A program made the position numbers and the translations under genes. The notes below the pieces were generated by a model. It saw only the letters and a program-made list of their open reading frames with translations. It searched no databases and had not been told where the DNA came from. A DNA stretch of 50,425 nt, from NCBI GenBank assembly GCA_011390345.1, contig JAABSP010000042.1, positions 1-50,425 on the forward strand, written 5' to 3'. This DNA is from Desulfobacteraceae bacterium. Lineage in GTDB: Bacteria > Desulfobacterota > Desulfobacteria > Desulfobacterales > JAABSP01. Below are positions 1 through 50,425 of this stretch, in pieces. Numbering within the stretch: the first letter of the stretch is position 1; each line of letters begins with the position of its first letter.

Positions 1-149
1 ACCACAAAGGCAGATACCGGAGCGAAACAGAGGTACACTCCCATGAAAAAGTAGGTGTGCGTCTGGAAAAAATGCGTGAGTAAAAGGTAGTCGTTTACCC
101 GGACTTATCGAGATGTTACTTGTTTGACGTTTAATGAAAGGAGATGGTT

Positions 150-1235
150 ATGCTATCGAGTAAAGTTTCTACTGTAGTGGTTGTTGTTGCGGCTGTAATA
201 TTTTGTTTCGTCAATTTTTCCTTTTCGGCAGATTCCGAAGGTCAAAAGACTTATCGGATAGGCTATATAGAGGGAGGCCCGTACTGGATTTTTTCAAGTG
301 AACTCGATGCGATCAAATCAGCACTATCAGATATGGGCTGGAAAGATAGAATTGATTTCCTGAAAGATGAATATTACAGCCCGGGATGGAATGAAGATAA
401 AAAGCCGGAATTGATTGAAAGTGCTCAAAAACTTATGTCCAGTAAGGATCTTGACCTCATTGTTGCTGCAGGTACTGATGCTGTAGCAGCAATCCTGAAA
501 GTGAATAACAGGCAGACACCGATAGTCGGAATTTCTGTCAGCGACGCACAGAAATCCGGATTTATTTTGAATGAAAGCGATTCCGGTGTCGATAATTTCA
601 CTGTTCGCATTGTGCCTAACCGATTCCGGCGCATGTTTGAAATTTTCCATGAAATGGTAGGATTTAAGAATCTTGGACTTCTGTATAAGAATACGGAAAT
701 CGGCAGGACTATGACTAACTACGATGATGCAACTCTTGTTGCCAAAGAACTAGGATTTGAACTGATTGATTACAAAAATATCAAGGAAACGGGTCGTAAT
801 ACAGAAGATACGCTGAATTGTCTAAATGGGCTTAAGGAACTTGTCTCTCAGGGTATGGACGCCTTTTTCATACCTTCATTGACCTGCTTTGACTGGAAGA
901 CAAGCGATGTTAAAATGCTTTTGGAGTATCTCAACCAGAATAATATACCCACATTCGCTCGAAACGGAACCCGGGATGTCAAAGCCGGCGCCCTCATGGG
1001 TTTTTCCAGCGTCGATTTTTCCGACAGAGGAAAATTCGTTGCCGATAAGATCGTAAAGATACTACAGGGGGAAAAACCGAGATCACTGGCTATGGTTGAT
1101 AACGTCACTCCCAAGATTTCCATCAATCTGCATGTGGCTAAACAGATCGGATTCAACCCTGATTTTGAGTTTCTGGCGGTTTCCAATGAATTGTTTCAGG
1201 AAATAACACTGCCCGAAGACCGGCTGGTAAAGTAG
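150..1235 (+). CDS. Periplasmic ABC-type substrate-binding protein, orphan
   Basis: 361 residues. Residues 1 to about 27 form a signal peptide (charged start, Val/Phe-rich core, cleavage near FSFSA). The mature part reads like the two-lobed ABC transporter substrate-binding family (PF04392 type), with an IVAAGTDAVAAI stretch in lobe 1 and a FFIPSLTCFDW segment in lobe 2. It would bind a small ligand in the periplasm; the ligand is unknown. The ATG at 150 is chosen over the in-frame ATG at 144 because the ribosome-binding site AAAGGAG ends immediately before 144 and is six bases from 150. No permease or ATPase gene lies next to it. The gene is clearly AT-richer than the following genes, which suggests separate ancestry. 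The family is well supported, the role is not. Confidence 0.75.
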   Translation: MLSSKVSTVVVVVAAVIFCFVNFSFSADSEGQKTYRIGYIEGGPYWIFSSELDAIKSALSDMGWKDRIDFLKDEYYSPGWNEDKKPELIESAQKLMSSKDLDLIVAAGTDAVAAILKVNNRQTPIVGISVSDAQKSGFILNESDSGVDNFTVRIVPNRFRRMFEIFHEMVGFKNLGLLYKNTEIGRTMTNYDDATLVAKELGFELIDYKNIKETGRNTEDTLNCLNGLKELVSQGMDAFFIPSLTCFDWKTSDVKMLLEYLNQNNIPTFARNGTRDVKAGALMGFSSVDFSDRGKFVADKIVKILQGEKPRSLAMVDNVTPKISINLHVAKQIGFNPDFEFLAVSNELFQEITLPEDRLVK

Positions 1236-1368
1236 GCTGTTTATCGCTTCCAGGTGATTTCGAATCTGGCAATGAAGGCATTGCCGATGGCGGCCTTGAT
1301 CATCATTTCGGCGATTTTGAGACGAACACAAAATTCGCCCTTACCGAAATCGCCGGGTTGCGCCGTAG

Positions 1369-1395
1369 GGGCGATCCTTGTGATCGCCCTTTTTT
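1369..1395. terminator. Rho-independent terminator-like hairpin in a repeat-like spacer
   Basis: Stem GGGCGATC / GATCGCCC with a five-base loop, followed by six T. It can end the upstream plus-strand gene. The surrounding spacer (1236-1446) is rich in GGCGA/TCGCC words, including a second inverted pair GGCGATTT/AAATCGCC, and resembles dispersed repeat elements seen in many genomes. On the minus strand the spacer can be read as a coding-like peptide ending at 1241 (...IAEMMIKAAIGNAFIARF...), but no start or ribosome-binding site was found, so no gene is called. Confidence 0.6.
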
Positions 1396-1446
1396 GGCGG
1401 GGTCGCCCTTTAAAAAGAAATAGAGAGGGTATAAGAGGGAAAAATC

Positions 1447-3843
1447 CTACTCGGAGGAATGGATGCGCAGAGTAGCTTCGGCCTCGGCCACCCGGCCGAT
1501 GATCTCCATGACGCTGTCGGGGCTCAATGAGATGGAATCGATTCCCGCTTCCACCAGAAAGGCCGCAAACTCCGGATAGTCGCTGGGGGCCTGGCCGCAG
1601 ATCCCCACCTTCCGGTCATTTTCGTGCGCGGTCTCGATCACCTGGCGGATGGCCCTTTTGACGGCCTCGTTCCGCTCGTCAAAGATGTGGGAGAGTTCCG
1701 AAGCATCCCGGTCCACCCCCAGAATCAACTGGGTCAGGTCATTGGAGCCTATGGAAAATCCATCGAACCGTTCCGCGAACGCGTCGGCCAGAATCACGTT
1801 GGCCGGGATCTCGCACATCACATAGACCTCCAGCCCATCCTTGCCCCGGATCAGACCGTGCTTTGCCATCTCCGCAAGCACCCCGTCGGCCTCTTCGATG
1901 GTGCGGCAGAAGGGGATCATCACGATGACATTGGTCAGCCCCATTGCCTCCCGCACCTGCCGGATGGCCATGCACTCCAGGGCAAACCCCTCCCGATACC
2001 GGTCGCTGGTGTACCGGGCGGCCCCCCGGAACCCGAGCATCGGATTGTTCTCTTCGGGCTCGAATGCCTTTCCGCCGATGAGATCTGCGTATTCATTGGT
2101 CTTGAAGTCGCTCATCCGGACGATGGTCGGGTGGGGGTGGACCGAGGCTGCTATTTTGGCGATTCCGCGGGAGAGATGGTCGATGAAGTATTGAGCTTTG
2201 TCCTTGTAGTTTCTGGTCAGCTCCCTGATCTGCTTTTTGGCCTCTTTGTCTTCCAGATCCTCGTACCGGAGCAGGGCCATAGGGTGGATCTTGATGATAT
2301 TGTTGATGATGAACTCCATCCGGGCAAGGCCGATCCCTTTGCAGGGCAGGCGCCACCAGCGGAAGGCCGCGCCCGGGCTGGCCATGTTCATCATGATCCG
2401 GGTCCGGGTCTCGGGGATATCCTCCAGATTCACCTCCAGGACATCGTAGTCGAGGATTCCCTTATAGACAAAGCCCTTATCTCCCTCTGCGCAGGAGAGG
2501 GTGATCTCGTCGCCATCCTTTAAAATTTCTGTGGCATCGCCGGTTCCCACGATCGCAGGAATGCCCAGCTCACGGCTGACGATCGCGGCATGGCAGGTTC
2601 TCCCCCCCGCATCCGTGATGATCCCCGCGGCCTTCTTCATGATCGTCACCCAGTCCGGGTCCGTCATCTCCGTGACCAGGATGCTCCCCTCTTCGAACTT
2701 CTCAAGATCATCCGCGCTCTTGATGGCCAGAACCTTTCCGGCCGCAACAGCATCGCCGATGCTCAAGCCTTCCACAACCTTCTCTCCCTTTTCGTTTAGC
2801 CGGTACTGCTTCAGCGACCCCTTCTTTTTTTGAGACTGCACCGTTTCGGGCCGGGCCTGGACGATATAGAGTTCATCAGTCTTTCCATCTTTGGCCCACT
2901 CCATGTCCATGGGCGTTTCATAGTGGCTTTCGATCTTGCAGGCCCATTTTGCAAGGGTGAGAATCTCCGAATCGGAAAGGACAAATGTTCTGCGCTCCTT
3001 TTTGGGGGTGTCGATATTTTTGGTGGTCTTGTTGCCGCCCTTGGCATAGACCATCTTCTTCTCCTTGTCTCCTAAGGTCTTTTCGATGATCGGCATGGCA
3101 TCGGACTGATCCAGGAGGGGCTTGAAGACCCGGTATTCGTCCGGCGTAACGGTTCCCTGTACTACATTCTCCCCCAATCCCCATGTCGCATTGATTAGCA
3201 CCAGATCCGGAAACCCGGTCTCGGTATCCAAGGAGAACATCACGCCGGAGCCTGCGATGTCGGATCGCACCATCTTCTGCACCCCCACGGAGAGGGCCAC
3301 CTTCATATGGTCGAATCCTTTCTCCTTCCGGTAGGTGATGGCCCGGTCCGTGAATAGGGAGGCGTAGCATTTCCGGCAGGCGTCGAGTACCTCATTGTCG
3401 CCGGTCAGGTTCAGGTAGGTCTCCTGCTGGCCCGCAAAGCTGGCATTGGGAAGGTCCTCGGCCGTGGCGCTGCTCCGGGCTGCGACATCGGCCTCGTCGG
3501 TGTTGTATTTCCGGCAGAGGTCCCCGTAGGCGTTTCGGATGGCGCTGGCGATCTCATCGGGAAACTCGCTCTTCAGGAAGAGCTTTCGGATCGCCTTGCC
3601 GACCTTTTCCACATCGCCGCCCTGGTGGAGCTTGTCGATCTGCTCCTGGATCGGCCCTTTCAGGTCGTTGGCCTCTAAAAATTCCCAGTAGGCCCCGGCC
3701 GTGGTGGCAAAGCCCAGGGGAACCCGGATCTTCTCCTTCTGCAGGGCCTGGATCATCTCCCCCAGTGAGGCGTTCTTTCCGCCGACTTTGTCGCCGTCTT
3801 CATTGCTCAGTTCCTCGAAATGGATTACATATTCTTCCGCCAT
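1447..3843 (-). CDS. ppsA: Phosphoenolpyruvate synthase
   Basis: 798 residues, about the usual PEP synthase length. It makes PEP, AMP and phosphate from pyruvate, ATP and water, for gluconeogenesis in the cytoplasm. Order of domains: N-terminal ATP-binding domain (starts with VGGKNASLGEM; AARSSATAEDLPNASFAGQQ near residue 120), the swivelling phosphohistidine domain with GGRTCHAAIVSRE (catalytic His about residue 418), and the C-terminal pyruvate/PEP TIM barrel with FSIGSNDLTQLILGVDRD and the Cys-containing VGICGQAPSDYPEF. All key residues seem present. It stands alone; the nearest upstream genes are a toxin-antitoxin remnant and a divergent ATPase. Very secure. Confidence 0.96.
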   Translation of the reverse strand: MAEEYVIHFEELSNEDGDKVGGKNASLGEMIQALQKEKIRVPLGFATTAGAYWEFLEANDLKGPIQEQIDKLHQGGDVEKVGKAIRKLFLKSEFPDEIASAIRNAYGDLCRKYNTDEADVAARSSATAEDLPNASFAGQQETYLNLTGDNEVLDACRKCYASLFTDRAITYRKEKGFDHMKVALSVGVQKMVRSDIAGSGVMFSLDTETGFPDLVLINATWGLGENVVQGTVTPDEYRVFKPLLDQSDAMPIIEKTLGDKEKKMVYAKGGNKTTKNIDTPKKERRTFVLSDSEILTLAKWACKIESHYETPMDMEWAKDGKTDELYIVQARPETVQSQKKKGSLKQYRLNEKGEKVVEGLSIGDAVAAGKVLAIKSADDLEKFEEGSILVTEMTDPDWVTIMKKAAGIITDAGGRTCHAAIVSRELGIPAIVGTGDATEILKDGDEITLSCAEGDKGFVYKGILDYDVLEVNLEDIPETRTRIMMNMASPGAAFRWWRLPCKGIGLARMEFIINNIIKIHPMALLRYEDLEDKEAKKQIRELTRNYKDKAQYFIDHLSRGIAKIAASVHPHPTIVRMSDFKTNEYADLIGGKAFEPEENNPMLGFRGAARYTSDRYREGFALECMAIRQVREAMGLTNVIVMIPFCRTIEEADGVLAEMAKHGLIRGKDGLEVYVMCEIPANVILADAFAERFDGFSIGSNDLTQLILGVDRDASELSHIFDERNEAVKRAIRQVIETAHENDRKVGICGQAPSDYPEFAAFLVEAGIDSISLSPDSVMEIIGRVAEAEATLRIHSSE

Positions 3844-4074
3844 CTGTTCCCCCTGCTGTGATGATTTGGGTTTAGATTCCCGTTAATACTGAAATATTTT
3901 TCAAAAAATACCATAATGGCCAGGGGGAGTAAATACAGGGTATACTCTATTTCTTCGGTTCAACCGTAGCTGTCATAAAATAAAAATACAGCACGCAGCA
4001 GGAGGAAATACTTTTTTGGCCCTATGCCGGGAATGGACGTAAGAAAAAGCCTTTATTCTCAAAAGCTTCAGGCT

Positions 4075-4239
4075 TCAGGGCGTCCGATACTCAAAGGCCA
4101 CTTCTTTTTGGATTGCCTGAAAATCTTTTACATTTTTCGTGATCACCGCGGCCCCGATCTGGCGGGCCAGCAGGGCGATCGCGATATCGTTGTAATGTTT
4201 GGGATGGGCGGGGAAATCGATGATGACTTTTCGCTGCAA
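4075..4239 (-). pseudogene. Remnant of a PIN-domain (VapC-like) toxin
   Basis: A 54-codon reading frame starting at TTG, immediately after the antitoxin stop. It begins LQRKVIIDF, like the start of a PIN ribonuclease, then passes directly into HYNDIAIALLARQIGA and AVITKNVKDFQAI, which match the C-terminal half of PIN proteins (second acidic residue, then the T-x-N-x-x-DF motif). An intact PIN toxin is about 130 residues, so 70-80 residues of the middle, including conserved acidic residues, are missing. The simplest reading is an internal deletion that inactivated the toxin while leaving the antitoxin. It was too short to be obvious as a gene. Confidence 0.6.
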
Positions 4240-4241
4240 AA

Positions 4242-4433
4242 TCAGTCCTCAAAAATCGTCTCGAAGTCAAATGTCCCGGCATCTTTGAAGGTGATGTCCG
4301 ACAGAAGGATATCGGTGTCGAACCGCTGCAGGACCAAATTTATGGCCTCTTTTTCGGTTTTGACGTTCAAGGCGGCCTTGATCCGGTTGATGGCGTCCTG
4401 ATCCAGTTCGATCGTTTTTCTTACCATCGGCAT
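4242..4433 (-). CDS. VapB-like antitoxin (type II TA, partner broken)
   Basis: 63 residues. The N-terminal half (VRKTIELDQDAINRIKAALNVKTEKEAINLVLQRF) fits a ribbon-helix-helix DNA-binding antitoxin of the VapB kind; the acidic tail (FDFETIFED) would be the toxin-binding part. ATG at 4433 follows AAAAGGGG at suitable distance. The stop lies three bases before the start of the truncated PIN frame, the typical antitoxin-toxin spacing. A perfect dyad sits 16-37 bases upstream and is probably its own operator. With the toxin damaged, the antitoxin may be a relic or may still act as a repressor or anti-addiction protein. Confidence 0.65.
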   Translation of the reverse strand: MPMVRKTIELDQDAINRIKAALNVKTEKEAINLVLQRFDTDILLSDITFKDAGTFDFETIFED

Positions 4434-4448
4434 ATGTGTCCCCTTTTG

Positions 4449-4470
4449 TATGGTTGAACCATATGGTTGA
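4449..4470. promoter_or_regulatory. Palindromic operator candidate of the VapB-like antitoxin
   Basis: TATGGTT-G-AACCATA is a perfect 7+7 base dyad (4449-4463), followed by a third half-site TATGGTTGA (4462-4470). It lies just upstream of the antitoxin start at 4433. Antitoxins of this class usually bind such dyads to repress their own operon. A possible minus-strand promoter (TTGAAA, 16-base spacer, ATAAAA) lies just upstream. Confidence 0.5.
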
Positions 4471-4833
4471 TAAGGCTTTTATGGTCTGATATATATCCTT
4501 TCAAAACCTCCTGTCAAGGGCGGTTTTGCAGAAAAAATTAATATTGCACCTGGCATCGTGGTTGGAAGGCTTCAGCATGAAAAAAGGCTTCCTGATTCGC
4601 ATGGGAACAGGTTGAAAATATTTTATGATTGGTCGGAATGATTGAGCGGATAAATTGAAACCGCTAGTCCATTGCTGAGCCCATCAGATACGGGGAAGCG
4701 AAAAATACAGTCTTTATCGAAGAAATATACCCTTTTCCCTTTATTCATGAACCGGCAGAACCTCTGTAAAATCTTTTGCGTAAAGTTCTTGTGTTGAAAT
4801 CCCATTATCAGCATCTACCGTAAGGGAGAAAAG
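4471..4833. other. Intergenic region without a supported gene
   Basis: About 360 AT-richer bases between the minus-strand antitoxin and the plus-strand ATPase. No reading frame here has a convincing ribosome-binding site or family resemblance. The right end carries AAGGGAGAAAAG directly before the ATPase ATG. It probably holds the promoters for both flanking genes, but no clear sigma-70 boxes were recognised for the ATPase. Confidence 0.5.
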
Positions 4834-7800
4834 ATGTCCGATCAATTCTCACCGCACGCCCCCCACAAAGCCGATGAACAGAAAAGAGGCCCGGAATCCG
4901 AAGATCCGGAAAAGGATGTCCGATTGACTCGAAAAGAGGCGGAGCTGGCCAAAAAGGAGGCGGAACTGGCTCGAAAGGAGGCCCATCTCTTTCATAAAGA
5001 GGCGGAACTCGCCCGGGGAAAGGCGGAGGCTGCAAAAGAGGAGGCCGAGGCCGCATCAACTGAAAAGGAAAAAAAGCAGGAGCAGGTTCAGGAGCTGGAG
5101 GAGAAGATCGAGGCTGCGGAATCCCGCCTGAAGGAGACCGGAGAGGCCGAAGAAGCGGAAAAAGTAAAAGCGGAGAAAGAGAAGGAAGAGAGGGAAGAGA
5201 GGGAAGCAGAGGAAGAGAAGCCGGACAGAAAAAAGAGCAGAGAAGAGATCCGGGCAGAAGAGCAGGCAAAGGCCAAAAAGGCCGTAGAAGAGGCCGAAAG
5301 GGAGAAGCGGCAGGCCAGAGCCGAGGCCCAGAAGGCCAAGGAGAATGCCCGGAAAAATGCCGGCGCGGAAGAGGCCAGACAGGCCGAAGCCCATCGGGAG
5401 CGGAATCGGAAAAAGGCCCGGGCCGAGGCCCGATCGGCCCACAAAGAGGCCGGTAAATATGAGAAGATGTCCCCGGACCAGGCCCTGGCCGATCTCTCCT
5501 CGGATTCCGAAAACGGTCTCTCCGACAAAGAGGCGAATAAGCGGATCGAGGAGTATGGCCCCAACACCATCGAGGAGGGGCACGAAAACCCGATCAGAAA
5601 ATTCTTCTCCTTTTTCTGGGGCCCCATCCCCTGGATGATCGAGATCGCGGCGATCCTTGCGGCCGCGGTGCAGCACTGGCAGGATTTCGGGGTGATCTTC
5701 ATCATGCTGCTCATCAACGGGCTGGTCTCCTTCTGGCACGACCGGAAGTCTTCCAACGCGATCGAGGCGCTGAAGGAGACCCTCTCCCCGGAGGCGCAGG
5801 TGATCCGGGGCCGAAGAAAGAAGACCATTTCGGCAAAGGAGCTGGTCCCCGGCGACATCGTCATTCTGGGCATGGGGGATGTGGTGCCGGCCGATGCCAT
5901 GCTGCTGGAGGATCAGCACATCATGGTGGATGAATCCTCCCTCACCGGCGAATCCCTTCCCATTGAAAAGTCGGACGGCGATATTGCCTTTTCCGGAACC
6001 ACGGTGAAGCAGTTGGAGGGAAAAGCCCTGGTCACGGCCACGGGCCGGGATACGAAGTTTGCCAGAACCGTGGAGCTGGTCGAGGCGGCCGAGCAGGTCT
6101 CCCATTTCCAGAAGGCCGTGATGCGGATCGGCTATTTCCTCATCGGCCTCACCCTGATCCTGGTCACGGCCATTGTCGTGGTGACGCTCTGGGTGCGGGG
6201 CGATCCGTGGGAGGAAGTGCTGCTCTTTGCGCTGGTCGTCACCATCGCGGGAATTCCGCAGGCCATGCCCGCAGTTCTTTCGGTCTCCATGGCCGTGGGC
6301 GCGAACCGGCTTGCCGGGATGAAGGCCATCGTCTCCCGGCTGGCCGCGATGGATGAGATGGCGGGCCTCGAGGTGCTCTGTGCGGACAAGACCGGAACCC
6401 TGACTCAGAACCGGCTGGAACTGCAGGAGCCGGTGATCTTCGCGGCCGAGGATGCCGAAGACCTGATCCGGGCCGCGGCTCTCACCGTAAAGGCGGACAG
6501 CCAGGACCCGATCGACGTTGCCGTGATGTGCGGGCTTCAATCCTACAATGGCAGGAAGTCTTTGGATGAATACAACGTCGTCGATTTCCGCCCCTTCGAC
6601 CCGACCCGGAAGCGGGCAGAGGCCGATGTAAAGAAGAAGGGCGAGGAATTCTCCGTTGCAAAGGGCGCGCCGCAGGTGATTCTGGAACTGGTGGAAGGGG
6701 ATGAAGACCTCCGGAACAGGGTTTCCCAAAAGGTGGATGAACTGGGAGAACAAGGGTATCGCGCCCTTGGCGTGGCCCGAACCGGAACCGACGGTAACTG
6801 GCGGTATCTCGGGATTCTGCCTCTGCTCGATCCTCCCAGAGAGGACGCGGCCGAGGTGATCCGGAATGCGCAGGAGCATGGGATCGACATCCGAATGGTC
6901 ACCGGAGATCATGTCGCGATCGGCCGTCAGGTGGCCGGTCTCGTGGGGATGGGGCAGGACATCCGGGAGGCCGCGGAAATCTTCGAAGAGGAGGGAGATA
7001 CTCAGATTGAAAAGGAGGTGCTGGGGGCCGACGGCTTCGCGCAGGTGACGCCCGAACACAAGTTCAACATCATCAAGAACTTTCAGAAAGGGGGCCACAT
7101 CATCGGCATGACCGGCGACGGCGTCAATGATGTGCCGGCCCTGAAGCAGGCCGATGTGGGCATCGCGGTGGAGGGCGCGACCGATGCTGCCCGCTCCGCG
7201 TCGGATCTGGTGCTGACCGAGCCGGGTCTGGGCGTCATCACCCGGGCCGTTGAGGAGGCCCGCCGGATCTTCGGACGAATGATCAGCTACGCCACCTTCC
7301 GGATCGCGGAATCTCTGCGCCTGGTGCTCTTCATGTCCATATCTGTCCTCGCGTTCAACTTCTATCCGGTAACGCCCATTATGGTGGTGCTGCTGGCGAT
7401 TTTAAACGACATCCCGATCATGCTGATCGCATGGGACAATGTCAAAACCCCCAAACATCCGGTCCGATGGGACATGAAGCGGGTGATTACGGTCGCATCG
7501 GTGCTCGGGATCTTCGGCGTGGCCTCCTCCTTTCTGCTCTACTGGTACGTCAGGCAGCAGATGGGGCTTCCGGACGAGTCGATCAAGACCATCATGTTTT
7601 TGAAACTTCTGGTGGCCGGCCACATGACCATCTTTTTGACCCGGAATACCGGCTGGCTCTGGGAGCGCCCCTGGCCTAATCTCTGGATGTTTCTGGCCCT
7701 TGAGGGAACCCAGATCCTCGGAACCCTTTTTGCTGTCTTCGGCTGGCTCATCCCGGCCATCGACTGGAAGTACGCGCTCGGGGTATGGGGATACGCCCTT

Positions 7801-7878
7801 GTAAGCCTTCTGATTTTAAATGGTGTCAATGTACTCACCTACAAGCTGACCGGATGGCGCGGCAAGACCGCGGCCTGA
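4834..7878 (+). CDS. P-type H+-ATPase (type IIIA) with long N-terminal coiled coil
   Basis: 1014 residues; usual plasma-membrane type H+-ATPases are 800-900. Residues 1 to about 210 are an extreme Ala/Glu/Lys/Arg-rich stretch with repeated units such as KKEAELARKEAELA, predicted as a long coiled coil. The ATPase core follows: actuator motif TGES (371-374), phosphorylation site DKTGT (Asp518), hinge GDGVND (761-766), and membrane segments starting near WGPIPWMIEIAAIL and ending with M7-M10. Asp859 in AILNDIPIM matches the proton-binding Asp of transmembrane helix 6 in plant and fungal H+-ATPases. It should pump protons outward at the cost of ATP. Ribosome-binding site AAGGGAG precedes the ATG. 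The enzyme class is secure; the role of the coil is unknown. Confidence 0.93.
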   Translation: MSDQFSPHAPHKADEQKRGPESEDPEKDVRLTRKEAELAKKEAELARKEAHLFHKEAELARGKAEAAKEEAEAASTEKEKKQEQVQELEEKIEAAESRLKETGEAEEAEKVKAEKEKEEREEREAEEEKPDRKKSREEIRAEEQAKAKKAVEEAEREKRQARAEAQKAKENARKNAGAEEARQAEAHRERNRKKARAEARSAHKEAGKYEKMSPDQALADLSSDSENGLSDKEANKRIEEYGPNTIEEGHENPIRKFFSFFWGPIPWMIEIAAILAAAVQHWQDFGVIFIMLLINGLVSFWHDRKSSNAIEALKETLSPEAQVIRGRRKKTISAKELVPGDIVILGMGDVVPADAMLLEDQHIMVDESSLTGESLPIEKSDGDIAFSGTTVKQLEGKALVTATGRDTKFARTVELVEAAEQVSHFQKAVMRIGYFLIGLTLILVTAIVVVTLWVRGDPWEEVLLFALVVTIAGIPQAMPAVLSVSMAVGANRLAGMKAIVSRLAAMDEMAGLEVLCADKTGTLTQNRLELQEPVIFAAEDAEDLIRAAALTVKADSQDPIDVAVMCGLQSYNGRKSLDEYNVVDFRPFDPTRKRAEADVKKKGEEFSVAKGAPQVILELVEGDEDLRNRVSQKVDELGEQGYRALGVARTGTDGNWRYLGILPLLDPPREDAAEVIRNAQEHGIDIRMVTGDHVAIGRQVAGLVGMGQDIREAAEIFEEEGDTQIEKEVLGADGFAQVTPEHKFNIIKNFQKGGHIIGMTGDGVNDVPALKQADVGIAVEGATDAARSASDLVLTEPGLGVITRAVEEARRIFGRMISYATFRIAESLRLVLFMSISVLAFNFYPVTPIMVVLLAILNDIPIMLIAWDNVKTPKHPVRWDMKRVITVASVLGIFGVASSFLLYWYVRQQMGLPDESIKTIMFLKLLVAGHMTIFLTRNTGWLWERPWPNLWMFLALEGTQILGTLFAVFGWLIPAIDWKYALGVWGYALVSLLILNGVNVLTYKLTGWRGKTAA

Positions 7879-7929
7879 CGGTTTTTTTCATTTATGTGCT
7901 ACAATGAACCCAAAGGAGGATATCATCAT

Positions 7930-8304
7930 ATGAAACCGATTCTGAAATGGCAATACGACCAACTGCTCAAGGAACTGCTTCTGCTTCAGGAGCATCAGGC
8001 AGATCCCTCCTGCCCCTGCGAGACCGAAAGCGAGATGTGTGTGCGGAAGCATCTGCTTATCATCGAAGCCTATGCCCAGGAGACCGTCTCCATCGAGGAG
8101 AATCAGGAGTATCAGGAGAAGCTGACCCAGCTCGCCGAGGAAGCCAAAGCCTTCCGCAAGGCCGAAGAGGCCGCGCTCCGGGGGGAGGAGACCCTCTATC
8201 CCTTTGATCAGATGGCGTGGCCCCGGACATGGCGAAAGGAATTTGAAGCCTACAGTCTGGACGGAGAGGTTGCAGAGGAGGCCGAAAGTGAAGAACAGGG
8301 ATAA
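7930..8304 (+). CDS. Small acidic protein of unknown function
   Basis: 124 residues, not recognised. ATG at 7930 has a strong ribosome-binding site (AAAGGAGG, eight bases upstream); an earlier in-frame ATG at 7894 lacks one. The protein is helical and Glu-rich, with a Cys pair in SCPCETESEMC near residues 26-35 followed by VRKHLLIIEAYAQET. Its tail overlaps the start of the trehalose enzyme by 17 bases, and the Shine-Dalgarno of that enzyme lies inside this gene, so the two are translationally coupled. A linked role with the trehalose enzyme is an inference from this overlap only. Confidence 0.65.
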   Translation: MKPILKWQYDQLLKELLLLQEHQADPSCPCETESEMCVRKHLLIIEAYAQETVSIEENQEYQEKLTQLAEEAKAFRKAEEAALRGEETLYPFDQMAWPRTWRKEFEAYSLDGEVAEEAESEEQG

Positions 8305-11300
8305 AGCCGATACAGAAAAGAGGGACAACCGTTCCATCTTCGATTTCAATGCCGTCATCTTCGACTTGGACGGCGTTGTCACCGATACCGCATCTGTCCA
8401 CGCCCGGGCATGGAAGGAGATGTTCGACAGCTATCTCAAAAAGCGGGAGGAGCGGGAGAACAGTTCCTCTCCCCCTTTTGACATCAAAAAGGACTACCAC
8501 AAATATGTGGATGGAATGCCCCGGTATGACGGCGTGGAGACATTTCTGGCCGCAAGGGGAATCGAGCTGGAGTACGGCTCTCCTGATGATCCGGCCGGAA
8601 CCGAGACCGTCTGCGGCCTGGGCAACCGGAAAAATGAGCTGTTCCAGAAGATTTTAAAGGAAGAGGGGGATGTCAAGGTCTACCATTCCACGGTGGATCT
8701 GATTGTAAACCTGCGGGAGAAAGGCATCAGGACCGCGATCGTCTCCTCCAGCAAGAACTGCAGAACCATTTTGGAGAAGACCGGGCTGACGGATCTTTTC
8801 GATGCCCGGGTGGACGGGATCGACGGCGCGGAGCAGAACCTCAAGGGGAAACCTGCGCCCGACACCTTTCTGGCCGCGGCCCGGCAGCTAGGGGTCCGGC
8901 CGGAGCAAGCCGTGGTGGTGGAGGATGCAATCTCCGGCGTGGAGGCGGGCCGTAGCGGAGACTTCGGCTGGGTGGTCGGCGTGGACCGGAATGGGATCAA
9001 TGATGCACTTTACCAAAACGGTGCGGATCGGGTGGTCTCGGATCTCAAAGAGCTGGATGAATCCCCGGGGCAATCAGATAAAAGAGCATCAGATGAGAGG
9101 GAATCAGATCGGGAAGAATCGAAAGAATCTGCCCGGAGTTCGAAAAGAGATGCCGGAGATGTTCCTTTGGCACTGGACCATTTTGAAGAGATCCGGGACC
9201 GGCTCAAGGGCAAGATCCCTACGATATTTCTCGATTTCGACGGAACCCTTGCCCCGATTGTGGATCAGCCGGACCAGGCCAACCTCTCCGAAGAGATGCG
9301 GAAGATTTTGAAAAAGCTCGGCCGGATCTGCACCGTTGCCGTTGTCAGCGGCCGGGGGCTTTCGGATGTGGAGGATCGGGTGGGCCTGAAGGATCTCTAT
9401 TATGCTGGAAGCCACGGATTTGAAATCCACGGCCCAAACGGTGAAAATTTCCAGCATGACGAGGGGGTAAAGGCTCTGCCCGATCTGGATGCGGCCCAAA
9501 GCTTTCTCGAGGAAAAGCTTGCAGATATCGAAGGTGTTCTGGTGGAGCGGAAGAAATTCTCCATTGCCATCCATTACAGGAATGTGGCCGAAGCTGATAC
9601 CGATGGCGTGGCCCGGGCCGTGGATGCGGCCGCAGCAGAGCGGGAGGGGCTTCGCAAGTCCGGCGGCAAGAAGATCTTCGAGCTGCAGCCCGATATCGAC
9701 TGGCACAAGGGCAGGGCCCTGGAGCATCTGATGAAGACCTTCGGCGCAGGAGCACATCCGGACGGAAAACTTCCCCTCTACATCGGCGACGATCTGACGG
9801 ATGAGGATGCCTTTGCCGCGATCGAGGAGACCGGCATCGGGATCGTGGTGCATGATCCATCCCAGGAAGGCCGGAGAAGCACAAAAGCGCAATACCGGCT
9901 TGCCGATGTGGATGGGGTGATCGACTTTCTGGAGAGATTTCTTGAAGTCGTGACCGAGGAGCAGTCCGAAACGAACTGGACCCTCACCTATGAGGGGTTC
10001 GATCCGGAAAACCAGGGGCTTCGGGAGGCCCTCTGCACCTTGGGCAACGGCTACTTCTGCACCCGGGGCGCGGCCGAAGAGTCCAAAGCAGACGATATCC
10101 ATTATCCCGGAACCTATCTGGCCGGCGGATACAACCGGCTCAAGACCGAGGTGCGGGGTAAGATCGTCGAAAACGAGGATCTGGTCAACATGCCCAACTG
10201 GCTGCCCCTCACCTTCCGGATCGAAGACGGGGAATGGTTCGATCTCCAAAAGGTGAAGATCCTCTACTACCGGCAGGATCTGGATCTGAAACGGGGAGTC
10301 CTCCACCGGAAGATCCGGTTTCGGGACGATGAGGGCCGGATCACCCGGGTTCAGAGCCGCCGTCTGGTTCACATGAGCTGCTCCCATCTCGCGGCACAGG
10401 AGCTGACCGTTTCCCCTGAAAACTGGGAGGGGAGCATCGAGTTCCGGACAGCACTCGACGGCCGGGTGACGAATGCCGGCGTCGCGCGCTACAGCGATCT
10501 GAACGGCCATCACCTGCGGCCCGTCGAGGAGGAAGTCTTCGGCGATGAGATCATCGGCATCCGGGTGGAGACCTCCCAGTCTCATCTCCAGGTAGCCCAG
10601 TCCGCGCGGACCCGGATCTACCGAAACCATCAGCCCGTCACTGTAGAGCGGAAAACCCTTACCGAGTCAGGATACGCTGCCCAATATTTCCGGGTGAATG
10701 TGGACCGGAAGATCCCGGCCACGGCGGAGAAGGTGGTGAGCATGTACACCTCCCGGGACCCGGCCGTCTCGGATGTCTGTCTGGAGACCCGGAAGGAGGT
10801 GCTGGATGCCGGAACATTCGATGAGCTTCTGCGAACTCAGACCCTGATCTGGGAGCAGCTCTGGAGCTACTTCGACATCACCTTCGAGGACCGGAACCAG
10901 AAGCGGGGGGACCGGATCAGCAGAATTCTGCATCTCCATATCTTCCACCTGCTCCAGACCGCATCGGTCAACAGCATGGTGATGGACCTGGATGTGGGGG
11001 TTCCCTCCCGGGGCTGGCACGGCGAGGCCTACCGGGGCCATATCCTCTGGGATGAACTCTTTATCTTCCCCACCTACAACTGGCGACTTCCCGAGATCAC
11101 CAAGGAGCTGCTCATGTACCGGTACCGCCGGCTGGCAGAGGCCAGAACCGCAGCCCGGGAGGCCGGATTCAAGGGCGCGATGTATCCCTGGCAGAGCGGC
11201 AGCAACGGCAAGGAGGAGAGCCAGAAGATCCACCTCAACCCCCGGTCGGGCCGCTGGATTCCGGACAACAGCAACCGCCAGCGCCATGTGAACGCGGCCA

Positions 11301-12385
11301 TCGCCTACAATATCTACCACTACTATCAGGTGACCCGGGATATCGAATTCCTCGCGTTCTACGGCGGAGAGATGATTTTGGAGATCGCCCGCTTCTGGTC
11401 CAGCATCGCGACCTTCAACGCGAAGAGCGGCCGGTACGAGATTTCCGGGGTGATGGGCCCCGACGAATACCACGAGGCCTACCCGAACGCGGAAAGACCT
11501 GGCCTGGACAACAACGCCTACACCAATGTCATGGCGGTCTGGGTGCTGGAACGGGCCATGAAGGTCCTCGATATCCTGCCGGAGGATATGGGGGTCTATC
11601 TCCGGGCAAAGCTCGATATCGACGATGAAGAGCTTTCCCGCTGGGAGGATATCACCCGGAAGATGAAGATCCCCTTCCATGACAACGGCATCATCAGCCA
11701 GTTCGAAGGGTATGAGCAGCTCGAGGAGTTCGACTGGGAGGGGTATAAGGAGAAGTACGGCGATATCCAGCGCCTGGACCGGATTCTGGAATCGGAGAAT
11801 GACTCTCCGAACCGGTACAAGCTCTCCAAGCAGGCCGATGTGCTGATGCTCTTCTACCTCCTCCCGGCCGAGGAAATCTCGGAGATATTCGAAAGGCTCG
11901 GCTACCCCTTCGAGTACGAGACCATCCCGAAGAACATCGACTATTACCTGAAGCGGACCGCGCACGGCTCCACCCTGAGCTGGATGGTCCACTCCTGGGT
12001 GCTGTCAAGAAGCGACCGGGCCCGATCATGGGAACTCTTCAACGATGCGCTATGCAGCGATGTCGCGGATATCCAGGGCGGAACCACCCCCGAGGGCATC
12101 CATCTCGGCGCGATGGCCGGGACAGTGGACCAGATGCAGCGGGGCTACACCGGCATCATGGGCCGGGAGGACGTGGTCTGGTTCGACCCCTGCCTGCCGG
12201 AGGAGCTGGACCGGCTGAGCCTTCAGGTGCGGTACCGGGGCTGTTTTCTCAAGGTGGAGGTCACAACGGAAAGATTGACCGTCACCGCACTGCGGGCAAG
12301 GGCCTATCCCATCAAGGTCGGCTGCAATGGAGAAGTGATCGAGCTGGGGGAACAGGAGAGCCGGGTCTTCGATATCAGCGGATAG
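8288..12385 (+). CDS. Three-domain trehalose enzyme: beta-PGM-like HAD + OtsB + GH65 phosphorylase
   Basis: 1365 residues from the GTG at 8288, chosen because AGAGGAGG lies six bases upstream. Domain 1 (about 20-265) is a beta-phosphoglucomutase-like HAD with FDLDGVVTD (Asp26, Asp28). A charged linker (about 265-298) follows. Domain 2 (about 298-555) is trehalose-6-phosphate phosphatase with FLDFDGTLAP (Asp316, Asp318) and IGDDLTDEDAF. Domain 3 (about 570-1365) is a glycoside hydrolase family 65 phosphorylase; GVMGPDEYHE carries the general-acid Glu1060. Together they could take trehalose 6-phosphate to trehalose, then to glucose and beta-glucose 1-phosphate, then to glucose 6-phosphate. The order matches mycobacterial OtsB1 (Rv2006). 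No trehalose-6-phosphate synthase is in the window. Domain calls are secure; substrate of the GH65 part is inferred. Confidence 0.92.
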   Translation: MKNRDKADTEKRDNRSIFDFNAVIFDLDGVVTDTASVHARAWKEMFDSYLKKREERENSSSPPFDIKKDYHKYVDGMPRYDGVETFLAARGIELEYGSPDDPAGTETVCGLGNRKNELFQKILKEEGDVKVYHSTVDLIVNLREKGIRTAIVSSSKNCRTILEKTGLTDLFDARVDGIDGAEQNLKGKPAPDTFLAAARQLGVRPEQAVVVEDAISGVEAGRSGDFGWVVGVDRNGINDALYQNGADRVVSDLKELDESPGQSDKRASDERESDREESKESARSSKRDAGDVPLALDHFEEIRDRLKGKIPTIFLDFDGTLAPIVDQPDQANLSEEMRKILKKLGRICTVAVVSGRGLSDVEDRVGLKDLYYAGSHGFEIHGPNGENFQHDEGVKALPDLDAAQSFLEEKLADIEGVLVERKKFSIAIHYRNVAEADTDGVARAVDAAAAEREGLRKSGGKKIFELQPDIDWHKGRALEHLMKTFGAGAHPDGKLPLYIGDDLTDEDAFAAIEETGIGIVVHDPSQEGRRSTKAQYRLADVDGVIDFLERFLEVVTEEQSETNWTLTYEGFDPENQGLREALCTLGNGYFCTRGAAEESKADDIHYPGTYLAGGYNRLKTEVRGKIVENEDLVNMPNWLPLTFRIEDGEWFDLQKVKILYYRQDLDLKRGVLHRKIRFRDDEGRITRVQSRRLVHMSCSHLAAQELTVSPENWEGSIEFRTALDGRVTNAGVARYSDLNGHHLRPVEEEVFGDEIIGIRVETSQSHLQVAQSARTRIYRNHQPVTVERKTLTESGYAAQYFRVNVDRKIPATAEKVVSMYTSRDPAVSDVCLETRKEVLDAGTFDELLRTQTLIWEQLWSYFDITFEDRNQKRGDRISRILHLHIFHLLQTASVNSMVMDLDVGVPSRGWHGEAYRGHILWDELFIFPTYNWRLPEITKELLMYRYRRLAEARTAAREAGFKGAMYPWQSGSNGKEESQKIHLNPRSGRWIPDNSNRQRHVNAAIAYNIYHYYQVTRDIEFLAFYGGEMILEIARFWSSIATFNAKSGRYEISGVMGPDEYHEAYPNAERPGLDNNAYTNVMAVWVLERAMKVLDILPEDMGVYLRAKLDIDDEELSRWEDITRKMKIPFHDNGIISQFEGYEQLEEFDWEGYKEKYGDIQRLDRILESENDSPNRYKLSKQADVLMLFYLLPAEEISEIFERLGYPFEYETIPKNIDYYLKRTAHGSTLSWMVHSWVLSRSDRARSWELFNDALCSDVADIQGGTTPEGIHLGAMAGTVDQMQRGYTGIMGREDVVWFDPCLPEELDRLSLQVRYRGCFLKVEVTTERLTVTALRARAYPIKVGCNGEVIELGEQESRVFDISG

Positions 12386-12433
12386 GAAAAACGCCCAGAC
12401 CTGCAGAGGAAGGGGCAAGGGGAAGATCGGGGC

Positions 12434-12520
12434 TCAGGATGCCTCGATCTCCTCAACCCGGTTTTGCCGGTTGACGTATACCAGCTCGGCGATAAAGGAT
12501 TCGTAATCCTTAATTATCAA
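12434..12520 (-). pseudogene. Possible 3' remnant of a lost gene
   Basis: A 28-codon frame (TTG start, TGA stop) reading KDYESFIAELVYVNRQNR then VEEIEAS. Composition and codon use look like real coding sequence, unlike the AT-rich spacer upstream of it. No ribosome-binding site, no recognised family. Best read as the tail of a deleted small protein; could be chance. Confidence 0.2.
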
Positions 12521-12581
12521 TCATTGATCTGTAATCATCGGTTTACTTTGGGCAGATAGTGGGGGCTGGGGAAAAATCAAC

Positions 12582-12614
12582 AAAAAAAGGGCTCACGGAA
12601 AGAACCGTAACCCC
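12582..12614 (-). terminator. Terminator downstream of tRNA-Phe
   Basis: Read on the minus strand: GGGGTTACGG, loop TTCTTT, CCGTGAGCCC, then seven T. The stem has two mismatches in ten pairs. It lies 14 bases after the tRNA 3' end, the expected position. Confidence 0.65.
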
Positions 12615-12627
12615 TTGATTTTTAAGA

Positions 12628-12700
12628 TGCCGAGGGACAGAATCGAACTGCCGACACGGGGATTTTCAGTCCCCTGCTCTACCGACTGAGCTACCTCGGC
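12628..12700 (-). tRNA. tRNA-Phe (GAA)
   Basis: 73 bases on the minus strand. Acceptor stem GCCGAGG / CCTCGGC with discriminator A, D-arm GCTC-AGTCGGTA-GAGC, anticodon arm GGGGA-CTGAAAA-TCCCC with anticodon GAA, variable GTGTC, T-arm GGCAG-TTCGATT-CTGTC. CCA is not encoded. All four stems pair with only one weak pair each at most. Followed by a terminator hairpin. Confidence 0.95.
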
Positions 12701-12718
12701 GCAGACAAGAATAAATAT

Positions 12719-13525
12719 TTACCCCTTCTGCGGTTCATTGTCAAGATTTTTTTGCCGCAGGTCCCCAAAAATATATTGGATCAGGGCGGCAGCGGTGATG
12801 GCTGCGGTCTGCGCCCGCAATATCCGGGGGCCCAAATAGACCCGCAGAAATCCGGATGCCTCGGCCATTGCCGCCTCTTCCGCGCTTAACCCGCCTTCGG
12901 GGCCCAGAAGGATCAAAAAGCCTTTTCCCGGATTCTTCTCCTTTAGATCCAATAAATCTGCCGGCTGGTCATCTTCGGGCATGGTCTCCCAGAAGAGGAT
13001 GCGGGTTTGGTAGTCTTTCGCCTTTTCCAGAAGCGCTTCAAAGGGGATCGGCGGGTCCATTTTCGGAATGCGGCTCCTGCGGCACTGCTTCAGGGACTCC
13101 CGCGCGATCTTCTCCCAGCGCTGACGGCGGGCATCGACCTTTTTTGCATCGAGCTTGGGAATCGTTCTGCTCGAAAAAAAGGGCATCCATCGGGTCATGC
13201 CCAGCTCGGTCAGGGGGCGGATCAACTCCTCCATCTTCTTCTCTTTTAAAAAGCCCTGGGCTACGGCCAGCTCGATGGGGGATTCTCCGGTTTGATATCC
13301 GGTTGAAAGGCATTGTACGGTTACACCGCTGCCTTCGATCTTTAGAATTTCCGCCCTGATCTCCCATCCTGTGCCGTCGAAGAGGAGAACCCGCTCCCCG
13401 AGGCCCAATCGCAGGACATTTTTGAGATGGTTGGCCTCCTGCCCGATGATTTCCAGAAGCTGCTTTTCTTCTGTGCTCTCCGCAGGGGAGGGGAACTTCT
13501 CCGGGGAAATAAAGAAGCGTCGCAT
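12719..13525 (-). CDS. rsmE: 16S rRNA (uracil1498-N3)-methyltransferase
   Basis: 268 residues, within the usual 240-270. It methylates U1498 of 16S rRNA using S-adenosylmethionine. The N-terminal PUA-like part contains HLKNVLRLGLGERVLLFDG; the C-terminal SPOUT knot is visible as ILLGPEGGLSAEEA and LGPRILRAQTAA (the usual last motif is LG-RILR-ETA, so Gln replaces Glu). It sits three bases downstream of the nickel transporter ATPase stop on the same strand, so it may be read through from that operon, although the products are functionally unrelated. Confidence 0.93.
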   Translation of the reverse strand: MRRFFISPEKFPSPAESTEEKQLLEIIGQEANHLKNVLRLGLGERVLLFDGTGWEIRAEILKIEGSGVTVQCLSTGYQTGESPIELAVAQGFLKEKKMEELIRPLTELGMTRWMPFFSSRTIPKLDAKKVDARRQRWEKIARESLKQCRRSRIPKMDPPIPFEALLEKAKDYQTRILFWETMPEDDQPADLLDLKEKNPGKGFLILLGPEGGLSAEEAAMAEASGFLRVYLGPRILRAQTAAITAAALIQYIFGDLRQKNLDNEPQKG

Positions 13526-13528
13526 GAT

Positions 13529-14257
13529 CTATTTGTGCTCATGGGGATGGGAGCCGTGGATATGGGCATGAACATGCTGGTGGAGCTTGACTGTTGTATC
13601 GGTCAGGATCTTTCCCCCCTCCATTGCATGTACTTTGTCGGTGGTGTCGGCCAGAAAATCCATCTCGTGGGAGATGAGAAGATAGGCGATGTCCAACTGA
13701 GCCAGCCGATCCATGAGTCTTTCCCTGGTTCGTGCGTCCAGACCGGTTGTGGGCTCGTCTAAAAGAAGCATCTCCGGCTCCATGGCAAGAACCGTGGCCA
13801 GAGAGACAAATCGTTTCTCTCCGCCCGAGAGCCGGTGCGTGATACGGTCTTCGAATCCCTCCAGCCCAAGATCGGCCAGGGTGCTTCGCGCGATCTCGAT
13901 GGACTCTTTCCGGCTCTTGCCCATGTTGAGGGGGCCGAAGGCCACATCCTCCAAGACGGTGGGGCAGAAGAGCTGGTCATCCGCATCCTGGAAAAGCAGG
14001 CCGATCTTTCGGTAGATGTCGGAGAAATCCTTCTCCTCCCAGAGGCGGCTGCCAAAGACCTCAACGGTTCCGGCCGTGGGGCGCAGCAGACCCATGATGA
14101 TGAAAAAGAGGGTGGTCTTGCCCGATCCGTTGGGGCCTAATAGGCCGATCCGCTCTTTGGGATAGACCGCAAGACTCAGCTCTTTTAAAATGGGTGTGCC
14201 GCCGGGATAGCCAAAGGCAATATTATCGAGTTTTACAATGGGCTGTTGATCTTCCAT
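13529..14257 (-). CDS. nikO: Nickel/cobalt ECF transporter ATPase with His-rich tail
   Basis: 242 residues. ABC ATPase of the energy-coupling factor nickel/cobalt importer: Walker A GPNGSGKTT, Q-loop FQDADDQLF, signature LSGGEKR, Walker [13 protein letters not shown], switch His in LLISHEMDFL. The C-terminus is a metal-binding-type tail in which eight of the last seventeen residues are His (HQHVHAHIHGSHPHEHK). ATG at 14257 is taken because the protein begins MEDQQPIVKLDNIAFGYPGG; the frame stays open further upstream inside nikQ. It overlaps the nikQ 3' end by 25 bases. The His tail supports nickel rather than cobalt as cargo, but this is inference. Confidence 0.9.
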   Translation of the reverse strand: MEDQQPIVKLDNIAFGYPGGTPILKELSLAVYPKERIGLLGPNGSGKTTLFFIIMGLLRPTAGTVEVFGSRLWEEKDFSDIYRKIGLLFQDADDQLFCPTVLEDVAFGPLNMGKSRKESIEIARSTLADLGLEGFEDRITHRLSGGEKRFVSLATVLAMEPEMLLLDEPTTGLDARTRERLMDRLAQLDIAYLLISHEMDFLADTTDKVHAMEGGKILTDTTVKLHQHVHAHIHGSHPHEHK

Positions 14258-14997
14258 TCGATTCCTATGAGCAGGGCCATTATTGCAAGTTGAACCGCAG
14301 CGCCGATCCAGTCTGCGGTTTTGGCTTCGAATCGGTACAGAGAATAGAATTTTCCTTGAAACCCCCGGCAGCGCATGGCCTGATGCACCCGTTGTGCCCG
14401 GGCAGAGGCCTGCACAAAGAGCATTCCCAGCAGATAGGCATAGGTCTTGTAGGTGTGCAGGTTCGTGCCGGGCTTGAACCCCCGGATCTTTGCCGCGCGC
14501 AACAGTCGCCCATACTCGGCCTCGATCACAAATATATATCGGTAGGTGAGCAGGAGCAGATAGACGATCTTCTCCGGAACCTTGAGCTGGTCCAGGGTCT
14601 GGCCCAATTTGGCGAAATTCATGGTGGCCACCCATGCGGTGAAGGCCAGCAGGATCGCATTGGACTTGAGGGTGATCTGCGCGCAGAGAATGATCCCCTC
14701 CCGGGTCCCGGCCAGCGGCCCGATCCTGAAAAGCGGAGTTCCGGTCGTGGTAAGGGGCAGCACCAGCCAGAGCAGGATCAGAAAGAGCCAGAGCGGAAGC
14801 AGCCTTTTGATCAGCTTCTTGGGATCGAGTCGGGCCGCGATGACCAGCACCAGAGCGAAGATCAAAGCCGCTCCCAGAGTGGCAAATGCCTGGGAGAGCG
14901 CCACCACAAAGGAGAAAAGGGTGGCAAGAATCACCCGGGAGCGGGGGTCTTCCCGATGTATGGGGGAGTTACCCGCGGCAAAGGGTTCGTCGATCAT
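14233..14997 (-). CDS. nikQ: Nickel/cobalt ECF transporter transmembrane protein
   Basis: 254 residues, CbiQ/NikQ family: the T-component that links the substrate-binding membrane protein to the ATPase. Several hydrophobic helices (VILATLFSFVVALSQAFATL, LLPLWLFLILLWLVL) and the family coupling region ARAQRVHQAMRCRGFQGKFY, which contains the Ala-Arg-Gly coupling-helix pattern. Its ATG overlaps the nikL stop (ATGA), indicating translational coupling. Confidence 0.9.
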   Translation of the reverse strand: MIDEPFAAGNSPIHREDPRSRVILATLFSFVVALSQAFATLGAALIFALVLVIAARLDPKKLIKRLLPLWLFLILLWLVLPLTTTGTPLFRIGPLAGTREGIILCAQITLKSNAILLAFTAWVATMNFAKLGQTLDQLKVPEKIVYLLLLTYRYIFVIEAEYGRLLRAAKIRGFKPGTNLHTYKTYAYLLGMLFVQASARAQRVHQAMRCRGFQGKFYSLYRFEAKTADWIGAAVQLAIMALLIGIEWKINSPL

Positions 14998-15779
14998 GCG
15001 CCGAACTCCTCCTCTTCTTTAAGTCCTTCCGGCACTTCCGGCACTTCCGGCACTTCCGGTCCTTTATGTCCTTTTGGTCCTTCCGGCCTTTCCTGAGCCG
15101 GCTTTCTCCGCCGGGAGGCCACATAGGCCGCAACCCCCACCAGGCCGAAAATATAGCCGATACCGGCAAAGATATCCTGAACAGTGGGTCCTTTCATCTC
15201 CTGCTGCGCCAGAAACCGCATCAGTGGTGCAAGTTTCTCATCGAGCTTTCCCTCCAGGCGTCTCTCCCATTCTCTTTCCATGGCCGCCTCGATGATCTGC
15301 CGGATCTCGGTTCGGCTGAGGCCAGGGGACGGCCCGGGTTCTGGCATTGGGATTTCTTCCGATGCTGAAGTCGCGGGCAGAAGGGGTTCTGATCTTTCAA
15401 TAATCGCAGTTGGATCTGCGGTCCCGTCGGTTTCGGATATCTCTTCGGGCCGGATGGTCCATTCTCCCTGATGTCCCAATCCCGCGGAGACCGTGACGGT
15501 CAATTCCGTTCGCCGGGGGATCTCAAAGGAGAAGGCTCCGCTTTTATCGGTCTTTCCCGTGACCAGAATTGTTCCGTCCGGGGCCGTCACCGTCACTTTT
15601 CCCTCGTTGACCCCTTTCCCCGCGCTGAACTTGCTCTCCACATGCGCGGTGCTGCCCTCCACCCATGCAAAGACCGTGATGCGGTGGGCGTTGGCCGGAA
15701 GAGGCGTCAGCATGACCGCGATGATGATCAGAAACCGTGCCGCGGCCCGATGGCATATGAACTTTGGTATAATCTGCAT
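14994..15779 (-). CDS. nikL: NikL-type accessory protein of nickel ECF transporter
   Basis: 261 residues from the ATG at 15779, chosen because a classical signal peptide starts there (IIPKFICHRAAARFLIIIAV, cleavage at ANA-H). The mature protein begins with His (HRITVFAWVEG), then a carboxypeptidase-regulatory-like beta-sandwich (VTVTAPDGTILVTGKTDKSG), a helical stretch and one C-terminal membrane helix (AGIGYIFGLVGVAAYVASRR). This is the NikL/CbiL pattern, a periplasmic-facing extra component in NikKMLQO systems. The C-terminal tail is low-complexity (PEVPEVPEVPEG), coded by a 9-base tandem repeat. An earlier in-frame ATG at 15827 would put 16 charged residues before the signal peptide and is less likely. 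Confidence 0.8.
   Translation of the reverse strand: MQIIPKFICHRAAARFLIIIAVMLTPLPANAHRITVFAWVEGSTAHVESKFSAGKGVNEGKVTVTAPDGTILVTGKTDKSGAFSFEIPRRTELTVTVSAGLGHQGEWTIRPEEISETDGTADPTAIIERSEPLLPATSASEEIPMPEPGPSPGLSRTEIRQIIEAAMEREWERRLEGKLDEKLAPLMRFLAQQEMKGPTVQDIFAGIGYIFGLVGVAAYVASRRRKPAQERPEGPKGHKGPEVPEVPEVPEGLKEEEEFGA
15026..15059. repeat. 9-bp tandem repeat inside nikL
   Basis: CTTCCGGCA is present three times in perfect tandem, plus a partial fourth copy; imperfect CTTCCGG/CTTTTGG echoes continue to about 15090. In the protein it encodes the Glu-Val-Pro repeat of the cytoplasmic tail. Being a multiple of three, copy-number changes would keep the frame. Confidence 0.85.
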
Positions 15780-15849
15780 TCTTTTTCCCCATCGGTAAAA
15801 ACAGATTGAATCATCCGGTCGAATCATCCGGTCAAATTACCTGTTCGAA

Positions 15850-16455
15850 TTATCCGGGATAACCGGGCAGCAGCGAAGGCTGCACCTTTTTTAAAAATGC
15901 CACGCAGAAGGCGGTGATAATTCCCTCGATGATCATCACCGGCAGATTGGCCGCGACAACAGCGCCGGAGACCTCTATAAAACTCTCCTGGGTGAAGACC
16001 AAGGCAAGCCCCACAAAGATGGCCGCAAAAAAGACCGACAGCGCGCCGCAGCCGAATGCCGCGGTAAGGGAGATCGGGGGCTTTTTGGGAATCATGAAGC
16101 CGAAGAGATAATGGCAGATCACCGCAGGTCCTGCCATTATCACGGTGTTGACCCCCAGTGTGGTGATGCCGCCGAATCCAAAGAGAATTCCCTGAAGCAC
16201 CAGCGCCACCAGGATCGCGGGGAATGCGGCCCATCCGAGCATCAGCCCCACGATCCCGTTGAGGATGAGGTGGACGCTGGAGGGGCCCACCGGCACATGG
16301 ACCAGGGAGGCCACGAAAAAGGAGGCCGACAGGATGCCGGTCTGGGCGATCCGGTCGAAATCGAGTTGTTTCAGCCCGATGGCTGTGCCGGCCCCGGCAA
16401 CGGCCATGCCAGCCGCGATGACGGGACCCGAGAGTACGCCTTCTGCGATATGCAT
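15850..16455 (-). CDS. nikM: Nickel/cobalt ECF transporter substrate-binding membrane protein
   Basis: 201 residues, CbiM/NikM family. The N-terminal MHIAEGVLSGP is the hallmark: the Met-His-Ile start coordinates the metal in the known NikM structure. Multiple membrane helices follow (FVASLVHVPVGPSSVHLILN with further conserved His; GITTLGVNTVIMAGPAVICH). It is the S-component that captures Ni2+ or Co2+. It lies between nikK (24 bases upstream) and nikL (70 bases downstream). Confidence 0.93.
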   Translation of the reverse strand: MHIAEGVLSGPVIAAGMAVAGAGTAIGLKQLDFDRIAQTGILSASFFVASLVHVPVGPSSVHLILNGIVGLMLGWAAFPAILVALVLQGILFGFGGITTLGVNTVIMAGPAVICHYLFGFMIPKKPPISLTAAFGCGALSVFFAAIFVGLALVFTQESFIEVSGAVVAANLPVMIIEGIITAFCVAFLKKVQPSLLPGYPG

Positions 16456-16479
16456 TCGGGGTTCCTTATCCTGTTTCTG

Positions 16480-17259
16480 CTATTTTGTCTTCCATTCCGT
16501 AAACCGGACCCAGATCACTGCGCCCAGTTCCACGGCCTTCTCCTGGCCGTTCTGGGGGAGGGTATAATCTGCGCTGTTCAGCGCGGCAAATCCCCACCAT
16601 CCCGGCACAGGGGGAGCGTAGGAGAAGAGGCCGTTTCCGTCGGCCTTGACGATCTGGGTTATCATGTAGTCGGTCTCCGGGATCGCCTTTCCGTCCTGAT
16701 TGTAATACTCCACCTCCACCTCGGCAAAGGGGACAGGCTTTCCGTCGAGCTTCACAATCCCCTGGAAGAGGTTCCCGGCATAAAGACCAAATGGCCGGGC
16801 CAGGGGGACAATCTCGGTCTTCAATCCGATTTCAGCGTCCCATCCTTCCTCATCGCCGAATGCGGCCACAGCGGTTTTGGTGTAATGTATGATGAAGCTG
16901 TCTTCGGCCGGCTCCCAGTAGGGCGCGGGCTCCATATAAAGGGTGTGGACGCCTGGTCGGTTGAGGGGGTAGTCGGCCTCCCATGCGGTATTGTCCATCA
17001 CCTTGGTCTTTTTGAGCCGATCCGTGAGATCTGTCTTCTCTCCGTCCAGATAGGCTCCGAAGGCTTTCGGCTTTTCCATCTCCATGCCGATCCCCTCAAA
17101 GGGGTGGGTGAACGCGAGGATCAGATGAACGGCCCGCTCCTCCTCCGGCATCACCATGGAGTCGGACGGGATGAGCATCCCGAAGTGCGCATTTGCCGCG
17201 CCTGTGGAAAGAAGAACCAGAACTGCTGCCAGAAGCCCGAAAAACATTCCTTTTTTCAC
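16480..17259 (-). CDS. nikK: NikK-type periplasmic DUF4198 protein
   Basis: 259 residues from a GTG at 17259, chosen over an ATG at 17313 because AAAGGAG lies six bases before it and the signal peptide ([17 protein letters not shown], cleavage at ANA) starts immediately after. The mature N-terminus is AHFGMLIP, and DUF4198 motifs follow ([55 protein letters not shown]). DUF4198 proteins accompany nickel ECF importers as NikK and probably deliver metal. It is the first gene of nikKMLQO; a promoter and a terminator-like leader hairpin lie upstream. The sequence ends at WKTK with no membrane anchor. Confidence 0.82.
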
Positions 17260-17279
17260 GATTTTCTCCTTTTTCCGAC

Positions 17280-17334
17280 AAAAAAAACCACGAACTTCAG
17301 CCCGCACCTTCATGATACGGATGACCTTCGTGGT
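17280..17334 (-). promoter_or_regulatory. Terminator-like hairpin in the nikK leader (attenuator candidate)
   Basis: In the nikK leader, minus-strand sense: ACCACGAA, 32-base loop, TTCGTGGT, then eight T, ending about 20 bases before the nikK start codon and just before its ribosome-binding site. A small competing hairpin can form at the 5' arm (GGACC-ACGAA-GGTC), which would break the terminator. Together with a 150-base leader this suggests transcription attenuation. No known nickel/cobalt or cobalamin riboswitch motif was recognised, so the effector is open. Confidence 0.4.
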
Positions 17335-17421
17335 CCGGATGTCGCTTTTGATTCTGATTGTCGATAGTTTACTGCGTTCGTTTCCAAAGGTTGCCGGCTT
17401 CTGCCCGCAGATTTTCGATTC

Positions 17422-17450
17422 TCTATAGCCTAAAAAGACTCCCGGGTCAA
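17422..17450 (-). promoter_or_regulatory. Sigma-70 type promoter of nikKMLQO
   Basis: Minus strand: TTGACC at 17450-17445, exactly 17 bases, TATAGA at 17427-17422. This predicts a start near 17415 and a leader of about 155 bases before nikK. No NikR-type GTGTTAC half-sites were found nearby. Confidence 0.6.
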
Positions 17451-17479
17451 TGCTCTTTTTGAAACGGTTCAGATGGCTC

Positions 17480-17508
17480 TTGACTCCCCGGCCTTAGATG
17501 GATAAACT
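17480..17508 (+). promoter_or_regulatory. Candidate promoter for the DUF1573 selenoprotein gene
   Basis: TTGACT, 17-base spacer, TAAACT, placing the start of transcription about 100 bases before the ATG at 17617. The -35 box is good and the -10 is moderate. It lies 30 bases from the divergent nikK promoter. Confidence 0.4.
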
Positions 17509-17616
17509 GCACATATGGCAAATGTCCATGCAGGTTAAGGTTAATTATCCGAAAAAGCCGTCTTTTTAAAGATGGCCGAAAAACTTTACCAGAGAATTGA
17601 AAAAGGAGTAGCAGGT

Positions 17617-18351
17617 ATGAAAAGAAAAATATGCGCTCTTGCGATGACGCTTTTCATCGCGCTTTTTGCATCGGCCGCATTCGGGGCAGCGGATGCGGAG
17701 GGTCAGGGGGCCCCCGATGCAGTGGTTCCCGATGCAGAGTTCCAGTTCCCTCCCACGGTGGAGGGGGATGAGGTGATCCATGATTTTGTGATCAAAAACA
17801 CCGGGACCGCACCGCTGGAGATTCAAAAAGTCCAGACCGGCTGAGGGTGTACAGCGGCCTCCTACACGAGGCAGATCCCCGCCGGCGGCGAGGGAACAGT
17901 CAAGCTCAAGGTCAATACCAATGGATTCGGCGGCAGAACCCTGAAAAAGTCTGCCACGGTTCATACCAATGATCCGAAGAACAGCAGGCTCACCCTGACC
18001 ATTATGGGTCAGGTGGAGAAGTTCGCCTCCATCTCCCAGACCCGGGTGCGGTTGAATGGCCCCGCGGGGCAGCCCGTGATCCAGAAGGTGACGATCTTTC
18101 CCGAAGAGAAGTATCCTTTCAAGATCACCGATGTGCAGATCAACAAGGAGGGGGATATCAAGATCCTGCTCGAAGAGACCGAGCAGGGGCAGAAGAAGGG
18201 ATATGTCCTGACCATCGAAAACCTCCGGCAGGAGAAGAGCCGGTATTTCGATACGGTGATTTTAAAGACCGACAGCAAGATGAAGCCGGAGATTCGGATC
18301 AGTGTTTACGGCAACATCTTTGAGCCGGTGGTGGAGCAGAAGGGCTCGTAA
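17617..18351 (+). CDS. DUF1573 periplasmic protein, probable selenoprotein (in-frame UGA = Sec76)
   Basis: Read through the TGA at 17842-17844 this is one 244-residue protein. Residues 1-22 are a signal peptide (MKRKICALAMTLFIALFASA, cleavage near AFGA). Then comes a DUF1573 Ig-like domain: EVIHDFVIKNTGTAPLEIQKV, then QTG-U-GCTAASY, then IPAGGEGTVKLKVNTNGF and TVHTNDPKNSRLTLTIMG. Family members usually read C-G-C-T at this place, so the TGA replaces exactly the first conserved Cys, giving U-G-C-T. The frame is open on both sides and the family continues without a gap to 18351. A short hairpin (GCCTC, loop CTACAC, GAGGC) lies 13-28 bases after the TGA, about where bacterial SECIS elements sit, although its loop does not show the usual early G. 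ATG at 17617 has AAAGGAG. A second beta domain follows to the end. Likely an envelope redox protein; a nonsense mutation is the alternative. Confidence 0.8.
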
Positions 18352-18418
18352 AGCACTTGTAAGGCAAAAGCTTTTTTCGGGAAGGTCTGTTTTTCCGAAA
18401 TATTTAAAAAAACATTTT

Positions 18419-18469
18419 CCGGCGCGCGTAAAGCCCTTTTTTCGGGCTCTCCCGCGCGCCGGTTTTTTT
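18419..18469 (+). terminator. Strong rho-independent terminator
   Basis: CCGGCGCGCG ... CGCGCGCCGG, a perfect ten-pair GC stem enclosing a second small hairpin (AGCCC/GGGCT), followed by seven T. It ends the selenoprotein transcript and separates it from the HAD gene, whose ATG lies 15 bases further on. Confidence 0.85.
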
Positions 18470-18483
18470 ATGGAATATCTCCA

Positions 18484-19119
18484 ATGAACATGAATTCGAT
18501 CAGGGTTGTGATCTTCGACTGCGACGGGGTTCTATTCGATACTGTGCAGGCCAATAAATCCTATTACAATCGGGTGCTGGCCAGATTCAACAAGCCGGAG
18601 ATGACCGGGGAGCAGTTTGCCTATGTCCATATGCATACGGCAGACGAGTCCATTGCGCACCTCTTTCCGGACGAGAAGGAGTTCGAGGCCGCTCAGAAGT
18701 ACCGGAAGGAGATGGGATATGATCCCTTTATTCCGGAGATGATAATCGAGCCGGGGCTGATGGCGCTGATAAAGAGGCTGAAGCCTGAGTACAAGACGGC
18801 TGTGGCGACCAACCGGTCAGATACCATGCCCCGGGTGGTGGAGGCGTTTGAGCTGTCAGATGCTTTTGATCTGATTGTGACCGCGCGGGATGTAAAGCGG
18901 CCAAAGCCGCATCCGGAGCAGCTTTTTCGGGTGATGGAGCATTTCGGGGTTGGGCCCCATGAGGCGATCTATTTGGGGGATTCTTCGGTGGATGAGGCCG
19001 CGGCCAAGGGCGCAAATATCTGTTTTGTGGCCTATGATAACCGAGATCTTCAGGCCGATTTTCATATTACGCGGCTGGAACAGATGGTTGAGATTCTGGG
19101 GCTTTCTTCGGTTGATTGA
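18484..19119 (+). CDS. HAD-family phosphatase (phosphoglycolate phosphatase-like)
   Basis: 211 residues. HAD motifs: motif I FDCDGVLFDT (nucleophile Asp and general acid Asp), motif II VATNRS, motif III KPHPEQLF, motif IV YLGDSSVDEAAA. The helical cap between motif I and II fits subclass I (Gph/PGM-like). Substrate cannot be told. The start is weakly supported because no clear ribosome-binding site lies between the preceding terminator and the ATG at 18484; a second ATG three codons in is the alternative. The gene lies after a terminator, so it needs its own promoter or some read-through. Confidence 0.82.
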   Translation: MNMNSIRVVIFDCDGVLFDTVQANKSYYNRVLARFNKPEMTGEQFAYVHMHTADESIAHLFPDEKEFEAAQKYRKEMGYDPFIPEMIIEPGLMALIKRLKPEYKTAVATNRSDTMPRVVEAFELSDAFDLIVTARDVKRPKPHPEQLFRVMEHFGVGPHEAIYLGDSSVDEAAAKGANICFVAYDNRDLQADFHITRLEQMVEILGLSSVD

Positions 19120-19151
19120 AAGGACAAATGACTCAAAGGACATAAACGACA

Positions 19152-19271
19152 TAAAGGACCATGGACTGAGGTTCAGAAGAGGGAAATGACGTAAGGGATG
19201 ATGGGCTGGGTTTCAGGAGACGGAAATGATGAAAGGGGCGATGGGCTGAGTTCAGAACTCGGAAGAAGGCT
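19152..19271. repeat. Degenerate 40-bp tandem repeat, nearly three units
   Basis: Units start near 19152, 19192 and 19232 and share the pattern AAAGG...GATGGGCTGAG-TTCAG...GGAAATGA. The third unit overlaps the last codons of the pCL gene (stop at 19252-19254), so the array seems to have grown from the 3' end of that gene. It fills the space between two convergent genes. Confidence 0.6.
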
Positions 19272-20412
19272 TGAAAGAGATGTCCGTCGGGCGCTGGGCC
19301 GGGGGGAGGTTTTCCCGGAGCCATTGCCGGAGGGCTTTTTTGACTTCCGGTATGGGGGAGATGCCTTTTTGTAAGATGATCTCTGCTGAAACGCGGGGTT
19401 CCGGCTTCTGGCTGCCGGGCCAGACCGAGCAGCTTTCCACAAGAGGATGCCCACCGATCTTTTCTGCAACGGCTTCTGGGGAAACATTGATGCCCCCAAC
19501 CTGAATGCAGCAGTCCCGCCTTCCCAGAACCAGAAACCGATCCTCTGCCATCCAGTTGAGCCGGTCCTGAAGTGTGACCGGCTCTTCTTTTTTTGGGTCA
19601 TGAAGTGTTCGCAGCAGCTTTTCCTCTCCGGCCCTTTTCCAGTGGGGGAAAAGTTGGAACGGGGATTCGGGTTCGGTTCGATGGCCGATGCCGCCGGTTT
19701 CGGATGATCCGTAGATCTGGGTGAGTCTCTGAAGGTTTTGGGATTTCAACTGCTCGGGAAGCTCTTCGGGGCAGGGGGCCGTGGAGGTGACGCCGAAAAC
19801 CTCTTTGGGAAAGGGAATTCCTGAATCGACAAGATAGCGCCAGTAAAGGGGAAAGGAGACGATGAGATCGCCTGAAGCCAAACCGGAAAAACTTCTTCCC
19901 CGGAGATCCAGTACCGGGATCTTCATCTGAAGCGGCAGAAGGATTGTGAAGAGAAAGCCGTAGATGTGATGGCAGGGGAGGGTGCGGATGATCCGCCGGG
20001 TACGGGGAAAGAGGGTTTGGAGAAAATCGATCTCCTGGAGAAGTCCGGCCCATGAGTGGGCGCAGGGTTTGGGCTCTCCTGTGGTCCCCGATGTGGTGAA
20101 GGTGATGGCTTTGGAATTGCGCTTTCGGCCTTCTGCGACGATCTCAGCCCACTCTCCGATGCTCTTTGCCCGGAGAAGATAATCCTCGATGCCGGCCTCG
20201 TGGAGGTGGTACATCCGGTTTATGCCGGCGCAAAGTGTGAGCCGCTCGATGGAATCGGCTTCGAGACCGCCTTTGCCCACCGGAGTCTTTTCGTCCCATT
20301 CCCAGGGCGGCGGTAGTTCTTCGTTCCCCCCTCGGCCACCGTTCAGGAGGTGATGGGTTATGTCCGCAAGGGTCCGAAGGATAGCCGATGGGGGGAGTTC
20401 GATTTCTTCCAC
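19252..20412 (-). CDS. AMP-forming ligase, probable p-coumarate:CoA ligase for PYP
   Basis: 386 residues, an ANL-superfamily adenylating enzyme, shorter than the usual 500-550. Seen: ATP-binding loop FTTSGTTGEPKP, the HHIYGFLFT helix, YGSSETGGIG, the hinge GRRDCCIQVGGINVSPEAV, and a short C-terminal domain. It lies five bases downstream of the photoactive yellow protein gene on the same strand. In purple bacteria the PYP gene is followed by pcl, which activates p-coumarate as its CoA thioester before it is attached to the PYP Cys; this enzyme is placed and sized to do the same. Substrate is inferred from context, not from active-site residues. No tyrosine ammonia-lyase gene is in the window. 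The conserved C-terminal lysine was not located with certainty. Confidence 0.72.
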   Translation of the reverse strand: MEEIELPPSAILRTLADITHHLLNGGRGGNEELPPPWEWDEKTPVGKGGLEADSIERLTLCAGINRMYHLHEAGIEDYLLRAKSIGEWAEIVAEGRKRNSKAITFTTSGTTGEPKPCAHSWAGLLQEIDFLQTLFPRTRRIIRTLPCHHIYGFLFTILLPLQMKIPVLDLRGRSFSGLASGDLIVSFPLYWRYLVDSGIPFPKEVFGVTSTAPCPEELPEQLKSQNLQRLTQIYGSSETGGIGHRTEPESPFQLFPHWKRAGEEKLLRTLHDPKKEEPVTLQDRLNWMAEDRFLVLGRRDCCIQVGGINVSPEAVAEKIGGHPLVESCSVWPGSQKPEPRVSAEIILQKGISPIPEVKKALRQWLRENLPPAQRPTDISFKPSSEF

Positions 20413-20417
20413 AGATG

Positions 20418-20807
20418 TCAGAGCAGCCGTTTGACGATGATCCAGTAGCTGTCGCCCACCAAAGCCTTTTTCATGTGGACCTTCACCTTGGTGGCCTTCA
20501 TCTTGTAGTCGAAGACGTATTCGAACATGGTGTTGAGCTTTCCCTGCTTCACCCCCTCTTTGAAGACGCCGTAGAACTCGGGCCGCTTGGTGCAGGGCGC
20601 GATATCGTCGAAGAAGTTTCTCCCGATCACCTCTTCAGGCTTTCGGCCCGTGATGACGCCCTCGGTGGCGTTGTAGGAGAGGATCTTTCCCGAACCGTCG
20701 AGCTGGATCGCACCGAAGGGGAGTCCATCCAGGTTTTTCTGATCCATCTTTGCCAGCACGTTTTCGATGTCTTCTGCGCCAAAGGAGACGATGTTGAGAT
20801 TGTTCAT
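20418..20807 (-). CDS. pyp: Photoactive yellow protein
   Basis: 129 residues, against 125 in the Halorhodospira halophila protein, and alignable over its whole length by eye. It is a PAS-fold blue-light receptor carrying a p-coumaryl thioester. All chromophore-pocket residues are kept with a +3 offset: Tyr45 (Tyr42), Glu49 (Glu46), Thr53 (Thr50), Arg55 (Arg52) and the chromophore Cys72 (Cys69) in [12 protein letters not shown]. The end [20 protein letters not shown] is also typical. It has no fused output domain. GGGAGG precedes the ATG. It heads a two-gene unit with the ligase downstream. Very secure as a family call; its signalling partner is unknown. Confidence 0.96.
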
Positions 20808-20836
20808 TTTTTCCTCCCGGTGTTGGGGTTCATTCC

Positions 20837-20864
20837 ACTATAATAGAATATGGAATATCCCAAA
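20837..20864 (-). promoter_or_regulatory. Candidate promoter of pyp
   Basis: Minus strand: TTTGGG, 16-base spacer, TATAGT, about 30 bases before the pyp start. The AT-rich tract between 20837 and 20860 stands out from its surroundings. The -35 match is weak. Confidence 0.3.
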
Positions 20865-20981
20865 AAGCGGGCTGGTGTCAAGCTGCAATCGTGAAGATCG
20901 GGGCTTGACAGTGCATCGGAGATAGCGTAGGAGTCACCCTTTGAATGAATCGAAGAATCGATAGACAAAAGGAGATTTGGA

Positions 20982-22232
20982 ATGAAAGATGTTGTAATCG
21001 TTTCGGCCTGCCGGACCGCCATCGGCGAGTTCGGCGGCACGTTGAAGGATTTGAATGCGGCAACTCTTGCCAGCATCACCATGAAAGAGGCGGTGCGCAG
21101 GGCCGGCATCGATTCCGGGATCATCGATGATATCCGGTACGGCTGCTGTCTGGAGCCATCGGACACCCTGAATGTCACCCGGGTGGGGGCCTTGCTTGCC
21201 GGGATTCCCGATTCGGTGACGGCCGCGACCATCAACCGGGTCTGCATCTCGGGTATGGAGGCCGTGATCTCGGGCATGGCCATGATTCAGGCAGGGATGG
21301 CCGATGTGATCCTCGCGGGCGGGGTGGAGCACATGTCGGGCGCGCCCTATGAGGTTCCGGGGGCAAGATGGGGATGCCGGCTGCAGGATGGGCTTTTCAA
21401 GGATGCGATGATCCATGCCCTTCACTGCGGCTCCCATGTGATTCCCCATCCCGAGGATGGGCCCGTGGACGAGACCCAGCCGCCCCTGAGCATGTTCGTG
21501 GGGAAGCCCTATATCATGGGCCACACTGCGGAGTTCATCGCGCAGTACATGGACATCAGCCGGGAGGAGATGGATGAGGTGGCGGTGCGGAGCAACAACG
21601 AGGCCGAGCGGGCTAACAATGACGGCTCTTTTGCCGAAGAGATCGTGCCGGTGGAGGTTCCCCGGCGGAAAAAGCCGGCCATCGTATTTGAAAAGGACGA
21701 GCATTTCCGGCCCGGCCTGACAATGGAGCAGCTTGCGAAGCTGCCGGCTGCCTTCGTGCCAAAGATCGGAAAGGTGACGGCCGGAAATGCCAGCGGCATC
21801 AATGACGGCTCCGCGGGAATGGTGATCATGTCGGCTGACAAGGCCAAGGAGCTGGGGTTGACGCCCATTGCCGCAATCCGGGCCACAAGCCGGGGCGCGT
21901 GCCATCCATCTATTATGGGGCTCTCTCCGGTGCCTGCGGTGCGGAATCTGACCGCGAACAGCGGCTATAAGGTCGGGGATTTCGAGCTGGTTGAGGTGAA
22001 CGAGGCCTTTGCCGCGCAGTATATCGGCTGCGAACGGGATCTGAGCCTGAAGCGGGAGATCACCAACATCAACGGCTCCGGGATCGGCCTGGGCCATCCG
22101 GTGGGAGCCACCGGCGCAAGGATCATGGTGACGCTGATGCACGCCCTGAAGAAGCGGAACAAAAGCCTGGGGATGGCCACCCTCTGCGGCGGCGGCGGGG
22201 TCTCCATGGCCTGCGTGATCGAGATGTTGTAA
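20982..22232 (+). CDS. Thiolase (acetyl-CoA acetyltransferase type)
   Basis: 416 residues, slightly longer than the usual 390-400. Catalyses thiolytic cleavage or Claisen condensation of acyl-CoA. Catalytic residues: nucleophilic Cys in NRVCISGMEA, His in GHPVGATGAR, and the second Cys in LCGGGG near the C-terminus; NEAFAAQ is also kept. GGAG lies before the ATG at 20982. It is a lone gene, with a terminator right after it, so the pathway (fatty-acid or amino-acid oxidation, or acetoacetyl-CoA formation) cannot be set from context. Confidence 0.93.
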   Translation: MKDVVIVSACRTAIGEFGGTLKDLNAATLASITMKEAVRRAGIDSGIIDDIRYGCCLEPSDTLNVTRVGALLAGIPDSVTAATINRVCISGMEAVISGMAMIQAGMADVILAGGVEHMSGAPYEVPGARWGCRLQDGLFKDAMIHALHCGSHVIPHPEDGPVDETQPPLSMFVGKPYIMGHTAEFIAQYMDISREEMDEVAVRSNNEAERANNDGSFAEEIVPVEVPRRKKPAIVFEKDEHFRPGLTMEQLAKLPAAFVPKIGKVTAGNASGINDGSAGMVIMSADKAKELGLTPIAAIRATSRGACHPSIMGLSPVPAVRNLTANSGYKVGDFELVEVNEAFAAQYIGCERDLSLKREITNINGSGIGLGHPVGATGARIMVTLMHALKKRNKSLGMATLCGGGGVSMACVIEML

Positions 22233-22239
22233 GCCTTTT

Positions 22240-22278
22240 GGGAGGGGCGGTCACTGTTGCTGTCCCTTCCGTTTTTTT
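22240..22278 (+). terminator. Terminator after the thiolase gene
   Basis: GGGAGGGGCGG, nine-base loop, CTGTCCCTTCC, then G and seven T. Eleven pairs including three G-T wobbles. It begins eight bases after the thiolase stop. Confidence 0.75.
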
Positions 22279-22393
22279 GGATTTACCCGCAAATCTCTTC
22301 CCAAATACATTCTTCCCCCTATTGCCATTCCTCCTCTGCTCGATATAGTTTTGATATTTAATTCATTTTTCTATATCCAGAAAAGGAGGCATT

Positions 22394-23758
22394 ATGGAGA
22401 CCGAAGCTCAAAACCTTGCCCTGCTGTCGGACCGATATGAATTTACGATGGCCGCAGCCTATTTCAAAAATAAGATGTTAGCGCCGGCAACCTTCAGCCT
22501 CTTTATCCGGGAGTATCCTGAAAATCGGGGCTATTTTGTCAGCGCAGGGCTGGAGCGGGTGCTTCATTTTCTGGAGGAATTTCATTTTAATCAAGAGGAT
22601 CTCGATTACCTGAACCAGGATGGGGATTTCTCCGATGATTTTCTGCACCATCTCAGTGGGATGCGCTTTACCGGAGATGTCCATGCCATACCGGAGGGCC
22701 GGCTCTTTTTCAAGGATGAGCCTGTGCTGGAGGTGACGGCTCCCATCATCGAGGGGCAACTGGTGGAGACCTTTGTGATCAACGCGATCAACCTTCAGGT
22801 GAGTCTGGCCACCAAGGCATCGCGGTGCGTGCAGGCTGCCCAGGGGCGGCGGCTGGTCGATTTCTCCCTGCGGAGGGCCCAAGGGACAGACGCGGGTCTG
22901 CAGTTGGGCCGCGCCAGTTTCATCGGCGGCTTTGCCGGAACCAGCAATCTGCTGGCTGGAAAGGTCTATGGGGTTCCCACATCGGGCACGATGGCGCACT
23001 CCTTTGTCACCAGTTTTTCCGAAGAGATCGATGCGTTTCATGCCTTTGCCGAGACCTTTCCCGACAACACGGTTCTTCTCATCGACACCTACGACACGAT
23101 TCAGGGCGCACACAAGGCTGTTGAGGTGGGAAAGAAGATGGCAGAGAAGGGGCATCAGCTTCGCGGGGTGCGGCTCGACAGCGGCGACATGGCCGAGTTG
23201 AGCAAGGATGTCCGGAAGATCTTCGATGATGCTGGGTTAAAGGATGTGAAGATCTTTGCCAGCGGCGGGTTTGACGAGTTCAAGATCACGGATGTGCTGG
23301 AAAGGGGAGCTGAAATCGACGCGTTCGGTGTGGGGACAAAGATGGGCGTCTCCGCGGATGCGCCTTATACGGATATCGCGTATAAGCTGGTCCAGTATGA
23401 GGATCGGCCGGTTCTGAAACTGAGCAGCGGGAAAAAGACTCTGGTTGCGCCCAAACAGGTCTTTCGGAAGCGGGAGAACGGGCGCCTCTCCGGAGACTGG
23501 ATCGCACTGAGAGAGGAGAAGATTGAAGGAGCCGATGCTCTGATGAAGCCGGTTATGCGGGAGGGGAAGCGTTTGGGGGATAAGGAAGAATTGGCGGAGA
23601 TCCGGGAGCGGTTATCAGACGAGATCAATCGGCTCGATGAGCGGTACCGGCGGCTGAAAGATCCGGCCGAATACCCCGTGGATCTGGGCCCTGAACTGGA
23701 AAAGCTCCAGAAAGAGGTGATCCACGAGGTGAAGGAGAAGGAGTTGGGGGAGAGCTGA
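22394..23758 (+). CDS. pncB: Nicotinate phosphoribosyltransferase
   Basis: 454 residues. Converts nicotinate and PRPP (with ATP) to nicotinate mononucleotide in NAD salvage. Seen: LLSDRYEFTMAAAYF at the start, DFSLRRAQGTDAGLQ, the catalytic-His segment PTSGTMAHSFVTSF, IDTYDTIQGAHKAV, GVRLDSGDMAELS and the phosphate-binding FASGGFDEFKI, GVGTKMG. ATG at 22394 has AAAAGGAGG at ideal spacing. A charged helical extension ends the protein. Convergent with the next operon, 20 bases apart with no clear terminator between. Confidence 0.93.
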   Translation: METEAQNLALLSDRYEFTMAAAYFKNKMLAPATFSLFIREYPENRGYFVSAGLERVLHFLEEFHFNQEDLDYLNQDGDFSDDFLHHLSGMRFTGDVHAIPEGRLFFKDEPVLEVTAPIIEGQLVETFVINAINLQVSLATKASRCVQAAQGRRLVDFSLRRAQGTDAGLQLGRASFIGGFAGTSNLLAGKVYGVPTSGTMAHSFVTSFSEEIDAFHAFAETFPDNTVLLIDTYDTIQGAHKAVEVGKKMAEKGHQLRGVRLDSGDMAELSKDVRKIFDDAGLKDVKIFASGGFDEFKITDVLERGAEIDAFGVGTKMGVSADAPYTDIAYKLVQYEDRPVLKLSSGKKTLVAPKQVFRKRENGRLSGDWIALREEKIEGADALMKPVMREGKRLGDKEELAEIRERLSDEINRLDERYRRLKDPAEYPVDLGPELEKLQKEVIHEVKEKELGES

Positions 23759-23778
23759 ACTATAGTCTCCCAGCTCGT

Positions 23779-24336
23779 CTATAGTCCTGCGATTTCAAGG
23801 GCTGCAAATACCGTGAGGCCGATCATGATAACCCCCACAACGGCCTCGGGGATGGTGGCGTGGAACCATTCCGGCAGGGTCAGCTTTCCAAAGTCGCCCT
23901 TTTGCAGGATCTTGTCCTTGATCTTCGGGTAGATCCGGGCATAGACCATGCCGCCGACGATCATCCCGGTGATGCCGCCTGCAAGCGCGTCCAATGATCC
24001 TTGGCCCACCGCACCGGTGGTGGTTCCGGGGCAGTAGCCCAGAATTGCCATGCCAGCGCCGAAGATGAGCCCGCCGATGCCGGTCGCGCCCCATGAGCCG
24101 GGCTTGATCTTGAGTTCCACAATGCCAATTGCCCGCAGGGAATAGACCCCGATCATCCCGGTGAGAATTGCGGTGAGCATCACCTTCATCACCGTGAAAT
24201 CCATCAGCAGCAACTGGCCAACAATGGCTTCGTATCTGGTCACCTGCCCCTTCTGCAGAAAGAAGCCGAAGAGGATTCCGATGAAAAGACCGATGATGAG
24301 CTGTGCCGGTCTGTTTTCGTGCAGTTTATCAAGCAT
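23779..24336 (-). CDS. YeeE/YedE-family membrane transporter, half-size
   Basis: 185 residues, about half a full YeeE. Helices with the family Cys signature GYCPGTTTGAVGQGS, GGLIFGAGMAILGY and a C-terminal helix. Full-length relatives import thiosulfate (TsuA/YeeE), and half-size pairs are common next to rhodaneses. It follows the other half-size gene by 38 bases and probably pairs with it in one membrane channel. Cargo is inferred to be a reduced sulfur species; selenium transport is an alternative for this family. Confidence 0.83.
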   Translation of the reverse strand: MLDKLHENRPAQLIIGLFIGILFGFFLQKGQVTRYEAIVGQLLLMDFTVMKVMLTAILTGMIGVYSLRAIGIVELKIKPGSWGATGIGGLIFGAGMAILGYCPGTTTGAVGQGSLDALAGGITGMIVGGMVYARIYPKIKDKILQKGDFGKLTLPEWFHATIPEAVVGVIMIGLTVFAALEIAGL

Positions 24337-24374
24337 TTCTCTCTCCTGAATCCTTTTTCAGTCTGTAGCCTTTT

Positions 24375-25046
24375 CTATAAAGCCGAGACCGCATAGAGAA
24401 TATAGGCGGTGATCACTCCGCCGATAAAGAAGGCAAAAAGCGCCATCCAACTGCTGACGGCAAGCTGGAGGGTTCCGGTGATCCCATGTCCGCTGGTGCA
24501 TCCCCGGGCCCATCTCGCTCCGATGATCAGTACCATGCCGCCGATGAAGGCGACTATGATCCGGATCAGCACATTGTCTCCGAACATCTCGTTCCAGAGG
24601 GGCGGAATCGCGGTCAGTTGAAAGTCGCCGGAGAGCCGTGCCGACAGAAAGGCGCCGATGATGATGCCGAAGACGAGCATCCATCCGGTATTGATCTTAG
24701 GAGTTTTCTCCTGATAATACTCGATCTCATAAACCTTTTCTCCCTTGACGGCCTTTTCCACCATTCCGCTGGTTTTGGCATAGGAGCTGGAAGCTCCGAG
24801 CCCCTTGCCTATGAGCAGAAACGCGAGCCAGCTCAGCGCGCCGATGGCGATCCCGGTGGTGTAAGGGGACCAGCGCTTTCGGGTCAGGAGATTGCCTTCG
24901 GTCTCGACCGGTCCCATGGACTTATAGATCGCGGCCGCCTCTCCGTCTTGGGCCCAAGAGGGCCTGAGTCCGCCACCGATCAACAGCAGTGCCCCGGCCA
25001 GCAGAAGAACCGTCATGAAACGAAAACCATATGATTTTACCCGCAT
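24375..25046 (-). CDS. YeeE/YedE-family membrane transporter, half-size, with N-terminal extension
   Basis: 223 residues from the ATG at 25046, which has AAGGAGG; a longer frame upstream lacks a ribosome-binding site. Residues 1-34 look like a signal sequence or first membrane helix, followed by a soluble stretch of about 35 residues and then YeeE helices. The signature GCTSGHGITGTLQ, with its conserved Cys, is the typical YeeE/YedE motif. It starts ten bases after the stop of the MBL/rhodanese gene, so the three genes form an operon. Confidence 0.83.
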   Translation of the reverse strand: MRVKSYGFRFMTVLLLAGALLLIGGGLRPSWAQDGEAAAIYKSMGPVETEGNLLTRKRWSPYTTGIAIGALSWLAFLLIGKGLGASSSYAKTSGMVEKAVKGEKVYEIEYYQEKTPKINTGWMLVFGIIIGAFLSARLSGDFQLTAIPPLWNEMFGDNVLIRIIVAFIGGMVLIIGARWARGCTSGHGITGTLQLAVSSWMALFAFFIGGVITAYILYAVSAL

Positions 25047-25056
25047 AAATTCCTCC

Positions 25057-26415
25057 TTAAGAAACGATCTGGCATCCGGACTTCTGGCATGCGGCCATGG
25101 AGCCAAGGGAGTTCTCCACATGGTCGAAGCCCCTCTGTTTCAGGATGGAGGCTGCGATGATGGCCCTTCTCCCGCTGCCGCAGAAGGTGATAATGGGGCG
25201 GTCTCTGGGCAGTTCGTCCAGATGATCCGGCAGTTTTCCCACATAGATGTGCCGCGCGTCCCTGAGGTGGCCAGATTCCCATTCCTCGATCTCCCGGACA
25301 TCGAGCAGAAGATATCCCTTTTCCTGAAGCTTTCGGATGTCTCCGGCATAGACCGACGGGATCTGGCCGTAATCCCGGCCCGAGGTCTCCCAGGTCTCCA
25401 TTCCGCCGTCGAGATAGCCGACAATCCGGTCGTATCCGAGCCGGATGAGGAGCTTCACGGCCTTGTCCACCTCGTTGCAGTCATTGGCCATCAGCGCGAT
25501 ATCTTTTTCATAGTCGAGAAACCATCCGGCAAAACCCGGCAGCATTCCCGCGGACATGGCATAACTTCCCGGAACATAGGCCCCGGAAAAGGCCTCGGGG
25601 CTTCTCAGATCCAGTACCTGCGCGCCTTTTTCAATGAGCTTTTCAAACGCGCCCGGAAGACAGGGCTTGGGCCGGGGCAGCATGTCCAGGCGCGGGGGCC
25701 CCTCCTGATTGAACTTCTCCATCATTCGGAAATAGGGGGGCTGGTAAGGCTTCTGGCTCACCTTGCTCTCGATGAAGCCTTCCCGGTCCTGCTGCAGGGC
25801 CGGATTGAACTGCCGCTCATAGCCCAGGGTGGAAAATTCCCGGGAGGCCATACCGGAGCCGCAGACCGAACCCGCGCCGTGGGCCGGGTAGAGGATCACC
25901 TGATCTCCTAACGGCATCAGGGTTTTGAAGATGCTGTCGTACTGGAGGCCGGCCACCTCCTGTTTCCGGTCCGGATAGAAGTCGGTGCGGCCCACCTGGC
26001 CAATGAAGAGGAGATCGCCGGTGAAGACCCCGACCGGCTTGTCGCCGTACTGGGTGTCGTAGATCGCGATCGATATGCTCTCATCCGTATGACCCGGCGT
26101 GTGCAGGATCTTGAGCTTCATGTCCCCCAGTTCAAAGGTATCTCCCTCGGAGACTGGATTGCCGTAGCTGAAATCGAGCTGTTTGCCGTGGTAGATTTCG
26201 GCCCCGGTTCTCCTTGCCAGATCCTTTGAGCCGATGACATAGTCCTCGTTCCGGTGGGTTTCGAAGATGTGGGTGATCTGCGCGCCCTTGCAGTGTGCGG
26301 TCTCGATATAGACCTCCACATCCCGGCGGGGATCGATCACCGCGGCACTGTTGCCGTCGCCGATGAGATAGGACAGGTGCGCCAGTCCCTCGGATCGGAT
26401 GATTTCCAGAAACAT
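25057..26415 (-). CDS. Metallo-beta-lactamase / double rhodanese protein
   Basis: 452 residues. Residues 1 to about 215 are an MBL domain related to persulfide dioxygenases; two rhodanese domains follow (about 260-350 and 360-452). The second has the active Cys in ITFCGSGRRA; the first has DCNEV and seems inactive or non-catalytic. The MBL metal motif is THRNEDY (53-59) instead of T-H-x-H-x-D-H, so the His that binds iron in ETHE1-type enzymes is Asn56, and the last His is Tyr59; the His of HTPGHT (109) and Asp134 remain. So sulfur transfer or persulfide handling is likely, but true dioxygenase activity is doubtful. First gene of an operon with two sulfur transporters. AGGAGG lies before the ATG at 26415. 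Confidence 0.85.
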   Translation of the reverse strand: MFLEIIRSEGLAHLSYLIGDGNSAAVIDPRRDVEVYIETAHCKGAQITHIFETHRNEDYVIGSKDLARRTGAEIYHGKQLDFSYGNPVSEGDTFELGDMKLKILHTPGHTDESISIAIYDTQYGDKPVGVFTGDLLFIGQVGRTDFYPDRKQEVAGLQYDSIFKTLMPLGDQVILYPAHGAGSVCGSGMASREFSTLGYERQFNPALQQDREGFIESKVSQKPYQPPYFRMMEKFNQEGPPRLDMLPRPKPCLPGAFEKLIEKGAQVLDLRSPEAFSGAYVPGSYAMSAGMLPGFAGWFLDYEKDIALMANDCNEVDKAVKLLIRLGYDRIVGYLDGGMETWETSGRDYGQIPSVYAGDIRKLQEKGYLLLDVREIEEWESGHLRDARHIYVGKLPDHLDELPRDRPIITFCGSGRRAIIAASILKQRGFDHVENSLGSMAACQKSGCQIVS

Positions 26416-26420
26416 GGGTC

Positions 26421-26494
26421 TCCTCCTGATCTAGAGTTTGAATGCGTGAATACGTTCATTCCACAACCCATTTTACGCCCGAGGATCAGGAGGA
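26421..26494 (-). promoter_or_regulatory. Leader with Shine-Dalgarno-sequestering inverted repeat and inner dyad
   Basis: TCCTCCTGATC (26421-26431) and GATCAGGAGGA (26484-26494) are perfect 11-base inverted copies. In the mRNA of the MBL/rhodanese gene, the near copy GATCAGGAGGA is the Shine-Dalgarno sequence itself, and the distal copy is its exact complement, so the leader can fold and hide the ribosome-binding site. Between them lies a second dyad, GAATGCGT / ACGTTCATTC (26440-26461), of the size bound by ArsR- or CsoR-type sulfur repressors. Either translational control, a repressor site, or both. Confidence 0.5.
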
Positions 26495-26527
26495 AAGAAT
26501 AGGGGAGAGTATGTATTCAGATCTGCA

Positions 26528-26562
26528 GAAGGATGTATTTGAAGGATATATTTAAAGGATGT
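26528..26562. repeat. 13-bp imperfect tandem repeat
   Basis: AAGGATGTATTTG, AAGGATATATTTA, AAGGATGT: two full copies and one partial. It lies just before a 9-pair hairpin (TCCCGGCAG 26562-26570 / CTGCCGGGA 26587-26595) downstream of the zinc-ribbon gene. Purpose unknown. Confidence 0.6.
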
Positions 26563-26623
26563 CCCGGCAGGATGGGAAATATGGATCTGCCGGGATCGGG
26601 ATGTTGCCGGATCGAAGGTGGAG

Positions 26624-26830
26624 CTATGAGGTCAGCTCGTCCACTTTTTTCTGATCCCCAAACAGTTCGATGTTCCCGCAGTCCACGCACATAAAGCCGC
26701 GCACTGAAACCGGTGTGGTCTTTGCCTTGAGAAATTTGGCATCTTCGGGATAGAAGTGGACCCGGCCTGTGGCTTGAAGTTTGCCCTTTTCGATCTTTGT
26801 GCATCCGCACCGTGTGCATTTTTCTACCAT
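26624..26830 (-). CDS. Small double-CxxC zinc-ribbon protein
   Basis: 68 residues. Two Cys knuckles, CTRCGC near residue 5 and CVDCGN near residue 48, make a zinc ribbon. The middle holds KGKLQATGRVHFYPEDAKFL. Similar small proteins are annotated as uncharacterised; I cannot assign a function. AAGGAGG lies before the ATG at 26830. Single gene, not obviously linked to the sulfur operon 200 bases downstream. Confidence 0.72.
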   Translation of the reverse strand: MVEKCTRCGCTKIEKGKLQATGRVHFYPEDAKFLKAKTTPVSVRGFMCVDCGNIELFGDQKKVDELTS

Positions 26831-27040
26831 TGCTATACCTCCTTTTTTTATTTTTCTCTTATAACAGAGTAACGCATCTTTTCTGCCGGGGTCAAGGAAA
26901 AGCAGGTAAGTGTTTGATTGTATAATGTTAATGATCTTATCCTATCCGACATCGATTCCTTTTTTTCGAACCGGTTTCGAACGGGTTTCGAACTGGCAAT
27001 CGATTTCGATTTCTGATAAAAGAGGCTCGGAGATCCAATA

Positions 27041-28186
27041 GTGAAGAGGAACATTAAGGAGGGGATCAAAAGGAAAATGGAAAAAGGAACGGATGCGGCA
27101 TCGGTGCAGATCGCCCTGGAGCGGCGGATTCTGGAAGGACTCTCCTGCGAATGGGAGCTGGGGCTCTGGGTACTCGATTCCGGAGTGAGAAGATTGATGA
27201 AAAAGCCGATCTTTCGGCTGGCGGATACGACCCGGCGGGTGGGCCAATGGTCAAAAGAATGGGGGGAGATCTGCATCAGCCGGGAATTTGCTTTGCATCA
27301 CCCCTGGGAAAGTGTTCGGCAGGTGATGCTGCATGAGATGGCACATCAACTGGCCGACGTGCTGGGAAGAGACGCGGACGAGACTCCCCACGGGCCGACC
27401 TTCCGAAGGGCCTGCGATATGCTCCGCGCGGACCCTGCGGCTGCTGGCCGCTTCCCGGGACTGGAGCAGTCTGTGAGCCCCAAAGACCCGGCCGATCAGA
27501 TCCTGAGCCGGGTTCAAAAACTCCTCTCCCTGGCCCGGAGCAGCAACCGCCATGAGGCCGAGGCCGCGATGCTAAAAGCGCACGATCTTATTGCAAAGCA
27601 CAATCTGGATATGCTCAACCGGACAGAGCGCCGGGATTTCATCACCACCCGTATCGGCCGCCCCGGACTGCGCCATCGCCAGGATGAGTCCCTTCTGGCC
27701 AATCTGCTCATCAACCACTATTTCGTGCAGGGGATCTGGGTTCCGATCTTTGTGCTGGAAAAAGGAAAACGGGGCCGGGTCATGGAGATCAGCGGGACAC
27801 AGCAGAATGTAGAGATGGCCGCCTATGTCCATGATTTTGTCTCCCGCTTCATCGACGCGGAATGGGAGCGGTACAATCGGGACAAGGGGCTTACCCTCCA
27901 CCGGAAGACCGACTTTGCCATCGGGATCATCAATGGGTTCATGGACAAGCTGGATCAGCAGCTCGAGGCAAAAGATCCCATTGAATACTCCCCGGTGCTG
28001 GTGGGTGATCCCCAGCTCAAGGCGTATATGAAGTATCGGTATCGCAGGATTCGATCGACAGGCGGAAGCCGAAGACGGCATGATCCGGATGTCTATAAAG
28101 ATGGGAAGCGGATCGGAAAGAGTATGGTCATCCACAAGGGGATCGAGGAGAAAGAGGGAAACAAGGGGCGGCTGATCCCCGGATAA
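27041..28186 (+). CDS. SprT-like metallopeptidase domain + DUF2786 protein
   Basis: 381 residues from the GTG at 27041 (GGAG eight bases upstream); the ATG at 27077 is a close alternative. The N-terminal third has the SprT-like zinc site MLHEMAHQLADVLG followed by a third ligand in ETPHGPTFRRAC. The DUF2786 segment follows (ILSRVQKLLSLARSSNRHEA, then AMLKAHDLIAKHNLDML). The rest is helical with a basic tail (YRRIRSTGGSRRRHDPDVY). SprT relatives cut DNA-protein crosslinks, and DUF2786 proteins are often on mobile elements and phages. The DNA-repair role is only suggested. Confidence 0.78.
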   Translation: MKRNIKEGIKRKMEKGTDAASVQIALERRILEGLSCEWELGLWVLDSGVRRLMKKPIFRLADTTRRVGQWSKEWGEICISREFALHHPWESVRQVMLHEMAHQLADVLGRDADETPHGPTFRRACDMLRADPAAAGRFPGLEQSVSPKDPADQILSRVQKLLSLARSSNRHEAEAAMLKAHDLIAKHNLDMLNRTERRDFITTRIGRPGLRHRQDESLLANLLINHYFVQGIWVPIFVLEKGKRGRVMEISGTQQNVEMAAYVHDFVSRFIDAEWERYNRDKGLTLHRKTDFAIGIINGFMDKLDQQLEAKDPIEYSPVLVGDPQLKAYMKYRYRRIRSTGGSRRRHDPDVYKDGKRIGKSMVIHKGIEEKEGNKGRLIPG

Positions 28187-28318
28187 GGGACTTGGATAAT
28201 ACAGATACTCCGCTTACAAAACTTGAATCCTTGTTCCAAAAGGAATAATCGAATCGGGGTAGCAATATATCGGCAAATTCCGTGCCCCTAAAGATCTTTT
28301 GGAGAGGCCGCAGGTCAA

Positions 28319-28828
28319 TCAGGATGAGAGCATCTTTCGGAGGACTTCCGATATGGCAGAAGGGGAGAAGCCCCGGTACTGCAGAAACCGGTAGAGCTTC
28401 TCCCGCCGCTTTTTCGGGTCTTTCTCCCGATGCAAGGCCGAGAGCTTCTTCCCGGCAGCTTTCAGCGCTTCATCGATTTCAACATAAGGTTCGGCATCCA
28501 AAATGACCTCTTCAGCCTCCTTTGGAAAGAGGGCTTGGGAAAAGATCTCCTCTATCAGCCCCGCTTCGATTCCCCGTCTTTTCATCTGCAGCCGGATCTG
28601 CCTGGGGCCGTATCCTTTGCCCCGAAGACTTTCGAAGAAGAGCCGGGCCGTGGACTTCTCATCGATATAGCCCCGCTCTCTGCACTCCCGGACCACCTGC
28701 TCCGCAGTCCCGGCATCGATTCCCCTCTCCATGATCTTCTTTTTCAGCTCGGCCGAGACATGGGCCCTTCGGGCCAGGAGGCGGATGGCGATCTCATAGG
28801 CCTTTTGGTATTCTGCTTTTTGCTGCAT
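28319..28828 (-). CDS. recX: Regulatory protein RecX
   Basis: 169 residues from the ATG at 28828; a longer open frame extends to 28951 but has no ribosome-binding site. Three helical RecX repeats are visible, with AYEIAIRLLARRAHVSAEL at the start, RERGYIDEKSTARLFFESLR in the middle and KLYRFLQYRGFSPSAISEVL at the end. RecX binds RecA filaments and limits recombinase activity. recA is not in the window. Divergent from the DUF4143 ATPase with about 80 bases between. Confidence 0.88.
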   Translation of the reverse strand: MQQKAEYQKAYEIAIRLLARRAHVSAELKKKIMERGIDAGTAEQVVRECRERGYIDEKSTARLFFESLRGKGYGPRQIRLQMKRRGIEAGLIEEIFSQALFPKEAEEVILDAEPYVEIDEALKAAGKKLSALHREKDPKKRREKLYRFLQYRGFSPSAISEVLRKMLSS

Positions 28829-28905
28829 CACCGCTTTTCCATTGACAAAGAAAGAAAGGGCTGACAAATTAGGAGTTGTACTACAATTCCGCCCGAGGTG
28901 AACGG

Positions 28906-30069
28906 ATGATTTCCCGACATGCGCAACCCGTATTAGAAGAAATGGCTGCATCCTTTCCGGTGATTACCATTACCGGTCCCCGCCAGTCCGGCAAAACCAC
29001 GCTGGCGAAAATGACCTTTCCGGACAAGGAGTATGTCACTTTAGAGGATATGGATACCCGGGAGTTTGCCCTCTCCGATCCCCGCGCCTTTTTAGACCGC
29101 TATTCTGATGGCGCGATCATCGACGAGGTCCAACATGTCCCCCCGCTGCTTTCCTACATCCAGACCATCGTGGACAGGAAGAACCGTCCCGGAATGTTCG
29201 TTCTCACCGGAAGCAACCAGTTCCAGTCCATGCAGAATATCACCCAATCCCTTGCCGGAAGAACAGGGGTGTTGAAACTCCTCCCCTTCTCCTTTGACGA
29301 GATCCGTGAGCCCGGAAAGAGCGAACTGAACGAGCTTCTCTTCACCGGATTCTATCCCCGGATTTTCGACCAGAAGATCCGGCCCGAATTCTTTCACGCA
29401 GGGTATGTGGAGACCTATGTGGAGCGGGATGTCCGGATGATGGTGAAGGTAAAGGATCTGATGCGGTTTCATGGGTTCGTAAAGCTCTGTGCCGGAAGAA
29501 CAGGGCAGATCCTGAACAGCACGAGTCTGGCCAATGATATCGGTGTTACCGGCAAAACCATCAGCGAATGGATATCGATTCTAGAAGCCAGTTTCATCAT
29601 CTTTCTGCTGAAGCCCTATTACAACAATTTCAACAAGAGGATCATCAAATCCCCCAAGCTCTACTTTATCGATGCGGGCCTGGCGGCCCATCTGCTCGGC
29701 ATTGAAAAGTCCGATCAGATGGAGACCCATCCGCTGCGGGGGCAGCTCTTCGAGACATTCGTGGTCTCCGAGTTCCTCAAGCAGCGATTGAACCGGGGGC
29801 TTCGGGACAATCTCTATTACTTCCGAGACAGAACCGGAAATGAGGTCGATCTGATCCTGGAGACTGGTCTTGGCCCCGTTCCCGTGGAAATCAAATCTTC
29901 AAAAACCGTCTCCCGGCACTTTTTCAAGGGGCTCGATTATTTCAAAGGTTTGAGCGGTACCGCGCCGGCCTCATGTCTGGTCATGGGCCGCGATATGGAC
30001 CAGAAGCGGACCCCGCATCGGGTGATCGGCTATTCCCGGATCGGTCAATTCTACGCGGATATCGGCTGA
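28906..30069 (+). CDS. AAA ATPase with DUF4143 domain
   Basis: 387 residues. N-terminal AAA_14 ATPase: Walker A GPRQSGKTTLAKM (near residue 24), FLDRYSDGAIIDEVQHVP as Walker B, and the sensor VLTGSNQF. The C-terminal DUF4143 domain has a winged-helix part (GVTGKTISEWISILEASF) and a nuclease-like part ending in FRDRTGNEVDLILE...PVEIKSSKT, which resembles a PD-(D/E)XK core (D, E-x-K). Such proteins are widespread, often in variable or toxin-rich regions, with unknown role. ATG at 28906 is preferred because of GAGGTG six bases upstream. Confidence 0.88.
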   Translation: MISRHAQPVLEEMAASFPVITITGPRQSGKTTLAKMTFPDKEYVTLEDMDTREFALSDPRAFLDRYSDGAIIDEVQHVPPLLSYIQTIVDRKNRPGMFVLTGSNQFQSMQNITQSLAGRTGVLKLLPFSFDEIREPGKSELNELLFTGFYPRIFDQKIRPEFFHAGYVETYVERDVRMMVKVKDLMRFHGFVKLCAGRTGQILNSTSLANDIGVTGKTISEWISILEASFIIFLLKPYYNNFNKRIIKSPKLYFIDAGLAAHLLGIEKSDQMETHPLRGQLFETFVVSEFLKQRLNRGLRDNLYYFRDRTGNEVDLILETGLGPVPVEIKSSKTVSRHFFKGLDYFKGLSGTAPASCLVMGRDMDQKRTPHRVIGYSRIGQFYADIG

Positions 30070-30115
30070 AAAGGACGGACCATCCTTCCGATCCTTTGGA
30101 AAAATCCCACCTGCG

Positions 30116-30778
30116 TCAGGCCAGAAAGGACTTAATGAAATCCCTTACATTCTCTTTTCCCCAATAGATGCCATAGTGCCCCTCGCAGAGGATATCGGCC
30201 TCCAGATCCATGAGAATCTGCAAAGATTTTCTATAGGCCGCCGGGTCCGAGAGCAGGCTCTCATCTAGAGGGCCGTGGACATCCTGGCCAAAGAGGACCC
30301 TTTTCCCGTCCGACTCGACCCAGTAGGCCACGGAGCCGGGGGAGTGGCCCGGGATGTGGACCATGTGGATGCGCTGCCGGCCCAAAGAGATCTCCTGAAC
30401 CGCGCCGGACAGCTTTCGATCCACGGTAAAGGGGGTTGCGGAACGGCCGTACCAACTGGCCGCGGTCACCGCGCTGTTTCCCGATTCCAGAAAGGGTGCG
30501 TCCAGTTCATGAGCCCCGATGGCCGCATCTGTCCACTGGCGCAGCCCCGGCACGCCGCCTGTGTGGTCGAAATGGCAGTGGGTGAGAAGAATGATTTCGA
30601 TCTGCTCTGTTTTGACGCGGCAGCCGCGGATATTTTCGATGATCCGGGGAACCGAGGGGCCGTAGCCGGCATCGATGAGCGCGGCCTTTCCTTCCATAAA
30701 AACAAGATAGACCGCCCCATCCTCGGGGCTCGAGTGCGCGCCGCCGCCCACCTGAAAGACTTCCGAGGTGATCTTCAT
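30116..30778 (-). CDS. MBL-fold metallohydrolase
   Basis: 220 residues from the ATG at 30778; GAGGAG lies 13 bases upstream, a slightly long spacing. Zinc motif HCHFDHTGG (about 66-74), then IPGHSPGSVAYW, FGQDVHGP and CEGHYGIY give the complete set of five His and two Asp for a binuclear site. Glyoxalase II-like class. Substrate unknown. Single gene facing away from the next operon. Confidence 0.87.
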   Translation of the reverse strand: MKITSEVFQVGGGAHSSPEDGAVYLVFMEGKAALIDAGYGPSVPRIIENIRGCRVKTEQIEIILLTHCHFDHTGGVPGLRQWTDAAIGAHELDAPFLESGNSAVTAASWYGRSATPFTVDRKLSGAVQEISLGRQRIHMVHIPGHSPGSVAYWVESDGKRVLFGQDVHGPLDESLLSDPAAYRKSLQILMDLEADILCEGHYGIYWGKENVRDFIKSFLA

Positions 30779-30881
30779 GGGAATTTGCTCGCTCCTCTTT
30801 TGCATTGACAATTGACATGAATTGCAGTTTCGACTAAGGATAAGGTATTAACGATATTTTGGAAAAATGTAAAGGCTCTTA

Positions 30882-32114
30882 ATGATGAGATCGGAAAACG
30901 GAACAGGATGGAAGTTGGGGATTCGGGCGGCTGCGCTGCTGGCGCTTCTGTTTGTCTTCTCCTGTACCTCGCTGCACGAGGCCGCAAGAAAAGGCGATCT
31001 GGAGAGGGTTCAAAAGATGATCCAAGCGGAGGGGGGCGCGGATCAAGCTGACGACAAGGGCCGCACACCGCTCATGGCCGCGGCGCAGTCCGGCAATCCG
31101 GAGGTCATCAGCGCGCTTCTTGGCAGCGGCGCGAGCCTCGACTCGGAGGACCGCAGCGGCAGAACCGCGCTGGAGCACGCGTATGAGAACGAGAATTTCG
31201 AGACCTTTCGAAAGCTGCTGGAGGCCGGGGCCCGGCACGATTTCATCCGGAATCTCCCCCAGTCCCCGGACGGGCCGGGAAAGCTTCGTCTCTACAATCT
31301 TTCCCGGGAGTATGAGCTGGTCTCCCGGATCATGACGGGCCACGGCCGGAATCTGGGGCCCTATGTGGAATATTTTTCCCGCTTTTCCGACGGATACTAC
31401 CGATCCGTTGTCACGGCCCGGCTCAAGGCCCGGGCCAGGGAGGAGTACAATGCGATCCAGGGGGATTCCCCCCAAGCTCTCCGGGATTTCATAGACCGGT
31501 ACGAGCCCTTTTCTCAAAATGGTTTCGAGATCACCGCAAGCCGCCTCAATATCCGTGCGGGGCGCACCGTAAAGAGCGAAAAGCTGGGCCAATACCGGCA
31601 GGGTGATCGAGTGATTCCCAAAAGGGTCCAGGGGGACTGGATTCTCACGGAGCGGGGATGGATCAGCAGAACCTATACCGAGCCGGTGCGACAATATCTC
31701 CCGGACATCTCCCCCTATATCGTGACGGCCCAAAAGCGGCTCCGGATGAGCCGGGAGAACGCGGCAGAGTCCCGCAGCGCATCGGTCCGGGAAAGAACAA
31801 AGACCCGATCCCGCAACCGCATCGAAAAACCGAGCCAAAATGCCCTGAAAGCCCCTTCCCCCGTCTCTCCCCCCGTCTCTTCGGATGCTCGAACCGCTGC
31901 TCCTCCCCCGGTCCAAGAGATTCGGAATGCTCCGGAAGAAAGAGAAGAAAGAGATGGCATGGGGCCCCGGGAGCGGCTGGAGCAGATCCTGCAGCAGCCG
32001 ACTCTGGGGGAACTGGAAGCCTTTATTCTGAAATACAAGGATATTGCGGAACATGCCCCCCTTGTTCGGCGGGCAAGAGATGTCTATCGGGAGATCCTGT
32101 TGAGGGATATTTAA
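30882..32114 (+). CDS. Ankyrin-repeat / SH3-like lipoprotein
   Basis: 410 residues. Lipoprotein signal with lipobox VFSC (Cys28). Residues 30-125 hold three ankyrin repeats (SLHEAARKGDLERVQKMI; GRTPLMAAAQSGNPEVISAL; GRTALEHAYENENFETFRKL). A helical middle contains RDFIDRYEPFSQNGFEITAS, followed by an SH3b-like segment (LNIRAGRTVKSEKLGQYRQG...ILTERGWISRTYTEP). The last 120 residues are low-complexity and proline-rich, then a short helix. It would sit in the envelope as a protein-binding lipoprotein. First gene of a four-gene coupled operon; the next ATG is one base after its stop. Confidence 0.78.
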   Translation: MMRSENGTGWKLGIRAAALLALLFVFSCTSLHEAARKGDLERVQKMIQAEGGADQADDKGRTPLMAAAQSGNPEVISALLGSGASLDSEDRSGRTALEHAYENENFETFRKLLEAGARHDFIRNLPQSPDGPGKLRLYNLSREYELVSRIMTGHGRNLGPYVEYFSRFSDGYYRSVVTARLKARAREEYNAIQGDSPQALRDFIDRYEPFSQNGFEITASRLNIRAGRTVKSEKLGQYRQGDRVIPKRVQGDWILTERGWISRTYTEPVRQYLPDISPYIVTAQKRLRMSRENAAESRSASVRERTKTRSRNRIEKPSQNALKAPSPVSPPVSSDARTAAPPPVQEIRNAPEEREERDGMGPRERLEQILQQPTLGELEAFILKYKDIAEHAPLVRRARDVYREILLRDI

Positions 32115-32115
32115 A

Positions 32116-33900
32116 ATGAAGAAGACGACCCTTATGAACTGGCTGCTTTTGTCTGTCCTGCTCCTTTCTTTCGCGTCTCCGGCCTTTGGGGAACTCAACG
32201 CCGGGGAGATCCGGAAGCGGGAGGAGATTCGCAATACATTGGAAAAGGGAATATTGAGCCCCTATTCCATCCCTTTCGAGGTCTATGCCAACCTAAAGAT
32301 GTGGGATGAGATGGAGGGGATTCTGCGGGGCAATACACACAACGCGAATCGTTATCGACTTCCCGGTGTCTATTACAGCCGCCCCTTTCTCATCGACGGG
32401 AAGATCTGGATCTTTGAAAACCCCACGGTGACGGGCGGCGCAGCCTATCTCTTCGAGCCGGAGACCCTGGATCTGGCCGATACGATCCAGAAGATCGAAT
32501 ACTCCCGTTTCGACGGCGGTGTCCGAACCGTTTTCAGATCGACAGTCATCTCGGGCGGGTCCGACAAGGATGTGGACACGGCCGTTCTCTGGGATACCGA
32601 AAGCGGGGAGATCCGGACGGTCAAGCTTCTGGATGGCCACTATATCGGCGCGATCCAAGCAACCGGGGATCGGCTCTATATCGGCTCCTGCGGAGGTCTC
32701 GTCAATATCTGGAATATGGAGGATCTCGGTTTTTCACAAATCCTGCGCACCAGCAGAGAGCAGACCGAGGACTGGGCCGATTTCAATCAGAAGGCGTGTA
32801 TCACAGCCCTTTTGGTGATGGATGGCTCCATTGCGGGGGCCGGAGGAGAGGAGATCTTCCTCTGGGAGGGGGAAGAGCTTCCGCTGAAATCCTTCAAAAA
32901 GGCGCTGGCAGGGGATTCTCTTGTCTATTTTCACAATGGGGATGCCGTTGTCTATGGGGGGAATCAGGCGGTGCTCCAGGATCTCCGGAACGGTTCGGCC
33001 CTAAGGCGACTGAAGACCGATCTGCCCATCGAGGATCTGATAGTCACCGATGAGAAGCTACTGCCGGATCAGCGCGGGGAACTCCTGATCCTCTCCATGC
33101 GCCACAACAAGGGCATCCGGATATACGATTACGAAACCTTCGATCTTCTGGAAAAGATGAATGTTGCCGGGGAGACCCTGGCCGCGGCCGGAAATGCGAT
33201 CTTTGCAACGGATGACCGCCACCTCTACCGGTATTCGATCCTGGGCCGAAACCTGGCCCGGTTCGAGGAATGGCTGGGAACCATCCAAAAGGGAGAGATC
33301 CGCCTGGGGGATGAGCGCTATTCCCGCGTCCTGGCCATCCTCTCCTCCTATCCCGATATCCTTGTGGAGACCGGGATTGTGGCGGATCAACTGGCCGCGC
33401 ACGGCCTTCACCTGAGCCATTCCTTCAAATACGGAAAGATCGGCCAGGGAGAGGGGGGGCTCTACGGATACAAGGCTTTTTATGAGATGGAAAACCGCTC
33501 TGACAACCGGTATCTCGTCACCCTGAACCTCTCCTGGAGCGGCCAGTACGGAAGAACCTCCCTGTACGAGCCCCGGGCCCGCCACCCCCTTCGGCCGCAA
33601 TCTTTCTTTATCGAACCGGGCCGCGGCAGAACGGCCGGCAGCTTCGATGTTGGGGAGAAGGAGCCGGAGCATTTCATCCTCTATCCGGAAACCATTTTGA
33701 CGGTAACGGCCGATTATCAACAGGGTCTGACAAAGGCGCTCTCCGCTGAAAACGAGGATCTGGCGCTGGTGGAGAAGTATCTGGCCGATGAAAAGGTTCG
33801 GCAGTGGCATCCGGAGCTGAAGGCCCAAAAAGAGCGGCTGGGCCAGGAAGTCGGGCTGATCCGGTCTCTCTGGCAGCGGGCTGCGGGGATCTTCCGCTGA
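32116..33900 (+). CDS. Secreted beta-propeller-like protein of unknown function
   Basis: 594 residues. Signal peptide (MKKTTLMNWLLLSVLLLSFA, cleavage near AFGE). Residues 90-400 have repeated blade-like strands of WD40/quinoprotein type (DKDVDTAVLWDTESGEIRTV, DRLYIGSCGGLVNIWNMEDL, GSIAGAGGEEIFLWEGEELP, GIRIYDYETFDLLEKM). The C-terminal 200 residues form a further beta domain (YLVTLNLSWSGQYGRTSLYE) and a helical end. No enzymatic motif is visible. Likely a periplasmic or surface scaffold working with the ankyrin lipoprotein. Its stop TGA shares a base with the ATG of the radical SAM gene. Confidence 0.72.
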   Translation: MKKTTLMNWLLLSVLLLSFASPAFGELNAGEIRKREEIRNTLEKGILSPYSIPFEVYANLKMWDEMEGILRGNTHNANRYRLPGVYYSRPFLIDGKIWIFENPTVTGGAAYLFEPETLDLADTIQKIEYSRFDGGVRTVFRSTVISGGSDKDVDTAVLWDTESGEIRTVKLLDGHYIGAIQATGDRLYIGSCGGLVNIWNMEDLGFSQILRTSREQTEDWADFNQKACITALLVMDGSIAGAGGEEIFLWEGEELPLKSFKKALAGDSLVYFHNGDAVVYGGNQAVLQDLRNGSALRRLKTDLPIEDLIVTDEKLLPDQRGELLILSMRHNKGIRIYDYETFDLLEKMNVAGETLAAAGNAIFATDDRHLYRYSILGRNLARFEEWLGTIQKGEIRLGDERYSRVLAILSSYPDILVETGIVADQLAAHGLHLSHSFKYGKIGQGEGGLYGYKAFYEMENRSDNRYLVTLNLSWSGQYGRTSLYEPRARHPLRPQSFFIEPGRGRTAGSFDVGEKEPEHFILYPETILTVTADYQQGLTKALSAENEDLALVEKYLADEKVRQWHPELKAQKERLGQEVGLIRSLWQRAAGIFR

Positions 33901-35213
33901 TGGGAAAGACGCGCTATATCACTGCGGTCGCGGCCAATTTGGCCGGGGAGATCTTCGATCTTCCCGGATATGCGGCCTTGGGCATGGCCGGGCCCCTGAT
34001 CGCGCCCATTTCAGTCTCCGATGCGATCCCTCTGCCCCACGGCGGAGAGCTGATGCTTCTGCCGGACCGGAGCCCCCTGGTCTACAACCTCCGGGAGGAG
34101 CGGATCGAGCAGCTTTCGGAGAATCCCTTTGAACCCGGGGAGAAGCTCTTTCCGGTTGCGGCCTTCAACTCTCCGGGGTATGTGATCAAAGAGGTCTGTG
34201 CATATGAGGAGCGAAAGGGCGCGGGATTTCTGCCGCTCTTCTCCTATGGCGCGGCCGGGTGGCATGGGGACGGATTTTACAGCCCCCTGGTGCGGGTCGA
34301 TTGGGAGAAGCGTCAGGATCTCCGCCTCATGCCCCGGGAGAAGGTGGAGAAGGGGGTGGCAAAGATGCGGAAAACCCTGCCGGAGAACCGGCTCCGGGCC
34401 CATCTGGAGCGGTGCGCGCTGGAGTACGGCTGTCCGGCCGGCAAGAACTTCTTTCTGGGCCGGTTCGAGGCTCCGCTGCCCACGGCATCGGCCTGCAACG
34501 CCAGATGTCTCGGCTGCATCTCCCAGCAGGAGGAGGGGGAGATCCCCCACAGCCAGGACCGGATCGGATTCACCCCGACCCCAGAGGAGATCGCGGGGGT
34601 GGCCCTCACCCACATCAAACGGGTGAAGCGGGCCGTTGTCAGCTTTGGCCAGGGGTGCGAGGGGGACCCGCTCATGGCCGCGCATGTGATCGAACCGGCC
34701 ATCCGCCTGATCCGGAAGGAGACCGATGCCGGAACCATCAACATCAATACCAACGCGGGCCGTCCCGATCTGCTGGAGCCGCTCTGGGACGCGGGCCTGG
34801 ACAGCATCCGTGTCAGCATCAACAGCGTGCGCGAGCCCTGCTGCACCGCCTATTTCCGTCCCGTGGGATATAGGTATTCCGATGTGATGACAAGCATCGG
34901 GAATGCAGGAACGCGGGGAAAGTTCATCTCGTTGAACTATCTCAACTGCCCCGGATTCACCGACACGCCCGAGGAGGCTGACGCGCTTCTTCGATTTTTA
35001 GAGGAATATCCTATCCGGATGATCCAGTGGCGGAATCTGAACTACGATCCCCTGCGCTACTGGCAGGAGATGGACCGAGCCGGAGGGCCTCACGGAGAGC
35101 CCCTTGGAATGGAAAATCTTCTGAACCGGATCAGATCGAGATTCCCGAAACTGCTGTACGGCTATTTCAATCCGCCCAAAGAACGATTTTTCGACGGAAG
35201 TGATCCGCCATGA
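33900..35213 (+). CDS. Radical SAM protein
   Basis: 437 residues. The iron-sulfur motif C199-x3-C203-x2-C206 lies in ASACNARCLGCIS, unusually far from the N-terminus because about 190 residues precede it. The barrel follows with a SAM-binding glycine region (VVSFGQGCEGDPLMA), INTNAGRP, and DSIRVSINSVREPCC. The N-terminal part (YITAVAANLAGEIFDLPGYA) resembles no domain I can name. The substrate is unknown; modification of a protein or peptide made by the same operon is possible. Start ATG is fused to the previous stop (TGATG). Confidence 0.85.
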   Translation: MGKTRYITAVAANLAGEIFDLPGYAALGMAGPLIAPISVSDAIPLPHGGELMLLPDRSPLVYNLREERIEQLSENPFEPGEKLFPVAAFNSPGYVIKEVCAYEERKGAGFLPLFSYGAAGWHGDGFYSPLVRVDWEKRQDLRLMPREKVEKGVAKMRKTLPENRLRAHLERCALEYGCPAGKNFFLGRFEAPLPTASACNARCLGCISQQEEGEIPHSQDRIGFTPTPEEIAGVALTHIKRVKRAVVSFGQGCEGDPLMAAHVIEPAIRLIRKETDAGTININTNAGRPDLLEPLWDAGLDSIRVSINSVREPCCTAYFRPVGYRYSDVMTSIGNAGTRGKFISLNYLNCPGFTDTPEEADALLRFLEEYPIRMIQWRNLNYDPLRYWQEMDRAGGPHGEPLGMENLLNRIRSRFPKLLYGYFNPPKERFFDGSDPP

Positions 35214-35902
35214 CACTCGATTACGAAGAGTATCTTCGACTGTCGGAACGATTTCTTCCCACCGCGTTTCCGAAGCCCGCAACCTTCAATCCCAATACGC
35301 TTTCTGTGCGGGTGGTGGCCAAGACCGAAGAGCCGATTCTGCGATATACCACCCATTTCAAAGAACCTGTCCCGGTCATCACCCTCATGAGCGGCGTGAT
35401 GATCCCGAGAAAAGGGCAGGTTCCCCTGCTCGATTCCCATGACCGCTCCACGGTCTCCGCCATCCTGGGGAGCGCACGGAATTTTGAAATTGCAGACAAT
35501 GTCTTGGAGTGCGATGTCTTCTTCTCCAGAACACCGGCAGGGTTGAGCGCAGCCCAGAAGGTGCGGGAGGGGCATCTGACCGATTTTTCCGTGGGCTGCT
35601 TCTATCTCGATTCCTGTCCGGTGCCGGCCGGAGAGGAGCGGCAGATTTCGGACCGCAGGTTTTCAGGGCCAGCGCTGGTGGTGACCCAATGGCTGATCTT
35701 TGAACTCTCCATTGTGGCGGTGGGGGCAGATCCGAGAGCCAAAGCAAGGGATTCCGAAGCCGATGTGGAGACCTATAGTGCATCGAACGATCCCGGCGGA
35801 CAAAAGGCGCAGACAGAAAGAAAACTCCCCCTCCGCCTAATCCTGGGCCTGGTTCTCGTCTCCTACTGGATGCTGGTGCTCTTCAAGGGTGTCCTCGGAT
35901 AG
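35210..35902 (+). CDS. Prohead-protease-like protein with C-terminal membrane anchor
   Basis: 230 residues. Residues 55-180 resemble HK97-family prohead maturation proteases (peptidase S78): VPLLDSHDRSTVSAILGSAR with candidate catalytic His77, VFFSRTPAGLSAAQKVREGH, LTDFSVGCFYLD with candidate Ser127, and the typical ending IFELSIVAVGADPRAKAR. His-Ser spacing (50 residues) fits the family. No capsid, portal or terminase gene is nearby, and the protein ends with a single membrane helix (LRLILGLVLVSYWMLVLF), which phage proteases lack. So it looks like a host-adapted, tail-anchored protease. It overlaps the radical SAM stop by ATGA. Confidence 0.68.
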   Translation: MTLDYEEYLRLSERFLPTAFPKPATFNPNTLSVRVVAKTEEPILRYTTHFKEPVPVITLMSGVMIPRKGQVPLLDSHDRSTVSAILGSARNFEIADNVLECDVFFSRTPAGLSAAQKVREGHLTDFSVGCFYLDSCPVPAGEERQISDRRFSGPALVVTQWLIFELSIVAVGADPRAKARDSEADVETYSASNDPGGQKAQTERKLPLRLILGLVLVSYWMLVLFKGVLG

Positions 35903-35944
35903 CCGCCAACCCTTGAAACCATACAAAACCATTCGGATGAACAT

Positions 35945-36898
35945 ATGAAATGGATCGAAACACGGGTGATTTTCGAGGCCTCGGACATTTCCCTTGCAAC
36001 GGATCTGATCTCGGATCTCTTCTATGATCTGGGGCTGCAGGGGGTGGTTGTAGAGAGTCGGGAGGAGGATCTTACCGAAGACTGGGCCCAGGAGGTTCAA
36101 AAGGGTGCGGATCATGATGCCGTCATCGGATACATTGCAGATACCGGAGCAGAGACCGGAGCAGATACCGGAGATGTCAAAGCCCGGCTGAATAGGATTC
36201 AAGAGGGGCTATCCCGATTGGAAAAGTCCCTGAACATCCGGACTCGAATCGTTTCAAAAGAATTGGATGACGGAGATTGGGCCCATGCCTGGAAGCAGTA
36301 TTTCTGGCCCCGAAAGATAAGTGAAAGAGTTGTGATCAAACCGACCTGGCGGGAATATACACCCGGGGAGGGGGAGCTGCTGATCCATCTCGATCCGGGG
36401 ATGGCCTTTGGAACCGGAACCCATCCCACCACCATGCTCTGTATCCGGATGATCGAAAAGTATGTAAAATCCGGAGATCATCTTCTGGATGTGGGAACCG
36501 GCTCCGGAATCCTGATGATCGCCGGCGCACTGCTGGGCGCGGAAACCGTGCATGGGGTCGATTCTGACCCGGTGGCGGTTCAGGTGGCCGGGGAGAATCT
36601 GGCCAGAAACAAAATTCCTCCGGAGCGCTTTACCCTGAAAGCGGGTCATCTTATCGACAAGGTCGAGGGCCGGTTCGATATCGTCGCGGCCAATATTCTT
36701 TCGGATGTTATTATAAGCCTCCTTTCGGACCTCGGCCGGGTCTGTGCAGAGGGCGGCATCTTCATCGGCTCCGGGATCATCGAGGCCAATGCGGATCCCG
36801 TGGCAAAGGAGATGGCCGAACAGGGGATTGAAGTGCTGGAGATTGTCCGGGAGGCGGAGTGGGTTGCGGTGGTGGGAAGAATGAATTCGGGAACATAG
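35945..36898 (+). CDS. prmA: Ribosomal protein L11 methyltransferase
   Basis: 317 residues, slightly longer than the usual 290-310. Trimethylates ribosomal protein L11 with S-adenosylmethionine. N-terminal substrate-recognition domain (VIFEASDISLATDLISDLFY), then the methyltransferase with MAFGTGTHPTTMLCIRMIEK, HLLDVGTGSGILMIAGALLG and FDIVAANILSDVIISL. The insert near residues 60-90 is rich in Thr/Gly/Ala/Asp (ADTGAETGADTGD) and looks like a small repeat expansion. Follows the previous operon by 42 bases. Confidence 0.92.
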   Translation: MKWIETRVIFEASDISLATDLISDLFYDLGLQGVVVESREEDLTEDWAQEVQKGADHDAVIGYIADTGAETGADTGDVKARLNRIQEGLSRLEKSLNIRTRIVSKELDDGDWAHAWKQYFWPRKISERVVIKPTWREYTPGEGELLIHLDPGMAFGTGTHPTTMLCIRMIEKYVKSGDHLLDVGTGSGILMIAGALLGAETVHGVDSDPVAVQVAGENLARNKIPPERFTLKAGHLIDKVEGRFDIVAANILSDVIISLLSDLGRVCAEGGIFIGSGIIEANADPVAKEMAEQGIEVLEIVREAEWVAVVGRMNSGT

Positions 36899-36911
36899 AC
36901 AGGAGATTATA

Positions 36912-38236
36912 GTGGAACCGCGCTGGACCTTGTATGTCAGAGATTTTGGAAGGATAAAAGCGGCCGATATTAAGGTTGCGCCGATGATGATTTTCGTGGG
37001 GCCGAATAACTCCGGAAAGAGCTATATTTCGTCGCTTTTGTGGGGGCTTTCGGAACTCAGAGAGGGGCCTTTTGTCACGGAAAAACCTGCAATGGATGCC
37101 GGCGGGGAATGCAAACGGTTGATAGAGGAATTTTATGAGAAAAAAGAATCACGGATCAGCAGATCCCTCATTCAATCTCTGTTGGATCTTTTCAATGTCC
37201 ATTTGAAAGATCTGAAAGAGATGCTGGTAAAAAGGATATTTTCCTCAGAAGATATCCGTATCGGAGAGATTTTTTTTCCATCGATGAAAAATGGATGCCT
37301 CCTTATACCGTTGAATGGTTGTCAGATGATCGTTTCAAAATCATTTACAGATCTCATTCCGCTTTATTCGCCTTACCCGATTTTCCTGATGATAAAGTTG
37401 CGGATCAATTTTTACAGATCCTTGTCCGATGGATTTTGTTCCATGAAATCGATTGTTCTCTTTATCTTCCCGCTTCCAGAACCGGATTCATGCTCTCTTA
37501 CAAGACCTTGACCGCAGGTCTGATGGAAAGCTGGGGGCTCGATAAAAAAGTCAAAAGTGATTTTCCGCTGCCCATCATAAGATTCCTGCAGTTCCTGCTG
37601 CATATGGATTTATCGAAATCCGAAAATGGAAATGATCCGCGCAGAGAAATTGCCGAACGCATAGAGCGGGAAATCCTCGGCGGAAAGATCGAACAGAAGA
37701 AAAATCCTGTTATCGCTGATTTCCACTATGTTCCTGATCTCTTAAAACATGCCTTGTCTTTTCATATGACATCTTCTATGGTGAGTGAATTGGCTCCTCT
37801 GGTCATTTTTTTGAAAGGGAACGCCAATATCTATCCCATTGATTCCATCATTTTCGAGGAGCCCGAATCCCATCTCCATATCAATGCCCAACGCCTTCTT
37901 GCAAAATACCTCGTGAAGCTCGTCAACAATGGAATACCGGTCTGGATGACCACCCACAGCGATGTCTTCTTCCAGCAGATCAACAACCTGATCGCGGCAA
38001 CGCCGGAACACCGGGAAAAGCTGTTGGGAATGGGGTACAAGGAGGATGAGATCCTTCGGCCCGACGATATCGGAGCCTATCAGTTCAATACCGATGAGAG
38101 CGACGGGATGACCCGAACCATACCCCTTGAACAGGATGAAGATGGCTTTATTGTTCCCACTTTCAATGAATCTGTGCGCAGTCTCGTAAAGGAGACCATA
38201 GATTTAGAAGAAGAACCCAAAGAAGATGCTGAGTGA
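36912..38236 (+). pseudogene. OLD/AAA-type ATPase split by a -1 frame change at a T8 run
   Basis: The GTG at 36912 has AGGAG six bases upstream. Frame 1 gives Walker A FVGPNNSGKS (about residue 31) and reads to about 37270; the downstream half, with Walker B IIFEEPESHLHINAQRLL and MTTHSDVFFQQINNL, is in the -1 frame and ends at 38236. The switch point is the run of eight T at 37270-37277. With a -1 slip or one extra T the product is 441 residues and continuous (...EIFF, then SIDEKWMPPYTVEWL). Such stand-alone ATPases occur in phage-defence systems. It is AT-richer than its neighbours. Either a simple inactivating frameshift, a sequencing error in the homopolymer, or slippage-controlled expression. 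Confidence 0.7.
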
Positions 38237-38555
38237 AACGCCGGAGGAGCGGATCATAAAGTGGCTCGATCCCGGCCAGTATGAATACTGCAAAGGAAAG
38301 ATTGTGATTCGGGAAGCCGAAAAAAGCGGTGAGGCAATCCTCGAATGTCAATTTTCCAACAGATCGAAATTTAAAAAGGGGAGGGGCGTGATACCCGCAT
38401 CCCCTTTTTCAAAGAGAATTCCTCTGCCGAAAGATCAATACCGCATCATGCTCCTGCCCGAAACCCCCTCATCCAGAATAACGATCTCCACCCGCCGGTT
38501 CTGCTGCCGCCCCGGGTTGGTGTCGTTGCTGGCCACCGGGAAGGTTTCGCCGTAG
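38226..38555 (+). other. Short frame coupled to the ATPase, probably truncated
   Basis: ATG at 38226 overlaps the ATPase stop by eleven bases. The first 50 codons (ETPEERIIKWLDPGQYEYCK...SGEAILECQFSNRSKF) look coding; after about 38373 the frame runs into a terminator hairpin and then antisense to the OmpA-like gene, so the rest is not natural protein. It may be the stub of a partner protein of the ATPase cut off by a rearrangement. No family recognised. Confidence 0.35.
38373..38409. terminator. Bidirectional terminator between convergent genes
   Basis: AAAAAGGGGA / TCCCCTTTTT, ten perfect pairs with a GGG-CCC inner pairing, giving a T run in both directions. It lies 26 bases downstream of the OmpA-like gene stop and about 140 bases after the ATPase stop. 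Confidence 0.8.
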
Positions 38556-39424
38556 CCCTTGGAGATGATCCGTCCCGGTGCGATGCCCCGGGAGACCAGC
38601 GCCATCTTCACAGCATCGGCCCGCTGCTGGGAGAGGGTGAGATTATAGGAATCATTGCCGACGCTGTCGGTATGACCCTCGATGAGAACATTCCGGTTCG
38701 GATATTCCATGAGAAAGGCCGCGAGTTTATCGATCCCCCGCATTGCCCCGGCCCTGAGATCGGCCCTGCCCGAATCAAAGAGCACATCTCCCAAAGTAAG
38801 CACCAGCCCACGCTCTGTCTTTTCCGCTTCCAGATCATCGATCCGCTGCGCAAACTGCCGGGCCTGTTCTTGTGCCCTTTGGGCCTGCTGCCGCGCGATC
38901 TCGGCCTCTCTTGTCTGCTGCTCCGCCTCCTGTTTGAGCGCAAGCGCCTGCTGCCGGGTTCGCTCCACCTCCCTCGCGCTCTGCTCGGCCTCCTGCTTCA
39001 ACTGCATGGCCTCCCGACGCGCCTGTTCCACTTCCCTGCCCTTTTCTTCGGCCTCCCGGCTCCGGGCCTCCAACAGCACTTTCTGGTTCTCCCGGGAGAG
39101 ACTTTCCATCTTCTCCTCGGCCATCTTCCGCTCGGCCTCGGCTCGGGCAAGCTCAACCTGGCGCTGGGCAAGATAGGCCAGCCGCTCTTTCTTCTCCATC
39201 TCCTCGGCCTTTTCAGCCTTTTCAATGGTCCGCTTGGCCTCATGCAGTTCCACCGGGGCCTTCTGCGCTATCTCCGGATCGGATTCGGCCTGCAGATAGG
39301 CATCCCTTGCCCGCTCCAGGGCAGCACTCCGCTCGGGTCCACCGCACCCAAAGAGCATCAGCGCCGCGCCGACCGCCAGCAGAAAGAATCCGATCCCATA
39401 TCCAAAGGAATGTCTCCGGTTCAT
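38435..39424 (-). CDS. OmpA-family lipoprotein with long coiled coil
   Basis: 329 residues from the ATG at 39424, which has GGAGG. Lipobox LFGC (Cys27). Residues 35-200 are a long Glu/Arg/Ala/Gln coiled coil containing several near-identical heptad blocks (EVEQARREAMQLKQEAEQ; REVERTRQQALALKQEAEQ). Residues 215-320 are an OmpA peptidoglycan-binding domain: VLFDSGRADLR, VLIEGHTDSVGNDSYNLTLS, QRADAVKMALVSRGI, NRRVEIVI. It would anchor the outer membrane to peptidoglycan across the periplasm. Forms a pair with the DUF4398 lipoprotein upstream, 48 bases away. Confidence 0.92.
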   Translation of the reverse strand: MNRRHSFGYGIGFFLLAVGAALMLFGCGGPERSAALERARDAYLQAESDPEIAQKAPVELHEAKRTIEKAEKAEEMEKKERLAYLAQRQVELARAEAERKMAEEKMESLSRENQKVLLEARSREAEEKGREVEQARREAMQLKQEAEQSAREVERTRQQALALKQEAEQQTREAEIARQQAQRAQEQARQFAQRIDDLEAEKTERGLVLTLGDVLFDSGRADLRAGAMRGIDKLAAFLMEYPNRNVLIEGHTDSVGNDSYNLTLSQQRADAVKMALVSRGIAPGRIISKGYGETFPVASNDTNPGRQQNRRVEIVILDEGVSGRSMMRY

Positions 39425-39472
39425 GATCTTACCTCCGTCCATCGTTGTGGTGTCAATTTTTAACCGTCGGTA

Positions 39473-39850
39473 TTACGGCTTCCGCTTCAGCTCTTCCCGC
39501 AGGGTCTCTACACTCTCCTGCATATCCTGAGCGATCTTTTTTTGCTTTTCGGCCTTGGCCTTGGATTCCGCAAGCTGCGCGTCGATCAGCGCCTCGTCCG
39601 CAAGGCGCCGGGCCCGTTCATACTCCTCTTCCTCAACCGCATCTTTGGCCTTCTCATACTTTTCAACCGCAAGCTTCAGCTCTAAAGGGGCATACTTTTG
39701 GGCCTCGCTCTCCCGGGCCCGCTGAATCGCCATACCGACATTGGCAAGCTTGTCCGAAGGCGGCGGTGTGGATGCGCACGCAGCCAGAAAGAGAAGCCCC
39801 AATGCAGTCACCATTGCCAAAAACATCCGGATCAATTTCTGTTCTCCCAT
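39473..39850 (-). CDS. DUF4398-type lipoprotein
   Basis: 125 residues from the second of two tandem ATGs (GAGAGG seven bases upstream); the ATG at 39853 is equally possible. Lipobox LAAC (Cys25). The rest is one helical domain of DUF4398 type (NVGMAIQRARESEAQKYAPL, ELKLAVEKYEKAKDAVEEEE) with a charged coiled end. The same DUF4398-like helix opens the OmpA-type protein downstream, so the two probably interact in the periplasm. Confidence 0.82.
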   Translation of the reverse strand: MGEQKLIRMFLAMVTALGLLFLAACASTPPPSDKLANVGMAIQRARESEAQKYAPLELKLAVEKYEKAKDAVEEEEYERARRLADEALIDAQLAESKAKAEKQKKIAQDMQESVETLREELKRKP

Positions 39851-39978
39851 CATATGTCCTCTCAACAGGTGTAAAGATTAAAAAAATTGAGTGGTTTGCT
39901 TTCTCACTTTAAAAGATTAACCAAAGCTGCGGTTCCCTGTCAATCAAATCTTCGGCACAATCACAGGATCGAGAGGGT

Positions 39979-40296
39979 TCATATCTCTTGCCCGTCTCTT
40001 CTTCGGATTCTGTCAAGATATGCGGTCCATTCCATTGGGAGAAGATTCTTCTTCCGGGTGTTGCAGGCCTTGCACGCGGGAACGATATTTCCTCTGGTGG
40101 ACTTTCCTCCCCGCACCAGCGGGACAATATGATCCATTGTCAGCTCGTTGGGCCGCGTCTTCTTCTCGCAGTAATGGCAGATCCCTTTTGCGCATCTGCG
40201 CTTCCACCACTGAGATGCGCGCAGGTCCCGGGCCTTTGCCCGTTCCCGCTTCAGTTCGGCTTCATCGATAAATGTGGCGTAGGGGTCCTGCTTCAT
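39979..40296 (-). CDS. HNH endonuclease
   Basis: 105 residues. Compact HNH nuclease: zinc Cys pair ICHYCEKK, catalytic TMDHIVPLVRGGKST, second pair PACKACNTRKKNLLP. The ATG directly follows the stop of the ATP-grasp gene, and it is the last gene of the dnaA-era operon. Stand-alone HNH proteins of this size are common in bacterial chromosomes; role unknown. Not an intron or phage part as far as can be seen. Confidence 0.87.
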   Translation of the reverse strand: MKQDPYATFIDEAELKRERAKARDLRASQWWKRRCAKGICHYCEKKTRPNELTMDHIVPLVRGGKSTRGNIVPACKACNTRKKNLLPMEWTAYLDRIRRRDGQEI

Positions 40297-41196
40297 CTAT
40301 AATTTCAATCCGTTTTTTAATTTCAATAATTTCAATCCGTTCCTCTGACCTGCTCCATTGGCCTGCCCATTTTTCTCCCCGCTCTCCAGCCATCTTCGGA
40401 TCTCCTCCTCAAGAATCTCATAGTAGCGGTCCGATCCGCCGATCCCCTTCCGGCCAAAGTAGTAATTGATCTCCAGAAAGAGCGGAACCTCGGGCCCGGC
40501 TTCATGGAAAAGAAGATCGAAACCCGCGAGGTCTATCCTGGTCCGGCTGCAGAACTCCTGTACCGCGCTCGCGCCGATCCCAAGAAGCGCCGGCTCTGCC
40601 CCCCAGTCGATCGCGGCTCCCCGGCTCAGCCCGGTGTGAAAGCCCTCGGATTCCTTTTGGACCCGCCAATAGGAAAGGAGGCGCTTTCCGATGACCACGA
40701 CCCGCAGAGAGCGCCCCCTGCAGGGGATCAACGACTGGATCAGAAAACCGGCCTGGCCGGTCCCCTCCCATTCAGATGCCTGTGCCACTATTTTCTCAAA
40801 ATCTTCGGAAGTTTCAACCAAAAAGACGGTCTCCCCCTCTCCGCCCCATGCGAACTTGAAGACAAAGGGGAGGGGCAGGGGAGGCTTTTGTAAGGGATAG
40901 CGGCTCTTGAGATCTTTGGTGGAGGAAAAGAGATGGCTTTGGGGATGGGGAACTCCGGTCTTTCGGAAGAGGCGGATCTGGCCGAGCTTGTCCGGGTAGG
41001 CGAACCGGGCCTCATAATCGGGAAAGACCCGGGGACAGTTGCCCTTTGCCATGAAATATAAGGATTCCCTGCATCCCTGGGGCAGGATCACGGCATCTGC
41101 GCTGCGGATTGCGGCAAGATCTTCTTCATCCGGCTCCCGGCCCGCACAGAGGCGGTTCTGGTCCCCGGTGAAGATCGGGTGGAACGACAGGATCAC
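40297..41196 (-). CDS. ATP-grasp ligase (RimK/GshB-like)
   Basis: 299 residues from a GTG at 41196, one base after the era stop; this gives VILSFHPIFTGDQN as the start. ATP-grasp elements: PFVFKFAWGGEGETVFLVET (ATP-binding lysine loop), FLIQSLIPCRGRSLRVVVIG, and the metal-binding FLEINYYFGRKG. Such enzymes join a carboxylate to an amine or thiol. The last residues (NGLKLLKLKNGLKL) come from a short direct repeat of the DNA and are probably not functional. Substrate unknown. Strongly coupled to era and the HNH gene. Confidence 0.78.
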   Translation of the reverse strand: MILSFHPIFTGDQNRLCAGREPDEEDLAAIRSADAVILPQGCRESLYFMAKGNCPRVFPDYEARFAYPDKLGQIRLFRKTGVPHPQSHLFSSTKDLKSRYPLQKPPLPLPFVFKFAWGGEGETVFLVETSEDFEKIVAQASEWEGTGQAGFLIQSLIPCRGRSLRVVVIGKRLLSYWRVQKESEGFHTGLSRGAAIDWGAEPALLGIGASAVQEFCSRTRIDLAGFDLLFHEAGPEVPLFLEINYYFGRKGIGGSDRYYEILEEEIRRWLESGEKNGQANGAGQRNGLKLLKLKNGLKL

Positions 41197-41197
41197 T

Positions 41198-42127
41198 TCA
41201 ATAGCCGAATCGGCGGAGGGCCTTGGTGTCCCGGCTCCAGTTCTTCTGCACCCGGACAAAGAGCTTCAAAAAGACCTGCACCCCGACCATCCGCTCGATC
41301 TCCATGCGCGCGCTCTCGCCGATCTGCTTGAGTTTTGCCCCTTTCTTGCCGATGATAATTCCTTTCTGGGAATCCCGCTCCACATGGATGTTCGCATGGA
41401 TGCGGATCAGCCCGCCCTTGTCATTCGGCTCTTCCTTGAAGGACTCGACCGTCACCGCAACGGAATAGGGGATCTCCTCGCCTGTCAGCCGGAAGACTTT
41501 CTCCCGGATCATCTCGGCCGCAATAAAGCGTTCGGGCAGATCAGTGAGGGCATCTTCAGGATAAAAGGGAGGGCCCTGGGGCAGGGCCTTTTCCATCTCC
41601 CGGATCAGCGCGGACACCCCATCCCCGGTTATTGCCGAGACCGGTACCATGGCCGCAAAATCATGGATCTCCTTCCAGGTGTCTATGATCGTCAGGATCT
41701 CCGGGGGCTTGACCAGGTCGATCTTGTTGATGGCCAGCACCACGGGGATCTTTCGGCTCTTGATCCGCTTCACTGCAAGCTTTTCCGAATCCGGGTCCGG
41801 CCGCTCGGCATCGATGACCAGCAGAACCATCTCCACATCTCCGATGGCCACTAAGGCCGCATCCACGATCCGGACGTTCAGGGTGCGGGTTGCATTGTGG
41901 ATGCCGGGGGTGTCCATGAAGATGATCTGTGCATTGGGACGATGGATCACCCCGATCACCCGGTTCCGGGTAGTCTGGGGCTTTGCCGAGGTGATGGAGA
42001 TCTTCTGGCCGATCATCCGGTTGAGCAGGGTCGATTTCCCCACATTGGGCGGGCCTGCAATGGCCACGAAGCCGGATCGAAAAGTCTCCGGAATTTCTGT
42101 GCTAAAAGAGCCGTTCTGGTCTGACAT
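41198..42127 (-). CDS. era: GTPase Era
   Basis: 309 residues. Essential GTPase that binds 16S rRNA during small-subunit assembly. G1 GPPNVGKSTL, G2 region KPQTTRNRVIGV, G3 MDTPGIHN, G4 LAINKIDLV, then the KH domain with VERDSQKGIIIGKKGAKLKQ. Length is standard. Starts three bases after the dnaA stop. Confidence 0.96.
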   Translation of the reverse strand: MSDQNGSFSTEIPETFRSGFVAIAGPPNVGKSTLLNRMIGQKISITSAKPQTTRNRVIGVIHRPNAQIIFMDTPGIHNATRTLNVRIVDAALVAIGDVEMVLLVIDAERPDPDSEKLAVKRIKSRKIPVVLAINKIDLVKPPEILTIIDTWKEIHDFAAMVPVSAITGDGVSALIREMEKALPQGPPFYPEDALTDLPERFIAAEMIREKVFRLTGEEIPYSVAVTVESFKEEPNDKGGLIRIHANIHVERDSQKGIIIGKKGAKLKQIGESARMEIERMVGVQVFLKLFVRVQKNWSRDTKALRRFGY

Positions 42128-42130
42128 GCG

Positions 42131-43621
42131 CTATTCTCCGGATTCGAGCTTGCGGGAGAGGAGTTCCACCTGCCGGCAGAAGGAGGCGTCAGACTTCATC
42201 CCTTTTTCCACCGCATTGATGGAGTGGATCGCGGTGGCATGATACCGGTTGAAGCTCTTGCCGATGGCCTGCAGGGGATGGTCCGTGAACTTTCTGGCCA
42301 GATAGATGGCCACCTGGCGGGGCCGGACAATGGCCTGTTTCCTGGACTTGGAGACCAGGGCCTCCGTGGTGACGTTGTACTCCCGGCAGACAAGGGTCTT
42401 GATCCAGTCGATGGTGATGGCCTTGCGCCGCTGTGTGATGTTCTCCACAACGCTCTCCGCCAGGCGCAGATCAATGGGCTGGCCCAACAGGGAGGACTTT
42501 GTGGTAATGCTGACCAGGCCGCTTTCAAGCTGGCGCACGTTGTCGCAAAGCTCTGTGGCCAGGTATTCGAGCACGGTTTTCGGTATCCTGATGCCGTGCT
42601 CCTTGAGCTTGATCTGCAGGATCTTCAATCGGGCGTTGAAGTCCGGAGGCTCGATATGGGAGATCAGGCCCGATGCGAGCCGGGATTTGAGCTGGTCGCT
42701 CATTTTGGGGATGTCCCCGGGCAGATAGCAACTGGTGAAGATGATCTTTTTATGGGCATCCAGGAGGTGATCCAAGGCAAAGGCCAGCTCCACCTGGGTC
42801 CGATCCTTGCCTGAGAGAAAGTGGATATCCTCCAGCAGCAGCACATCGCACTGATCTCGATACCGCCGTTTGAATCCTTCCAGCTCGTTGTTCTTGAATG
42901 CCCGGATCATCTCGTTGGTGAAATCCTCGGCCGTTACATAACAGACGCTCTCATTTGGAAAATGGGAGAGAATGTGGTGGCCGATGGCCTGAGAGAGATG
43001 GCTCTTGCCCAGCCCTGTCTCGGAAAGGAGAAAGAGGGAGTTCTGATGGATGTTCTGCCGGGAGGCCACCGAAAGCGCGGCCGAATAGGCAAACTGGTTG
43101 TTATTGCTCACCACGAAACGGTCAAAGGTGAACTCCTCCCTGAGGCGGCGTCCTGCCTGCCGCGGGACAGACTGCACCGGAAGGGCCATTTGGATATCCG
43201 GGGGGCTGATCAGCCGGTTTCGGCGCTTGTTGCCGTTCTTATCCGGGGCCTCTACGTCAATGGCCACGGTGCATCGACGGCCTGTGAGCCGGCCCAGGGT
43301 GTCTGCGATCATCTTTGCATAATGATCCTGGACCCGCTTTTTCGAGAAGAGATTGGGGCAGCAGAGGATGGCCCGGTTTCCATCCCATTCCTTGAACACG
43401 ATCGGGTCGATCCACATCCGGTAGGTGTGTGCCGGCATCTCCCCCTTGATCAGCTCCTTCACCCTTCCCCAGATCTCCCCTTCCTGCTTATGTTGGGCAG
43501 CAGAGGAGAGCAGAATTCCCGCGGCCGAATCTTCCTCGGGCCTCGTTCCCTGTTGGGGTGGCATCGGATGCATAAATTCTTCCAGCGCACTCTTTATATC
43601 GTTCCAAATGGTTTCCATCAA
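42131..43621 (-). CDS. dnaA: DnaA-type replication initiator, divergent
   Basis: 496 residues. All four DnaA domains can be placed: domain I (IWGRVKELIKGEMPAHTYRM), linker, AAA+ domain III from about residue 160 (TFDRFVVSNNNQFAYSAALS), and domain IV (PRQVAIYLARKFTDHPLQAI). Several signatures deviate: Walker A is SETGLGKSHL (200-209) instead of GGTGLGKTHL, Walker B is LLLEDIHFL, and the DNA-reading loop is SFNRYHATAI instead of F-GGRDHTTV, so the Asp and first Thr that touch the DnaA box are replaced and one residue is lost. It may be the lineage's main DnaA or a paralogue. No DnaA boxes (TTATCCACA type) were found near it. First gene of dnaA-era-ATP-grasp-HNH. Confidence 0.85.
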   Translation of the reverse strand: MMETIWNDIKSALEEFMHPMPPQQGTRPEEDSAAGILLSSAAQHKQEGEIWGRVKELIKGEMPAHTYRMWIDPIVFKEWDGNRAILCCPNLFSKKRVQDHYAKMIADTLGRLTGRRCTVAIDVEAPDKNGNKRRNRLISPPDIQMALPVQSVPRQAGRRLREEFTFDRFVVSNNNQFAYSAALSVASRQNIHQNSLFLLSETGLGKSHLSQAIGHHILSHFPNESVCYVTAEDFTNEMIRAFKNNELEGFKRRYRDQCDVLLLEDIHFLSGKDRTQVELAFALDHLLDAHKKIIFTSCYLPGDIPKMSDQLKSRLASGLISHIEPPDFNARLKILQIKLKEHGIRIPKTVLEYLATELCDNVRQLESGLVSITTKSSLLGQPIDLRLAESVVENITQRRKAITIDWIKTLVCREYNVTTEALVSKSRKQAIVRPRQVAIYLARKFTDHPLQAIGKSFNRYHATAIHSINAVEKGMKSDASFCRQVELLSRKLESGE

Positions 43622-44217
43622 GGGGCTTCTTTTTCGTCTCCAAACACAACAGCAGCAATCGATTCAACAACAATCCGAAAGACGATAACAGAAATTGCGG
43701 ATTTTCAGCACTATAAGGGATTGAACTAAGAATGACTATCGATACCGAACGATGTCTGATAAATGTTGTACCCCATCTCTTCCCCTGCGTCAATCCGGAT
43801 GGAATCGGTTTTCAATGGGTCTGGTATTTCTTGAAAAGTACTTTATATGTTTGATAATATTGATGTTTAAAAAGCTCAAGCTCCTGAAGTCCTCGAAATC
43901 CAACCGTTTATGGGACATCGAAATTTCCCTAACATATTCGGGATGTCCGAGACTTCCGGGAGCGGCCTTGATTCTGCAATCTGATATTTTCTTACCATTT
44001 CTTTCAATTTCACCCTTTTTTAAAATTTTCAAAAATCGGGCTGTAAAATCTGCAGGAAATGATTATTCTGGTATTCTATTTGCAAAACAGATTGCAATAC
44101 AGAGGAATTAACGGCTGCGGAAAAAGCTTTTATGCTCCATTGCGCAGCGTTTTCATCTCTGCAATCTAAAAAATCGAGAGGCCCGGCAAGGGCCTGAAGA
44201 GAAATCGATAGAGATAT
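43622..44217. other. AT-rich intergenic region between dnaA and uvrA
   Basis: About 600 bases with no gene I can support. Reading frames on both strands (43752-44111 plus, 43790-44032 minus) lack ribosome-binding sites and look like random translation of AT-rich sequence. It must hold the divergent promoters of the dnaA operon and uvrA. Neither DnaA boxes nor 13-mer-type repeats were seen, so it does not look like an origin. A LexA site for uvrA was not recognised. Confidence 0.5.
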
Positions 44218-47049
44218 ATGGAATCTGAAAACATCATCATCCGAGGCGCAAGACAGCACAACCTGAAGAACATCGATGTCACGATCCCCCGAAACCGGCT
44301 GGTGGTGGTCACGGGGCTCTCCGGATCGGGAAAATCGACTCTGGCCTTCGACACCTTGTATGCGGAGGGGCAGCGCCGGTATGTGGAATCCCTTTCGGCC
44401 TATGCGCGCCAGTTTCTGGAGAGGATGGACAAGCCGGACATGGACACCATCGAAGGGCTCTCTCCGGCCATTGCGATCGAGCAGAAGACCGCCGGCCACA
44501 ACCCCCGCTCCACCGTGGGAACCGTCACCGAGATATACGACTATCTCCGGTTGCTCTATGCCCGGATCGGCCTTCCCCACTGTTACGAGTGCGGCCGGCC
44601 CATCACCTCCCAGAGCCTGGACCAGATTTTAGACGGGGTGCTGGGGCTGGGGGAGGGGACCAAGCTGATCATCCTCTCGCCCCTGGTGACCGGGGGGAAG
44701 GGGACTCATGAGAAGCTCTTCAAGGGGCTGAAAAAGGACGGCTTTGCCCGGGTCCGGGTCGATGGGGAGATCATCGAGCTGGAGGGGAGCATCAAGCTGG
44801 AGAAGAACAAAAAGCATGACATCGACGTGGTGGTGGACCGGATCGTACTCAAGGATAAGATCCGGAACCGGCTGGCCGATTCTTTAGAGCTTGCCTTGTC
44901 CCTGTCCGAGGGGCTGGTCAAGATCCTGGTGCCGGGGGAGGCGGAAAAGGAACTCCTCTTCAGCGAGAAGGCGGCCTGCGCGTTCTGCGGCATCAGCTAT
45001 CCGGAGTTCACCCCGGCAAGCTTCTCCTTCAACTCCCCCCAGGGGGCCTGCCCCAAGTGCGACGGGCTCGGTTCCTCAACCGAGTTCGATCCGGACCTGA
45101 TCATCCCCGATGAAAATCTCTCCCTGCGGGATGGAGCGGTCGCGCCCTGGGCCAACCGCAGCTCGGTTTACTTCTCCGAGTTTCTCGATGCGCTCACCAG
45201 CCATTACAGCATCGACATCTATACGCCCTATCGGGATCTGCCGGAAGATTTCAAAAAGATCATTCTCCACGGATCGGGAACCGAAAAAATCTCTTATCAT
45301 TTCGAGCGGAAGAGCCGGAAGTACACCTATAAAAAGCCCTTCGAGGGGGTCATCCCCAACCTTCAGCGGCGCTACATGGAGACCGACTCGGCCCCCATGC
45401 GAGACGAGATCGGCCTCTTCATGAACTTCAGGCCCTGCACCCAGTGCGGCGGGGCAAAGCTGAACCAAGCCTCCCGCTCCGTTACTGTAGGAGATCTTTC
45501 CATCTCCGAGGCCACTGCCAATTCCGTTTCAAAAGCCCTCGATTTTTTCAAAGAGCTGGGCAAAAAGCTGGCCGGCAAAGATGCGGTGATCGCGGAACGG
45601 ATTTTAAAGGAGATCATCGAGCGGCTCGGCTTTTTAGACAATGTGGGCCTCGATTATCTCACCCTGGACCGGGCGGCCCAGACCCTCTCCGGCGGCGAGA
45701 GCCAGCGGATCAGGCTGGCCACCCAGATCGGCTCCAAGCTGACCGGGGTGCTCTATGTGTTGGACGAGCCGAGCATCGGCCTCCACCAGAGAGACAACCG
45801 CAGGCTCCTTTCAACCCTGATGCAGATGCGGGATCTGGGCAATACGGTGCTGGTGGTGGAGCATGACGAGGAGACGATCCGGTCGGCCGACCATGTGGTG
45901 GACATGGGCCCCGGCGCGGGGGTCAACGGCGGAGAGGTGGTCTTTGCGGGTCATCCCAAGGATATCGAAAGTTCGGAAAAGTCCCTCACTGGCCAGTACT
46001 TCTCCGGAAAGAAGCGGATCGAGATCCCCACGGCCCGCAGAAAGGGGAACGGCAAGCGTCTGATCGTAAAAGGGGCACAGGAGAACAACCTGAAGAACAT
46101 CGACGTGGAATTCCCATTGGGTTGTTTCATCTGCGTCACCGGCGTCTCGGGATCGGGCAAGTCCTCTCTGGTGCTGGAAACTTTATATAACGCGCTGAGC
46201 AGCCACATCTACAGAAGCCGGCTGCGGCCCGGAAAGCACAAGGAGATTACAGGGCTCGAGCAGATCGACAAGGTGATCCACATCGACCAGTCTCCCATCG
46301 GCAGAACCCCGAGATCCAACCCCGGAACCTACACCGGCGTCTTCACCCATATCCGGGATCTCTTTGCCAAGACCCCGGACTCGAGGATGCGTGGCTACAA
46401 GCCGGGCCGCTTCAGCTTCAACGTCAAAGGCGGGCGGTGCGAGGCCTGCGGCGGAGACGGGATCATAAAGATCGAGATGCACTTTTTGCCCGACATCTAC
46501 GTCACCTGCGATGTCTGCAGCGGCAAGCGGTACAACCGGGAGACCCTGGAGGTGAAGTACCGGGAGAAGTCGATCGCGGACGTGCTCAACATGACGATCA
46601 ACCAGTCACTCGCCTTTTTCGAGAAGATCGAGGCGATCCGGACAAAGCTCTCCACCCTCTACGATGTGGGGCTGGGATACATCCGGCTGGGTCAGCCGGC
46701 CACCACCTTATCGGGGGGCGAGGCCCAGAGGGTGAAGCTCTCCCGGGAGTTGAGCAAGCGGGCAACAGGAAAGACCGTCTATATCCTGGACGAGCCGACC
46801 ACGGGGCTGCACATCGACGACGTAAAGCGATTGTTGGAGGTGCTGAACCGGCTGGCACACATGGGCAACACCGTGATCGTCATCGAACACAACCTCGATG
46901 TGATCAAGTGCGCGGATCATCTTATCGATCTGGGGCCCGAGGGCGGGGACCGGGGGGGAGAGGTGGTGGGCGTCGGAACCCCCGAGGAACTGGCGAAAAT
47001 AAAGGCATCCCATACGGGCCGATTCCTGGGGGAGATGTTGGGAAGATGA
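44218..47049 (+). CDS. uvrA: Excinuclease ABC subunit A
   Basis: 943 residues, normal for UvrA. Damage-recognition ATPase of nucleotide excision repair. Two ABC modules: Walker [13 protein letters not shown] and [12 protein letters not shown], signatures [19 protein letters not shown] and [15 protein letters not shown], Walker [12 protein letters not shown] and [11 protein letters not shown]. Zinc sites CAFCGIS...CPKCDG and CEACGGDG...CDVCSGKRY. The ribosome-binding site is weak (GATAGAGAT). Confidence 0.97.
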
Positions 47050-47059
47050 GGCCCAACGA

Positions 47060-47113
47060 TTATTTATTAAGGCGTTCCAAATAGATACTGGTATCGATCA
47101 ATACCTTTTTCAT
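47060..47113 (-). pseudogene. Truncated VapC toxin stub (17 residues)
   Basis: ATG at 47113 begins MKKVLIDTSIYLERLNK and then a TAA stop. KVLIDTSIYLE is the standard start of a PIN-domain VapC toxin, including the first catalytic Asp. The remaining ~110 residues are gone; uvrA ends ten bases away on the other strand, so the toxin body was probably deleted when the flanks were joined. The stub overlaps the antitoxin 3' end in another frame. Confidence 0.65.
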
Positions 47114-47369
47114 TTCTAGAGTTTTGGATCGATACTGCGTTCATGATTGATTTTTCACTAGTTTCCCGGAGTTCCGCATCGCTCCATTTTCCAAACAGGG
47201 AATCCAGGTCATCATATTCACGGGAGTATTTTCTCTCTTTTTTCAGACCAAGCCCTTCCTTGATAATATCAAGAGTAAGCTGATCGATGCTTTTCCCCTG
47301 TTCCGCGGCCGCTGATTTGAGCTTCTTGGCAACTTCGGGCTCAAGGCCTCTTATGGTAACGGCTTTCAT
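47067..47369 (-). CDS. VapB-like antitoxin, 3' end altered
   Basis: 100 residues. Starts MKAVTIRGLEPEVAKKLKSA with EQGKSIDQLTLDIIKEGLGL, a ribbon-helix-helix DNA-binding antitoxin, then a toxin-binding tail SREYDDLDSLFGKWSDAEL typical of this VapB type. Normally the gene stops just at the toxin start; here the frame runs on through the vapC stub (to QYLFGTP), so the last 20-25 residues are probably not original. AAAGGAAG precedes the ATG. A 40-base palindrome lies 28 bases upstream. Confidence 0.7.
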   Translation of the reverse strand: MKAVTIRGLEPEVAKKLKSAAAEQGKSIDQLTLDIIKEGLGLKKERKYSREYDDLDSLFGKWSDAELRETSEKSIMNAVSIQNSRNEKGIDRYQYLFGTP

Positions 47370-47397
47370 ATGACTTCCTTTCCGAAATGTGTAATGA

Positions 47398-47437
47398 TGA
47401 TATCATGATGCCATCATATTATGGGATCATGATATCA
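47398..47437. promoter_or_regulatory. 40-bp near-perfect palindrome, antitoxin operator
   Basis: Arms TGATATCATGATGCCAT and ATGGGATCATGATATCA pair in 16 of 17 positions around a six-base centre CATATT. Each arm itself contains palindromic words (TGATATCA, ATCATGAT). It lies just before the antitoxin gene, where VapB proteins bind to repress their operon. The arms are long enough for two ribbon-helix-helix dimers each. Confidence 0.65.
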
Positions 47438-47601
47438 ATGTCAAATTTGAAATGACGGATTCGGAAAAGTCGACGGGTACATTCGTTTATGAAAAAGCAT
47501 CCGGAGATCGCCTAAAAACTCTGGCGCAGAATCGGCGAAATCCGGGATGAAATAACCCGGAAGGTCGCGCCGAAGTATATGGACTGAGTACTGATCGGAC
47601 C

Positions 47602-48348
47602 TTACCTGGTTCGGGCTGTAATATCGAACTCGATCATGATCGGGTCTAAAATGTAGAGTGCCCCTCCCATTGCGGAAAAGGGCTCGATGCCGAAATTCGT
47701 CTGCTGGATGACGAAAGCCCCCTTTGCCGTCAGCCGATCCCCATCTGCATGTGCGGTGATGGGAATCAACTGCTGCCGCTGGATCCCGTGCAGGGTGATC
47801 CGCGCATCCAGGACAAGTTTGGGCAGTTCGCCATAGACCTTTTCCGTGTGGATGCCGATGGTCGGAAAGCGATCCGGGTTCAGCACCTTCTCGCCAAGCA
47901 TATGTTCCCGGGTATCTTCTGCGGCCTTGGGCGTCATTCCGGTTCCGACAAAGGCGCCGCCGATCTCCTTCCGCAGGGGCATCGGGTCCACCTCGATATC
48001 TTTTGCCCGAAACACGATATCGATGCGCGGATCGTCTTCAAGCATGTCCGCCGGCAGGAATGCCGCGCCCTCCATCTGCTTCACCCGCATTACATGGTTA
48101 TGCCCCTTTTCGGCCATGAGGCCGCCCCGCCACAGGAAGAGGCGAACCTCGGATGCATCGCTGTCGATCCAGAAGACCCGCCCCTCTTCGGAGGAGAGAT
48201 CCGCATAAGCCTCTCTTGAAAATTCGGGGGTTGCCGGGTTCTTCTCCGGCACTTGGGCCACGGGCCCTCCCGGAGTCCTGCAGCCGGTCAGGGTGATGAC
48301 AAAGATGGCAGAAAACAGAAACAAAACGCTTTTGATGAAGGTACGCAT
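47602..48348 (-). CDS. YceI-family lipoprotein
   Basis: 248 residues from the ATG at 48348 (GGAGGAG upstream); a longer frame to 48501 has no signal. Lipobox TLTGC (Cys23). The YceI lipocalin-like fold is visible from EGRVFWIDSDASEVRLFLWR through MAEKGHNHVMRVKQMEGAAF, LGEKVLNPDRFPTIGIHTEK and FVIQQTNFGIEPFSAMGGAL to MIEFDITAR. YceI proteins bind long polyisoprenoid or amphiphilic molecules in the periplasm; here it is membrane-tethered. Single gene. Confidence 0.87.
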   Translation of the reverse strand: MRTFIKSVLFLFSAIFVITLTGCRTPGGPVAQVPEKNPATPEFSREAYADLSSEEGRVFWIDSDASEVRLFLWRGGLMAEKGHNHVMRVKQMEGAAFLPADMLEDDPRIDIVFRAKDIEVDPMPLRKEIGGAFVGTGMTPKAAEDTREHMLGEKVLNPDRFPTIGIHTEKVYGELPKLVLDARITLHGIQRQQLIPITAHADGDRLTAKGAFVIQQTNFGIEPFSAMGGALYILDPIMIEFDITARTR

Positions 48349-48497
48349 GACATCTCCTCCTGTAGGTTTGTAAGGGAACAGAAACTCCTCTTCTGTCGAG
48401 TATAGGGGAGAAATTCCTTCAAGGAAATGGGGTGAAGGGGGTATTTGCAGGAGGATTCGGGATAAAAGCGGAATGCTTCCATTGTCGGCTATCCTTG

Positions 48498-49016
48498 TCA
48501 ATGGCCTTTACAGGAGAAGCGCCATTTGCAGAAACACCCTTGGGGATGGGGATCGGGCGGGGCAAAGAGGCATTCCACGCGAATGTCCGGATCGATAATC
48601 TTGGCAAAGCCCTCGAACTCCCCTCGGTGCATCTCCTTGCAGACGTACTCCCCAATGCCCCGTTTGAGCCTCGCGGTCTGGGTTGGGCAGTCCGGGACAG
48701 TGAGGATCACCTCATTGTCGGAGATCTCCTCGAACTGATAGCCGACGAGGATTGCCCAGGGGAAGTAGCTTTGGGCCTTTACAAAGCCTTTGAGCCCCTT
48801 CTCTTTGATGTCGAAGCGGGAGACGATATCCTTTGCTGCCATGCCGGCCACCCTGCTCCAGACCCTTTCGTTGATCTCTTCGGCCGTCTTCTGGTCGAAG
48901 CGCTCCCCGACTTTGATGAACCAGAAGGCGTCCACGACGCGGTAGTGCCAGAGGAGGAATTCGATGTACCTCCGAAGATCCGCGTTTTCCATGTTTTCAA
49001 AAATGTTCAGATCCAT
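48498..49016 (-). CDS. DUF6125-type protein
   Basis: 172 residues. Resembles a conserved family of strict anaerobes annotated DUF6125: [101 protein letters not shown] and a terminal CFCKWRF. Conserved Cys, His and Glu residues suggest a metal- or substrate-binding pocket, but no function is known to me. No signal peptide. The first three residues are uncertain because a weak ribosome-binding site precedes the ATG. Confidence 0.72.
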
Positions 49017-49135
49017 AAAATCTCCAAATCTCCCCCCATATCTTTGCCGCTTCTATTCCCCCGGAATCGCATTCACCGAAAAAGTCTTTCCGGGAAAAGA
49101 TGCAGGCTGTGATCAAATCTCATCTGTTCAACTTC

Positions 49136-49441
49136 TCATGGCCGGGAATGGCTGTCAGAATGGGTATTGCCATAGATGACCCACCAGGTTTCCGCGTCTT
49201 CCAGATTTTCGAAATCGAAGATGGATTCTCCGAACTTGTCCAGAAGGTCGATATCAGCATTCATCAGTTTCTGTTTCAGCATCGGAGATACTTTTCCAAA
49301 GCGTCTGTTGATCTGTTTGACAAGTATGCGGCTGGTCTTCAGCGTCGTCTCCTTCATCCCCTTCTCCATCCCCTCCTGCCTTAATTGATCTGCAACCGTC
49401 ATGGCCACCTCCCAGGCTTGTTCATCGTCAATCAGGTTCAT
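49136..49441 (-). CDS. Stand-alone Rpn C-terminal domain, copy 1
   Basis: 101 residues from ATG at 49441, or 88 from the better-supplied internal ATG at 49402 (GGGAGGTGGCC directly before it). Matches the C-terminal segment of the Rpn-family protein at the right edge: IDDEQAWEVAMTVADQLRQE, RRFGKVSPMLKQKLM, DLLDKFGESIFDFENLEDAE. Its end differs (WWVIYGNTHSDSHSRP), so it was fused to other sequence or frameshifted. It lacks the nuclease part. May act as an inhibitor like the short RpnS products of rpn genes, or be a relic of tandem duplication. Confidence 0.6.
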   Translation of the reverse strand: MNLIDDEQAWEVAMTVADQLRQEGMEKGMKETTLKTSRILVKQINRRFGKVSPMLKQKLMNADIDLLDKFGESIFDFENLEDAETWWVIYGNTHSDSHSRP

Positions 49442-49467
49442 GGTGCCCAATTATTGTCAATATTCTA

Positions 49468-49722
49468 TTACCCCTTCCTTGGGGTCTTCATCTTCCACCA
49501 TGCCTCCGCATCTTCAAGATTTTCGAAATCGAAGATGGATTCTCCGAACTGATCCAGAAGATCGAGATCAGAGTTTATCAGTTTCTGTTTCAGCATCGGA
49601 GATACTTTTCCAAAGCGTCTGTTGATCATTTTTACCAACATACCGCTGGCGCCTTCCTGTTTTAATTGATCTGCAACCGTCATGGCTACCTCCCAGACTT
49701 GTTCATCGTCAATCGGGTTCAT
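49468..49722 (-). CDS. Stand-alone Rpn C-terminal domain, copy 2
   Basis: 84 residues from ATG at 49722, or 71 from the internal ATG at 49683, which is preceded by GGGAGGTAGCC. Nearly identical to the end of the larger neighbour (DLLDQFGESIFDFENLEDAE, AWWKMKTPRKG) but with about ten residues deleted after QLKQEG. The spacer to copy 1 and the spacer to copy 3 are almost identical (TAGAATATTGACAATAAT), showing that the unit of about 280 bases was duplicated in tandem. Confidence 0.6.
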   Translation of the reverse strand: MNPIDDEQVWEVAMTVADQLKQEGASGMLVKMINRRFGKVSPMLKQKLINSDLDLLDQFGESIFDFENLEDAEAWWKMKTPRKG

Positions 49723-49748
49723 GGGGTCCCATTATTGTCAATATTCTA

Positions 49749-50425
49749 TTACCCCTTCCTTGGGGTCTTCATCTCCCACCATGCCTCCGCATCTTCAAGA
49801 TTTTCGAAATCGAAGATGGATTCTCCGAACTGATCCAGAAGATCGAGATCAGAGTTTATCAGGTTTTGCCTGAGTAGCAGAGTGACTTTACCGAAGCGTA
49901 TATTGAGTTGTTTCATCAGTAAGCTGCTGGTCGCTTTTTTGCTCCCTTCTTCAACTCCTTCCTGCCTTATTTGATCTGCAACCGTCATGGCTACCTCCCA
50001 GGCTTGTTCATCGTCAAAATGTTGAAGGCCCGTGTCGATATATTTCCGAACCTTTTCCTTGTCCTCATTCCGGGCATTATAGATGTACCGCAGAAGGATC
50101 TCCAGAAACCGGAGCATCTTCCGTCTGTCCCCGATATGGGCAAGCAGTTGCAGCGCCCGGGTCGCGTGTTCATGAAAATCCTCGTCAAAGATATGTTTGA
50201 ACAGGTAGAGCACAGCCGCAATGGCCATACTGTCGCCGATCATCAGCATCTCATCCGGGTAGTCGGAGAGATCGTACAATTGATAGGTGAACTCCGGAAT
50301 GAAGAGCGTAAAATCTTCATGGGCTTCGAACATCCCCCGGAAGTTCAGCGGAGCGTTCCACTTATCCGATCCGTGATAAAGCACCAGCGGCAGGACGATC
50401 GGGAGCTTTTTGATATTCTTCCGAT
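49749..50425 (-). CDS. Rpn-family (PD-(D/E)XK) nuclease, 5' end outside the window
   Basis: The open frame runs off the right edge; the visible part is 225 residues. It begins KKLPIVLPLVLYHGSDKWNA, followed by FTYQLYDLSDYPDEML, both typical for Rpn recombination-promoting nucleases (Transposase_31). The catalytic N-terminal part lies beyond the window. Inside the gene an ATG at 49988 is preceded by GGGAGGTAGCC, a good ribosome-binding site, which would make a 79-residue C-terminal product. Rpn genes in E. coli are known to make such short in-frame antitoxins (RpnS). Two further copies of this tail follow downstream. Confidence 0.8.
   Translation of the reverse strand, partial: RKNIKKLPIVLPLVLYHGSDKWNAPLNFRGMFEAHEDFTLFIPEFTYQLYDLSDYPDEMLMIGDSMAIAAVLYLFKHIFDEDFHEHATRALQLLAHIGDRRKMLRFLEILLRYIYNARNEDKEKVRKYIDTGLQHFDDEQAWEVAMTVADQIRQEGVEEGSKKATSSLLMKQLNIRFGKVTLLLRQNLINSDLDLLDQFGESIFDFENLEDAEAWWEMKTPRKG

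Follow-up and report, generated by a model that had tools for sequence, protein, structure and literature searches.

A probable OS_HP2-type DUF1573 selenoprotein of a Desulfobacteraceae bacterium and its selenocysteine and cysteine relatives in the Desulfobacterales

Background

Selenoproteins carrying the DUF1573 domain have been catalogued before. As far as the available excerpts go, the 2008 GOS paper lists OS_HP2 under pfam07610 with the motif UxC and the numbers 2, 2 and 354 (PMC2398784), and two reviews, from 2022 and 2026, give a DUF1573 domain-containing protein (pfam07610/PF07610) with the motif UGC, both crediting Zhang and Gladyshev 2007 (PMC9312934, PMC13188914). The excerpts of the literature on DUF1573 that were at hand describe no function. 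NCBIfam holds a corresponding profile, NF041425, named 'OS_HP2 family (seleno)protein'.

The gene described here lies in a 50,425-nucleotide stretch of the genome of a Desulfobacteraceae bacterium (contig JAABSP010000042.1 of assembly GCA_011390345.1), which was analysed as a whole and is called the window below. An initial annotation, made from the letters alone, took no DUF1573 selenoprotein to have been described; this was mistaken, given the NCBIfam entry and the UxC and UGC motifs printed under pfam07610. Its call was sound as biology, but not new. The window protein matches NF041425 with 147 bits against a cut-off of 100 (profile positions 1–98, residues 37–134); all 40 members of alignment A4 also match this profile, at E ≤ 0.001. 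It shares both the domain and the U-G-C motif with the OS_HP2 family, and no feature was found to distinguish it; judged by its sequence, the gene is a further example of a catalogued selenoprotein family, namely another species' copy. New here are the spread of the family, the covariation of a stem downstream of the TGA, the repeated exchange of selenocysteine (Sec) and Cys, and the differing gene neighbours of the two forms.

Results and discussion

A single TGA in an otherwise open DUF1573 gene

The features of the locus are collected in Table 1. Translation of the window shows a frame open from the ATG at 17617 to the TAA at 18349–18351, whose only TGA, at residue 76, lies in the peptide VQTG-U-GCTAASY and is followed by the codons GGG TGT. 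In the search of the organism's own genome, PF07610 crosses this codon in a single match with one TGA inside it (62.3 bits against a cut-off of 26.1), and with Cys substituted at the TGA the match reaches 68.3 bits over the same cut-off (6.1e-19, residues 41–133). The initial annotation had described an in-frame TGA in an otherwise continuous gene with the same domain on both sides, and the one match spanning the codon bears this out; the observation of an in-frame TGA where the CGCT motif has its first Cys is confirmed. The gene very probably uses this stop codon to insert Sec into a small exported protein, and we consider it highly likely that its product is a Sec-containing OS_HP2 protein.

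Table 1. Features of the OS_HP2 locus in the window
Feature	Position	Strand	Remarks
OS_HP2-type DUF1573 selenoprotein gene (putative)	17617..18351	+	244 aa and TAA stop, Sec at residue 76; NF041425 and PF07610 matches over cut-offs
Shine-Dalgarno-like AAAAGGAG	17601..17608	+	8 bases 5' of ATG; by eye
N-terminal signal peptide (probable)	17617..17685	+	first 23 residues; by eye; no lipobox seen
TGA codon probably read as Sec, Sec76 of the U-G-C-T motif	17842..17844	+	translation and homologue alignment
Candidate bacterial SECIS hairpin GCCTC-CTACAC-GAGGC	17857..17872	+	12 bases 3' of TGA; predicted stem and upper-stem covariation
Palindrome CCGGCGCGCG...CGCGCGCCGG then T7, likely terminator between OS_HP2 and HAD genes	18419..18469	+	by eye
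HAD-like hydrolase	18484..19119	+	PF13419, 116.3 bits; commonest downstream neighbour of Sec-form OS_HP2

Sec or Cys at the motif across homologues

Searches with the window protein gave matches in 114 of 297 genomes sampled from the phylum and relatives in 217 of 242 genomes sampled from the order Desulfobacterales, and in both many among the matches listed carry one TGA. Alignment with homologues, one of the checks that the initial annotation had named, was carried out on 97 translated loci, a chosen set consisting of the window, the best-scoring places of the phylum and order searches, and 20 places without TGA taken deliberately, which include all nine no-TGA rows among the order-search matches listed. 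The column of residue 76 holds a TGA in 72 loci and Cys in 25, a ratio that is not a frequency because the loci were chosen. With TGA or Cys in 97 of 97 loci, the column agrees with the earlier proposal that Sec replaces the first Cys of the CGCT motif. The TGA is always followed by Gly-Cys (U-G-C in 72 of 72), and the motif of the Cys forms reads C-G-C or C-A-C in 23 loci and C-C-G in two; the Cys forms share the Pfam domain PF07610 with the window protein, and all 25 loci lacking the TGA have Cys opposite it.

A scan of named genomes, biased against TGA in that its patterns spelled Cys, gave 63 loci, 51 of them with TGA and all 51 as U-G-C. These 51 come from records named Desulfobacteraceae, Desulfobacterales, Deltaproteobacteria and similar, and the 12 loci without TGA from four Desulfobacterota-type records and eight others, e.g. 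Kiritimatiellaeota and Bacteroidales. The two surveys overlap, 22 of the 63 loci being identical in DNA to one of the 97, and 30 of the 51 TGA loci are additional. The closest named relatives are Desulfobacteraceae and Desulfobacterales records, in line with the Desulfobacterota host suggested by the initial annotation, and among plasmid records one had a partial match. The survey suggests that OS_HP2 is widespread in Desulfobacterales.

Six extra loci were also read, five of which have U-G-C. The sixth (L207, genome G158) is a DUF1573 gene in which C-U-G-V replaces U-G-C, the TGA following a Cys and the second Cys being absent. In another genome (G420, locus L126) the OS_HP2 match holds an in-frame TAG besides the TGA, near residue 231 of the translated stretch; this TAG is probably a real stop, its position being about where relatives end.

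Candidate SECIS hairpin

Downstream of the TGA, a predicted 5-bp stem pairs GCCTC (17857–17861) with GAGGC (17868–17872) across a 6-base loop. E. coli-type SECIS elements carry a loop G, which the window hairpin lacks. Taken alone, the window hairpin is no more stable than shuffled sequences (z of −0.25, 0.81, −0.65 and −0.39 for four cuts), and an Rfam gathering search of window positions 1–20000 returned no SECIS family and nothing except a tRNA.

A comparison across homologues covered 63 of the 72 Sec forms and 15 of the 23 Cys forms (9 and 8, respectively, were dropped for differing spacing). The upper stem is paired in 340 of 441 cells in the Sec forms versus 57 of 105 in the Cys forms, and sliding it by 1–3 bases in the 63 Sec forms left only 134–200 paired cells versus the 340 in register. 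When the 3' arms were swapped among the 62 distinct sequences, the mean fell to 301.5 (sd 4.6) versus 333 observed, a value reached in 0 of 2000 swaps, which is not a probability as the sequences are related. The lower stem, taken from single folds, shows no covariation (229 pairs observed versus 229.7 in arm swaps), and RNAalifold gave no consensus structure for the ungapped sequences. By this sequence comparison, the upper stem of the candidate hairpin shows covariation among the Sec forms.

Selenocysteine machinery

The initial annotation had suggested looking for the sel genes, and three of the four were recovered over their cut-offs in the organism's own genome: selA (contig C146, 600 bits), selB (C184, 360.1 bits) and selD (C131, 385.9 bits). 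The fourth, selC, was not found in this metagenome-assembled genome (MAG) by six approaches. A search with RF01852, in which 150 of 870 candidates were scored, gave eight hits, each an ordinary tRNA for Trp, Leu, Ser or Arg; tRNA-Sec was absent from the 20-kb stretches round selA and selB and from the whole 13.4-kb selD contig; two patterns gave no tRNA-like match (the three matches of one pattern were assessed by eye); and a query with tRNA-Sec from a genome of the same family gave no match, this last search having been run without a positive control. The MAG is rated 97.28% complete and consists of 199 contigs, and because of this fragmentation a gap in the assembly is the simplest reading; the selC gene may be missing from the assembly. 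Its absence nevertheless counts against the Sec reading. tRNA-Sec was found in nine of ten relatives (75–77 bits), two of them of the same family, and the tenth, without a match, is a 73% complete genome (G406). All five of these nine relatives' genes that were submitted to ARAGORN were called as tRNA-SeC with anticodon TCA.

The selD gene (L077) carries its own in-frame TGA near the N-terminus (GAG-U-ASK) and is probably a selenoprotein gene itself. Two genomes of the same order, G357 (L194) and G340 (L195), hold a second, divergent tRNA-Sec (54.7 bits, anticodon TCA by ARAGORN) besides a normal one of 75–76 bits.

The presence of selA does not separate genomes with a TGA in a match from those without, selA being found in 37 of 40 and 33 of 40, respectively. 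Three Sec-form genomes are without a selA match: G272 (L144), G038 (L204) and G170 (L205). G038, a single contig rated 99% complete, has a clear U-G-C OS_HP2 gene; its selA is possibly divergent or was missed by this first look.

Exchange of Sec and Cys, and paired copies

Sec/Cys exchange is usual at redox-active sites. Parsimony on a tree built from the 97 proteins requires no fewer than 11 switches between Sec and Cys, of which at least four are forced by well-supported branches; the bootstrap of this tree had not converged. Among the loci read, Sec and Cys copies of OS_HP2 also occur together within one genome in G295 (L118 and L161), G492 (L125 and L162), G324 (L111 and L165) and G364 (L123 and L169); the Cys copy is possibly a backup for low selenium, or the pair may reflect a second job.

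Gene neighbourhood of the Sec and Cys forms

To either side of a locus, the neighbour counts took in at most six ORFs and no more than 7 kb; they are limited by contig ends and uncorrected for relatedness, and neighbour clusters were named after Pfam scans of one to a few of their members. Of the 72 Sec-form loci, 52 (the window included) are followed by a gene for a HAD-like hydrolase, versus one of the 25 Cys-form loci, and 36 of these 53 neighbours are separated by at most 25 bases or overlap. In the window the two genes are separated by 132 bases and the terminator-like palindrome, which was not listed by a terminator scan confined to loops of 3–8 bases. The promoter and terminator scan gave one promoter-like site against 0.8 expected from shuffles and three terminator-like sites against 1.8. 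Upstream, a PriA-like helicase (one member named by Pfam) was found in 28 loci, 27 of which are Sec forms.

The Cys-form DUF1573 genes of Desulfobacterales, unlike the Sec forms, often lie in Hdr/formate-dehydrogenase-type clusters and not beside a HAD gene. Such neighbours occur in nine of 25 Cys-form loci (L161–L167, L169 and L145) versus one of 72 Sec-form loci, and comprise a formate-dehydrogenase/NuoG-type molybdopterin oxidoreductase in five Cys-form loci, an HdrA-like flavoprotein in four, FlpD/MvhD in four and an HdrC-like protein in three, the last label being given by eye with no Pfam match at 1e-10. Looser clustering added two further Sec-form loci with distant HdrA-like ORFs. Among the nine no-TGA rows of the order-search matches listed, eight have redox neighbours; the ninth (L168), as judged by eye, is preceded by a PriA-like ORF and followed by a HAD gene, and looks like a Sec locus in which Cys has replaced Sec. 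The Cys-form proteins inspected by eye start with signal-like stretches, whereas Hdr-type complexes are cytoplasmic.

On the minus strand of the window, divergent from the selenoprotein gene, positions 13529–17313 hold a cobalt-type uptake cluster comprising an ABC ATPase, CbiQ, a protein with a weak Ig-like/CarboxypepD match, CbiM and DUF4198.

Protein features and predicted fold

An AlphaFold model built from 40 aligned sequences (mean pLDDT 89.6, pTM 0.72) consists of an N-terminal helix (residues 2–21, confidence being low until about residue 30) followed by two beta-sandwich domains, with the U-G-C motif placed at the turn between strands 67–74 and 78–83. The probable signal peptide suggests export to the periplasm. 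Once the first 25 translated residues are set aside, 64 of 72 Sec forms contain no Cys other than that of U-G-C. His55 is conserved in 99% of the 72 Sec forms and 96% of the 25 Cys forms.

The fold matches obtained with Foldseek and VIA-align are Ig-like and include axonemal proteins, 2qsv and the protease VesC, and PF22544 (HYDIN/VesB-like Ig domain) matches residues 49–131. The HYDIN/CFA65/VesB-like domains resemble the window protein in this match and differ in being known from axoneme proteins and secreted proteases. VesC (6bqm) aligns over 98 residues with a Z of 10.6 and an rmsd of 2.4. Matches over both domains have an rmsd of at least 7.4 in Foldseek, and of at least 10.0 for VIA-align rows with 160 or more aligned residues, and because of these high values the two-domain arrangement is not one that the fold matches share. 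This also holds for PDB 2qsv, a Porphyromonas protein that we take to be DUF1573-like, which resembles the window protein in fold (Foldseek 1.6e-9; VIA Z 10.4, 191 residues aligned, rmsd 12.1) but not in domain arrangement, and whose sequence likeness is weak (E 0.0047, barely better than troponin rows at 0.015). A phmmer search of the PDB with the query P0001 gave weak hits only (best E 0.092). No thioredoxin-like chain was present among the best 50 rows listed by Foldseek or VIA-align, which leaves room for a distant likeness.

Proposed function and alternatives

In the mechanism we propose, SelB and Sec-tRNA would decode the UGA as Sec, aided by the short downstream hairpin. The product, predicted to be exported and to fold into two Ig-like beta-sandwich domains, would carry a single chalcogen pair once mature, Sec76 and Cys78, placed where two strands of its first domain meet in a turn. 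This pair may cycle between the selenol/thiol and selenenylsulfide states, and could serve in periplasmic thiol-disulfide exchange or in the reduction of a small oxidant. We infer such a periplasmic thiol-disulfide or selenenylsulfide role for the U-x-C pair with a likelihood slightly better than even, raised from an even one because of the redox-gene neighbours of the Cys forms. Two observations count against it: the Sec form itself, with redox genes nearby in only one of 72 loci, is without such a neighbour, and the fold matches are Ig-like. Ranked by likelihood, the redox role comes first, metal binding next and a structural staple third.

That the codon is an ordinary stop after residue 75, or the product of a sequencing error or of pseudogene decay, with the ORF from the ATG at 18004 a separate gene, is very improbable. 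The list of ORFs made with translation table 11 does break the gene at the TGA into two, and the MAG yielded no tRNA-Sec. Against this, the same TGA occurs in the 72 translated loci and in 51 of the 63 named-genome loci, the reading frame continuing before and after it, and the domain match crosses the codon. A single-codon sequencing error would not account for the recurrence of the TGA across many homologue loci, and the conservation of TGA and frame across these loci contradicts a frameshift or pseudogene. Genome-wide reassignment of TGA was likewise rejected, as other genes of the window, e.g. the HAD gene, end in TGA.

Two further readings accept the selenoprotein and differ in the task of the motif. 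The U-x-C pair might bind a soft metal ion (Cu(I), Hg(II), Ni or Co) with His55 as a possible third ligand, a reading to which the C-x-C or U-x-C motif together with the nearly invariant His55, and the position of the window gene divergent from the cobalt-type cluster with its DUF4198, CbiM, CbiQ and ABC ATPase genes, lend some weight. It is nevertheless rather unlikely: inspection by eye of the sequences representing the 25 largest neighbour clusters showed no CbiM-, CbiQ- or DUF4198-like protein, and the commonest neighbours are the HAD hydrolase and PriA. Less likely still, the C-x-C or U-x-C motif could serve as a structural staple that takes no part in catalysis, its two residues being permanently bonded across the turn to stabilise the Ig-like domain. 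The modelled position of the motif in a turn of the beta sandwich would suit such a bond, and most of the Ig-like proteins matched in fold are structural or adhesive, but it would be odd for costly Sec to be kept in a widespread family, and to be exchanged repeatedly with Cys, merely for this purpose.

Returning to the redox role, several features offer handles on what OS_HP2 does: the U-x-C pair on an Ig-like fold, the conserved His, the HAD neighbour of the Sec form, and the Hdr/formate-dehydrogenase-type genes next to Cys copies, some of whose genomes also contain a Sec copy at another place. A broader reading, which we put forward tentatively and regard as rather doubtful, is that OS_HP2 may be a redox protein of general use in the periplasm of Desulfobacterales, with an Ig-like scaffold in place of a thioredoxin fold and with two specialised isoforms, a Sec form tied to the HAD hydrolase and a Cys form in Hdr/FlpD/formate-dehydrogenase clusters. 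This reading leans on the relatives found in 217 of the 242 genomes of the order; were it true, the Cys form might serve an energy-conserving complex, either by sensing or transferring electrons or through disulfide repair.

Elsewhere in the window, on the minus strand at 23779–26415, two half-size YeeE/YedE-type sulphur transporters (PF04143) adjoin a fused metallo-beta-lactamase/rhodanese protein, likely as a thiosulfate or sulfane-sulfur uptake cluster, and other in-frame TGA candidates were assessed by eye.
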